NCBI RefSeq assembly: GCF_026151205.1 | Contig: NC_087078.1 | Span: 2,063,675-2,127,674 of the forward strand | DNA from: Bolinopsis microptera | Taxonomy: Eukaryota > Ctenophora > Tentaculata > Lobata > Bolinopsidae | Length of the DNA: 64,000 nucleotides | Direction of reading: 5' to 3' | In this document: positions 1 to 64,000 of the stretch, in pieces | Layout: every line of letters starts with the position of its first letter | How positions within the stretch are numbered: position 1 is the first letter of the stretch | Notes under the pieces: generated by a model | What the model was told of the DNA's origin: nothing | Database searches by the model: none | Seen by the model: the letters and a program-made list of their open reading frames with translations, nothing else | Program-made: the position numbers and the translations under genes

Positions 1-2180
1 GTGGCGTACAACGTTTGCCCGGGCGTTACGCCCACTGCTTCGTCTTATAGTTTTAACTTGCCAACAATCGATTAATTTAAATTCAATTAACCGCACGACC
101 ATCATCATGATGATGCATGCGTAATACTACAACGTTGACGCTCGCGTTCAAAATTGCAACATATTTGCTCCGTTTAATTGTACGAACAGAACATAAAACA
201 GCGAGATCATAGTAGCAATAGAGCCTCGCCCATGTCACCCCTTAACCATGTCCCTCCACCAGGACCATGTCGCACTGTCTCAGCAGAACTGCGCTGTTCC
301 TTCGCCAACCGTCATCATTACTTTTGCTACATCCTCCAGGATCTAAAATTGGGGTTTGGTCTCATTAGAAAAAAAAGTGAATTGCTGACGTTTATTTTGA
401 ACGTCTTTTAAATGTTCCCTGACACACGTACTGATGGAATTTTAAAGCGTGCGCTAAAACGAATCAGCTGCCAGATTGAAAATTTTCGCTTTTTTGTTTG
501 ACAACCCTTCCCCATCAATCGAGTAAAAATAGACTTATAAAATTACGCAGTCTACAAATTAAATCAATTTAATGAATCGATAGTAATATGAATCAATTAT
601 TATTATTAAAATCGTCTCTTAACCTCCAAATTCACCGAGGACCGAAGTCCAGTTTACTGGTAAATCTGGGCAGAGGAGTCCTAAGATATCAATAGTGAAT
701 TATCCCCCCACAAAAATCGTATCGTTATCATACTCCTCTTCCATGCTTCGTTTAGCTCTTCCCTCTTTGACAATCCGGAGTTTGAGTTCAGTATAAACAC
801 ACCAAATATTAATGTTCCATCGTACAAGACTGAAAGATTAAACAAATTTTAATTTCACTAAAAAAGTGGTTCTAAAGTCTAATTTTTTTTTTTTTTTCCC
901 GTTTATAAACTAGCTTCTAATATGATCGGATAAAAAAGTGTTTAGTTTCGTGCCAGTACGAAACACTTAAGTTTAGATAAGACTGTTATGAACCTAGCCA
1001 TAACACCTTAAACCTATACTCACAACGACGGTAATAGTTTCATTTCCGCAAGTAATTCCAGGGACCGTAGCTTGAAAAGCAAGAAAATGAAATAATCAGC
1101 ACATCGTTATTCTCACGTCATCACACAAGCGGCCAATACGACTCGGGTCCAAAAGCCGCTCGATCATCCTGTAGCACCGAGCGACACTATCCCCCAACTT
1201 CGTACAAGTGAAGACGTGGGTTAACTTCACTAAGAGGTTTGGTTCCTACCCCCCGCCGGTTCGGTTCATTTTCCCGCATTACCTGGACAAGTTATAATTT
1301 TGTTGAAAAAGACAGTAGAGCGTTATCCAGTGCTCAACTATAGTAGCATGATCCTGACGAAACTACCGTGTTAGTAGTTACCTAACTTAGGTACAGTGTG
1401 TTTATTTGATCAATAAATAATACAATAAGTAGGGTTCACTTTTAATAAAAGTATCAGCAATAATCAAAATAACAATTTATTATCGAAAGCTGAGTTCCCA
1501 CCTTCAACTTCAAGCGTTGCAACAAACCTGTTGGGATGTGCTATGTACTATACCCGATCTCCTGAATGCCCAAAATCTGTACGCCACTATCCCTCATGCA
1601 TACACGGACACCCACTCATCCCCTTGGATTGGTTCTCTTATTTTCGTACATTATGAGTTCCACAAGAATTTCCTTCTGGCCACGTAGTATAGGGTACCAC
1701 AGCCTTTTGCTTGAAAGAGGGGGAGCAGAGAAATTTGTGTGACCCGCCGGTCAGAGATAAGGTGTGTGCCCAGGTAAATAACCCACACACCACTGCTGTT
1801 TTCTGACAAAAGTGCTTAAGTAACATTTTGGGGAAAGTTCCGGGTTTTTTGGTCTAACTTTGTTTATGGTCAGAACTATCCCTGAGAGGACCAGTGGATA
1901 CATTCGCCTACACCCCCGAACCACTTTTTTTGGAACCCCCTAAAATTGCAAAAATTGGCATTTTTTCTGAGAAAAGTGCTAAATAACATTTTGGAAAACC
2001 TGGTTGCCGTTATTTCAAAATGGTGCATTTGGGGAACTGAAAAGGGGCATTGTGTCTTCGTCCCAAAACTGGCCTATTGACGGCAATTGGTGATTCGTGG
2101 TCTTGGCCTGAAAAAAACAATTTATTGCACTTAAGCACTTTTGTGAAACGAGCTCGATTCTCACAAAAGTGCTTAATATA
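1..2180. repeat. Degraded copy of the 37.1-39.3 kb block
   Basis: This stretch follows 37137-39330 almost end to end. It includes two exon remnants of the secreted-protein gene, a LINE endonuclease fragment and the left end of the DUF7869-like transposon. It differs mainly by many single-base gains and losses, whereas the 37 kb and 59.8 kb copies agree well with each other over the part they share. No reading frame survives. Either this is an old pseudogenised duplicate or it is poorly polished sequence at a contig end. Confidence 0.8.
610..1290 (-). pseudogene. Remnant of last two exons of the secreted-protein gene
   Basis: The segments near 610-838 and 1018-1290 match, on the minus strand, the two exons at 37729-37964 and 38159-38426. 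Single-base indels break both frames, so nothing coding remains. The upstream exons with the signal peptide, present at 61.2-62.05 kb, are absent here. After the exon block the sequence passes into the same LINE endonuclease fragment as at 38.69 kb, so this copy shares that rearrangement. Confidence 0.65.
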
Positions 2181-3123
2181 ATGCCATTGATTTAAGCAAT
2201 CAATAACGGATAGGAATTTTTCAGCATATTTTTTACATGTACACTTTTATGCCACTACATACTGACTACTGTCAGCAATTAACTAAAAATATGTAAACCT
2301 GTGTTTTGGGTAGCTGACAAACCGACTTCACGTTGCACTCAACTGAGTCACATATTATCACAATAATTGTCTCATATATAAACACTAGACACTGAATATT
2401 GGTGTATTGTCAAACTCAGTGATATTGAAATTAAAATCAATTTTTGATAATAATCGATATTCTTAGAGATTTACTATATTATAAATATCTCCGGGATTTC
2501 GACGCGGGATCATATTATCACTCAGCCCGGCCCGCTGTTAGATAAACATCTCAAGGTGATATCATCCCGCCCCGGAAATTTGTATAAACCCGGCCCGCTT
2601 TTTAGTCGTAACTGATGTTTATCATTCAATTCTCCGACTTACAATAATCAATGATACTGCTGATTAGAACTCGATAATAGTAGAACAGTTAGACGTGCGA
2701 TCACGTGGGCGCGTCACGTGCGTACCACGTGCCACCAATAGCATACGCCGAGTCTATACCATTTGACACGAAAGCGCACCACGTGATATGAAACATCGTA
2801 ACCGTCCACTTCTTTTACACGCAAATTCCTCGGAACGTTGCCAAAGCAGCTAATTCTTGGAATTTCTCCAACGCGTGGCGTGAGAAGTTGGCGACTAGCC
2901 AGCTACCCTTGTCCGTGCCCTAAAAATGGTATTGTTTTGCTTGCTCTCCTTTCAGCTCTTGTTCCTGCTAACGTTCAAGCTATTGCTCCACTATGACAGA
3001 TCGGTTTGACATTCAGATTGAAATAAAAACTATTTTATCACTCTCTTCTAAAGTATAAATCCCTTGTCGAAATCGCCGGAGATAATTATAATCCATAAAC
3101 ACTTCACGCTCAGGGCTAAATAA
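2181..3123. other. Non-coding stretch, no gene seen
   Basis: No credible exon is visible on either strand. The stretch has a few GC-rich islands in AT-rich DNA and several CACGTG E-box-like hexamers around 2703-2790. Confidence 0.4.
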
Positions 3124-3261
3124 ATGTAATCCCTCAGCTGGCGCTTCGGGATTACATATTAACACAAAACTCGTGCGCTGCGCGCACTCGTATGTGTTTA
3201 TCAGATCATCCCGCTAGCGCGGGATGATCTGTTATATAAACCCTTTGCGTGGCGGGTTTAT
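3124..3261. repeat. Cluster of four hairpins
   Basis: Four inverted repeats follow one another. 3124-3157 has 10-bp arms (ATGTAATCCC / GGGATTACAT). 3173-3187 is GTGCGC-TGC-GCGCAC. 3202-3231 has 13-bp arms (CAGATCATCCCGC) with loop TAGC. Near 3236-3261 the arms are ATAAACCC / GGGTTTAT. The hairpins stand out as GC-rich islands in AT-rich DNA. Confidence 0.7.
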
Positions 3262-3299
3262 GTTATTGTCATAAATGTGGAATGCCGTCGGGCTTGGTG

Positions 3300-3370
3300 G
3301 ACGGTGGTCCGGTGGCGTGACTGGGATTTTACAACTGAGAGATTAGGAGTTCGATCTCCGTGCTGTAAGT
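3300..3370 (+). repeat. tRNA-like SINE head
   Basis: Box A-like TGGCGTGACTGG (3313-3324) is followed by a good box B, GAGTTCGATCTCC, set in a short T-arm-like stem with loop TTCGATC. The acceptor and anticodon arms are poor, so this is more likely the Pol III promoter head of a SINE than a working tRNA. Confidence 0.45.
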
Positions 3371-3375
3371 GTAGC

Positions 3376-4760
3376 ACCAAGTACAAGCAAGCTGGTGGTG
3401 TATTTATCCGCGAGCTAATAACTGATTCATTCGAGTAAGCCATGAACAGTCTGAAGTCAAACAAACTCTCAAACAAACACAATATAACCCAAACTAAAAG
3501 CCAGACTGAAAGTTCTGGAAGCTAGTACAAGATGTATAGTGAGTGTATAATATTAATACGCCAGGTGTGGAGTGTAATAAGTCAGAATGTTTGTCAATAT
3601 TGCAATATATAATATAAGTTTTTTAAATACAAGAATGATGTATCAGCAATCAGTCGCCAGTACCAGCCTGGTTAATGACTAAACAAGGGACAAGACCGGT
3701 TAAATTGCTCCAATCAGGGATGGTGCTATTAAGTATAGGCTTACACGGAAAACGAAACACAGTCGATGTGGCAAATTATCGATAAAAGTTCAAAACAACA
3801 GCATATTCAGAACCTCATCGCATAGTCCTACAAAATTGGGTTAGTAATTTAAGAATTTACTTTGAGCATGATAGGAAGTACATTTTTAGGTGTAGGGTTA
3901 CCAAGAAAATAATTACCGCTGCCTAGCTGGTAGATTAGATTAGATTAGATTAAGAATAATGACATAAACATCATCACTAGTTTTAAACAATCTTTCTGAT
4001 TTCCTCATTATCAGAACTGTGAACATTTCACAGCCTTCGTCATTTAAAAACAAACAAATTCTATAACTAACATAATTGTCATAATTTATTTACATATAAA
4101 AAAGTTTAAAAAGTTAAAAACCGTTAATTTAAAAAATAAATAAATAAAAACAAATTCATGAGATAAAATAATGTAACTCAGTAGTTTCAATTCAAAATTC
4201 AAATCAATTTTATTAATTTACAATTTTACAATTGCATTTACACAAGACCAAAATATCTGCAATGAAGCAACAACATAATTTATGAATTACGAAGGTTAGA
4301 GAAATATTCATGTAACTCAACACCACTAGATTGCAGCTAGACTCTGCACTACATTATACATTATACACACAGACAAACATAATCCTTCGAATTATAAGTA
4401 AGATAGTCGATAGATAGCGTTGGACTGTTTAAATTGTTCTAGACATAGTAATAATCAACAACATGAACATACAAATAATCTGACTTGAGAAAAAGCTAAA
4501 CTGGCAGCAGTAAACGAAGGATGAAACAAAATAACTGACCTACACTGAATCTTGAAATCTTCTGACTGGATTATATAATAGCATTCGAGGTGATATCTCG
4601 CATACGTATCGAATATTTTAAGATCCGTGGTTATAGTGGTTACACTGAAGAATCGAATGGAACCGGGGAAGTCGTGAAGTAATACGGATTTCCATCATTG
4701 ATTCGATTATGTGCTCCTTCTAGACTAGTGATAATACAGATAGCCGGACAATTGCCACGG
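3376..4760. other. AT-rich intergenic stretch
   Basis: No gene is recognised. A short TAGAT/GATTA microsatellite lies at 3931-3953. The rest is low-complexity AT-rich sequence with stop codons in all frames. Confidence 0.4.
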
Positions 4761-5095
4761 TGTTAGTAGGCTTCTTTATTTGTTAGTAGGCTTCTTTATT
4801 TGTTAGTAGGCTTCTTTATTTGTTAGTAGGCTTCTTTATTTGTTAGTAGGCTTCTTTATTTGTTAGTAGGCTTCTTTATTTGTTAGTAGGCTTCTTTATT
4901 TGTTAGTAGGCTTCTTTATTTGTTAGTAGGCTTCTTTATTTGTTAGTAGGCTTCTTTATTTGTTAGTAGGCTTCTTTATTTGTTAGTAGGCTTCTTTATT
5001 TGTTAGTAGGCTTCTTTATTTGTTAGTAGGCTTCTTTATTTGTTAGTAGGCTTCTTTATTTGTTAGTAGGCTTCTTTATTTGTTAGTAGGCTTCT
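4761..5095. repeat. Perfect 20-bp tandem repeat, 16.75 copies
   Basis: The unit TGTTAGTAGGCTTCTTTATT repeats with exact 20-bp register from 4761 to 5080, followed by a 15-bp partial unit to 5095. I see no substitution in any copy. On the minus strand each unit contains TACTAACA. Confidence 0.97.
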
Positions 5096-5638
5096 CGTGT
5101 TCTATCTAGACTTTTAAGGTTCGTAAAAATTACACGATGTCCTAAAAAAGGAGAAAAAGTTATTTTTGTTTATAACCCTCCTCGAATTTAACCTAACGAA
5201 GCTTAACACTTTTAAAATAATGTGCTATGCAGATAACCTTGTTACGCATTGAGGACCTTGAGGCACTGCACTTTGAGGCCCTTGAGGCACCTGAGTCACC
5301 AATTTGTCTCTGTGCCTCAATAACTAGGATGATGACACGTTTGTTGATTGTGGAACTATACAAAATAAGTACCTTACACAGTTTACTTCACACCTCATAT
5401 CACTGCTAACGAGCCAATTTGACGTACTTCGTACGTACGTGTATGTTCCTTATCTTAGGCCGAACTCGACTACTACATTTAATCACCTCAGTTTCTGATA
5501 TGCTTGATAGGCTGTTACTCTCAAATATCAGAGCTCTTAACAGCAAACGAAGTTCAAATATCGCTTAACTGTAGTTAATGGAAATCATATTGTTTCTCTT
5601 ACCAATTACCTCAGATATTATACGTTTGTTGATCACAG

Positions 5639-7987
5639 GGGCACGTGACAGCAGTCAAAGACCAGCAATCTTGTGGATCATGTTGGGCATTTGCTGGAGT
5701 TGGAGCTTTTGAGGGATCTTACTCATCTGCTACTGGGGTCCTCAAATCTTTTAGTGAAAAGGTTTACTTCTTATTCAGTTGAATGTTCAATAATATTTGT
5801 AATTTGCAACATAACAGGCAATTTGTTTTATAATTCTAACTAGGCAGCTGCGAAATTAAAATTTTTAAATGAGGTACCTAACTTTTGATTTTTCGACTAT
5901 ATATCAGCCTCTACTCTTCGGACGCTGACAGAAAAATTAGTTTTGTTAAGGTTCTGGTTAACAAAATAGCCAATTGCGAAGATAGAAAAAATTCAAAATA
6001 GCAGACAATAATGTAATATGCACGAAGAGGCAAGAGCGATTCAATATTTTGTCACCCAACTAGTTCTGATTATATTTCAGGAAGCGTTAGACTGCAGTTA
6101 TCCCGAGGAAAAGGATGGCTGTAGAGGAGGCTGGTACACATCAGTGTGGAGCTACATCCAGTCAGCTGGTAGACTAGCTGCTATGACGGATATACCTTAC
6201 TTTCCAGCAGGTTTCAAAGTGAATCTACTTCTTAACATAATCCAACAGCAATCAGGACCTTTTTATTTTAGAAATACTGCCGAAATTTCAATTTGAATTG
6301 TCTGATGAAAACGATAGAAAATGGCCCTTTTTAAACTTTTCACGCTCTCAGCTGATAAATGTAGCCGATGGAAAGAAAAAGCCAACGGAATAAAGAATGC
6401 GGACTACATCGGTCACTACAAAGCCTCCTCAAGCTCGCTGGAGAGGATTTTAACAATGTATATCCCAGCAGCGGCATTTACAGTAGAGGATGAATTTTAC
6501 GCGTACAAGTAAGATAGTAATAACTTGTGTGAGCATTAAAAACTTATCATATTCTTGAGACAAATGTCATCTTTTATTAAATAGAGGCGGGACTTATACT
6601 AGAATGATAGCATGAAAATTTACTAAGAGTAAATTTTTCCGGTTCCAGAAGGATCATACCCAGAGCCTTAGGTTAGGTCACTCCGGTTTGATTTAGTTCC
6701 TCGGGCATAGTAAGACTCTTAGTGTGTGTGGAGAATAAAACTATATTAGAGATATTATGTTGGTTGTCGAAGGAGACGATGATTAATCACTCTACACTCA
6801 ACTGTCACGTGACTTTTTCAACCCGTTCTCTACCTGGCCCTGAACCACTATTCAAAATCCTAACCCTCTAATCTGATCCCATCCCTAACCCTAACCCAAT
6901 TCCTGACAAAAGCATATGCTGAAACCCTAACCCTAACGAGAAATTAAACAAAATTCCTTATTATACTGTCGTATCACGTGATTGCAAGACAGTTTTTCGC
7001 CAATATCTCGCCAGGGGAGCATTTTAACCCTATGTCATGGGGGTGATTTGGAATCAGCGTCCAAAAATACATCGATTCGTCTGTTTTTTTGTTTGGGGAC
7101 CGGTTTTTTGGTACACCGGCCAATGTTTACAAAATCATCTGATACATAACAATATGATTTTATTTAATACCTATATAACTATAAGTGAAAATAAGAGTTG
7201 AAAATGATGATGTAATCTTTGAAAAACCTACCTCGTTCCCCAAAATCCACGTTTTTCTGCAAAAACGACCATTCGTAACCTTTCACTATTACCTTTTTTA
7301 CAAAAAAGAGTGAATGGAAAAAATCTCGAAGATTGATTGTAGAGTGATTTAGCACGCTCGTGTCGAAGATGTCGTTGACTGAAAGGTATAATAGTCCTGA
7401 AAGTACTGCCCACAAAGTTGTGTAATGGCTCGGCACTCTGTATGGTAATTGTAACTGTGATTATTTGGAATCTAAAAAGTGAAATATTTTCAGGGATGGT
7501 GTGTACAGTGGATGTGAAACCCCCAAAAGGGTAAATCACGGGGTTGTTATTGTTGGGTATGCTCCTCGATATTGGGAGGTTAAGAACAGGTTACAGGGAA
7601 TATTTCCTTTTTTTCTAGTTCACCTTTATCAGGATAGACACGAACATTTATCTATCAAAGATCAATATACTAAATTATAATTAATACAGATTCTTAATAA
7701 ATGTTCTCCACAGCTTCTTTGTATATCGCCAGGTTTCCTCAGTAAAATCTAACCTTATCTCCTCTTCCAGTTGGGGATCTGACTGGGGAGACAAAGGGTT
7801 TGCGAAGTTCTCCAGAACACGTGTAAACATGTGTCAGATCACGTCACGTGTCATGTATACTGTTGTTATTGGGAGAGATAGAGGGGAGCACGATCAACCT
7901 GACGTCATACCTGGTATTGGTTACTTTCCAGATTACTTTCAGTGGTTACTTTCCATGGTTACCTTCCGTGGTTACTTTCCGTGGTAA
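5639..7987 (+). CDS. Papain-like (C1A) cysteine protease, mature-domain exons
   Basis: Five exons with consistent phase encode a mature papain-fold peptidase: 5639-5761, 6081-6210, 6352-6508, 7494-7589 and 7771-7987. Exon 1 holds [13 protein letters not shown] with the oxyanion Gln and catalytic Cys. Exon 2 carries the Cys-rich DGCRGGW segment. Exon 3 ends EDEFYAYK. Exon 4 has catalytic His in [10 protein letters not shown] and ends at YWEVKN. Exon 5 opens with [11 protein letters not shown], completing the Asn-Ser-Trp-Gly site. All junctions are GT-AG and keep frame. I find no exon for signal peptide or propeptide upstream, so the gene is incomplete here or its first exons are further off or lost. 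The frame stays open past the usual domain end and stops at TAA 7985-7987 inside a minisatellite. The fold and catalytic role are firm; the exact cathepsin type is not. Confidence 0.9.
6779..7350. repeat. Inverted-repeat element with telomere-like core
   Basis: The stretch contains GATTAATCACTCTACACTC, TCACGTGAC, two short CCTAACCCTAACCC runs and a GC-rich tail around CATGGGGGTGATTTGG. It matches 43843-44190 in the opposite orientation. This copy has extra sequence near 7085-7325, and the far-end match resumes at 7327-7350. It lies in the last large intron of the protease gene. Confidence 0.6.
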
Positions 7988-8165
7988 CTTTCCATGGTTA
8001 CTTTCCGTGGTTACTTTCCATGGTTACTTTTCATGGTTACTTACCGTGGTTACTTTTCATGGTTACTTTCCATGGTTACTTTCCGTGGTTACTTTCCATG
8101 GTTACTTACCATGGTTACTTTTCATGGTTACTTTTCATGGTTACTTTCCGTGGTTACTTTTTGGT
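7943..8165. repeat. 13-bp minisatellite
   Basis: About 17 imperfect copies of TGGTTACTTTCCG, alternating with TGGTTACTTTCCA, run through this stretch. Because 13 is not a multiple of 3, all three plus frames stay largely open and read as [13 protein letters not shown] periodic peptides. These are not independent genes. The first few units form the 3' end of the protease reading frame. Confidence 0.95.
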
Positions 8166-8415
8166 TCTTTTTTATGATTGCTATACTTTTTGGATGCTTT
8201 TATGTACCTTTTTATTACTTGTTGTTTACCTTTGCGTTACTTTTTTGTTACTTTTTCATTACTTTTTCGTTACTTATTCAAGTTAAGCCTGGCAAGCGAA
8301 AAAAGGTGGAGTCGATATCGTGTCATGAAGTTCATCAAAGTTTAAGTATACGACTATAATATATGGTTCATATCAAACAGTGCAATTTCTAAAATACAAT
8401 TTACCAGACAAATGT

Positions 8416-8546
8416 AACCGTCAAGTCGATAACCGTCAAGTCGATAACCGTCAAGTCGGTAACCGTCAAATCGGTAACCGTCAAGTCGGTAACCGTCAAG
8501 TCGGTAACCGTCAAGTCGGTAACCGTCAAGTCGGTAACCGTCAAGA
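8416..8546. repeat. 15-bp minisatellite
   Basis: About eight copies of AACCGTCAAGTCGGT plus a partial ninth. The first two units end CGAT and one has CAAATCGG. In one frame it reads NRQVG repeats, but there is no gene context. Confidence 0.93.
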
Positions 8547-8656
8547 CAAGTTCTGGAACTGGTCCAAGTAATCAGTTATTTAGAATATATATTCGCATGT
8601 ATCCACACTACATGAAATTGTGCTGTATATGAGTGGTGATTTCGCTCTGAGAATCA

Positions 8657-8728
8657 GGGTCAGTAGCTCAATTGGTAGAGCAAGATACGCGAAATGTCGA
8701 GGTTCTGGGATCATTCCCCAGTTGTCCC
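8657..8728 (+). tRNA. tRNA-like sequence, probably a pseudogene or SINE head
   Basis: The 72 nt can fold as a cloverleaf: D arm around AGCTCAATTGGTAGAGC, T stem CTGGG/CCCAG with 7-nt loop ATCATTC, and a mostly paired acceptor. Box A (TAGCTCAATTGG) is good. The anticodon loop CGCGAAA lacks the universal U33 and the T loop is not TTCGA-type, so function is doubtful. Confidence 0.45.
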
Positions 8729-9198
8729 TAGTTTTTCAGAGTTAATCATCACCTATAGACAGCATGAGAGTAGGCCTGGCCATCTCGAAGTGATGGTCCA
8801 AGTAATGTAATACTAATAGTAAGGAGTACTGTGCTGGAACTTTGCCAGCTCCTGCAATTCGACAGATACGTAGATCAAGAATATTTATAGTTCTTACGTT
8901 AATTCATAGGTCAGGTGACATTTTTTACCTGTCGGTCGTAGTAGGTAGTTAGTCACGTGATACGCGTAATAAAAAAACGTGAACAAAACAGCGGGATTAT
9001 CAGAAATCTATCACGGCTGATTATCCTATCAGTATCCCAGAGGTGTTTATAACCGTGATAGGCTTGCTGAAGTGCTTCTGTTAGTAATAGGCTCACATGT
9101 ACAACTACATCAACTAGTGTCCACTCTCTACCTGTAATACAAGGTACATGATTAGTAGAAGTATAATAGTGACATCACCTAGATAATAAATCATACTG
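8729..9198. other. Upstream region, no gene seen
   Basis: AT-rich stretch with no convincing exon. It lies between the tRNA-like sequence and the promoter region of the 495-residue protein gene, and is present only in unit 1. Confidence 0.35.
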
Positions 9199-9208
9199 GT
9201 ATATAAAC
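9199..9208 (+). promoter_or_regulatory. Possible TATA box for the 495-residue protein gene
   Basis: GGTATATAAAC lies about 210 bp upstream of the ATG at 9410. The corresponding region is missing in units 2 and 3, where the gene is joined to EEP-gene downstream sequence instead. Confidence 0.35.
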
Positions 9209-9409
9209 ATACCAATGTCTTATAAAGTTACGACACCATCTCATCGATAAGTTAATTCTTTGACCACTTGACATGTTCATGGCCGTTTAGGAACGGACTG
9301 TTGTTGTTTTTCTTAACATGGTCATCTTTGAGCAGATGAGTCATCAGTCAACAGCATACAAGTATAAGCAGTGAAAGATTAAACAGATTTGAAACCAAGT
9401 TGGAGAAAT

Positions 9410-10897
9410 ATGTCTTCCAAACCCAAAGATTCGTCCAGAGTCCGACAGAAAGCAACAAACAGTACTGGAGAGTCCTCACGGAGAGGCTCTTCTCTGGAAT
9501 CCGTCCGTGAAGATGAGGAAACAAAAGAAAGAAAAACAATGCAGAGTAAATCAGTAGGAAGCAGACCAAAAGCAGTGCCAACAAATGTTTCTATGATAAA
9601 AGTTCAGGAGGAGAAAATCAATGTTGCAGATGTGAAAAATTTGAAGGATATAACCGCTCTAACAAGCAAGATACTCGAGGAAAACAAAAATGTGGTAGCA
9701 GTCGAGGGAAATTTGAAGAAAAAACTTATTCTCTCCTACTTGCCCCCACCACCAGCTCCGGTCACTATTTTGAAGGAAACAAAGAAGAAGAAGAAGAAGA
9801 AGAAAAAGCGTGTTGAACTGAAGTCACGTGGTACAGTGACAGTTCCACCTCCCATAACAGTAGACTCAGGAACCTGGACACCCTCCCCCAGCACCCGCTC
9901 TCAGAGTGTTAGCACTAATTTGTGTTCCGCTGATGTAGGGGTGCAGGGTGAGGTGGTTAGGAGACGGGAGTTCAGTACGATGACTGAGGAGAGGAGGAAA
10001 CAGGGTGTTACTGTGGGGGTGGGGACAGAGACTCCCGAGGGAGGAAGGGTGGAGAGGAGAGTTGTGACAGTGAACAGAGGAGTGCAAGGAGAACCGTTTA
10101 TAGGAGACAAAGAGAAGGTGAGGAGAAGGATGGTGTCGGTTGGAGTGAGCTATAAACCCCCGACAGGGACAAAGTCTGTTGGAACAGAGATAACGAGGAG
10201 GACCAAAATGACAGAGACTGAGATAACCAAGGTGGAAGATAAAGGACACACAGCAGTTCCCTCCTCAACTCACTGCAGCACTAACACTAGGACGTTACAG
10301 ATTTCAGATAGAGGAACAGTCACAGATACACAAATCTCCCACACCAAGCATCTTTCTACCTCAGATCTCAGGTCCTTTCGGGATGTGGGTACCATCTCCT
10401 CACGACCTCCTTCTGGGAGAGCAAGATCTACCAACACAGAGCTGAAAACGAAGCGTCACATGGCAGTGGGTACGAGCAAAACGTACCATAAAGACATGAC
10501 ACGGCTGGGAAATGAGATGGAGAAGATGAAGGGACAAAGAGTAGAGCTGGAGAAACTAACAAAACAGCTGATGGAAGACCGGGACTTGGCAGAGAGACGG
10601 CTCCTGAGCTTGAAACCCCAGAAGAAGGTCATGAAGCGGTACGTGGTTAACTGCGCGTGCTCTACCACATCCCCTCGCGGGAACCACCCCCGACACAGAC
10701 AGTCCTCTCTCGTCCACTTGTCCTCCTCTTCTACCAGTCTAAGTTCTGACGGTTCTACTAGACCTAGGAGCAGAGTTCACAGTATGATTATATCAGAACC
10801 GGACAAAGATGAGGGATGGAATGTTAGGGTTCTTACTCCGGCTAAATTATCGGACTTCAATAATCAGTATATCACAAGGGACAGTAACTTTTACTGA
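9410..10897 (+). CDS. Basic coiled-coil protein with repeated T-x-T/VGT/VQG motifs
   Basis: A single-exon frame of 495 residues. I place the start at ATG 9410 because the open frame upstream begins only with TTG. The first third is Ser/Lys rich, with a PPPPAP stretch near 110-116 followed by a run of nine or ten lysines. Residues about 139-356 hold a series of short spaced motifs: VGVQGE (176-181), FSTMTE (188-193), VGVGTE (202-207), RGVQGE (223-228), SVGTE (256-260), CSTNT (289-293), RGTVTD (301-306), RDVGTI (324-329), RSTNTE (340-345) and AVGTS (352-356). Residues about 362-403 form a likely coiled coil. The tail is Ser-rich and ends RDSNFY. There is no signal peptide or membrane segment. 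I do not recognise the family. The motif array resembles dynein light chain LC8-binding sites, which would fit a cytoplasmic scaffold, but that is inference. Confidence 0.75.
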   Translation: MSSKPKDSSRVRQKATNSTGESSRRGSSLESVREDEETKERKTMQSKSVGSRPKAVPTNVSMIKVQEEKINVADVKNLKDITALTSKILEENKNVVAVEGNLKKKLILSYLPPPPAPVTILKETKKKKKKKKKRVELKSRGTVTVPPPITVDSGTWTPSPSTRSQSVSTNLCSADVGVQGEVVRRREFSTMTEERRKQGVTVGVGTETPEGGRVERRVVTVNRGVQGEPFIGDKEKVRRRMVSVGVSYKPPTGTKSVGTEITRRTKMTETEITKVEDKGHTAVPSSTHCSTNTRTLQISDRGTVTDTQISHTKHLSTSDLRSFRDVGTISSRPPSGRARSTNTELKTKRHMAVGTSKTYHKDMTRLGNEMEKMKGQRVELEKLTKQLMEDRDLAERRLLSLKPQKKVMKRYVVNCACSTTSPRGNHPRHRQSSLVHLSSSSTSLSSDGSTRPRSRVHSMIISEPDKDEGWNVRVLTPAKLSDFNNQYITRDSNFY

Positions 10898-11221
10898 TGT
10901 TCATGTTATTTCTTAAGAGATTTTCCCGATGAAGCGATTTGATTTAATAATGTTTGATTTGAACAATTTTTCCGCCGTATTAACCATTCAAATTTTCACA
11001 TATTCATGTTGTAATTTTATTTTGATTAAAGTTTTAGTGGAATGGTAAAATGCTATAAAGAAATCTAAAACAAGAAAACACATCATATTTAAATTGGGCC
11101 TATAGGACTTTATTTATTTATTCGGCTACACTAATATAACTTCGGCCAAAACAAACAGATTTATCGATATCACTGCGTAAAAATCCATATAATAAACATG
11201 TTTTACTGTTACTTGTTACAG

Positions 11222-12494
11222 TTGACGATTTAAAGAATGTTGCTCTGCATAAAACCGTGACAAGTTCTGGTGGCGAGCTTGTTACAGAGGCTACTGATGG
11301 AAATCAAGACACTTGCTTCTCAACCAAGTATGCACTGGTCAAATTGTTTAAAACCCTTCGTGTCCTAACTATAAAAATAATTTGAACGTTTTAGCGTAAT
11401 TAGACATATTAATTGATAGCATATTAATAAGGTAGCTACTAGCTGGAGACGATTTACACATGTATTTTGAAAGCTCCTGCTAAAACAAACTTTTCGTATC
11501 ACTTATATGTTTTAAACAATTCCCCCTCCAGATAAGGCAGCACATTAAAAAGACGTTACAGATTTATGTTGTTTCGATGATGTTACAAATACAAGATAAT
11601 ACTCATGTATTTGACTGTACTACATATCAATATGAATAATAATTACGTCCAAGGTGTAACGTAGTTATATAACGTCCATAAGTTATATTTTCACTTGGGT
11701 CACTTTATTTCCTCAGTGTTTAAATTAAACAAATCATAACTTTTAAGTATCTCAAATCACAGAGAATCAACGAACCCCTACTTCAAACTGGACCTGGGAA
11801 GAGCAACTAAGGTGCAAAGAGTTGAAATCATATCAACTGATCCCAAAAGCATTATTGGAAGCAAAGTTCACATCGGAAATAGAGGTCAGTATTATATCAA
11901 TAAAGTTATCTGCGATTATTTTAAACAATTCTGACGGTATATGCGATCACGCACACACGTGCCGTCGTGCTAATTAAATCGTTTCTCAGGATACCATATA
12001 CTTTACCACTAGCTCCGACATGATCCCAATAATCTCGTGAGTTTTACAGGAGATTTTCTGGACAAAAGGATCGGAGTTATCCGAGAAGTGGAAGGAAACA
12101 GAGCATTGATAGATTTGGAAGAGAGTGTGGAAGGTTCCAGATTATTTTGGGAGTTCTACAGTGGAGGAAGTGTAAGAACTTTGACTGTTTGCGAGATAAG
12201 GGTCCTGGCAGGTGATGGGGATGAAGATGGTGAGAACTCACTTTATTTTGCTATTCCTGGGATAATACTGCTTTTATGATAGTCTTACAAGCGAACTTAA
12301 AGCTTAAAACTTAAAACTCTAATAAAATTGATCTCAACGTCAATTTATCTAAACCACATTTATCAGAATTTGAAGAAACAAAACAAACTTTTCCACTATT
12401 TTTTACCTACTAAATATTCTCAGATACGGAGGATTGTCCCCAGGGGACGGTAAAGTGTTCTGATAGAGTGTGTCGTCATGCACATATGTGCTAA
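11222..12494 (+). CDS. Fucolectin/tachylectin-4-type (FTP) lectin domain, four exons
   Basis: Exons 11222-11327, 11763-11884, 12050-12229 and 12424-12494 join in phase through GT-AG introns. The first encodes NVALHKTVTSS...ATDGNQDTCFSTK, the usual start of an F5/8C-like fucolectin fold. The second has NPYFKLDLGRATKVQRVEI, the third KRIGVIREVEG and RTLTVCEIRVLAG, and the fourth a short Cys-rich tail (DTEDCPQG...HAHMC) with stop at 12492-12494. Known members bind fucose-type glycans outside the cell. No start codon or signal-peptide exon is visible between the 495-residue gene and the first exon, which needs an upstream exon ending in phase 1. It may be an orphaned exon set. The same four exons recur in units 2 and 3. 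Confidence 0.82.
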
Positions 12495-12685
12495 ATACAA
12501 CTGGATTATGTTGTTCAAGCGTTCCTCAGGGTATGACGTACACAATTTGTCAATTGAAGTTTAATAATCTCGCAGAAATAAAAATCACTGGTTTTCTTTG
12601 TGCAAATAAACTTAAAGTAGTAGTTTAATATTGAATATCTAACCCAGGAATTTAGTACGACACGCATTTATAGGACATAGCATTT

Positions 12686-14888
12686 CTCCCATTTTCTGAC
12701 AAAAGTGCTTTGGAAATTTCGGGTTTTTTGGTCTAACTTTTGTTTCTGGGTCAAGAACTATCCCTGAGGACCATTGGATACATGCGCCGACCCCCCGAAA
12801 CCCCAATTTTGACACGATAACAATGAAATATCTGGAGCCAGGCCATACGTTCATGTGCGCTGACTCGTTCCACCATAAAGTGGAACTTTTCATCAAACAG
12901 TGAGGAAGAGCTACATAATTATGACTTGAGGACTTTTGTGGTGCAGTGGAAAAGGTGGGTACTGCTTTTTCTTTGGCCTGTTCGGATTTTCATTCTTGGC
13001 CTATAACTATAAGGTCATATGGGACAAGCAACCGCTGCAAAACAGAAAGACAACTGCTCGAAAAGGTGAAGATTATCAGGTTTCAGCATGACTCGGTCCA
13101 AATGGAGTAGAAATTAGAGCACAACGAGGTTTTCTTCCGTTCAGCTCCATTTTTTGCAGCAGAAGGAAGAGAGATTGATCCGACTAGGTATAATCATAGC
13201 TATCCCAAACAATCAATCACGGGTAATACTAATAGCAGGCGCTAAAAAGAGAGATATAGTTCAAAAACTTTGTAGACTTATGAGCCCCCGATTGTTTCGT
13301 CAAGTTTTAAATATAAAATATAGAGATATTCTCGATGGTATTGCCTTAATAAACTTAACGGGTGATACTCGTAAAATATCTGTTCCATATATTGGACCGT
13401 CGACGAGTCCAACTCGGCGCGCGTCCTGGTAGGTTGTAAACCTACAATAATAAACAGTATCTGGAGAGAAGATTTGTAGATATAGGAGTAGTTACAGTGT
13501 GCCTCGTGACGTTTAAAGCTGTAGGTACGTCGCACAACAATAGTTGGAGAACGCAACATTGTTCACACACGTTTCGTGTACCTTCTTAGCTTATCGATTA
13601 CCACAGTGAATGGGAAATTGACTTTGAGTAGAGGAGTAGGGAATGTTAGGACATGATTGGATCTTGTGATATAAAGTAAGAATAGCTCATCGCATGTAAT
13701 ACTCAACAAGCTAGTATATTTTTACTACAAGCTTACAGGAAAAACGTTTTATCCTTTTATTTTGTGCTCGATATACTCGGCCTGGGTCAGCTGCCTTATA
13801 GAGCGAAATATATTTATTCATTTCTATAGCTCATCTTATATACCTCATATTCACGCTGTTTTCAATCTACCTTTTTGTTTGAATTGATTCGTGATCAAAG
13901 GGACAGTTTCAATATTTCGTATTATTACAACCTGTTCCTGACCATTTTTGTTCCTGACCATTTTTATGAGTGTTTGCCTTATAATGTGGTAAACACTAAG
14001 TTATCTGCTTACCTATAGCTCATAGGCTTCCTCAAACCTGTACATCCGCTAGCTGAACGTTTTATTCAAGGAAATTTAAAATCAGTTATGTTATAGTTTC
14101 TTGTTATCATCTATCTATCTACGATCTAGCTCCGTAATATAAATTGTATGGATTTTTATTTGCCGATAACGATAAAGGTTTTATTTAAGTATTCCCTAAT
14201 CGATACTTTTACTGCATTAAAAAACATCAATCACAACCAAAGTTATGGATAGTCATAGCGTAAATTGTATTGTGAGCTAGTTATGACGTATCATAGAGCA
14301 TGACAACGCCTGTTGCTAATCTGTTCTTGCTCGCTCACATGCAATCTCTTGATGTTTACCTTCGCTAAAAAGCTAAAATAACGCCATTATTCTAACGTTT
14401 ATTTTACCTCACTTTTGACGTTAATTATAGAAAATCTAAAGCCTGAGGGTCATTTTTAGGTTAATTTTCAGTGTTGCCGGGGGGAATTCGTCAAGTTTAA
14501 AATATAATATAGATAATTCGCAAAACCTTGGCCTTTATGAAGAAAGCCTCATCTGAATTTCTAAAGAAAGAAACTTATTTTATATTATTATCCCGTACTT
14601 TCACCAATCGACTCTTCGTCAAAACAAGCGTCAAAATGCTGGTAGAATTCCGATTCGTTAAGCACTTTTCTAAGAAATTCAAACTATAATTTGTGATTTT
14701 TAGGCACTTTCCGAGAAGTAAGGATGATGAAACCTTGTCACAAGTCTCAAAAGTCGACAAAGCACCTTAGAAACATAGTGGGTGCAGTTTAAATGTGGCA
14801 GCAGCTATAGCCAAGAGCAATTACAGAATTGTCAATTTGCACAAAATGAACCTTGTGTTACTTAAGCACTTTTGTCAGAAAACGGCAG
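12686..14888. mobile_element. TIR DNA transposon with DUF7869-like transposase remains, unit 1
   Basis: Inverted ends share AAGCACTTTTGTCAGAAAA: minus sense at 12692-12710, plus sense at 14864-14882. The inner left part, at about 12790-12900, encodes a fragment with YLEPGHTFMCADSFHHKVE, matching the fuller copy at 39640-39981. A second fragment around 13070-13200 matches RGFLPF...EIDPxRYNHSFP. Stop codons and frameshifts show it is dead. The remainder, 13440-14860, is non-coding and is shared with 29640-31000 and 50620-52430. Confidence 0.6.
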
Positions 14889-17500
14889 GACCATGTGTTG
14901 AGTCTACGGCGGCGCCCGGCCAATAGCCTCACAAATTGTTTTGCCAGACTTGTGTAAGTATAACCGCGTCGTAGTACTCAAGCGAACAACCATCCCCTGT
15001 TCGCTAGGGCCGTTACTGCAGAAAGCCTCACGTCTAGAACAATTGATCATTTGTTGCTCTTCATCCTAGAGCATCCTTGTCTCGTTACTTGTCACATGCG
15101 GACGATCTGATTTCTCTAGCAGAGGGGAATGATTTAGATATCATCTGGAACAGAACACGCAAAACCATCAACACAATAGAAAAATGGTGCCAAACCAAAG
15201 ATCTATGCATAAGCGCACTCGAAACACAAATAGTCATGTTTACCTGGAAGTGGAATAAGAAATGGACACTAAGACCTGTGGTGGTGGGTAACACCACTAT
15301 AGGTCTTTCCAAATCTGCCAAATTCCTAGGAGTGACCCTCGACAGCAAGCTCAATTTTAATGAACATATCACCAATACCACCAAAAAAGCTACGGCATCC
15401 CTTATGCAATGTAAAAGAGCTGTCGGCCCCACATGGGGTATGGAGCCCCAAAATATGCAAATGGATGTACACCGCTGTCATCAGACCTATTCTATCATAC
15501 TGCTGTAGTATATGGATTAGGGCAATCCAAACAGACACCAACGCGAGGAAGTTCAAAAGAGTTCAGGCATTGGCATTAAGAATGATGTCTGGTGCCATGC
15601 CTATTGCATAATACTCCCTTCATCGCACTGAACCACCTCACTAACACTTCAGAAATCAAACTTTTCCTGAGAGGCGAAGCAGCAAAGGGTACTGCCAGGC
15701 TTCAAGCCTATGGTAGCCTAACCCTCGAAACTATCGCCCCCAGAAAAGGTACCATCACAACTCACACCACTATCAACAAACAATTCATGGTAGACCTCAA
15801 CATACCACCCAAAGCAGAGAGAGACCTATCTATACCAACCATGATGCTTGAATATAGAGGCTCACTCCAAAACACCATCGACAACATACCCAGTGAAACC
15901 ATCACAAAGCTACACAGACGGGTCACGCACAGACTCGGGTAGCGGGGCTGGTTATATGATCACCACTGATGTTGTGGAACACAACAAGAAAATTGAGAAT
16001 AATCTTGTGCGAGGGTAGAGACCCAGATGTCGTTTCTAACCCAAATAAACTTTAAGGAGGCTTCTTATCAGTAGCCGCACCTCCTTACTCGGTTTCTGAA
16101 CTGGAATTCTATGGGCTTCCAGACGGCCAGACCGAGTATTACCATCCCATCCTTCTAGAGTTCATCACAAGTAGCACCCACCTTGAAGATCTTTGACACC
16201 CAGACACACCTCATTGGCGAACAAACTTTGGATATAATCGTACATGCTCCCGAAGGAATCCCTGGTTTATGGTCTTTCTCATCGTCACCAGCACTTTCAC
16301 TAGAGTCACCAGCCCTTTCACTGGAGTCATCAGCCCAATCACTGAAGTGTACAGAAGTACAGTTGTGGAACACAACAAGAAAATTGAAAATAATCTTGTG
16401 CGAGGGTAGGGACCCAGATGTCGTTTCTAACCCAAATAAACTTTAAGGAGGCTTCTCATCAGTAGCCGCACCTCCTTACTCGGTTTCTGGACTGGAATTT
16501 TATGGGCTTCCAGATAAGACGGCCAGACCGAGTATTACCATCCCATCCTTCTAGAGTTCATCACAAGTAGCACCCACCTTGAAGATCTTTGACACCCAGA
16601 CACACCACGTATTGGCGAACAAACTTTGGATATAATCTTACATGCTCCCGAAGGAATCTCTGGTTTATGGTCTTTCTCATCGTCACCAGCACTTTCACTA
16701 GAGTCACCAGCCCTTTCACTGGAGTCATCAGCCCAATCACTGAAGTGTACACTGACAACAACAACACTACACTAGACGAAAGATCATTCAAGCTTCCCGA
16801 TTATTGCACCGTTTATCAAACAGAACTCACTGCCATCATCGAAGCTTGTAAATATCTCTCAACTTATACCAACACACACATCATCATATGGTCAGACAGT
16901 CTCTCCTCTATTCAAGCTATATCCTCACCCTCAACGAGGAGTAGAACTAATAGAGACTGTTACGACACCCTCAATACACTCGGATCCACTAACACCTTAG
17001 AGATCAGATGGATAGCTGCACACATCGGATTGTGGGGTAATGAAAAAGCAGACGATCTGGCCAAAATTGGCACAACCAGTGAATCCACTTTGAATTGCCC
17101 AATTCCACAATCTTACATCAAACGCCTGATCGACGACAAAGTCACCAAACTTAATCAAGAATCATGGATTACTGATGGTCCTAGACACACTAAACTGACA
17201 CTTGGACACAAAAACATCAACATCATCAGTAACAACAGACAAAATTACAGAACTGCAGTGCACCTCATCACGGGACATTCATGTGCTTGTCCTAAATGTG
17301 GCGAATAAGAGGAGATTGTCTCACACTTTCTTGGATAGTGCCCGGCTATTGCCCAAATAAGAGGTCAATATTTCCGGGACTACTACCTCTCTGTCAATGA
17401 CATATTCGACAACCAACACATCTCCACCATCGTCAAGTTTGCTAACCACACTAAACGCTTAATGGTGCCAGAGGAGTTGGACCAGACCGGTGTAACATAG
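14889..17500 (+). pseudogene. LINE tail: RT thumb, RNase H, zinc knuckle (unit 1)
   Basis: The plus strand carries the end of an I-group-like LINE polyprotein. ADDLISLAEGND (from about 15098) is the end of RT motif C. The thumb follows (KFLGVTLDSKLNF, PILSYCCSIWIRA). RNase H begins with YTDGSRTDSGSGAGY and continues with TELTAIIEACKYL, IIWSDSLSSIQAI and WIAAHIGLWGNEKADDLAK. A CPKCG...HFLG.CPA zinc-knuckle-like end closes at TAG 17498-17500. Frameshifts, stops and a 780-bp insertion in RNase H show it is dead. The RT palm upstream of the ADD motif is deleted compared with unit 2. Confidence 0.85.
15970..16749. repeat. Two tandem 390-bp repeats inserted in RNase H
   Basis: Units begin at GTTGTGGAACACAACAAG at 15971 and 16362. 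The pair is flanked by CACTGA on both sides (15964-15969 and 16750-16755). Unit 2 at about 33410 has the uninterrupted empty site. Each repeat can encode a short stretch including YSVSELEFYGLPDGQTEYY, which I do not recognise. Confidence 0.8.
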
Positions 17501-18283
17501 CGACTACTCAAACGTCGTCTTAGTTCGCCTCTCTCTTCCACACTTAACCACCACTTAAGCGTTCATCTTTGACACACCCCACAACACTTACCATCATCCT
17601 TGATTACACATCTTGATTCCACCGGCATCCTCCCACAGGACTGCCATACCCCAGAGGTATGCAAAGCATCCATATGCTATCCTCTCGTGGGCCAACCAGG
17701 CCCAGCCTCTCTTTTTTTTAATTAAAAAAAAGCCTCTCCCGACCCCATGACTCTGCCAGCTACTATCACCGATCACGTGACTATGAGAATTGAGATAATA
17801 ACTGTATCTCCTCATCATGATGCTGGATTATGAACTACGATAGAGTAGTAGTGTGTCAAAATGGAACAGCGAGTTTATTTCTGTAATTCAAATCAATATT
17901 TTATTTACTGTTCCAAGATTTCTAGCCTGTAGAAGTCTGGGTATAATACTTTTGATTTAAGTCGCACAATACAATAATATTACTCCTCTGCATTTTCAAT
18001 ATCAAGCCGAAAGATTGGTATATCCCAGTAGTCCGATGAGCGATTTGTTTTTTTGCTTATACTTCAGTGTGATTAGGACATCTAATTTAGCTCTGCAAAT
18101 ACATTATCTTTCGCCGCAAATTCGCCGCGATTATTTTCAGTTTGGCTTTCAAATAGTCGTTCAGGTCTAACTTGAAAACGGGTTGGAAAAGTCACGTGAC
18201 AGTCGAGTATATAGTGATTAATCGCCATTCAATTGCTGAAGGTGTCAGTGAAAGTGTGCTATGATTACTCCAAAGCTATTAAT
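17501..18283. other. Non-coding segment shared by units 1 and 3
   Basis: Nearly identical to 55826-56606. It includes TTAATTAAAAAAAAGCCTC palindromic AT-rich sequence near 17710 and the conserved TCACGTGACAGTCGAGTATAT near 18192. No gene is seen. Confidence 0.5.
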
Positions 18284-18994
18284 CATAGTTGGTCAGTTCG
18301 TACAAAAGTCGTAAAAAATTCGTACAGTTCGGCACCTTTTTTCAGTTCGGGATTAGTTCAGGAAAAATTCGTCTCATAAATTTTCGAACTTGGATTTAAT
18401 CGAAAGAACTTAAATTAACTCAGCTGTCAGGCCTTTGATAGATAAGTACCTTTTCAAACGACCGGTGCTTTTAGCGAGGTTAAAATACTCTTTATCTACC
18501 AGTACCATTTAAATCACGAAATCAGATATGAGTCAAGATTTATTTTATGGTTTAAAATCATTAAGAATTTTGTTCAAAGAAAGCGACCACTAAAAATAAT
18601 TTTCATTTGACGCAATATCATTGATTTTAATTGGATTTCTTTGCGATATCACTACTAATATATCATAGAGATCAGGATTGATGCTAATTGCTACAGCACT
18701 CATTAAACGATTGCATTTTTCAAACCAGATTTTAAAGTGATTTAATTGAATTGAAAATCTGTTTCTAAAACAACCGTTCCATAGGTGCACAGCACATCGA
18801 AAAGTAGAAAATTCAGTGCTGAACTTTTATAGATGAACGTGCAATTTAAAAGAGATCGACAACTTTGTAAAGCAGATTATAATTACATATAGTATTCCCA
18901 CTCCCGATACATCTCAAGAGAGGGTATATTCTTGCCATTATAGTTTAACTGCGTCAAACTTACGATGGTCTAGACGCGATATTTTCTCCTGCGT

Positions 18995-19010
18995 GGTGCT
19001 ATATAACGAG
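18995..19010 (+). promoter_or_regulatory. TATA-like box upstream of exon 19104
   Basis: GGTGCTATATAACGAG lies about 100 bp upstream of the ATG at 19104, inside the hAT-type element. Confidence 0.35.
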
Positions 19011-19103
19011 AATTACATAACCGAGATTTTATTTTATTTAATACTCCAAATAGTCGGCATCGGTTTGTGACTGACTTTTATACCACTGTACATCGCTCCT
19101 ATA

Positions 19104-19266
19104 ATGAACTTTACCAAGGCAAGAATGCCTCCCTCCGTGACAAGTAACACTGTTCATTACATCCCTAGACTGAACATCACCGAACTTGGAAATGTTTTGG
19201 GCTGGGAAAACTATGTGCTCTATATAAATATAATCGCTGCTATTGACTTCTTCCTCGCTATAATCG
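19104..19266 (+). CDS. First coding exon of a membrane protein, inside a transposon
   Basis: ATG 19104 opens 54 residues that end at a strong donor, G|GTGAGT (19267). The N-terminal part has two N-glycosylation sequons (NFT, NIT). It is followed by a hydrophobic stretch, YVLYINIIAAIDFFLAIIG, that looks like a first transmembrane helix, as in many seven-helix receptors. A TATA-like box lies 100 bp upstream. No further exon is found before the transposon end, so this is a captured 5' gene fragment. The receptor identity is inference only. Confidence 0.45.
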
Positions 19267-19549
19267 GTGAGTATTATTAACGAACGAATCTAGTATATTA
19301 TAATCAATATATACTAATAATCTCAATAGATGTATGTGTGTGTCTGTCTGTCTGTATAGTGCCCAAATAGTGCCGACAAAACTCTGACGAAGCCAAATAA
19401 TTAAGGTTTTTCAAATCGGTCTGTGGTAAGTGGTTTAAAATTCGGTAAAAATTCCTCGACAGCTTTTTAAAATTCGTACAGTTCGGCACCTTTTAAAAGT
19501 TCGTACAGTGCGTACTGACTACTGACCAACTATGCTATTAATCCACATA

Positions 19550-20368
19550 CCTTACAAGACATATTTATGGCGGCCTAATTTGCGACGACCGAAATTTTGG
19601 CGGTCCGAAAATATGGCGAAATTGAACAAAAACCGTCAAATTTCGGACGTCACAGAAAATAAGGGTATTTTTCATCATTTTTTGTGACAGTAAGCAGTAA
19701 GGAAATTTCTGAAATTCGGTAAAATCATGTTCAAACTTAGTCTGTATTAAGACTGTAAGACTTTCATGTTAGCACATACATGTATTTTAATGCAAATTTA
19801 AACTGTATTGCTTGACATTCAATTCGTCATTGGTGTGGTAATAATTTGTCCCAAGATGCCAGAATTTATTTATTTATTTTACTTGATATTACTTTTTAGA
19901 AACAAAATAAAGTATTGAAGGCACAGTCATTGAAATAAGCTAAAAGATAATGCGACGGATTCTATTACGACGACAGAAATTTTGGCGGTCCGAAAATATG
20001 GCGAAATTTTCGGAAAACCGCCACATTTCGTACGTTATAAATACTAGCAGGAACCCGTATAACCCTAAAATGGTGTCAAGACTCAAGAGACTAAAATAAT
20101 TATTACCTATTTAATTCGCGTTTTTGACACCACTTGGGGGTCCAAATTTTGGGCTCTAAAACTCTTATTCCTTGGCCAATTTTTTATTTTTTCATGCTGA
20201 TTTGAAAAGCATAAAAGCATTTGACCCAGTCAAAAAAGTTTCAGTTGTATATCTTTTACGGTTTTTGCGGAAAGTCGCGTTAAAGTTGATGCCGTGGTGT
20301 CAGTAAAATGGCACAGATATATATATATATATCGTCTCGCTTTATATATAGTAAGATGTCTTGTAAGG
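19550..20368. mobile_element. TA-flanked MITE
   Basis: The 819-bp insert has 13-bp perfect inverted ends CCTTACAAGACAT and TA on each side (19548-19549 and 20369-20370). The uninterrupted site CCACATAAGATATTTGG is at about 56611-56627. Internally, a segment with GGCGGTCCGAAAATATGGCG is present twice as a direct repeat (about 19588 and 19978). A TA duplication points to Tc1/mariner-type mobilisation. No transposase is encoded. Confidence 0.85.
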
Positions 20369-20399
20369 TAAGATATTTGGTTGGGGAGGCGGATTATCG

Positions 20400-21783
20400 G
20401 CTAGGTGCAGCCTGCAGGCCGGCATATTATCGGCTAGGTGCAGCCTGCAGGCCGACATATTATCGGTTAGGTGGACTGGTGGAGAGTCACGAAAATGCAA
20501 ATGTTGGTCAGCTGAGTTTCTTCTAATAAGCGAGTCAAGCATTCCATACACAGAAATGTTTGGGGACAGTAATTTCATCAGATCATTTTTCCTTGATCGC
20601 ATGATACTGAGACCATTGTATTGCATCCTCATTCCCCTGTGATCATCTCTCAACCGGAATCGCATTATGACCTATCACATACGTCATATCATGACGTATT
20701 CGGGATCAGTAATCCAACGGCTAATCACATGACTCAATATGACTATGAAGCAGCATAATTTATCCTTCAATTTCAGTTTGTAGCATTATAATTTTCCATA
20801 GTAACGCATCTTTCGTCACATAATTGAACAGATTACTTAATTTGCTGTAGATAATGCCTGAAAACAATTTTACTTTTAGGGAATGAAATACCAGAAACTA
20901 TTGATTTGCCAGAATCTATTGAATTGCGAACACCGCACGCAATTTCCACAACGCCTTGAAATTCCATTTATGGTCCATTATTAAGTCTCCTGGATCAAAC
21001 ACATCACGTAACACCAACACTCAGACCCTATAGAATTTGAAACACGTTTATCGGTGTAGGTCGTGTTATTTACAAGTCTCGAGTTACATTGCACAGGTGG
21101 ACGGCGGACGCTATGTCGTGTTGTGGGAGATCGTTTTTCTAGAGCTTTTAAGGTTTCCGCTTTCCCTCATGTGCGTTTTCGAATGAACATTACTTGTCAT
21201 TTCATTGGATTTCACGTGCTAGTTTGATATGTTTCAGTTCCCATTATACATAGTTGCTTCATATCCTTACATCCAATATACTTCATCCTTCTAGAACCTT
21301 CGCATGCACGTTCCTGTCATTAAACTCTAATTGTAGCGATAAGAAATTAAAACTTTCTACTTTCCCTTATAACGTTAGTCAGTAAACACTTTTACTGGAT
21401 ATTTTTAGTGTCGATCGACCTCGAGGTTGACTTGCAACTAGTCTCATTCTTGTCGGATAGAAATTGTTTAAATTTCATTTGTCAGCGTTGTTTATACTTA
21501 ATTTCCTTTTTGCGTTTCTGCTTGCCCCAAATTAATTTTTGCCCATCATTTTAAATTTTGCATGTTAGATTTTTGTATGTAGCTCTGTATGTGCCAGTAC
21601 GATGTATTAAGCTGTCTACGTGCTTTGTTGTCTAATTTCTCATGTACATTAGTACAGGTGTACTTTTATTGTTTGATCTTTTATTACTGTCCCTGAATTT
21701 TACTTGTTCGATAAAAAATTGCCCTAGGGTACCGGTAAAGACTTTATCGTACTGAACGTTTGATTTTATTTTTTTGATAACTG
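20400..21783. mobile_element. 1384-bp insertion flanked by a 21-bp direct repeat
   Basis: The flanks 20379-20399 and 21784-21804 match over 21 bp (GGTTGGGGAGGCGG, then A or T, then TTATCG). Unit 3 has a single copy at about 56626. The insert begins with a 36-bp tandem repeat (CGGCTAGGTGCAGCCTGCAG) and ends in a T-rich tail. A long target duplication is typical of LINE-type insertion. A minus-strand open stretch near 20520-20665 (RFRLRDDHRGMRMQYNG) is unrecognised. Confidence 0.7.
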
Positions 21784-21804
21784 GGTTGGGGAGGCGGTTT
21801 ATCG

Positions 21805-22043
21805 TTGTGAAGTACTGTACTACTCACGAAGTACTGTACACGATGTTTTCAACCCACGAGTCACTTATCAGAGAGCAAGCTCAACTGACGGCTCCCAGAT
21901 GGCGTATGCACATGTATGTGAATCAGTCTGATCAAGAAGTTGGTTGGGCTGTGATTGTATCGACCCTGAGTACCAAGCAAGCAGATATTTGAATTGACTA
22001 GATTTCCACTGATCAGCGATTCGGAAAATCATGGGCCGGCATA
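21805..22043. other. Conserved leader upstream of EEP genes
   Basis: The GAAGTACTGTACACGAT...GCTCAACTGACGGCTCCCAG stretch is shared with 34155-34383 and 56648-56877. No gene is seen. Confidence 0.4.
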
Positions 22044-22115
22044 GTGCCGGGGCGGGTATGATCCGCCAACCTCCGAGTTACATGCCTGGTGCTTTACCAA
22101 CTGAGCTACCGGCCC
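22044..22115 (-). tRNA. tRNA-Thr(UGU)-like sequence, copy 1
   Basis: The minus-strand 72 nt fold into a full cloverleaf: acceptor GGGCCGG pairs 6 of 7 with CCGGCAC, D arm GCTCAGTTGGTAAAGC, anticodon loop CATGTAA (anticodon TGT) and T stem GGCGG/CCGCC. The T loop ATCATAC is unusual and the anticodon stem has a mismatch. Three copies occupy the same place in the three units. It could be a tRNA or a tRNA-derived repeat. Confidence 0.5.
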
Positions 22116-23033
22116 TATTCAGTTCAGGAATTAATCCACAGGAATTAATCCACATATGTATACATACACTCTCTAAGCCACAAGAGATTCTACATCAAAT
22201 ATTGGTACACAGTAATCACTATGTAAAGCTATGGCTCAATGGCTGTCTACTTCATATTAAGTATATTTTCTTTACGTTAGTTCGGTTTGTTATCATTTAT
22301 TTCTTTGCTTCATGTAACAATATCTCCGCCAGGTTTAGGTATAACCCAACCTTGATCTGAGGATCTGATACCACTGCCATAAAGTAGAACACGGCATGAG
22401 TAACAAAAATGAGGGTTCATCTTCAAGCAGCATCATTAAAGAGGTAAACAGCGACATTGAAAAGATAAACAGTGACAATGAAGAAGAAAACAGCGTCATT
22501 GAAGAGGTGAACAACGAAATTGAAAAGGTAAACAGCGACAATGAAGAGGAAAACAGCGACAATGAAGATGAAAACAGCGACAATGAAGAAGTGAACAACG
22601 ACATTGAAAAGGTAAACAGCGACAATGAAGAGGAAAACAGCGACAATGAAGAGGAAACCAGCGACCATGAAGAAGTGAACAGCGACATTGAAAAGGTAAA
22701 CAGCGACAATGAAGAGGAAAACAGCGACAATGAAGAGGAAACCAGCGACAATGAAGAGGTTAACAACGACATTGAAGAGTTCACCAGCAGATTTAAACAT
22801 TTATTACACATCCCACCAACGGACGTAAGTAGCAGCGAAGATAAATTAGTTGCTCACCAAGGAACTAATTCGAACTTGGAGATCTCGTCATCGAGTAGTA
22901 AAAGTGGACAGTTAGAGACCAGCACTCCAGATGAAACCATGAGCTATGAGGATATTAACGATGAAAGTAGAGATGGAGATGGAGAAAAGAATGATATGAG
23001 AAATGCAACTTGTTACGTTTGCGGTAAATTTAT

Positions 23034-24009
23034 CTTAGTTGTAGTGAACGTACGGAACGTTCACTAAAAATAGTTTGTGAACGCGTTCGCTAAAAGATTT
23101 TAACGTTCGGAACATAAGGAACGTTAATTGTCGATGTTGATAATAGTCTTGCTTAGATTTTCAGACAATAGTATTAAGATTCCTGTTGGGTTTCATCGGT
23201 GTAATTTATTACAAATATTATCTGTTCACATTAAAGTTAGCAAATTTTGCTTTCCGCAATAGAAACCATAAAAGTGATATGGTTAGTCTTGCCAACAAAA
23301 GGTGGCTCGAGCTCCATTCCCCCTACATTCAATAGGGTTTTGTGTTCACCCGGCTTATCAGAGATATGATCAGCACACGAATCAGGATGTCTGGAAGGAG
23401 TTTCTAAATGTCATGGACACGTGGTGTGACGGCGCAACAAAGAAGAAGATACTTTCGCAGTACACGTTCTACCGAGAGAAAAGAGGCTTATTCTCTACTG
23501 ACGCTGCCTCAAGTTTTAGCCAAGATTCTGACGATCCAGTCTCTTGGTGGAGCTTAACTTCGGTTGCGAGGTGCCCGAACTACAGAGTTTTGCAATGAAA
23601 GCGCTGTCGCAATCGACATCAGCCTCACCCTGTGAGACGAATTGGAGCTTGTACGACTGGGTGATAAACAAAAAAAGAAACCGCCTCACAGTTGACAAGC
23701 AGTGAGACCTTACTTATGTTAACGCAAGTTTGCGTCTTATGAACCATTCACGAATTAAGGAGCAATAATTTCATTACTATTTGCTATACTAGTTTTTTTG
23801 CTACTTTTTTATTCATTATTATTTATTTAGTATTTTACTGTCTAATTCCGACAGCATGGTTTTATCTCATTGTATCCATCTAAAGTTAAAAACTATCGGA
23901 AAAATTATCAAAATATTGATTAACGTTCACTAACGTTCACAAACGTTCACTACAAAATGATTGGAACGTACGTTCAGTACGACTAAGTTCAGCGTTCACT
24001 ACAACTAAG
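23034..24009. mobile_element. hAT transposon with 17-bp TIRs and 8-bp target duplication
   Basis: Perfect inverted ends CTTAGTTGTAGTGAACG (23034-23050) and its complement (23993-24009) are flanked by AAATTTAT on both sides (23026-23033 and 24010-24017). Copies at 35170 and 57857 show the empty site. GAACGT/ACGTTC subterminal motifs recur near both ends. At 976 bp it holds only the C-terminal part of a transposase. Confidence 0.95.
23302..23705 (+). pseudogene. hAT transposase C-terminal (hATC) remnant
   Basis: The first part reads PLHSIGFCVHPAYQRYD and SDDPVSWWS, the typical lead into the hAT dimerisation domain. After a frameshift near 23550 the other frame continues with VPELQSFAMKALSQS, PCETNWSLYDWVI and NKKRNRL, and stops at TGA 23703-23705. 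These are hallmark hATC motifs. The catalytic DDE part is absent and the frame is broken, so this copy cannot make transposase. Confidence 0.85.
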
Positions 24010-25423
24010 AAATTTATGACACCAAATTGTACTCAAATCTCTTGTACTATTGCTAAATGCCCGAACAAAGCCCATCAAATGTGCGCCAAAATATCTCATA
24101 TCGATTATTTTAAAAAAGGAAGGGTCCGTTCGAAATGCTTTCCTTGTAAAGGCGAACCAATACCGACCCTTAAAAAAAGCAGCTGCCTCGTGTGTTCGGA
24201 AACTATAGGGCAAAAAGTCAATCGATTGACGTGTAAAATTAAAACATGCAAGAATGAATGCCATTTCAAATGCACAAAACTGGAGCGGGGTCGTTACGAA
24301 TACTTGTACTGTAATAATGCTTGGGAGTGTGACACAGACGATTGTAAGAAACTACCCCGTCCAGAATCTGGTACCATCCGGCAGCCCAATCTCAAATTTC
24401 TACAATGGAACGCAAGGGGCATCAACACAAAAACTGAGGAACTTAGCGCGCTAATGAAGAAGGAAAATGTAAATATAGTTCTTATCCAAGAAACTAAGCT
24501 CACGAACAATTGTATAAAAACTCCAGAAATACGCGGATACAAAGTTAAAAGAAAGGATAGGCTCCTAAGGCCCGGCTATATAAGTAAGGGTGGAGCCGGT
24601 GGAGGACTGATTATGTACATAAAAGAAGATCTGAATTTCAAGAGAAAAGAAGGCTTTGAACTTGACAGAGGAAATGTAGAAACCCTCAGTGTCAGCATCC
24701 AGCAAAAGAACGGAAAATGGTTTGATATAACAAATGTTTACTACCCTGGGCCCAAACCTGGGAGTAATTCGTCTGACGAGGCAAATATCGATTGGATCCC
24801 TGCATCCAACAACTGCGTGATTGCTGGTGATTTTAATGCCCACAATAAGCAATGGGACGAACAACCTGAAAACATCATGGGCAACAAAATTATTCAATTT
24901 ATGAACGATAAAGATATGGTTTGCTGCAATAACGGATCACCCACGTTTGTACATGGGTAAGTGAGCGCTAAGATGAAATGGCCATTGGGTTTCATTATAT
25001 ATTAGGACAAATTGACAAAAAATTACATTTCTGGTGAATGATAAACTAAATCGTGCATGATTGTAACCGTTCATAATTTATAAATGCATGCTGTTCGATC
25101 CGTGTGAATTATAAACATGAAAAGGTTAAATTTTACTTTTTTGAATAGATGTAAGTTTTGCAAAACCAAATTGCAGCCAGTTGTTGCAATTTTTAATTGC
25201 AGTTTTATTTTTATTTTTATCTTTCTACAGGGAGAGGAGAAGGAGAAGCGGTACCACCGAGGGTAAAAGTTCCCCTGACATAACTATGGTCTCCAAAACC
25301 CTTGAAAACTCATACTCGTGGCAGACTGCTGAAAATATAGGTTCAGACCACCTACCTATCATATTTGAAATCACAGGAGATGAACATGAAGTAGAACTTG
25401 ATAGGACCTTATTTGAGGTTTAA

Positions 25424-26095
25424 GTCGATGTATGAGTATTTAGTATAACTGGACATAACATTGTAGATTACACAGTACACAATACACATGGGTAAAGAGA
25501 CACAATTTATTAGCAGAATTTTATCGCAACTTAATCATTTTTATTGCGATAAAACAATAATTTCAGACTGATTTTTATTTTGTAATATACTGACGCATGT
25601 TTTAAATTTCTAACCTAGAAAAATATGAACATATTTCCTAATTTTCCTTATGTTAACTAATGGTAGTAAACCGCCAGTAAATACTATACGAAATTTCAAT
25701 TATTATTCATCTGATAATTTACAAACAGAATAAACACTTTTTAATCGATGATAAGAAAATATTACAATTACAATAAATTGATTTAGTTTTTCAAAATAAA
25801 ATTTCCGATACAATTGAAAAATATTTCTTTGTTTTAACCAATAAAAAGATTCCTTTCGAGATCTTAGTGATGAGATAAAATTACAACAATCAGCTCCTCT
25901 CAGTGGCGTAACGTTGCCCGGGGCCCTTCATTACGCCAACTTGCCCAACAATGAATTAATTTAAATTCAATTATACCTTTAAGTCATCATCATGATTATG
26001 CATGCGTAATATTACCAAACGTGACGCTCGCGTTCAAAAGATTCAACATATTTGCTCCGTTTAATTGAGCGAACAGAACAATATCATAGAAGCCG
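25424..26095. other. Downstream region of EEP copy A
   Basis: Shared with the regions after 36680, 46339 and 59343, up to the TTTGCTCCGTTTAATTGAGC motif. Near 26095 it is abruptly joined to the middle of the 495-residue protein gene. No gene is seen. Confidence 0.5.
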
Positions 26096-26096
26096 G

Positions 26097-26619
26097 GATG
26101 GTGGTACCATCTCCTCACGACCTCCTTCTGGGAGAGCAAGATCTATCAACACAGAGCTGAAAACGAGGCGTCACATGGCAGTGGGTACGAGCAAAACGTA
26201 CCACAAAGACATGACACGGCTGGGAAATGAGATGGAGAAGATGAAGGGACAAAGAGTAGAGCTGGAGAAACTTACAAAACAGCTGATAGAAGACCGGGAC
26301 TTGGCAGATAGACGGCTCCTGAGCTTGAAACCCCAGAAGAAGGTAATGAAGCGGTACGTGGTTAACTGTGCGTGCTCTACCACACCCCCTCGCGGGAACC
26401 ACCCCCGACACAGACAGTCCTCTCTCGTCCACTTGTCCTCCTCTTCTACCAGTCTAAGTTCTGATGGTTCAACTAAACCTAGGAGCAGAGTTCACACTTC
26501 ACAGTATGATTATATCAGAACCGGACAAAGAGGAGGGATGGAATGTTAGGGTTCTTACTCCGGCTAAATTATCGGACTTCAATAATCAGTATATCACAAG
26601 GGACAGTCACTTTTACTGA
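26097..26619 (+). pseudogene. 5'-truncated copy of the 495-residue protein gene
   Basis: Begins in the middle of the gene (GTISSRPPSGRARS, residue about 327 of the intact protein), directly joined to EEP-gene downstream sequence, so the start and most motifs are missing. The coiled-coil part (MTRLGNEMEKMKGQRVELEK) remains. A short duplication (ACTTCAC) near 26495 shifts the frame before the normal end. No promoter or start is available. Confidence 0.88.
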
Positions 26620-26947
26620 TGTTTATGTTATTTCTTATGAGATTTTCCCGATAAAGCGATTTGATTTAATAATGTTAGATTTGAACAATGTTTTCGCCGT
26701 ATTAACCATTCAAATTTTCACATATTCATGTTATAATTTTATTTTGATTAAAGTTTTAGTGGAATGGTGAAATGCTATAAAGAAATCTAAAACAAGAAAA
26801 CACATCATATCTAAATTAGGGCTAAAGGACTTAATTCATTTATTCGGCTACAACAATATAACCTCGGCCCAATAAAATAAACAGATTTATCGATATTATT
26901 TCGTAAAATTCCATATAATAAACTTGTTTTACTGTTACTTGTTACAG

Positions 26948-28225
26948 TTGACGATTTAAAGAATGTTGCTCTGCATAAAACCGTCACAAGTTCTGGTGGC
27001 GAGCTTGTTACAGAGGCTACTGATGGGAATCAAGACACTTGCTTCTCAACCAAGTATGTACTGATCAAATTGTTTAAAACCCTTCGTGTCCTACCTATAC
27101 AAATAATTTGAACGTTATAGCGTAATTATTTATATGAATTGATAGCATATTAATAAGGTAGCTACTAGCTGGAGACGATTTACACATGTATTTTGAAAGC
27201 TCCTGCTAAAACAAACTTTTCGTATCACTTATATTATGTTTTAAACAAATCCCCCTCCAGATAAGGTAGCACATTAAAAAGACGTTACAGATTTATGTTG
27301 TTTCGATGATGTTACAAATACAAGATAATACTCACGTATTTGACTGTACTACATATCAATATGAATAATAATTACGTCCAAGGTGTATAACGTAGTTATA
27401 TAACGTCCATAAGTTATATTTTCACTTGGGTCACTTTATTTCCTCAGTGTTTAAATTAAACAAATCATAACTTTTAAGTATCTCAAATCACAGAGAATCA
27501 ACGAACCCCTACTTCAAACTGGACCTGGGAAGAGCAACTAAGGTGCAAAGAGTTGAAATCATATCAACTGATCCCAAAAGCATTATTGGAAGCAAAGTTC
27601 ACATCGGAAATAGAGGTCAGAATTATATCAATAAAATTATCTGCGATTATATTAAACAATTCTGACGGTATATGCGATCACGCACACACGTGCGGTCGTG
27701 CTAATTAAAGCGTTTATCAGGATACCATATACTATACCACTAGCTCCGACACGATCCCAATAATCTCGTGAGTTTTTCAGGAGATTTTCTGGACAAAAGG
27801 ATCGGAGTTATCCGAGAAGTGGAAGGAAACAGAGCATTGATAGATTTGGAAGAGAGTGTGGAAGGTTCCAGACTATTTTGGGAGTTCTACAGTGGAGGAA
27901 GTGTAAGAACTTTGACTGTTTGCGAGATAAGGGTCCTGGCAGGTGATGGGGATGAAGATGGTGAGAACTAAGTTTATTTTGATATTCCTGGGAGTATACT
28001 GCTTTAATGATAATCTTACAAGCGAACTTAAAGCTTAAAACTTAAAACTCTAATAAAATTGATCTCAACGTCAATTGATCTAAAACACATTTATCAGAAT
28101 TTGAAGAAACAAAACAAACTTTTCCACTATGTTTTACCTACTAAATATTCTCAGATACGGAGGATTGTCCCCAGGGGACGGTAAAGTGTTCTGATAGAGT
28201 GTGTCGTCATGCACATATGTGCTAA
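26948..28225 (+). CDS. FTP lectin domain exons, unit 2
   Basis: Exons 26948-27053, 27494-27615, 27781-27960 and 28155-28225 have the same lengths and phases as in unit 1. All motifs are intact (NPYFKLDLGRATKVQ, KRIGVIREVEG, LTVCEIRVLAG). As in unit 1, no exon with a start codon or signal peptide is found upstream, and here the preceding gene is only a fragment. Exon integrity despite that suggests either recent duplication or use of a distant first exon. Confidence 0.78.
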
Positions 28226-29282
28226 GTTCAACTGGACTATGTCGTTCAAGCGTTCCTCAGGGTATGACGTGCACAATTTGTCGATTGAAGTTTAATAATC
28301 TCGCAGAAATAAAAATCCCTGGTTTTCTTTGTGCAAATAAACTTAAAGTAGTAGTTTAATATTGAATATCTAACCCAGGAATTTAGTACGACACACTACA
28401 TTGTAGTACAGACAGATCCGTCTGAAAAAATCGATCTGCCGACACACAAAGCTTACAAAGGATTTTTGACGTTTTTGAGTCCTTTTTGATGTCCTTTATG
28501 GCTGACCAACTTTTCCAAACTTTTCCACGTGTCTTAAGGCCACTTTTTGCCACTTTACCACTTTTTACCACCTTTCTTGTTTGTCGAATATCTTTAGTTG
28601 TGAACATCGTAAAAGGTTGCGGATCAATCGAGTGTGTTCATATCACCATGAAGAAAAACTTTTGTTCTAACAATTTTTACGTCAGATAATCAGTTAATTG
28701 GATAATTATCAATTAGCTAATTAGCAAAATTCTAGAAATTTTTTATTGGCTCAAAATGATCGAAATAGCTTAAAACACGGAGAAAAGTAGTTTTTAGAAA
28801 AACTTTGAAAATTTTTCACTTACATTTTTTTTCGAGACTTTGAAAAATTTCGAAAATTTAAAATATTTTTTTCCGCCAAAAGTGATCAAATCGCATGAAA
28901 CGCGGAGAAAAATGCTTTTCAAAAAAACTTAGTGAATTTTTCGTTTCAAGAATACTTAAATCACCAATATTTGTAGTTGGAGTTCAGTAAATCGCGGCAG
29001 ATTTTAGTAATCAGGAATTACTAAGTGGAAAGGTCTGAAACTGAAAAACGTTAACCATACGATATAAGAGTTTCATAACTAATTACAATACAGCCTTATC
29101 AATTTTCACAGAAACTGCACCAATGGCACAGTCAAGATCGAAAGACGAAACGATAGCTTGCTGTACTATCATTTTATTGATTTCAATGATGAATCAGTGG
29201 GGTTAAGATAATCACATTTGTAATAAATAAAACCTCTCTGTACCGTCAATTGTGCTAATCTAAACCGGCCTACGCGCGAAAA
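28226..29282. other. Non-coding stretch partly unique to unit 2
   Basis: 28226-28390 follows units 1 and 3. 28391-29282 replaces the left part of the transposon found there. It contains a diverged direct repeat of about 75-80 bp (28745-28825 and 28874-28945, ACGGAGAAAA core). No gene is seen. Confidence 0.4.
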
Positions 29283-31012
29283 GTGGCATGCAACGTATGT
29301 CAACAAAACAGAAAGACAACTGCTCGAAAAGGTGAAGATTATCAGGTTTCAGCATGGCTCGCTCCAAATGGAGTGGAAATCAGAGCACAACGAGGTTTTC
29401 TTCCGTTCAGCTCCATTTCTGCAGCAGAAAGAAGAGAGATTGATCCGGCTAGGTATAATCATAGCTTTCCCAAAAAATCAATCACGGGTAATAGCAGGCG
29501 CTAAAAAGAAAGATATAGTTCAAAAACTTTGTAGACTCATGAGCCCCCGATTTTTTCGTCAAGTTTTAAACATAAATAGATATATTCTCGATGGTATTGC
29601 CTTAATAAACAGTGCCATCTGGAGAGAAGATTTGTAGGATACAATACTTGAGTAGTTACAGTGTGCCTCGTGACGTGTAAAGCTGTAGGTACTTCGCACA
29701 ACAATAGTTGGAGAACGCAACATTGTTCACACACGTTTCGTGTACCTTCTAAGCTTATCAATCACCACAGTGAATGGGATATTGACTTTGAGTAGAGGAG
29801 TAGGGAATGTTAGGACATGATTGGATCTTGTGATATAAAGTAAGAAAAGCTCATCGCATGTAATATAACTCAACAAGCTAGTATATTTTTACTACAAGCT
29901 TACAGGAAAAATGTTTTATCCTTTTATTTTGTGCTCGATAGACTCGGCCTGGGTCAGCTGCCTTATAGAGCGAAATATATGTATTCATTTCTATTTATAT
30001 ATAGCTTATCTTACATACCTCATATTCACGCTGTTTTCAATCTACCTTTTTGTTCGTATTGATTCGCTATCAAAGGAACAGTTTCAATATTCCGAATTAT
30101 TACAACCTGTTCCTGACCATTTTTGTTCCTGACCATTTTTATGAGTGTTGTGCCTTATAACATGGTAATTGGTAAACACTAAGTTATCTGCTTACCTAGC
30201 TCATAGGCTTCCTCAAACCTGTACATCCGCTAGCTGAACGCTTTATTCAAGGAAATTTAAAATCAGTTATGTTATATAGTTTCTTGTTATCATCTATCTA
30301 TTTACGATCTAGCTCCGTAATATAAATTGTACGGATTTTTATTTGCCGATAACGATAAAGGTTTTATTTAAGTATTCCCTAATCAATACTTTTACTGCAT
30401 TAAAAAACATCAATCACAGCCAAAGTTATGGATAGTCATAGCGTAAATTGTATTGTGAGCTAGTTATGACGTATCATAGTGCATGACAACGCGCGTTGCT
30501 AATCTGTTCTTGCTCGCACACGTGCAATCTCTTGATGTTTACCTTTGCTAAAAAGCTAAAATAACGCTATTTTCTAACGTTTATTTTACCTCACTTTCGA
30601 GTTCGACGTTAATTATATATAATCTAAAGCTTTAATCAAAATTCTAAGAATGCCATAGCCTATTCCTATCCTTTTTTTACAACTCTGCTGAAAAAAATGG
30701 CAAGGTTTTAACTAGAACTCCATTTGCGAGCTGAAATTGGTCACGCCAGAGGGTCATTTTTAGGTCAATTTTTCGTTAAGCACTTTTCTAAGAAATTTAA
30801 ACAATAATTTGTGATTTTTAGGCACTTTTCGAGAAGTAAGGATGATGAAACCTTGTCATAAGTCTCAAAAATCGACAAAGCACATTACAAACATAGTGGG
30901 TGCAGTTTAAATGTGGCAGCAGCTAGCCCAGAGCAATTACAGAATTGAAATCTTTAAAGTCAATTTGCACAAAATGAACCTTGTGTTACTTAAGCACTTT
31001 TGTCAGAAAACG
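29283..31012. mobile_element. DUF7869-like transposon remnant, unit 2, right part
   Basis: Starts within the second coding fragment (RGFLPFSSISAAERREIDPARYNHSFP) and continues through the shared non-coding tail to the right inverted end AAGCACTTTTGTCAGAAAACGG near 30992-31013. The left end and the ADSFHH fragment are missing. Confidence 0.55.
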
Positions 31013-31019
31013 GTAGGAC

Positions 31020-31615
31020 TAAGGGGTGCACCATAAAAATAAACTTGCTCGGATTTTTAAAATTTTTGTACCATTGTTTTCTAGAGACTGTGAGAATTTT
31101 CACAATACCAAATTTGTCATACCTTTTTGGAAAAATCAGTGAGTTTCGCCTAGGTGCCATATTCGATGGTGCGCGGCTTTTGGAGCAAAATTAGCTGTAA
31201 AAGTCGCGTAATTTGACCAAATTTGACCAAATTCGTTGATTTTTGTCGTATTATTTGGATATATCTTCAGTTCCTTGAATGAGATCATTCTGAAAATTGG
31301 CGACGACCTTCCAATAGGGCTTTCACAACTGTCCGAAAAATTTGGTGGATATCGGAGTTGATATAGTGATCAAAATGGGGCAAAATACGCTGCTTTTAGC
31401 TGTAACATAATGTCTGATGGTTGGATATGCTATAAACTTTTCGGACACCTTCCTTGTAAGTCTATGAGTAAGCTTACCAATTTTTGTTGCAATCGGAGGT
31501 CGGGAAGGATACTTAATATCTATTTGTTTGAAGAAAATTGTGCTGGCCGAAATTAGCGCTAAAAAACCATCCTACAGTCGGCACGCGCGGCTCACTGTCG
31601 ATGGCGCACTACCTA
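31020..31615. mobile_element. 596-bp insertion with 7-bp target duplication
   Basis: GTAGGAC flanks both sides (31013-31019 and 31616-31622). Units 1 and 3 have the continuous site near 14885 and 52443. The ends are weakly inverted (left GGGGTGCACCAT, right complement GGTAGTGCGCCAT). No coding content. Confidence 0.6.
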
Positions 31616-31622
31616 GTAGGAC

Positions 31623-34119
31623 CATGTGTTAAGTCTACGGCGGCGCCCGGCCAATAGGCAGGTCACACATTTTTTGCCAGGCTTGTATAACCGCGTCATA
31701 GTACTCAAGCGAACAACCATCCCCCTGTTCGCTAGGGCCGTTACTGCAGAAAGCCTCACGTCTAGAACAATTTATCATTTGTCGCTCCTCATCCTAGAGC
31801 ATCCTTGTCTCGTTACTTGTCACATGTAATTTTTCTAAAGAGGAACTGTATGGTGATATACAGAAAGAAAATCTGTAGTAGATTTTCAAAGACGACTGAT
31901 AATATTGCGGACGCCACACCAGCAATATGACAACCATACCATAATCCCACATTCGCATGTACCTTTATAGTGCTTAGCACTGTCCCAACTGCCAAAATAT
32001 TGCCAACACCTTTTGCCCAACAGAATTGCCAGCTACAGTTATACACTGTGCCTCAAAGAATATGGTGGAAATCACGTGAGGGTGAGATGGTAGGCCGGTA
32101 TAATATGTAGTGTAGTGCTGACACCTAAACAAGGACTGAGTGCAGTAGGACGGTATTATGCAAGTGTGGAAGTGATTCATTCGGGGTATTTTTGCGATTC
32201 TGTTTAAATCACTCATCACTCTCTTCGCTAGCCTCACCACTCTTAAATCATGGTTTTCTCAGTCTACTCAACAAAATATTGTTATCAGATTACATAGGAT
32301 AGTCGTATAAAATCTGACTTTTATCTCACTAATAAAGTAATAAGCCTCTCCCAACAGATTCATCACATTAAATAATAAGGATAAGTCGAAAAGGGTTCGG
32401 ATCCGGAGAGGGTGCCCCCAAGGTGGTATCCTTTCCCCTTTCCTCTGGAACCTGGTAGTCGATGATCTCCTGGCCTACACCGCAAGACCAGGTTATCTGC
32501 AAGCTTTTGCGGACGATCTGATTTCTCTAGCAGAGGGGAATGATTTAGATATCATCCGCAAAACCATCAACACAATAGAAAAATGGTGCCAAACCAAAGA
32601 TCTATGCATAAGCGCACTCAAAACACAAATAGTCATGTTTACCTGGAAGTGGAATAAGAAATGGACACTAAGACCTGTGGTGGTGGGTAACACCACTATA
32701 GGTCTTTCCGAATCTGCCAAATTCCTAGGAGTGACCCTCGACAGCAAGCTCAATTTTAATGAATATATCACCAATACCACCAAAAAAGCTACGGCATCCC
32801 TTATGCAATGTAAAAGAGCTGTCGGCCCCACATGGGGTATGGAGCCCCAAAATATGCAAATGGATGTACACCGCTGTCATCAGACCTATCCTATCATAAT
32901 GCTGTAGTATATAGATTAGGGCAATCCAAACAGATACCAACGCGAGGAAGTTCAAAAGAGTTCAGGCATTGGCATTGAGAATGATGTCTGGTGCCATGCC
33001 TATTGCCTAATACTCCCTTCATCGCACTGAACCACCTCACTAACACTTCAGAAATCATACTTTTCCTGAGAGGCGAAGCAGCAAAGGGTACTGCCAGGCT
33101 TCAAGCCTATGGTAGCCTAACCCTCGAAACTATCGCCCCCAGAAAATGTACCATCACAACTCACACCACTATCAACAAACAATTCATGGTAGACCTCAAC
33201 ATACCACCCAAAGCAGAGAGAGACCTATCTAATCTATACCTACCATGATGCTTGAACGACGCTTCACGGTCACCACTCCTGAAGCTGACAACATTGAATA
33301 TAGAGGCTCACTCCAAAACACCATCGACAACATACCCAGTGAAACCATCACAAAGCTACACAGACGGGTCACGCACAGACTCGGGTAGCGGGGCTGGTTA
33401 TATTATCACCACTGACAACAACATCACTACACTAAAAGAAAGATCATTCAAGCTTCCCGATTATTGCACCGTTTATCGAAGCTTGTAAATATCTCTCAAC
33501 TTATACCAACACACACATCATCATATGGTCAGACAGTCTCTCCTCTATTCAAGCTATATCCTCACCCTCAACGAGGAGTAGAACTAATAGAGACTGTTAC
33601 GACACCCTCAATACACTCGGATCCACTAACACCTTAGAGATCAGATGGATAGCTGCACACATCGGATTGTGGGGTAATGAAAAAGCAGATGATCTGGCCA
33701 AAATTGGCACAACCAGTGAATCCACTTTGAATTGCCCAATTCCACAATCTTACATCAAACGCCTGATCGACGACAAAGTCACCAAACTTAATCAAGAATC
33801 ATGGATTACTGATGGTCCTAGACACACTAAACTGACACTTGGACACAAAATCATCAACATCATCAAAAATGTCAACACTACACTCAGTAACAAAAGACAA
33901 AATTACAGAACTGCAGTGCACCTATTCACGGGACATTCATGTGGCCTTAACAAACACCTACATACCATTCGCAAATTAGACACACGTGCTTGTGGAGACT
34001 GTCTCACACTTTCTTGGACAGTGCCCGGCTATTGCCCAAATAAGAGGTCAATATTTCCGGGACTACTACCTCTCTGTCAATGACATATTCGACAACCAAA
34101 ACATCTCCACCATCGTCAA
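31623..34119 (+). pseudogene. LINE RT-RNase H fragment, unit 2 (most complete RT)
   Basis: 31623-31826 matches the LINE-associated leader of units 1 and 3. 31827-32370 is specific to unit 2. From about 32370 an RT frame reads KRVRIRRGCPQGGILSPFLW (motif B region) and QAFADDLISLAEG (motif C), then the thumb. RNase H starts with YTDGSRTDSGSGAGY near 33355-33400, has an internal deletion after CTVYR, and continues with the WGNEKADDLAK frame. The 780-bp tandem insert of the other units is absent. Frameshifts and the broken zinc knuckle make it a pseudogene. Confidence 0.85.
31813..32046 (-). other. Possible membrane-protein exon
   Basis: A minus-strand open frame contains two hydrophobic stretches (GNILAVGTVLSTI and CHIAGVASAILSVVFENLL) and an AG just upstream (GGCACAG). 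It lies in the part specific to unit 2. No family is recognised and no partner exons are seen; it may be chance. Confidence 0.2.
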
Positions 34120-34383
34120 CTCCCTGCCGAACCTACCTAAAGTAACCTAAAGTAAGTAACTACTCACGAAGTACTGTACACGATGTTTTCAACCCACGAG
34201 TCACTAGTCAAAGAGCAAGCTCAACTGACGGCTCCCAGATGGCGTATGCACATGTAGGTGAATCAGTCTGATCAAGTAGTTGGTTGGGCTGTGATTGTAT
34301 CAACCCTGAGTACCCAGCAAGCAGATATTTGAATTGACTAGATTTCCACTGGTCAGCGATTCGGAAAATCATGGGCCAGCATA
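34120..34383. other. Conserved leader upstream of EEP copy B
   Basis: Shared with 21805-22043 and 56648-56877. No gene is seen. Confidence 0.35.
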
Positions 34384-34456
34384 GTGCCAGGGGCGGGTAT
34401 GATCCGTCAACCTCCGAGTTACATGCCGGGTGCTCTACCAATTGAGCTACCGGCCC
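34384..34456 (-). tRNA. tRNA-Thr(UGU)-like sequence, copy 2
   Basis: Same fold as the copy at 22044-22115, with small changes: D arm GCTCAATTGGTAGAGC is better paired, the anticodon loop is CATGTAA, and the T stem is weakened (GACGG). It lies about 300 bp upstream of EEP copy B. Confidence 0.5.
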
Positions 34457-34754
34457 TATTCAGCTCAGGAAGTAATCCACAGGAATTAATCCACATATGT
34501 ATAACTACACTCTCTAAGCCACAAGAGATTCCAGATCAAATATTGGCACACACTAATCACTATGTAAAGCTATGGCTCAATGGCTGTCTACTTCATATTA
34601 ACCTCGATCAAACTTTTTTCTACGGTTTCTTTACGTTAGTTCGGTTTGTTATCATTTATTTCTTTGCTTCATGTAACAATATCTCCGCCAGGTTTAGGTA
34701 TAACCCAACCTTGATCTGAGGATCTGATACCACGGCCATAAAGTAGAACACGGC

Positions 34755-36680
34755 ATGAGTAACAAAAATGAGGGTTCATCTTCAAGCAGCATCATTAAAG
34801 AGGTAAACAACGACATTGAAAAGATAAACAGCGACAATGAAGAAGAAAACAGCGTCCTTGAAGAGGTGAACAACGAGATTGAAAAGGTAAACAGCGACAA
34901 TGAAGAGGAAAACAGCGACAATGAAGAAGTGAACAACGACATTGAAAAGGTAAACAGCGACAATGAAGAGGAAAACAGCGACAATGAAGAGGTTAACAAC
35001 GACATTGAAAAGGTATACTCAGACTTGGAGATCTCGTCATCGAGTAGTAAAAGTGGACAGTTAGAGACCAGCACTCCAGATGAAACCATGAGCTATGACG
35101 ATATTAACGATGAAAGTAGAGATGAAGATGAAGAAAAGAATGATATGAGAAATGCAACTTGTTACGTTTGCGGCAAATTTTGGAGACCAAATTCTACTCA
35201 AATCTCTTGTACTATTGCTAAGTGCCCGAACAAAGCCCATCGAATGTGCGCCAAAATATCTCAGATTGATTTAAAAAAAGGAAGGGTCCATTCGAAATGC
35301 TATCCTTGTAAAGGCGAACCAATACCGACCCTTAAAAAAAGCAGCTGCCTCGTGTGTTCGGGAACTATAGGGCAAAAAGTCAATCGAATGACGTGTCAAA
35401 GTCAAACATGCAAGAATGAATGCCATTTCAAATGCACAACACTGCAGCGGGGTCGTTACGAATACTTGTACTGTAATAATGCTTGGGAGTGTGACACAGA
35501 CGATTGTAAGAAAAAACCCCGTCCAGAATCTGGTACCATCCGGCAGCCCAATCTCAAATTTCTACAATGGAACGCAAGGGGCATCAACAACAAAACTGTG
35601 AAACTCAGCAAGCTAATGAAGAAGGAAAATGTAAATATAGTTCTTATCCAAGAAACTAAGCTTACGGACAATTGTATAATAACTCCAGAAATACCCGGAT
35701 ACAAAGTTGAAAGAAAGGATAGGCTCCTAAGGCCCGGCTATATAAGTAAGGGTGGAGCCGGTGGAGGACTGATTATGTACATAAAAGAAGATCTGAATTT
35801 CAAGATAAAAAAAGGCGATGAACTTGACACAGAAAATATAGAAACCCTCAGTGTCAGCATCCAGCAAAAGAACGGAAAATGGTTTGATATAACAAATGTT
35901 TACTACCCTGGGCCTAAATTTAAAAGTAATCGCTCTGACGAGGCAAATTGCTCTGACCAGGCAAATTGCTCTGACGAGGCAAATTGGTCTGACGAGGCAA
36001 ATTGCTCTGACGAGGCAAATTGTTCTGACGAGGCAAATATCGATTGGATCCCTGCATCCAACAACTGCGTGATTGCTGGTGATTTTAATGCCCACAATAA
36101 CCTATGGGACAAACAACCTGAAAACATCATGGGCGACAAAATTATTCAATTTATGAAAGATAAAGATATGGTTTGCTGCAATGACGGATCACCCACGTTT
36201 GTACATGGGTAAGTGAGCGCTAAGATAAAATGGCCATTGGGTTTTATTAGGACAAATTGACAAAAAAATTACATTTCTGGTGAATGAGAAACTAAATCGT
36301 GCATGATTGTAATTTGTAAACGTTCATAATTTATAAATGCATGCTGTTCGATCCGTGTGAATTATAAAAGTATAAACAAAAGGTTGAATTTTACTTTTTT
36401 GAACAGATGTAAGTTTTGCAAAACCACATTGCAGCCAGTTGTTGCAATTTTTAATTACGGTTTTATTTTTATTTTTATTTTCTACAGGGAGAGGAGAAGG
36501 AGAAGCGCTACCACCGAGGGTAAAAGTTCCCCTGACATAACTTTGGTCTCCAAAACCCTTGAAGACTCATTCAAGTGGCAGACTGCTGAAAACATAGGTT
36601 CAGACCACCTACCTATCATATTTGAAATCACAGGAGATGAAAATGAAGTAGAACTTGATAGGAACTTATTTGAGGTTTAA
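34755..36680 (+). CDS. Zinc-module/EEP endonuclease-like protein, copy B (intact)
   Basis: Exon 1 (34755-36208), GT-AG intron (36209-36487) and exon 2 (36488-36680) give 548 residues. The N-terminus is Ser-rich, then acidic NSDNEEE-type repeats (to about residue 90). Two Cys-rich modules follow: CYVCGK...CPCKGEP, PHD-like, and CLVCSGTIG...CDTDDCKK. The EEP (APE-like nuclease) domain keeps its motifs: LQWNARGIN, LIQETKL, NVYYPGP, IAGDFNAHNNLWD, SSPDITLVS and IGSDHLPI. The last two lie in exon 2, so splicing is needed to complete the active site. A loop before IDWIPASNNC carries six 18-bp SDEAN repeats. The domain type is that of LINE endonucleases, yet RT is missing and an intron is present, suggesting a host-like gene. 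In cells such domains nick DNA; the role here is unknown. Confidence 0.85.
35931..36038. repeat. 18-bp (CSDEAN) coding repeat, six copies
   Basis: Six in-frame copies of a unit encoding CSDEAN, WSDEAN or RSDEAN (one SDQAN) lie between the YYPGP strand and the GDFNAH motif of the EEP domain. Copies A and C have one unit. Confidence 0.95.
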
Positions 36681-37136
36681 GTCGATGAATAACTGGACAT
36701 AACATTGTAGGTTACATATGGGTAAAGAGACACAATTTATTTGCAGAATTTTATCGCAACTTAATCATTTTTATTGCGATTAAACAATAATTTCAGACTG
36801 ATTTTTATTTTGTAAGATACTGACGCACGTTTTAAATTTCTAACCTAGAAAAATTTGAACATATTTCTTAATTTTTCTTATGTTAATTAATGGTAGTGAA
36901 CCGCCAGTAAATACTATACGAATTTTCGATTATTATTCATCTGATAATTTACAAACAGAATAAACACTTTTTAATCGATGATAAGAAAATATTACAATTA
37001 CAATAATTATAAATTGATTTAGTTTTTCAAAATAAAACTTTTGATACAATTAAAAAATGTTTTTTTGTTTTAACCAATAAAAAGTTTCCTTTCAAGAACT
37101 TACTGATGAGATAAAATTACAACAATCAGCTCCTCA
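36681..37136. other. Downstream region of EEP copy B
   Basis: AT-rich and shared with the regions after copies A, C and D. It continues into the secreted-gene tail block. No gene is seen. Confidence 0.4.
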
Positions 37137-38690
37137 GTGGCGTAACGTTGCCCGGGGCGTTACGCCACTGGCTCTTCTTATAGTTTTAACTTGCCCAACA
37201 ATAGATTAATTTAAATTCAATTATACCTTTAAGTCATCATCATGATTATGCATGCGTAATACTACCAAACGTGACGCTCGCGTTCAAAATGTTCAACATA
37301 TTTGCTCCGTTTAATTGAGCGAACAGAACATGAAAACAGCGATATCATAGTAGCCAGCCTCGCCCATGTTCAGCCCCTTAACCATGTCCCTCCACCAGGC
37401 CCAGTGGTCCGCACTGTCCAGCAGAACTGCGGCTGTTCCTTCGTCACCGTCAGTCATTACTTTTGCTACATCCTCCAGTATCTAAAATTGGGTTTGTTTT
37501 AGAAAAAAAGGTGAATTGCTGACGTTTAATTTTGAACGTCTTTTAAATGTTCCCTGACACACGTACTGATGTGAATTTTAAAGCTTGCGCTAAAAACGAA
37601 TCAGCTGCCAGATTGAAAATTTTCGGCTTTTTGTTTGACAACCCTTCCCCATCAATCGAGTAAATAGGACTTATAAAATTACGGCAGTCTACAAATTAAT
37701 CAATTTAATGAATCGATAGTAATATGAATCAATTATTATTAATTAAATCGTCTCTTACCTCCAAATCACCGAGGTCGAAGTCCAGTTTACGGAAATCTGG
37801 GCGAGGAGTCCTCAGATAGTCAATATTGGAATTATCCCCCCAGCAAAAATCGTAGTCGTTATCATACTCCTCATCCATGCTTCGTTTAGCTCTTCCCTCT
37901 TTGGACAAATCTGGGAGTTTTAGTTCAGTATAAACACCAAATATTAATGTTCCATCGTACAAGACTGAAAGATTATTAAGCAAATTTTAAATTTTCACTA
38001 AAAAATTTTTTTCTAAGTCTAATTTTTTTTTTCCCGTTTTTAAACTAGCATCTAATATTGATTCGGATAAAAAAGTGTTTAGTTCGTGCCAGTACGAAAC
38101 ACTTAAGTTTAGATAAGACTGTTATGAACCTAGCCAAAACACCTAAACCTATACTCACAACGAGCGGTAATAGTTTCATTTCCCGAAGTAATTCCAGGGT
38201 ATCGTAGCTTGAAAGCAAGAAAATGAAAATAATTCAGCACATCGTTATTCTCAACGTCAGTCACACAAGCGCAAATATCTGACTGCGGGTCCAAAAGCCG
38301 CGCGATCATCTTGTAGCTCCGAGCGACACTATCCCACATCTTCGACATGTGAAGAACGTGGGTTAACTTCACTAAGATGTTTTGGTTCCTTGACCCCCAG
38401 CCGGTTCGGTTCATTTTCCGCATTACCTGGACAGAGTTATTAATTTTGTTAAAAATACAGTAGAGCTTTATCCAGGTGCTCAACTATAGTAGCATGATCT
38501 GACGAAACTACCGGTAGTTAGTAGTTACCTAACTTAGTACAGTTTTATTTGATCAATAATAATACAATAAGTAGGTTATAACTTGTAATAAAAGTATCAG
38601 CAATAATCTAAAATAACAATTTAATCGGAAAGCTGAGTTCCCACCTTCAACTTCAAGCGTGCAACAAACCTGTTGGGATGTGCTATGTAC
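37137..38690. repeat. Secreted-gene tail block, copy 2
   Basis: Matches 1-1550 and 59790-61140, then 61465-61672. The 325 bp at 61140-61465, which hold exon 3 of the secreted-protein gene, are missing here between CTTTATCCAGG and CAACTATAGTAGC. The block ends where exon 2 of that gene is fused to a LINE endonuclease fragment. Confidence 0.75.
37729..38426 (-). pseudogene. Last two exons of the secreted-protein gene, truncated copy
   Basis: Exon 38159-38426 encodes MNRTGWGSRNQNILVKL...DICACVTDVE...ITAR and ends at a GTGAGT donor. Exon 37729-37964 follows in phase with LYDGTLIFGVYTELKLPDL, a possible processing site GRAKRSM, an acidic Tyr/Asp stretch and stop TGA. The two exons read through without a stop, better than the unit 3 copy. 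The signal-peptide exon and exon 3 are missing, so it is probably not a working gene unless another start is used. Confidence 0.6.
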
Positions 38691-38880
38691 TACCCGATGC
38701 TCCTGAATGCCCAAAATCTGTACGCCACTATCCCTCATGCATACACGGACACCCAGCTCATCCCTCTTGTATTGTTCTCTTATTGTTCGTACATTAAGAG
38801 TTCCTACAAGAATTTCCTTCTGGCCACGTAGTAGTAGGGTACCAGCCTTTGCTTGAAAGAGTTGGAGCAGGAAATTTGGG
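38691..38880 (-). pseudogene. LINE endonuclease N-terminal fragment
   Basis: The minus strand reads ILVGTLNVRTIREQYKRDEL and SGVQILGIQEHR, the start of an APE-type LINE endonuclease. It is from a different LINE family than the EEP genes, which have LQWNARGI and IQETKL instead. It is fused to the end of exon 2 of the secreted-protein gene at about 38690. Confidence 0.7.
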
Positions 38881-38938
38881 TGTGACCCGCCGGTCGAGAG
38901 ATTAAGGTGTGTGCCCGAGGTAAATACCCCACACACCA

Positions 38939-41900
38939 CTGCTGTTTTCTGACAAAAGTGCTTAAGTAACATTTTGGAAATTTCGGGTTTTTTGGTCTAA
39001 CTTTTGTTTTTGGGTCAAGAACTATCCCTGAGGACCATTGGATACATTCGCCGACCCCCCGAAACCCCCTTTTTGGAACCCCCTAAAATGCAAAAATTGG
39101 TCATTTTTCTGAGAAAAGTGCTGAAGTAACATTTTGGAAAACGGGTGCCGTTTATTTCAAAAATGGTGCCATTTGGGGAACTGAAAATGGTGGCATTGTT
39201 TTCTTCGTCCAAAACTGGCCTAGTGACGGCAATTTGGTGATCGTGGGTCTTTTGGCCTGGAAAAAAACAATTTATTGCACTTAAGCACTTTTGTGAAAAC
39301 GAGCTCGATTTCTCACAAAAGTGCTTAATATAAGTGCCATTATACTTTTAATTAAATGTTGATTCTGTCAACTGAAGCTATATAATCGGTACTTACAAAT
39401 CTAAATTTTCACGACGGATCGATTGGTGATGGTCATAAACTTCAGGAATGCTAGCTTCGCCGTCAAAATTGCCGATTTGTCAATGCAGAACCTTTCAAAA
39501 TATACTTCAAAATTTGCTTTAAAATTTGTATTCTCTAATCAGTTGAGACTGCAGATTTTTAGCTAGCCTGACCTAAAATGAAGCAAATTGCTATTGCTGG
39601 GAGGAAAGATGAGAACGTATTTTCAACTTTTCAACCTGGGTCAAAGCTATAAGGTATTTTGCTGAAGGGAGAATTGGTGAAAGCCGGGAAATCATTTTGT
39701 GGGCAGACAATTGTTCCGCTCACAAGAAATACTGGACGCTTTTCACTGCGCTATGTTCGCTCATAAACAGCCATGACCTCGGGCTTGACACGATAACAGT
39801 GAAATATCTGGAGCCAAGCCATACGTTCATGAGCGCTGACTCGTTCCACCATAAAGTGGAATTGTTCATAGAACAGTGCGGACAGCTACATAATTATGTC
39901 TTGAGGACTTTGGTGGTGCTGTGGAAAAGGTGGGTACCGCTGTTTCTATGGCCTGTTCGGACTTTCATTCTTGGCCTATAAGGTCATATGGGACAAGCAA
40001 CCGCTGCAAAACAGAAAGACCACTGCTCGATCAGAAGGTGAAGGTTATCGGGTTTTAGTGGGGCTCGGTCCAAATGGAATGGAAATCAGAGCACAACGAG
40101 GTTTCCTTCCGTTCTGCTCCATTTCTGCGACAGAAAGAAAAGAGATTGATCCGGTTAGGTATAATCATAGCTTTCCCACAAAATCAATCACTGGGTATAG
40201 TAAGCGCTAAAAAGAAAGATATCGTTTAAAAACTTTGTAGACTTATGAGCCCCCGATTTTTTCGTCAAGTTTTAAATATAAATAGATATATTCTCGATAG
40301 TATTGCCTGAATAAATAGTATCTGGAGAGAAGATTTGTAGGATACAATACTTGAGTAGGAACAGTGTGCCTCGTGACGTGTAAAGCTGTAGGTACTTCGC
40401 ACGACAATAGCTGGATAACGCAACATTGTTCACACACGTTTCGTGTGCCTACTTAGCTTATCAATTACAGTGAATGGGATATTGACTTTGAGTAGGGAAT
40501 GTTAGGACATGATTGGATCTTGTGATATATAAACTTATAAAGTAAGAATAGCTCATCGCATGTAATACTCAACAAGCTAGTATATTTTTACTACAAGCTT
40601 ACAGGAAAAATGTTTCATCCTTTTATTTTGTGCTCGATAGATTCGGCCTGGGTCAGCTGCCTTATACTCTTATAGAGTTATAGAGTTATAGAGTGAAACA
40701 TATCTATTTATTTCTATAGCTGATGATCAAAGGGACAGTTTCAATATTCCGCATTATTACAACCTGTTCCTGACCATACATTTTTCTTGTACGATAAAGC
40801 TTTTTTCGAGTATGAGTGTTGTGCCTTATAAAGTGATAACTTTATAACATGGTAAACACTAATTTATCTGCTTACCTAGCTCATAGGCTTCCTCAAACCT
40901 GTACATCCGCTAGCTGAACGCTTTATTTAAGGAAATTTAAAATTAGTTATGTTATAGTTTCTTGTTATCATCTATCTATCTACGATCTAGCTCCGCGTCC
41001 GTAATATAAATTGTATGGATTTTTATTTGCCGATAACGATAAAGGTTTTATTTAAGTATTCCCTAATCGATACTTTTACTGCATCAAAAAAACATCAATC
41101 ACAACCAAAGTTATGGATAGTCATAGCGTAAATTGTAATGTGAGCTAGTTATGACGTATCATAGACTTAGAGCATGACAAGTGACAACGCGCGTTGCTAA
41201 TCTGTTCTTGCTCGCGCACGTGCAATTTCTTGATGTTGCTAAGTAACGACGCTGTTTACCTTTGCTAATAATAACATAACGCCATAATTCTAACGTTTAT
41301 TTTACCTCACTTCCGACGTTGATTATAGAAAATCTTAAGCCTTAATCAAAATTCTAAGAATGCTATAGCCTATTCCTATCCTTTTTTTTACAACTTTGCT
41401 AAAAATGGCGAGGTTTCAACTCCATTTGCGAGCTGAAAGTGGTCACGGCAGAGGGTCATTTTTAGGTCAATTTTCAGCGTTTTTTCTTCCCCGTTGCCGG
41501 GGGGAATTCGTTAATTTTTAGAATATCTTAAACAATAATCTCAGTGTTTGTGTGTGTCTGTGCGTGTGTAATTTCCGGTCGGTTATATTAAAAAACGGTA
41601 AGAGTTACGGGATTGGTTTTTTCGGTATAGTGCTTACAAAACTCTGACGAAGCCCATAAGCACATTTTTTCTAAATCGGCCGGTGGTAAGTGATTTAATT
41701 TATGGTTTTGTACCACAAATTTTACATAAAATGGCTTGAGCAGCTTAATCAAGAAAACGGTAAGAGTTACGGGGCTCGCTCTCTCTCTCATTACTCTACA
41801 TTACTGCATAATATGTAGCTGCATAAGTAAATCATAATTGGGTTATTCAGGTAATAATCGCTGTAATGTTATACTATAAGCTTATTAGGGGAGGGGCCGG

Positions 41901-43043
41901 CACTGTTTGGGGTCTGTTTGGACTGCACAGAGAGAGTTCATACGACAATAGGACAATGTTATGCGTGTTTTCAAATATAATAGGCAGGACGCAGGTGTGG
42001 TGCGGAGTTAACAAGGGTTAATTTATAAAACGATTTAAATAAAAATGGAAAGCGGTTCAAGACGGGAGTGATGAGGTGTAATAGTCGGTGTTCAGACCTT
42101 ATGATCATGGAATGTGGTGCCCAATAATGACTTAGTGACTTAATTATCCACGAGAAAGAACTGATTGTGAGATTATTGTTTAAGATACTATTGGATACGT
42201 GAGGGCACTCCGAATAGAATTGCTCACCTAATGCGGGTTTTGGCTCAGCGGGTTTAATTACTCCTATACCTTTTTAACTGCAGCAGTGAAATCCCGGCCG
42301 AAGGCCGGGTTACACTAGTAATATAAATAATTCGCAAAACCTTGGCCTTAATTTACTTCTTAATTTAATTTCTATAGAAAGAAACTTATTTATTGTTATC
42401 CCGTACTATCACTAATCGACTCTTCGTCAAAACAAGCGTCAAAATGCTGGTAGAATTCCGATTCGAAAACAAAATTTTATCACGTTGCCACTATTTTTTA
42501 ATCCGCTGGGGAGAAGGGAGTGTTTTGGTGTTATTTGACCATCACCAATCAATTTGTAGTAAAATTTTAGGTCAGAATGATTGCAGATAATTTCCCACTA
42601 ATGTTGGTGCACTTAAGCACTTTTCTCAGAAAACGAAATATTAAAATTTTTTATTTCAGCGTGTCCCAATATTACAACTTTACAACCAGTGTTTCATCAA
42701 AACAGTATAAGGCTAATTTTTCATCTAATTTATTTCGATGACCAATGATTTGAACGGGTCATTTTCATCAGAACATGGAGTTTTTTGCCGATGTGGCAGT
42801 ACTTAAGCACTTTTCTAAGAAATTCAAGCTATAATTTGTGATTTTGAGGCACTTTTCGAGAAGTTACGATGATGAAACCTTGTCATAAGTCTCAAAAGTC
42901 GACAAAGCACCTTAGATGAATAGTGGGTGCAGTTTAAATTTGACAGCAGCAGCTAGCCCAGAGCAATTACAGAATTGAAATCTTTAAATTCAATTTGCAC
43001 AAAATGAACCTTGTGTTACTCAAGCACTTTTGTCAGAAAACGG
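38939..43043. mobile_element. DUF7869-like TIR transposon, longest copy (unit 2)
   Basis: The left end CTGTTTTCTGACAAAAGTGC (from 38942) and right end GCACTTTTGTCAGAAAACGG (about 43023-43043) are inverted. Inside, further copies of the end motif at about 39110, 39280-39330, 42610 and 42795 show nested or duplicated ends. The transposase fragment is at 39640-40210. Insertions relative to units 1 and 3 include 41530-42300, which has a GTGTGTCTGTGC-rich repeat. The rest is non-coding. Confidence 0.5.
39640..40210 (+). pseudogene. DUF7869-like transposase fragment
   Basis: One frame reads REIILWADNCSAHKKYWTLF, then TITVKYLEPSHTFMSADSFHH and KVELFIEQC. In the family as I recall it, WADNC..QNK and GHTFM.AD.FH belong to an RNase H-fold (DDE-like) transposase domain. 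A second frame, after stops near 39980, reads NGMEIRAQRGFLPFCS and IDPVRYNHSFPTKSI. Frameshifts show decay. The family name is from memory and should be treated as provisional. Confidence 0.5.
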
Positions 43044-43842
43044 AAGTATAATCTTATAATGCACATGACTTGTGGTTGTGGGTCGTCAACCTACTACTCT
43101 CTTTGTCACTCCTTTATTTTTGTTTGCTCTTTTCATACTCCGATCTGCGTCACTAGCTGTACCATGTTTACACTGTATTAAATTATAACAATGAGTTCTG
43201 TTGAACGTTCCGTGTTCACGCAAGATCTTGTAATCTCTTATCACTTTATCAGCACCGAGTGTTAACTGCAGCATACTTCAGCAGTTTACTGGGCTCGATT
43301 TCCGCGGCTATATATCTCAAGGACTTTTCGGTGAAACATTTTCGTTTCTAATTTGATGGAATAGTCTGTAGCGCTTACCCACTTCAAAGACCGAGCAACT
43401 ATCACTACCCATGGGTAGTCACAGCATGCCGTTTCAAAATGCAATTTAAGCTATGATTACATCACTCATATCACGTGAATGATGAGGCCAGTAGCATAAC
43501 AATTGTACTAACGAATTTTAGGTGATTTTTAAGACTGAAGTGTTCATTTTCCTAAACTCCAGTGTGCACACTATGCACTATGCAGGGGTCTAATAAAGTA
43601 GGGACTTACTGCTTAGAGTTAGGGAGCCTTTTGTGATGTATACTGGCATATAATAGGCATTATTTATTTTCTCAGTTTTTATATTTTATTCATTGCTTAT
43701 TTTCTCAGTTTTTAGATTTTATTCATTACTTTATTGCTGGGTATAGTTCCCATTTCCCATTTAGATTAATTGTCAATTTTCGGGATTAGGGTACAAACTT
43801 TATGTGCTATATTTGCAAATTGCTGTCGAGCGTGCTAAATCA
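43044..43842. other. Unit-2-specific non-coding stretch
   Basis: No gene is seen. There is a short duplication of TTATTTTCTCAGTTTTTA near 43665 and 43699. Confidence 0.35.
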
Positions 43843-44190
43843 GTAATCACTCTACACTCGATCTTCGAGCCCACGACAGTTGAGACCAACCTGAATCGAT
43901 GTATTTGCGGACGCTGATTCAGAATCACCCCATGACATAGGGTTAAAATGCGCCCCAGTACCCAGGCAAGACATTGGCGAAAAACTGTCTCGATCACGTG
44001 TTATAACCATATAGAAGTGTGTCCAATTCCTTGTTAGGGTTAGGGTTTCAGCATATGATTTTTTTGGGATCGGGTTAGGGTTAGAGTTGGGATCAGATTA
44101 GATGGTTATGATTTTAAATAGTCGTTCAGGGCCAGCTAGAGAACGGTTTGGAAAAGTCACGTGACAGTCGAGTGTATAATAGTGATTAAT
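43843..44190. repeat. Inverted-repeat MITE-like element with telomere-like core
   Basis: Left end TAATCACTCTACACTCGA and right end TCGAGTGTATAATAGTGATTA are inverted. The middle has GTTAGGGTTAGGGTTT and GGGTTAGGGTTAGAG. It matches 6779-7350 in opposite orientation. The right end alone is also at about 18190 and 56518. Just after it the EEP leader begins. Confidence 0.65.
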
Positions 44191-44515
44191 CATCATCTAA
44201 TTGCTGTGGGTATCAGTGAAAGTGCGCTATGATTACTCCACAGCTATTAATCCACATATGTATAACTACACTCTCTAAGCCACAAGAGATTCCAGATCAA
44301 ATATTGGCACACACTAATCACTATGTAAAGCTATGGCTCAATGGCTGTCTACTTCATATTAACCTCAATCAAACTTTTTTCTACGGTTTCTTTACGTTAG
44401 TTCGGTTTGTTATCATTTATTTCTTTGCTTCATGTAACAATATCTCCGCCAGGTTTAGGTATAACCCAACCTTGATCTGAGGATCTGACACCACGGTCAT
44501 AAAGTAGAACACGGC

Positions 44516-46339
44516 ATGAGTAAAAAGAATGAGGGTTCATCTTCGAGCAGCGACATTGGAGATGTAAACAGCGGATTAAACAAATTACACATTGATGTTG
44601 ATAAAGTTGATAAAGTTGATAAAGAAGGAACTAATTTGGACTCGGAGATCTCGTCATCGAGTTGTAAAAGTGGAAATGAAGATATAAACGATAAAAGTAG
44701 AGTTGGAGATGGAGAAAAGAAAGAAACTTGTGTTTCTTGTGAACAAATTATTAGGAAAACATCCGAAGAATACACACCAGTATCCTGCAAGGAACCTGGA
44801 TGTATCCTGAAAAGTCACAAAATAGAGAAATGTAGTGGTCTCAATAGATTAGAACAGCAGAAAGGCGTCTGGATGTGCTATAATCATGGAGGAAAGGATA
44901 TGAGAAGAAGCCCAGTAATACAGGTACCGACAGAAGAACAGAAAAATGCAACTTGTTACATTTGCGGCAGGAAACCAAAATCTGGTTCTACTCTAATCCC
45001 TTGCGATAAGTGCCCGAACACCGCCAACCCAAGTTGCACCGACTTATCTTTCTATGATGTCAAAAAAGCAAGGGACAATAAGACCGGATGGACCTGCAAA
45101 CGCTGTAAAGGCGAACCGATACCGAGCCTTAAACAAAGCAGCTGCCTCGTGTGTTCGAAAACTATACGTACAGGAGACAATCGAATGATGTGTAAAACAT
45201 GCAAGAAAGAATGCCTTTTAAAATGCACAGGGAACCAGGAGGATCGTAACAAATACTTGCGCGATGAAAATGCTTGGGAGTGTGACGATTGTTTTGAATT
45301 ACCCCGGCCAGAATCTGATACCATCCAGCCCAACCTCAAATTTCTACAATGGAACGCAAGGGGTATCAACACAAACACCGAGAAACTTAGCGCGCTAATG
45401 AGGAAGGAAAATGTAAATATAGTTCTTATCCAAGAAACTAAGCTCACGACCAATTGTACAAGAACTCCAGAAATGCACGGATACAAAGTTGAAAGAAAGG
45501 ATAGGCCCGGCAATATAAGTCAGGGTGGAGGACTGATTATGTACATAAAAGAAGATATGAATTTCAAAAGAAAAACAGACGTTGAACTTGACAGAGGAAA
45601 TGTAGAAACCCTCAGTGTCAGCATCCAGCAAAAGAACGGAATATGGTTTGATATAACAAATGTTTACTACCCTGGGCCCCAACCTGGGAGTAATTCGCCT
45701 GACGAGGCAAATATCGATTGGATCCTTGCATCCAACAACTGCGTGATTGCTGGTGATTTTAATGCCCACAATAACCTATGGGACGAACAACCTGAAAACA
45801 TCATGGGCGACAAAATTATTCAATTTATGAAAGATAAAGATATGGTTTGCTGCAATGACGGATCACCCACGTTTGTACATGGGTAAGTGAGCGCTAAGAT
45901 GAAATGGCCGTTGGGTTTCATTAGGACAAATTGACAAAAAATTACATTTCTGGTGAATGAGAAACTAAATCGTGCATGATTGTAAACGTCCATAATTTAT
46001 AAATGCATGCTGTTTGATCCGTGTGAATTATAAGCAATAAGGTTACATTTGTACTTTTTGAACAGATGCAAGTTTTGCAAAACCAGATTGCAGCCAGTTG
46101 TTGCAATTTTTAATTACGGTTTTATTTTTATTTTTATTTTCTACAGGGAGAGGAGAAGGAGAAGCGCTACCACCGAGGGTAAAAGTTCCCCTGACATAAC
46201 TTTGGTCTCCAAAACCCTTGAAGACTCATTCAAGTGGCAGACTGCTGAAAACATAGGTTCAGACCACCTACCTATCATATTTGAAATCACAGGAGATGAA
46301 AATGAAGTAGAACTTGATAGGAACTTATTTGAGGTTTAA
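44516..46339 (+). CDS. Zinc-module/EEP endonuclease-like protein, copy C (divergent, three zinc modules)
   Basis: Exon 1 (44516-45882), intron (45883-46146) and exon 2 (46147-46339) give 519 residues. It lacks the long acidic repeats. Instead it has an extra Cys/His module near residues 65-125 (CVSCEQII...CKEPGC...HKIEKCSG...WMCYNHGG), then CYICGRKPKSGSTLIPCDKC and CLVCSKTIRTGDNRMMCKTC modules. Paired cysteines are more regular than in the other copies. The EEP domain keeps LQWNARGIN, LIQETKL, NVYYPGP, GDFNAHNNLWD, SSPDITLVS and SDHLPI. Only one SDEAN unit is present. It may be closest to the ancestral form. It has no tRNA-like sequence or LINE tail immediately upstream, unlike A, B and D. 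Confidence 0.85.
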
Positions 46340-46625
46340 GTCGATGAATAACTGGACATAACATTGTAGATTACATATGGGTAAAGAGACACAATTTATT
46401 TGCAGAATTTTATCGCAACTTAATCATTTTTATTGCGATTAAACAATAATTTCAGACTGATTTTTATTTTGTAAGATACTGACTTGACATATTCATGGCC
46501 GTTTAGAAACGGACTGTTGTTGTTTTTCTTAACATGGTCATCTTTGAGCAGATGAGTCATCAGTCAACAGCGTACAAGTATAAGCAGTGAAAGATTAAAC
46601 AGATTTGAAACCAAGTTGGAGAAAT

Positions 46626-48113
46626 ATGTCTTCCAAACCCAAAGATTCGTCCAGAGTCCGACAGAAAGCAACAAACAGTACTGGAGAGCCCTCACGGAGA
46701 GTGTCTTCTCTGGAATCTGTCCGTGAAGATGACGAAACGAAAGAAAGAAAAACAATGCAGAGTAAATCAGTAGGAAGCAGACCAAAAGCAGTGCCAACAA
46801 ATCTTTCTATGATCAAAGTCCAGGAGGAGAAAATCAATGTTGCAGATGTGAAAAATTTGAAGGATATAACCGCTCTAACAAGCAAGATACTCGGGGAAAA
46901 CAAAAATGTGGTAGCAGTCGAGGGAAATTTGAAGAAAAAACTCATACTCTCCTACCTGCCCCCACCACCAGCTCCGGTCACTATTTTGAAGGAAACAAAG
47001 AAGAAGAAGAAGAAGAAGAAAAAGCGTGTTGAACTGAAGTCACGTGGTACAGTGACAGTTCCACCTCCCATTACAGTAGACTCAGGAACCTGGACACCCT
47101 CCCCCAGGACCCGCTCTCAGAGTGTTAGCACTAATTTGTGTTCCGCTGATGTAGGGGTGCAGGGTGAGGTGGTTAGGAGACGGGAGTTCAGTACGATGAC
47201 TGAGGAGAGGAGGAAACAGGGTGTTACTGTGGGGGTGGGGACAGAGACTCCCGAGGGAGGAAGGGTGGAGAAGAGAGTTGTGACAGTGAACAGAGGAGTG
47301 CAAGGAGAACCGTTTATAGGAGACAAAGAGAAGGTGAGGAGAAGGATGGTGTCGGTTGGAGTGAGCTATAAACCCCCGACAGGGACAAAGTCTGTTGGAA
47401 CAGAGATAACGAGGAGGACCAAAATGACAGAGACTGAGATAACCAAGGTGGAAGATAAAGGACACACAGCAGTTCCCTCCTCAACTCACTGCAGCACTAA
47501 CACTAGGACGTTACAGATTTCAGATAGAGGAACAGTCACAGATACACAAATCTCCCACACCAAGCATCTTTCTACCTCAGATCTCAGGTCCTTCCGGGAT
47601 GTGGGTACCATCTCCTCACGACCTCCTTCTGGGAGAGCAAGATCTACCAACACAGAGCTGAAAACGAAGCGTCACATGGCAGTGGGTACGAGCAAAACGT
47701 ACCATAAAGACATGACACGGCTGGGAAATGAGATGGAGAAGATGAAGGGACAAAGAGTAGAGCTGGAGAAACTAACAAAACAGCTGATGGAAGACCGGGA
47801 CTTGGCAGAGAGACGGCTCCTGAGCTTGAAACCCCAGAAGAAGGTAATGAAGCGGTACGTGGTTAACTGCGCGTGCTCTACCACACCCCCTCGCGGGAAC
47901 CACCCCCGACACAGACAGTCCTCTCTCGTCCACTTGTCCTCCTCTTCTACCAGTCTAAGTTCTGACGGTTCTACTAGACCTAGGAGCAGAGTTCACAGTA
48001 TGATTATATCAGAACCGGACAAAGAGGAGGGATGGAATGTTAGGGTTCTTACTCCGGCTAAATTATCGGACTTCAATAATCAGTATATCACAAGGGACAG
48101 TAACTTTTACTGA
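46626..48113 (+). CDS. Basic coiled-coil protein with repeated motifs, unit 3 copy
   Basis: A full-length 495-residue copy with only scattered substitutions relative to 9410-10897 (for example RVSSLESVREDDE for RGSSLESVREDEE). All repeated motifs (VGVQGE, FSTMTE, VGVGTE, RGVQGE, SVGTE, STNT, RGTVTD, RDVGT) and the coiled coil are kept, and the lysine run is unchanged. The sequence more than about 140 bp upstream of the ATG is replaced by EEP-gene downstream DNA, so the unit 1 TATA-like box is lost. Conservation of a complete frame suggests the copy is young or still selected. Confidence 0.75.
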   Translation: MSSKPKDSSRVRQKATNSTGEPSRRVSSLESVREDDETKERKTMQSKSVGSRPKAVPTNLSMIKVQEEKINVADVKNLKDITALTSKILGENKNVVAVEGNLKKKLILSYLPPPPAPVTILKETKKKKKKKKKRVELKSRGTVTVPPPITVDSGTWTPSPRTRSQSVSTNLCSADVGVQGEVVRRREFSTMTEERRKQGVTVGVGTETPEGGRVEKRVVTVNRGVQGEPFIGDKEKVRRRMVSVGVSYKPPTGTKSVGTEITRRTKMTETEITKVEDKGHTAVPSSTHCSTNTRTLQISDRGTVTDTQISHTKHLSTSDLRSFRDVGTISSRPPSGRARSTNTELKTKRHMAVGTSKTYHKDMTRLGNEMEKMKGQRVELEKLTKQLMEDRDLAERRLLSLKPQKKVMKRYVVNCACSTTPPRGNHPRHRQSSLVHLSSSSTSLSSDGSTRPRSRVHSMIISEPDKEEGWNVRVLTPAKLSDFNNQYITRDSNFY

Positions 48114-48437
48114 TGTTCATGTTATTTCTTAAGAGATTTTCCCGATGAAGCGATTTGATTTAATAATGTTAGATTTGAACAATTTTTCCGCCGTATTAAC
48201 CATTCAAATTTTCACATATTCATGTTGTAATTTTATTTTGATTAAAGTTTTAGTGGAATGGTAAAATGCTATAAAGAAATCTAAAACAAGAAAACACATC
48301 ATATTTAAATTGGGCCTATAGGACTTTATTTATTTATTCGGCTACACTAATATAACTTCGGCCAAAACAAACAGATTTATCGATATCACTGCGTAAAATT
48401 CCATATAATAAACATGTTTTACTGTTACTTGTTACAG

Positions 48438-49708
48438 TTGACGATTTAAAGAATGTTGCTCTGCATAAAACCGTGACAAGTTCTGGTGGCGAGCTTGTTA
48501 CAGAGGCTACTGATGGAAATCAAGACACTTGCTTCTCAACCAAGTATGCACTGGTCAAATTGTTTAAAACCCTTCGTGTCCTAACTATAAAAATAATTTG
48601 AACGTTTTAGCGTAATTAGACATATTAATTGATAGCATATTAATAAGGTAGCTACTAGCTGGAGACGATTTACACATGTATTTTGAAAGCTCCTGCTAAA
48701 ACAAACTTTTCGTATCACTTATATGTTTTAAACAATTCCCCCTCCAGATAAGGCAGCACATTAAAAAGACGTTACAGATTTATGTTGTTTCGATGATGTT
48801 ACAAATACAAGATAATACTCACGTATTTGACTGTACTACATATCAATATGAATAATAATTACGTCCAAGGTGTATTTAACGTAGTTACATAACGTCCATA
48901 AGTTATATTTTCACTTGGGTCACTTTATTTCCTCAGTGTTTAAATTAAACAAATCATAACTTTTAAGTATCTCAAATCACAGAGAATCAACGAACCCCTA
49001 CTTCAAACTGGACCTGGGAAGAGCAACTAAGGTGCAAAGAGTTGAAATCATATCAACTGATCCCAAAAGCATTATTGGAAGCAAAGTTCACATCGGAAAT
49101 AGAGGTCAGAATTATAACAATAAAATTATCTGCGATTATATTAAACAATTCTGACGGTATATGCGATCACGCACACACGTGCGGTCGTGCTAATTAAAGC
49201 GTTTCTCAGGATACCATATACTTTACCACTAGCTCCGACATGATCCCAATAATCTCGTGAGTTTTACAGGAGATTTTCTGGACAAAAGGATCGGAGTTAT
49301 CCGAGAAGTGGAAGGAAACAAAGCATTGATAGATTTGGAAGAGAGTGTGGAAGGTTCCAGATTATTTTGGGAGTTCTACAGTGGAGGAAGTGTAAGAACT
49401 TTGACTGTTTGCGAGATAAGGGTCCTGGCAGGTGATGGGGATGAAGATGGTGAGAACTCTCTTTATTTAATATTCCTGGGAGTATACTGCTTTAATGATA
49501 GTCTTACAAGCGAACTTAAAGCTTACAACTTAAAACTCTAATAAAATTGATCTCAACGTCAATTGATCTAAACCACATTTATCAGAATTTGAAGAAACAA
49601 AACAAACTTTTCCACTATTTTCACTAAATATTCTCAGATACGGAGGAGTGTCCCCAGGGGACGGTGAAGTGTTCCGATAGAGTGTGTCGTCATGCACATA
49701 TGTGCTAA
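48438..49708 (+). CDS. FTP lectin domain exons, unit 3
   Basis: Exons 48438-48543, 48983-49104, 49270-49449 and 49638-49708 match the other units in length and phase. The last exon has EECPQG where the others have EDCPQG. Stop TAA is at 49706-49708. No initiating exon is visible. All three copies keep splice sites and frame. Confidence 0.8.
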
Positions 49709-49899
49709 GTACAACTGGACTATGTCGTTCAAGCGTTCCTCAGGGTATGACGTACACAATTTGTCGATTGAAGTTTAATAATCTCGCAGAAATAAAAATC
49801 CCTGGTTTTCTTTGTGCAAATAAACTTAAAGTAGTAGTTTAATATTGGATATCTAACCCAGGAATTTAGTACGACACGCATTTATAGGACATAGCATTT

Positions 49900-52446
49900 C
49901 TGCCGTTTTCTAACAAAAGTGCTTAAATAACATTTTGGAAATTTCGGGTTTTTTGGTCTAACTTTTGTTTTTGGGTCAAGAACTATCCCTGAGGACCATT
50001 GGATACATGCGCCGACCCCCCGAAACCCCCATTTTGACACGATAACAATAAAATATCTGGAGCCAGGCCATACGTTCATGTGCGCTGACTCGTTCCACCA
50101 TAAAGTGGAACTTTTCATCAAACAGTGAGGAAGAGCTACATAATTATGACTTGAGGACTTTTGTGGTGCAGTGGAAAAGGTGGGTAGTGGTACTGCTTTT
50201 TCTATGGCCTGTTCGGATTTTCATTCTTGGCCTATAACTATAAGGTCATATGGGACAAGCTTAACCGCTGCAAAACAGAAAGACCACTGCTCGAGAAGGT
50301 GAAGGTTATCAGGTTTCAGCATGGCTCGGTCCAAATGGAGTGGAAATTAGAGCACAACGAGGTTTTCTTCCGTTCAGCTCCATTTCTGCAGCAGAAAGAA
50401 GAGAGATTGATCCGGATAGGTATAATCATAGCTTTCCCAAAAAATCAATCACGGGTAATAGCAGGCGCTAAAAAGAAAGGTATAGTTTAAAAACTTTGTA
50501 GACTTATGAGCCCCCGATTTTGTCGTCAAGTTTTAAATATAAATAGATATATTCTCGATGGTATTGCCTTAATTAACAGTATCTGGAGAGAAGATTTGTA
50601 GGATACAATACTTGAGTAGGAACAGTGTGCCTCGTGACGTGTAAAGCTGCACGACAATAGCTGGATAACGCAACATTGTTCACACACGTTTCGTGTACCT
50701 TCTTAGCTTATCAATTACCACAGTGAATGGGATATTGACTTTGAGTAGAGGAGTAGGGAATGTTAGGACATGATTGGATCTTGTGATATAAAGTAAGAAT
50801 AGCTCATCGCAAGTAATACTCAACAAGCTAGTATATGTTTACTACAAGCTTACAGGAAAAATGTTTTATCCTTTTATTTTGTGCTCGATAGACTCGGCCT
50901 GGGTCAGCTGCCTTATAGAGCGAAATATATTTATTCATTTCTATAGCTCATCTTACATACCTCATATTCACGCTGTTTTCAATCTACCTTTTTGTTCGTA
51001 TTGATTCGTGATCAAAGGAACAGTTTCAATATTCCGAATTATTACAACCTGTTCCTGACCATTTTTGTTCCTGACCATTTTTATGAGTGTTGTGCCTTAT
51101 AACATGGTAATTGGTAAACACTAAGTTATCTGCTTACCTAGCTCATAGGCTTCCTCAAACCTGTACATCCGCTAGCTGAACGCTTTATTCAAGGAAATTT
51201 AAAATCAATTATGTTATAGTTTCTTGTTATCATCTATCTATCTAAGATCTAGCTCCGTAATATAAATTGTACGGATTTTTATTTGCCGATAACGATAAAG
51301 GTTTTATTTAAGTATTCCCTAATCGATACTTTTACTGCATTAAAAACATCAATCACAACCAAAGTTATGGATAGTCATAGCGTAAATTGTATTGTGAGCT
51401 AGTTATAACGTATCATAGTGCATGACAACGCGCGTTGCTAATCTGTTCTTGCTCGCACACGTGCAATCTCTTGATGTTTACCTTTGCTAAAAAGCTAAAA
51501 TAACGCCATTATTCTAACGTTTATTTTACCTCACTTTCGAGTTCGACGTTAATTATAGAAAATCTAAAGCCTTAATCAAAATTCTAAGAATGCCATAGCC
51601 TATTCCTATCCTTTTTTTACAACTCTGCTGAAAAAAATGGCAAGGTTTTAACTCCAAATGCGAGCTGAAATTGGTCACGCCAGAGGGTCATTTTTAGGTC
51701 AATTTTTCGTTAAGCACTTTTCTAAGAAATTTAAACTAAAATTTGTGATTTTTAGGCACTTTTCGAGAAGTAAGGATGATGAAACCTTGTCATAAGTCTC
51801 AAAAGTCGACAAAGCACCTTACATACCACAAAAATGCCATAGCCTTTTCCTATCCTTTTTTTACAACTCTGCTGAAAAAAAAATGGCAAGGTTTTAACTC
51901 CATTTGCGAGTTGAAATTGGTCACGCCAGAGGGTCATTTTTAAGTCAATTTTCAGTTTTTTTTCTTCTATGTCCCCGTTGCCGGGGGGAATTCGTCAAGT
52001 TTAAAATATAATATAGATAATTCGCAAAACCTTGGCGTTTATGAAGAAAGCCTCATCTGAATTTCTAAAGAAAGAAACTTATTTTATATTATTATCCCGT
52101 ACTTTCACCAATCGACTCTTCGTCAAAACAAGCGTCAAAATGCTGTTAGAATTCCGATTCGAAAAAAAAATTTTATAAGGAATTGCAACGTTTCATTCCC
52201 GCTCGTTAAGCACTTTTCTAAGAAATTCAAACTATAATTTGTGATTTTTAGGCACTTTCCGAGAAGTAAGGATGATGAAACCTTGTCATAAGTCTCAAAA
52301 GTCGACAAACCACCTTACAAACATAGTGGGTGCAGTTTAAATGTGGCAGCAGCTAGCCCAGAGCAATTACAGAATTGAAATCTTTAAAGTCAATTTGCAC
52401 AAAATGAACCTTGTGTTACTTAAGCACTTTTGTCAGAAAACGACAG
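49900..52446. mobile_element. DUF7869-like TIR transposon, unit 3
   Basis: The left end CTGCCGTTTTCTAACAAAAG and right end CTTTTGTCAGAAAACGACAG are inverted over about 25-30 bp, giving a 2547-bp element. ADSFHHKVE-type (about 50040-50130) and RGFLPF-type (about 50330-50450) transposase fragments remain in broken frames. The internal stretch 51590-51960 holds a partly duplicated segment (CCTATCCTTTTTTTACAACT, present twice). The target duplication is not clear. Confidence 0.6.
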
Positions 52447-53566
52447 GACCATGTGTTGAGTCTACGGCGGCGCCCGGCCAATAGCCTCACACATTGTTTT
52501 GCCAGACTTGTGTAAGTATAACCGTGTAGTACTCAAGCGAACAACCATCCCCTGTTCGCTAGGGCCGTTACTGCAGAAAGCCTCACGTCTAGAACAATTG
52601 ATCATTTGTCGCTCCTCATCCTAGAGCATCCTTGTCTCGTTACTTGTCACATGCGGACGATCTGATTTCTCTAGCAGAGGGGAATGATTTAGATATCATC
52701 TGGAACAGAACACACAAAACCATCAACACAATAGAAAAATGGTGCCAAACCAAAGATCTATGCATAAGCGCACTCAAAACACAAATAGTCATGTTTACCT
52801 GGAAGTGGAATAAAAAATGGACACTAAGACCTGTGGTGGTGGGTAACACCACTATAGGTCTATCCAAATCTGCCAAATTCCTAGGAGTGACCCTCGACAG
52901 CAAGCTCAATTTTAATGAACATATCACCAATACCACCAAAAAAGCTACGGCATCCCTTATGCAATGTAAAAGAGCTGTCGGCCCCACATGGGGTATGGAG
53001 CCCCAAAACATGCAAATGGATGTACACCGCTGTCATCAGATCTATTCTATCATACTGCTGTAGTATATGGATTAGGGCAATCCAAACAGACACCAACGCG
53101 AGGAAGTTCAAAAGAGTTCAGGCATTGGCATTAAGAATGATGTCTGGTGCCATGCCTATTGCCTAATACTCCCTTCATCGCACTGAACCACCTCACTAAC
53201 ACTTCAGAAATCATACTTTTCCTGAGAGACGAAGCAGCAAAGGGTACTGCCAGGCTTCAAGCCTATGGTAGCCTAACCCTCGAAACTATCGCCCCCAGAA
53301 AAGGTACCATCACAACTCACACCACTATCAACAAACAATCCATGGTAGACCTCAACATACCACCCAAAGCAGAGAGAGACCTATCTATACCAACCATGAT
53401 GCTTGAACGGCGCTTCACGGTCACCACTCCTGAAGCTGACAACATTGAATATAGAGGCTCACTCCAAAACACCATCGACAACATACCCAGTGAAACCATC
53501 ACAAAGCTACACAGACGGGTCACGCACAGACTCGGGTAGCGGGGCTGGTTATATTATCACCACTGA

Positions 53567-54340
53567 TGTTGTGGAACACAACAAGAAAATTGAGAATAAT
53601 CTTGTGCGAGGGTAGGGGCCCAGATGTCGTTTCTAACCCAAATAAACTTTAAGGAGGCTTCTCATCAGTAGCCGCACCTCCTTACTCGGTTTCTGAACTG
53701 GAATTCTATGGGCTTCTAGACGGCCAGACCGAGTATTACCATCCCATCCTTCTAGAGTTCATCACAAGTAGCACCCACCTTGAAGATCTTTGACACCTAG
53801 ACACACCCCATTGGCGAACAAACTTTGGATATAATCTTACATGCTCCCGAAGGAATCCCTGGTTTATGGTCTTTCTCATCGTCACCAGCACTTTCACTAA
53901 AGTCACCAGCCCTTTCACTGGAGTCATCAGCCCAATCACTGAAGTGTACAGAAGTACAGTTGTGGAACACAAAAAGAAAATTGAGAATAATCTTGTGAGA
54001 GGGTAGGGACCCAGATGTCGTTTCTAACCCAAATAAACTTTAAGGAGGCTTCTCATCAGTAGCCGCACCTCCTTACTCGGTTTCTGAACTGGAATTCTAT
54101 GGGCTTCCAGACGGCCAGACCGAGTATTACCATCCCATCCTTCTAGAGTTCATCACAAGTAGCACCCACCTTGAAGATCTTTGACACCCAGACACACCCC
54201 ATTGGCGAACAAACTTCGGATATAATCTTACATGCTCCCGAAGGAATCCCTGGTTTATGGTCTTTCTCATCGTCACCAGCACTTTCACTAGAGTCACCAG
54301 CCCTTTCACTGGAGTCATCAGCCCAATCACTGAAGTGTAC
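53567..54340. repeat. Two tandem 390-bp repeats inserted in RNase H, unit 3
   Basis: Units start at 53568 and 53959 (GTTGTGGAACACAA), matching the pair in unit 1 at the same site. The insertion and its duplication therefore predate the split of units 1 and 3. Confidence 0.8.
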
Positions 54341-54925
54341 ACTGACAACAACAACACTACACTAGACGAAATATCATTCAAGCTTCCCGATTATTGCACC
54401 GTTTATCAAACAGAACTCACTGCCATCATCGAAGCTTGTAAATATCTCTCAACTTATACCAACACACACATCATCATATGGTCAGACAGTCTCTCCTCTA
54501 TTCAAGCTATATCCTCACCCTCAACGAGGAGTAGAACTAATAGAGACTGTTACGACACCCTCAATACACTCGGATCCACTATAAACACCTTAGAGATCAG
54601 ATGGATAGCTGCACACATCGGATTGTGGGGTAATGAAAAAGCAGACGATCTGGCCAAAATTGGCACAACCAGTGAATCCACTTTGAATTGCCCAATTCCA
54701 CAATCTTACCTCAAACGCCTGATCGACGACAAAGTCACCAAACTTAATCAAGAATCATGGATTACTGATGGTCCTAGGACCTAGACACACTAAACTGACA
54801 CTTGGACACAAAAACATCAACATCATCAAAAATCTCAACACTACACTCAGTAACAACAGACAAAATTACAGAACTGCAGTGCACCTCATCACGGGACATT
54901 CATGTGGCCTTAACAAACACCTACA

Positions 54926-55579
54926 TGATAAACTGATTAATATTAGACACGAGAACAAAGGATACACACAATCTACAAATGATAGTAAATAAATAGTCAA
55001 TCAATACAGTCAATAAACAACTTGTCACAACTGAGTTTATCTAGATATTAGTCTGCTAGGGTCACACTGCTAACACTCTTTCTCACATACACAGCTGACT
55101 AACACAGAGATTAACTATTACTAATTATCAATGTAACACCAAATACTAATTATAAAATGGTTCACTACAACAAGACAGTTTCTTCTTCTTCTCCAAAGCT
55201 TAAACACCGCACACACAATTGTCCTACAATTGTCACTGGTCACACCGACCGTAACTATCTCTACACCGATAGTACACACTGAGAACAGTTCTTCAACACC
55301 GAACTTCTATCTTCTCCACTGACTATCTTTACACCGATAGTACAAACTGAGTCTCTCACAATTAACACATAGATACTAACACTCTGTGTCGTCAAACAGC
55401 ATACAACAGGCGTGGCTAGCAGCTCCTAGATCAGCACTGGTACACCGTACAGCAACCACCAACGTCGGGTAGACTAGCAGCCTCCAAGATCACATCATTT
55501 TCCTAGAAGGGATTAAATTACGTTAGTATGGTATTTAATGAATAATGATGTACTTAATTATATAATATCATCATTAACA
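54926..55579. mobile_element. Probable solo LTR
   Basis: The 654-bp insert begins TGATAA and ends TTAACA (near-inverted TG...CA ends) and is flanked by 5-bp CTACA (54921-54925 and 55580-55584). The continuous site is in unit 2 at about 33957. AATAAA signals lie near 54986 and 55012. There are no coding motifs. It fits a solo LTR of a Gypsy-, Copia- or BEL-type element. Confidence 0.7.
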
Positions 55580-55825
55580 CTACATACCATTCGCAAATTA
55601 GACACAAGTGCTTGTCCTTAATGTGGCGACGAAGAGGAGATTGTCTCACACTTTCTTGGATAGTGCCCGGCTATTGTCCAAATAAGAGGTCAATATTTCC
55701 GGGACTACTACCTCTCTGTCAATGACATATTCGACAACCAACACATCTCCACCATCGTCAACTTTGCTAACCACACTAAACGCTTAATGGTGCCAGAGGA
55801 GTTGGACCAGACTGGTGTAACATAG

Positions 55826-56620
55826 CGACTACTCAAACGTCGTCTTAGTTCGCCTCTCTCTTCCACACTTAACCACCCCTTAAGCGTTCATCTTTGACAC
55901 ACCCCACAACACTTACCATCATCCTTGATTACACATCTTGATTCCACCGGCATCCTCCCACAGGACTGCCATACCCCAGAGGTAGGCAAAGCATCCATAT
56001 GCTATCCTCTTGTGGGCCAACCAGGCCCAGCCTCTCTTTTTTTAATTAAAAAAAAAGCCTCTCCCGACCCCATGACTCTGCCAGCTACAAGTCAAGTATC
56101 ACGTGACTATGAGAATTGAGATAATAACTGTATCTCCTCATCATGATGCTGGATTATGAACTACGATAGAGTAGTAGTGTGTCAAAATGGAACAGCGAGT
56201 TTATTTCTGTAATTCAAATCAATATTTTTTTTACTGTTCCAAGATTTCTAGCCTGTAGAAGTCTGGGTATAATACTTTTGATTTAAGTCGCACAATACAA
56301 TAATATTACTCCTCTGCATTTTCAATTTCAAGCCGTAAGATTGGTATATCCCAGTAGTCCGATGAGCGATTTGTTTTTTTGCTTATACTTCAGTGTGATT
56401 AGGACATCTAATGTAGCTCTGCAAATACATTATCTTTCGCCGCAAATTCGCCGCGATTATTTTCAGTTTGGCTTTCAAATAGTCGTTCAGGTCCAGCTTG
56501 AAAACGGGTTGGAAAAGTCACGTGACAGTCAAGTATATAGTGATTAATCGCCATCCAATTGCTGAAGGTGTCAGTGAAAGTGTGCTATGATTACTCCACA
56601 GCTATTAATCCACATAAGAT
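55826..56620. other. Non-coding segment shared with 17501-18283
   Basis: Uninterrupted version of the unit 1 region. At its end, AGCTATTAATCCACATAAGATATTTGG holds the empty target sites for the hAT-type element and the TA MITE of unit 1. Confidence 0.5.
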
Positions 56621-56877
56621 ATTTGGTTGGGGAGGCGGATTATCGTTGTGAAGTACTGTACTACTCACGAAGTACTGTACACGATCTTTTCAACCCACGA
56701 GTCAGAGAGCAAGCTCAACTGACGGCTCCCAGATGAAGTATGCACATGTAGGTGAATCAGTCTGATCAAGAAGTTGGTTGGGCTGTGATTGTATCGACCC
56801 TGAGTACCAAGCAAGCAGATATTTGAATTGACTAGATTTCCACTGGTCAGCGATTCGGAAAATCATGGGCCGGCATA

Positions 56878-56949
56878 GTGCCGGGGCGGGTATGATCCGC
56901 CAACCTCCGAGTTACATGCCTGGTGCTCTACCAATTGAGCTACCGGCCC
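56878..56949 (-). tRNA. tRNA-Thr(UGU)-like sequence, copy 3
   Basis: Same cloverleaf as the other two copies. Acceptor GGGCCGG/CCGGCAC, D arm GCTCAATTGGTAGAGC, anticodon loop CATGTAA, T stem GGCGG/CCGCC with loop ATCATAC. It lies about 280 bp upstream of EEP copy D. Confidence 0.5.
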
Positions 56950-57229
56950 TATTCAGCTCAGGAATTAATCCACAGGAATTAATCCACATATGTATACATA
57001 CACTCTCTAAGCCACAAGAGATTCCACATCAAATATTGGTACACACTAATCACTATGTAAAGCTATGGCTCAATGGCTGTCTACTTCATATTAAGTAGAT
57101 TTTCTTTACGTTAGTTCGGTTTGTTATCATTTATTTCTTTGCTTCGTGTAACAATATCTCCGCCAGGTTTAGGTATAACCCAACCTTGATCTGAGGATCT
57201 GATACCACGGCCATAAAGTAGAACACGGC

Positions 57230-59343
57230 ATGAGTAACAAAAATGAGGGTTCATCTTCAAGCAGCATCATTAAAGAGGTAAACAGCGACATTGAAAAGAT
57301 AAACAGTGACTATGAAGAAGAAAACAGCGTCATTGAAGAGGTGAACAACGACATTGAAAAGGTAAACAGCGACATTGAAGAGGAAAACAGCGACAATGAA
57401 GATGAAAACAGCGACAATGAAGAAGTGAACAACGACATTGAAAAGGTAAACAGCGACAATGAAGAGGAAAACAGCGACAATGAAGAGGAAACCAGCGACA
57501 ATGAAGAAGTGAAAAACAACATTGAAAAGGTAAACAGCGACAATGAAGAGGAAAACAGCGACAATGAAGAGGAAACCAGCGACAATGAAGAGGTAAACAA
57601 CGACATTGAAGAGTTCACCAGCAGATTTAAACATTTATTACACATCCCACCAACAGACGTAAGTAGCAGCGAAGATAAATTAGTTGCTCACCAAGGAACT
57701 AATTCGGACTTGGAGATCTCGTCATCGAGTAGTAAAAGTAGACAGTTAGAGACCAGCACTCCAGATGAAACCATGAGCTATGACGATATTAACGATGAAA
57801 GTAGAGATGAAGATGAAGAAAATAATGATATGAGAAATGCAACTTGTTACGTTTGCGGCAAATTTTGGAGACCAAATTCTACTCAAATCTCTTGTACTAT
57901 TGCTAAATGCCCGAACGAAGCCCATCAAATGTGCGCCAAAATATCTCAAATTGATTATTTTGAAAAAGGAAGGGCCCGTTCGAAATGCTTTCCTTGTAAA
58001 GGCGAACCAATACCGACCCTTAAAAAAAGCAGCTGCCATGTGTGTTCGGAAACTATAGGGCAAAAAGTCAATCGAATGACGTGTAAAACATGCACGAATG
58101 AATGCCATTTCTCTTGCACAAAACTGCAGCGGAATCTTTACGAAGACTTGTACTGTAATAATGCTTGGGAGTGTAACACAGACGATTGTAAGAAAAGACC
58201 CCGTCCAGAATCTGGTACCATCCGGCAGCCCAATCTCAAATTTCTACAATGGAACGCAAACGGCATCAACACAAAAACTGTAGAACTTAGCGCGCTAATG
58301 AAGAAGAAAAATGTAAATATAGTTCTTATCCAAGAAACTAAGCTCACGGACAATTGTATAAAAACTCCAGAAATACGCGGATACAAAGTTGAAAGAAAGG
58401 ATAGGCCCGGCAATAAAAATCAGGGCGGAGGACTGATTATGTACATAAAAGAAGATCTGAATTTCAAGATAAAAAAAGGCGATGAACTTGACAAAGGAAA
58501 TGTAGAAACCCTCAGTGTCAGCATCCAGCAAAAGAACGGAAAATGGTTTGATATAACAAATGTTTACTACCCTGGGCCTAAATTTAAAAGTAATCGCTCT
58601 GACGAGGCAAATTGGTCTGACGAGGCAAATTGCTCTGACGAGGCAAATTGGTCTGACGAGGCAAATTGCTCTGACGAGGCAAATTGTTCTGACGAGGCAA
58701 ATATCGATTGGATCCCTGCATCCAACAACTGCGTGATTGCTGGTGATTTTAATGCCCACAATAACCTATGGGACAAACAACCTGAAAACATCATGGGCGA
58801 CAAAATTATTCAATTTATGAAAGATAAAGATATGGTTTGCTGCAATGACGGATCACCCACGTTCGTACATGGGTAAGTGAGCGCTAAGATAAAATGGCCA
58901 TTGGGTTTTATTAGGACAAATGGACAAAAAATTACATTTCTGGTGAATGAGAAACTAAATCGTGCATGATTGTAATTTGTAAACGTTCATAATTTATAAA
59001 TGCATGCTGTTCGATCCGTGTGAATTATAAAAGTATAAACAAAAGGTTAAATTTTACTTTTTTGAACAGATGTAAGTTTTGCAAAACCACATTGCAGCTA
59101 GTTGTTGCAATTTTTAATTACGGTTTTATTTTTATTTTTATTTTCTACAGGGAGAGGAGAAGGAGAAGCGCTACCACCGAGGGTAAAAGTTCCCCTGACA
59201 TAACTTTGGTCTCCAAAACCCTTGAAGACTCATTCAAGTGGCAGACTGCTGAAAACATAGGTTCAGACCACCTACCTATCATATTTGAAATCACAGGAGA
59301 TGAAAATGAAGTAGAACTTGATAGGAACTTATTTGAGGTTTAA
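57230..59343 (+). CDS. Zinc-module/EEP endonuclease-like protein, copy D (intact, longest)
   Basis: Exon 1 (57230-58872), intron (58873-59150) and exon 2 (59151-59343) give 611 residues. The acidic repeat region (about residues 15-125) is expanded. Cys-rich modules start at CYVCGKFWRPNSTQISC and CHVCSETIGQKVNRMTCKTC. EEP motifs are LQWNANGIN, LIQETKL, NVYYPGP, GDFNAHNNLWD, SSPDITLVS and IGSDHLPI. The first motif has ANGI where the other copies have ARGI. Six SDEAN repeats lie at 58595-58702. All EEP catalytic-type residues are present after splicing. Confidence 0.85.
58595..58702. repeat. 18-bp SDEAN coding repeat, six copies, copy D
   Basis: Six in-frame 18-bp units (RSDEAN, WSDEAN, CSDEAN and so on) in the same EEP loop as in copy B, with a different order of C/W variants. 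Confidence 0.95.
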
Positions 59344-60396
59344 GTCGATGAATAACTGGACATAACATTGTAGATTACATATGGGTAAAGAGACACAATT
59401 TATTTGCAGAATTTTATCGCAACTTAATCATTTTTATTGCGATAAAACAATAATTTCAGACTGATTTTTATTTTGTAAGATACTGACGGACGTTTTAAAT
59501 TTCTAACCTAGAAAAATATGAACATATTTCTTAATTTTCATTATGTTAATTAATGGTAGTGAACCGCCAGTAAATATTATACGAATTTTCAATTATTATT
59601 CATCTGATAATTTACAAATAGAATAAACACTTTTTAATCGATGATAAGAAAATATTACAATTACAATAAATTGATTTAGTTTTTCAAAATAAAATTTCCG
59701 ATACAATTGAAAAATATTTCTTTGTTTTAACCAATAAAAAGTTTCCTTTCGAGATCTTAGTGATGATATAAAATTACAACAATCAGCTCCTCAGTGGCGT
59801 AACGTTGCCTGGGGCCCTTCGTTACGACACTGGCTCTTCTTATAGTTTTAACTTGCCCAACAATAAATTAATTTAAATTCAATTATACCTTTAAGTGAAA
59901 GTCATCATCATGATTATGCATGCGTAATACTACCAAACGTGACGCTCGCGTTCAAAAGGTTCAACATATTTGCTCCGTTTAATTGAGCGAACAGAACATG
60001 AAAACAGCGATATCATAGTAGCCAGCCTCGCCCATGTTCAGCCCCTTCACCATGTCCCTCCACCAGGCCCAGTGGTCCGCACTGTCCAGCAGAACTGCGG
60101 CTGTTCCTTCGTCACCGTCAGTCATTACTTTTGCTACATCCTCCAGTATCTAAAATTGGGTTTGTTTTAGGAAAAAAAAATGTGAATTGCAGACGTTTAA
60201 TTTGGAACTTTTAAATGTTCCCTGACACACGTACTGATGTGAATTTTAAAGCTTGCGCTAAAAACGAATCAGCTGCCAGATTGAAAATTTTCGGCTTTTT
60301 GTTTGACAACCCTTCCCCATCAATCGAGTAAAATAGACTTATAAAATTACGGCAGTCTACAAATTAATCAATTTAATGAATCGATAGTAATATGAA
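59344..60396. other. Region between EEP copy D and the secreted-protein gene
   Basis: AT-rich and shared with the region after copy B. It contains the CAGTGGCGTAACGTTGCC and TTTGCTCCGTTTAATTGAGC blocks. No gene is seen. Confidence 0.4.
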
Positions 60397-62046
60397 TCAA
60401 TTAATTAAATCGTCTGTTACCTCCAAATCACCGAGGTCGAAGTCCAGTTTACGGAAATCTGGGCGAGGAGTCCTCAGATAGTCAATATTGGAATTATCCC
60501 CCCAGCAAAAATCGTAGTCGTAGTCATACTCTTCATCCATACTTCGTTTAGCTCTTCCCTCTTTGGACAAATCTGGGAGTTTTAGTTCAGTATAAACACC
60601 AAATATTAATGTTCCATCGTACAACTCTGAAAGATTATTAATATAAGTAAATTTTAAATTTTCACTAAAAGTTTTTTTTTCTAAGTCTAATTTTTTTTTC
60701 CGTTTTTAAACTAGCATCTAATATTGATTCGGATAAAAAAGTGTTTAGTGCGTGCCAGTACGAAACACTTAAGTTTAGATAAGACTGTTACGAACCTAGC
60801 CAAAACACCTAAACCTATACTCACAACGAGCGGTAATAGTTTCATTTCCCGAAGTAATTCCAGGGTATCGTAGCTTGAAAGCAAGAAAATGAAGATAATT
60901 CAGCACATCGTTATTTTCAACGTCTGTCACACAAGCGCAAATATCTGACTGCGGGTCCAAAAGCCGCGCGATCATCTTGTAGCTCCGAGCGACACTATCC
61001 CACATCTCCGACATGTGAAGAACGTGGGTTAACTTCACTAAGATGTTTTGGTTCCTTGACCCCCAGCCGGTTCGGTTCATGTTCCGCATTACCTGGACAG
61101 AGTTATTAATTTTGTTAAAAATACAGTAGAGCTTTATCCAGGTTTACATATGAGAAATACTGATTTCAGTGATGTGATCCACGTAAATATAAAGTCGACC
61201 GATGACGGTGATTTCTTGTGTAATGTAACGGGGATTTTAGAAAAGCTAGCTACATTATTACCAAGTCAAAGCTCCTCATGCCAATTGTAGAGAAGTCCTC
61301 ATCGTATCCTACCAGTGGGGCGTTAGGAACCACTCTCTTCTCAGCTCCCAGATCAAAGTTCACTGAAAATTAAATTGAAGCATTATATTAAGATTAAGAC
61401 TTTCAATTTGAATAAAAACTAAGGTTATAATCTACTTATTGGTGATATTTCTATTGTAAGTTGTAACGTGCCCAACTATAGTAGCATGATCTGACGAAAC
61501 TACCGGTAGTTAGTAGTTACCTAACTTAGTACATTTTTATTTGATCAATAATAATACAATAAGTAGGTTATACTTATAACTTGTAATAAAAGTATCAGCA
61601 ATAATCTAAGATAACAATTTAATCAGAAAGCTGAGTTCCCACCTTCAAGCGTGCAACAACAAACCTGTTGGGATGCCGTTCTCCTCGGTAGCATCACTCT
61701 TGAAGTAATAACGGATGTCCTCCAAAGCCAGGGAGTGGATGGAGTGAGCTACCATAGGAGCAAAACCACTCGTTAACCCCGCATCTGACATGATCCTCGG
61801 ACACTCATTTGGGGTGGGCACTGAAACATTAGTATTCTGTTATTCACGCGTCACGGCACGGTAACAGATAAGGTTATTATATAATATAAGTCACGATCAA
61901 TATTTAATTACAATTTTTTATTGATTTTAGGACGTTCTTACAAATAGCATTCTGATCTGTAATTAAAATACATTCAACGTTTTTACATTACCTGCTGTGA
62001 TTGCAGTGATAGCAACTAGGAGTGAGATGATACCGATCATTCTCAT
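60397..62046 (-). CDS. Secreted protein of unknown family, multi-exon
   Basis: Minus-strand exons in order: 61992-62046 (ATG at 62046-62044, signal peptide MRMIGIISLLVAITAITA), 61665-61820 (PTPNECPRIMSDAGLTSGF...ALEDIRYYF), and 61262-61362 (NFDLGAEKRVVPNAPLVGYD...MRSFDL), all in phase with GT-AG sites. If the GTAATA donor after exon 3 is not used, the protein ends at TAG 61250-61252, giving a short secreted protein of about 105 residues. If used, it joins in phase to 60825-61092 (MNRTGWGSRNQNILVKL...ITAR). The next exon (60409-60626) would give a TAG at the junction in this copy, though not in the 37.7 kb copy. Dibasic KR sites suggest possible processing. An AG just before the ATG suggests a 5' untranslated exon upstream. 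No family is recognised. Confidence 0.6.
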
Positions 62047-63611
62047 TCTGTCTGAAATATTGTAAGTGAATATTCACTAATAGACTCTACATTATAAATA
62101 TAATATGTTAAGAACATAATGCTTCAGGTGTCTGAGATATGCATATTCATTTAAAGAGTTGTTTATTACTTTTAATGATATTTTAATATTAAATCCATAT
62201 GAAAAAGTTTACTTTTAATGAAATCGACAAATTCCGTCAATACAACAAACATGGCCTTTCAAAATTGAATATAATCGCGTCTCAACAAAACATTTTATTT
62301 TTCTGAAAAAGAAAGCCACGTGAGAAACTGGCAAACAAATACGGTAATGAGGCAGATTTTATTTTACCTGCTGCACAGTGCACATAAATACATGGTTTCT
62401 AACGTGGTGATTGCGTGGCTTCGTTATATTCAAAATATGATTAACCACTTTAATTAGATTTTAATTAGATTCAGTGGGAAAGATAAAAACTTATACTAAT
62501 CTCTTGGCAGTATCCTCGAAGCCTGACGCTAAAAATACTGGGAAATATCTCTTTTTGTTCGCAAGTGGTGCGATTTGGCTAATGACAAATCCCTCACAAT
62601 CTACTCGAATTGTAATAGATAATTCTGTCTGGCAGCTGTGATTTGAAATTTAATTTTAAAATCCTAATTGGTTGACCAAATCTAGTTAGTGTTGCCAGTT
62701 ACACTGCGACTGTTATACGAGTTAAATTGATTTCTTATCTAACCAGAAAACTTAATGAGCCCTCAAGTCGCCCTGAAGTCGCCCTGAAGTCACTCTGATG
62801 TGGCTCTGGTGCAGTCTTACTGCTTATGTGCTTATTAAAGTTGCACCGGGCACCCTAGTCCCTCAACCCACGAACTTTCGACTTTTGGTTAGGAAGCTAC
62901 CCTTCACTTCATATATTATTGAAAACTTACATTGTCATGTCTAAATTCACGAGCAGAATTATAGAAAAGCCAAGGATTATATAGCCAAAGTTATTATTTT
63001 ACTGTTACTTTTTTGCAACATTGAAATCATCCCCGGCTCCTTGTCGTATAGCCAGAACTTCACTGCGATAGAAAAAGCTAGGCGATTCTTGAAACAACCT
63101 GCCCGTCTTTGTGAAACTAACAAGCTTGAGATCCTTAGGCACATATTTTAAAATAATAATTCTCGAAGACCTCCTACTTTTAAGCCTTATCAACCTTTAA
63201 AGAAAATATATATGGTAGGGACTTTAGGACTGCTAGTTTTACACTGTATCCAGAAAATCCACATTTTAATAAATATGAAATTTTCACGAGTATGTCTACC
63301 GAATTTATAAATCAAACCAGGAAATAGTTATTCAAAATATTCATAAATCAAATTTCAAAAAAACATCAATTATTACTATTATAATTTTACATTTTGCAAC
63401 ACGGTTTGATAATAAACATTTCAATTATGGTTATCTCAAGAAAAATTATTTTAACTAGCAATTTTGTCGTCCACAAAGTACAAACTTGAATCACCGTACT
63501 TATTTAATATTTCAATCGAAATTTACACAGTCAGTTTATTCCCTAATCCTGAAAACTCAAAATCCTCGGAATCAAAGTCTCAAATCGGAGTTTTTAAAAT
63601 TTTTAGTCCTT
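62047..63611. other. Upstream region of the secreted-protein gene; no gene seen
   Basis: AT-rich stretch. GTCGCCCTGAAGTC is duplicated in tandem near 62768-62792. It may include the 3' untranslated region of the Jupiter/HN1-like gene on the minus strand (below 63612). Confidence 0.35.
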
Positions 63612-63739
63612 CTACCCGAACAGAGAGAGGGAGGTTCGTCCTCCAGGAGGTTGCATGATCTTGGTTGCAGGTTTCTTAGGAGGAGGAAGGGGATGCTCAA
63701 TAACGGGGCTCTTCAGATCGTCCTCTGGTGCTTCCTGAC
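63612..63739 (-). CDS. C-terminal exon of a Jupiter/HN1-like protein
   Basis: The minus-strand exon after the acceptor AATTCAG encodes about 42 residues (QEAPEDDLKSP...HPLPPPKKPATKIM) ending QPPGGRTSLSLFG and stop TAG (63614-63612). Jupiter microtubule-associated homologues (HN1/JPT) end in a PPGG-x-S-S-x-x-x-G motif and have a related PPGGGSNFSLG motif near their start, so the match is good for so short an exon. The rest of the gene lies beyond the right edge. The role in known members is association with microtubules; here it is inferred from the motif alone. Confidence 0.55.
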
Positions 63740-63869
63740 CTGAATTGGTTACATGTGTGTTAATTTATAACTCCTGTGTTGTAATATTTATCTGAGAAAT
63801 ACTCTTTCTAGCCAGAAGGCTACTGTGTTATCCAGCTAGCTGACTCATTACACCACACAACAAATAGGT

Positions 63870-64000
63870 ACAATGCCGACCGGCTATTAACCGGCTCATA
63901 GCCCTTTAACAGCCGGATTATAGCCACAACAATTCACAAGTAAGCGTCGGCTATTAGCCAGCTAATAGAGGGCTGTTAAAGGGCTGTAAGAGGGCTGTTA
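63870..64000. repeat. Short GGCTATTA / GGGCTGTTA repeats
   Basis: Several interspersed direct and inverted copies of CCGGCTATTA, AGCCCTTTAACAGCC and AGGGCTGTTA reach the window edge. They form a small imperfect repeat or hairpin cluster. Confidence 0.55.

What the first reader, a model, noticed from the sequence alone, without database searches (positions are those of the whole stretch)
34755..36680. Intron-split zinc-module + EEP nuclease gene family without reverse transcriptase
Four copies (22396, 34755, 44516, 57230) share one exon-intron layout: the EEP domain is cut by a 264-279 nt GT-AG intron between PTFVHG and the SSPD...SDHLPI part. LINE endonucleases normally sit in one exon fused to RT. 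A shared intron argues for spread by DNA duplication, and for a LINE-derived gene taken over by the host. Three copies keep all EEP catalytic motifs after splicing.
Basis: partly seen in the sequence, partly recalled or inferred. Interest (0 to 1): 0.75.

Follow-up and report, generated by a model that had tools for sequence, protein, structure and literature searches.

The report
Intron-split gene family from retrotransposon nuclease
A small cluster of genes appears to have been built from the DNA-cutting half of a jumping gene, has gained an intron, has lost the copying enzyme and keeps changing while staying readable, so the host may be using it.

Summary
Four window copies share a phase-2 GT-AG intron of 264-279 nt between PTFVHG and SSPD...SDH. 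Joining the exons completes the endonuclease profile PF14529 (copy F 45.4 to 71.8 bits). The copy at 22396 is broken by a 976-bp transposon. The genome adds three cluster copies, one degenerate, and a paralog 1.07 Mb away with an intron at the same position. The closest relatives are two intronless LINE copies with zinc modules, EEP, RT and RNase H in line; copy F matches their zinc+EEP part colinearly (35% over 483 aa). RT fragments near the gene belong to another LINE. Cluster copies lie in duplicated DNA blocks. In coding sequence 17 of 17 indel intervals are multiples of three, in the intron 1 of 8. Cluster dN/dS is 1.29-2.15, below p 0.05 in 13 of 36 tests; on the branch to the paralog it is 0.41. 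Best reading: a gene family derived from a LINE endonuclease. Expression, orthologs and function are untested.

The parts
34755..36208 (+). Copy E exon 1: acidic repeats, zinc modules, most of EEP
   Evidence: Pfam PF03372 and PF14529
36209..36487 (+). Copy E intron, 279 nt, GT-AG, phase 2
   Evidence: 7 of 7 scored matches lie in the cluster
36488..36680 (+). Copy E exon 2: end of EEP (SSPD...SDHLPI) and stop
34793..35015 (+). 21-nt in-frame repeats coding the acidic N-terminus of copy E
35928..36038 (+). 18-nt repeats inside EEP of copy E; same in G (58592-58702), absent from A, B, D, F
44516..45882 (+). Copy F exon 1, keeps the N-terminal zinc module shared with the LINE
45883..46146 (+). 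Copy F intron, 264 nt
46147..46339 (+). Copy F exon 2
57230..58872 (+). Copy G exon 1
58873..59150 (+). Copy G intron, 278 nt
59151..59343 (+). Copy G exon 2
22396..24956 (+). Copy D exon 1, interrupted by a transposon at 23034-24009
23034..24009 (.). 976-bp hAT-like insertion in copy D; 17-bp perfect inverted ends, 8-bp target duplications at 23026-23033 and 24010-24017
   Evidence: the hAT label is recalled from the ends and the duplication length, no family search was run
24957..25230 (+). Copy D intron, 274 nt
25231..25423 (+). Copy D exon 2
32344..34083 (+). RT and RNase H fragments of a different, high-copy LINE; taken as passengers, not part of the gene

Best explanation
A host gene family derived from the N-terminal part (PHD-like zinc modules plus EEP endonuclease) of a LINE protein of the kind still present as intronless elements in this genome. 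RT and RNase H were lost, a spliceosomal intron now sits inside the EEP domain, and the cluster copies multiplied by DNA duplication, not by retrotransposition. Shown: anatomy, intron position, relationship to the LINE, block duplication in the cluster, frame maintenance. Inferred: direction of descent (LINE to gene); that the spliced mRNA makes a zinc-guided nuclear nickase, while intron retention would give a product that ends at the donor without the last catalytic D and DH. Inferred and weakest: the rapid coding change and copy number reflect a conflict, most plausibly interference with LINE integration (competition for chromatin targets or abortive nicking).
For: Colinear zinc+EEP match of copy F to the LINE frame, 35% over 483 aa, E 8e-88. 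Gene copies and LINE L013/L014 form one clade among LINE endonucleases, support 98/98. Same phase-2 intron position in all 7 copies whose exons were joined (A, B, E, F, G, H, D). Joined exons extend PF14529 to its end: F 45.4 to 71.8, E 34.1 to 62.4, H 53.8 to 85.5 bits (exon 1 alone, joined EEP). Among scored candidates no copy lies outside the cluster and H (150 of 317 scored). Duplicated blocks extend kilobases past the gene, e.g. 35019-38477 vs 57704-61143 at 95.3%. 17 of 17 coding indel intervals in frame. No stop among at least 228 substitutions, 9.2 expected if unconstrained. Omega on the H branch 0.41, LRT 28 against 1. No RT similarity in the 2.0-3.0 kb downstream of the 5 copies examined, A, E, F, G, H.
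Against: No transcript data and no second species. Within the cluster dN/dS is about 1 or above: pairwise 1.08-1.45 from the zinc region on, with 1 inside the interval in 10 of 10 pairs, which also fits relaxed constraint. EEP dN exceeds the raw intron difference in only 5 of 10 pairs. Two of 7 cluster loci are broken (C, D). The stop-codon count is biased, because the copies compared were chosen as intact. The H branch includes the stem of the cluster, and its zinc alignment is poor. In the tree the gene copies without the LINE are only 84/61, and long branches are flagged. PF03372 still ends early in E and F after joining. The conflict function has no direct evidence.
Confidence: 0.6

Rival explanations
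1. Non-functional relics: an old LINE fragment that acquired an intron-like segment and is merely carried along by segmental duplication.
For: Omega about 1 or above inside the cluster; EEP dN about equal to the intron's difference; copies C and D broken; unrelated LINE debris is duplicated with the genes.
Against: 17 of 17 coding indel intervals in frame vs 1 of 8 in the intron; EEP motif residues kept in A, B, D, E, F, G and H; no stops where 9.2 were expected, with the ascertainment caveat; H branch omega 0.41; splice sites kept.
Confidence: 0.2
2. A LINE-derived nuclease recruited for ordinary DNA metabolism (abasic-site or nick processing), with no role in transposon control.
For: The EEP motif residues remain, so catalysis may be the selected function (residue roles recalled).
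Against: Tandem copies with omega at or above 1 and unstable acidic repeats are unusual for housekeeping repair genes (the expectation is recalled).
Confidence: 0.2
3. Reverse direction: the LINE captured its zinc+EEP part from a spliced mRNA of this gene family.
For: Absence of the intron in the LINE does not by itself fix the direction.
Against: EEP before RT is the usual LINE arrangement (recalled), and LINE loci fetched by their RT here carry EEP in the same frame; the gene's EEP groups among LINE endonucleases.
Confidence: 0.07

Closest known systems
LINE element at L013/L014 (this genome), zinc modules-EEP-RT-RNase H in one frame
   Same: Zinc modules in the same order and EEP, 35% over 483 aa with copy F
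   Different: No intron; about 1060 further residues with RT and RNase H; its RT lies at 8 dispersed places at 85% identity or more
L1TD1 (mammals), a LINE-1-derived gene
   Same: Coding sequence from a LINE, more than one coding exon, a glutamate-rich stretch that changes length, signs of positive selection (PMC4161310, passages read)
   Different: From ORF1p, not the endonuclease; overall purifying selection with few fast sites (same passages)
PHD-bearing CR1/L2 LINE ORFs
   Same: PHD domain in LINE proteins, in some groups at the N-terminus of a single ORF (PMC4120745, passages read)
   Different: Mobile elements; 'intron' and 'domesticat' do not occur in that paper's main text
R1Bm and L1 endonucleases (2ei9, 1vyb)
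   Same: Nearest solved chains by sequence: E 1.6e-5 for joined EEP of F, 0.006 for exon 1 of G
   Different: Come from full LINE proteins

Membership tests
EEP / LINE-type endonuclease | Match to EEP profiles over the domain | tested here: met
   Joined EEP: PF14529 2-117 of 117 in F, 28-117 in E, 2-116 in H; PF03372 1-225 of 225 in H, but only 1-174 in E and 1-165 in F
EEP / LINE-type endonuclease | Active-site residues N, E, Y, D-N, D, D-H | tested here: met
   for copy E; alignment of A, B, E, F, G, H; D; residue roles recalled
EEP / LINE-type endonuclease | Nicking activity | not testable with these tools
   needs protein
Autonomous LINE (non-LTR retrotransposon) | RT in the same reading frame or element | tested here: not met
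   No RT similarity in 2.0-3.0 kb downstream of A, E, F, G, H at E up to 1; RT fragments upstream belong to another LINE family
Autonomous LINE (non-LTR retrotransposon) | Dispersed, intronless copies | tested here: not met
   Scored copies lie only at C7:2.02-2.12 Mb and 3.19 Mb (150 of 317 candidates scored); the 7 copies joined all have the intron
Domesticated transposon gene | Sequence descent from an element | tested here: met
   Relationship shown; the direction is inferred
Domesticated transposon gene | Selective constraint on the protein | tested here: inconclusive
   Frame kept and H branch omega 0.41, but cluster omega at or above 1
Domesticated transposon gene | Transcription and correct splicing | not testable with these tools
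   no RNA data held
Domesticated transposon gene | Orthologs at the same place in other species | not testable with these tools
   the tool states that G000 has no relatives held
PHD finger | Profile score over the curated cut-off | tested here: not met
   PF00628 21.7 bits (cut-off 24) in F; PF13832 22.9 (cut-off 27) in E; so called PHD-like only

The most novel reading that the evidence does not exclude
A host gene family made from a LINE's own targeting and nicking half that now acts against LINEs, evolving under diversifying selection in a tandem array, with the intron inside the catalytic domain allowing an active (spliced) and a dead, competing (intron-retained) form.
Probability: 0.2. 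Interest if true: 0.8.

Novelty: new variant of a known kind. Interest (0 to 1): 0.55.

Why it matters
Genes made from LINE proteins seem rare. A 2014 paper calls L1TD1 the only known domesticated gene almost entirely derived from LINE-1 (PMC4161310, passages read), and that one comes from ORF1. A family made from the endonuclease half, with an intron and kept reading frames, would be a further route by which hosts recruit LINE parts. Ten paper searches ran in the open-access library; in what they listed I saw no gene of this kind. The lists were capped (for example 40 of 320 papers, mostly about crop and yeast domestication, and 12 of 192), only titles, abstract openings and the passages named were seen, and subscription journals are mostly missing, so this does not show that none is in print. 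The question is directly testable with RNA-seq and sister genomes.

Tried and rejected
Intron as a dispersed repeat: rejected, 7 of 7 scored matches lie in the cluster. RT and RNase H fragments beside the genes as the gene's own missing half: rejected, the RT matches a LINE family with frames of up to 1333 aa at 93% (150 of 3494 candidates scored; RNase H), and that family's EEP is not in the match lists of the gene. Retrocopies: none seen in those lists. Phage and viral collections: no match (reaches close relatives only). Structure prediction: switched off, so no fold comparison. Positive selection: estimates above 1 in all 36 sets (1.29-2.15), but p below 0.05 in only 13 of 36, 11 of them with the divergent copy F included; pairwise intervals include 1 in 10 of 10 pairs from the zinc region on; so it is called suggestive. 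Gene conversion was not modelled; exon 2 of E, F and G is identical, which points to it. The tree left out L033 and L035 as near-duplicates of L032, and had no row for L024 (no motif hit) or L031 (not tried).

Full report
Observation. The window lies at G000:C7:2063675-2127674 of a 264.65-Mb assembly. Copy E reads from ATG 34755 to a donor after 36208; the frame closes at once beyond it (PTFVHG, stop). The acceptor ends at 36487 and exon 2 runs to the stop at 36680, giving 548 aa. The donor is GTAAGT and the acceptor follows a T-rich tract ending CTACAG. Copies F and G have the same layout with 264- and 278-nt introns; copy D has 274 nt. The four copies of the finding are real, with one correction: D is interrupted at 23034-24009 by a 976-bp insertion with perfect 17-bp inverted ends and an 8-bp target duplication.

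More copies. A search of the whole genome with the EEP part of exon 1 gave 19 matches (150 of 317 candidates scored): 13 in the cluster at C7:2.02-2.12 Mb, 2 at C7:3.19 Mb, and 4 in two LINE copies on C5 and C10. In loci these are A, B, C (degenerate, frames broken), D, E, F, G and the distant paralog H. H has a predicted 145-nt GT-AG intron at the same phase-2 position, with 21 residues between CCN and SSPDI in both H and E. H's donor is weaker (AG|GTGCAA), and its intron rests on the reading frame alone. The intron of E matches 7 of 7 scored candidates, all in the cluster; H's intron is not among them.

LINE relatives. L013 holds an open frame of 1652 aa with EEP, RT and RNase H and zinc modules before them. 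L014 is a copy 99.1% identical over 4941 bp, whose frame is split by two stops. Copy F aligns to L013 from the first zinc module to the end of EEP at 35% over 483 aa. At the intron position both LINE copies read on without any insert (SPTRINRGTGGMSSPDI), with 14 residues where E and H have 21. So the segment is absent from the LINE and is not coding there. In the EEP tree of 19 rows the gene copies and L013/L014 form one clade with 98/98 support among LINE endonucleases; the gene copies alone reach only 84/61, and several long branches are flagged.

Not a mobile element. No RT similarity follows A, E, F, G or H within the 2.0-3.0 kb examined. The RT and RNase H fragments upstream of E belong to a different LINE family (RT 93% to frames of up to 1333 aa; 150 matches, 150 of 3494 candidates scored). 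Similarity between cluster copies extends beyond the gene, for example 35019-38477 against 57704-61143 (95.3% over 3483 bp) and 24010-27464 against the region of copy A (98.6% over 3455 bp). Copy F is the weak case: its similarity to E and G stops about 140 bp past its stop codon (66% in the 400 bp downstream, 82-86% in the 400 bp upstream). H's flanks were not compared. No intronless copy of the gene was found among those examined.

Coding constraint. Among A, B, E and G, 17 of 17 distinct coding indel intervals are multiples of three; in the intron of A, B, E, F and G, 1 of 8 is; in 400 bp of flank of A, B, E and G, 2 of 5 upstream and 1 of 3 downstream are. Fisher p for coding against intron is 1.7e-5, or 1.6e-4 if the 6 intervals that are multiples of the 21-nt unit are left out; two 90-nt intervals, five 18-nt units each, were kept. 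At least 228 substitutions separate A, B, E, F and G from the zinc region on, with no stop where 9.2 would be expected without constraint; for A, B, E and G over the whole CDS it is 154. Choosing intact copies biases both. Joining the exons raises PF14529 from 45.4 to 71.8 bits in F, from 34.1 to 62.4 in E and from 53.8 to 85.5 in H; PF03372 gains little in E and F (38.2 to 41.6, 35.6 to 38.7) and more in H (46.3 to 54.5).

Selection. Pairwise counts give dN/dS 1.08-1.45 inside the cluster from the zinc region on, with 1 inside the interval in 10 of 10 pairs, and 0.47-0.58 against H, with 1 outside in 5 of 5. With copy F left out it is 1.52-1.82, p 0.047-0.155, 1 of 6 below 0.05. EEP alone is 1.33-2.10 with p 0.03-0.29. 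On the branch to H, which includes the stem of the cluster, omega is 0.41 against 1.55 inside the cluster (LRT 30.5), and 0.49 for EEP alone. EEP dN is about the intron's rate: 0.029-0.086 against 1.1-8.4% raw intron difference, higher in 5 of 10 pairs. So protein change in the cluster is near or above neutral while the frame is held. That fits diversifying selection, or relaxed selection with recent loss, and the data do not decide. Gene conversion (identical exon 2 in E, F, G) was not modelled.

Anatomy and mechanism. F and H keep the N-terminal zinc module seen in the LINE; A, B, E and G have acidic repeats there instead. E and G carry an 18-nt repeat insert within EEP. Zinc modules score just under Pfam's PHD-type cut-offs. 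Inference: zinc modules bring a nickase to chromatin; splicing decides whether the last catalytic residues are present. A role against LINEs is a hypothesis by analogy to L1TD1, for which its authors suggest an ancestral role in genome defence (PMC4161310, passages read).

Verdict. Host use is likely but not shown.

Noticed in passing
window 9383-10897, 46599-48113, part at 26025-26549: A 504-aa open frame duplicated with the array; no Pfam match for the first two.
   Followed up: partly
C7:2043000-2045529 (L017 1-2529): A long minisatellite left of the window, period near 24-27 bp as judged from the offsets; it starts at the edge of the fetched stretch and may go on.
   Followed up: no
window 22042-22116 and 56876-56950, minus strand: tRNA-Thr (TGT) genes a few hundred bases upstream of copies D and G; a similar-looking stretch near 34395-34456 before E was not called.
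   Followed up: no
window 53568-54341: A 391-bp tandem duplication between the RT and RNase H fragments.
   Followed up: no
L013 1139-6079: The LINE frame starts with a stretch that recalls a Tudor-like fold (recalled, no match in Pfam), and both copies end in CAC repeats.
   Followed up: no
L026, L028: Other LINE loci here carry an upstream frame that looks AlkB-like plus esterase-like (recalled on reading; no family search run).
   Followed up: no
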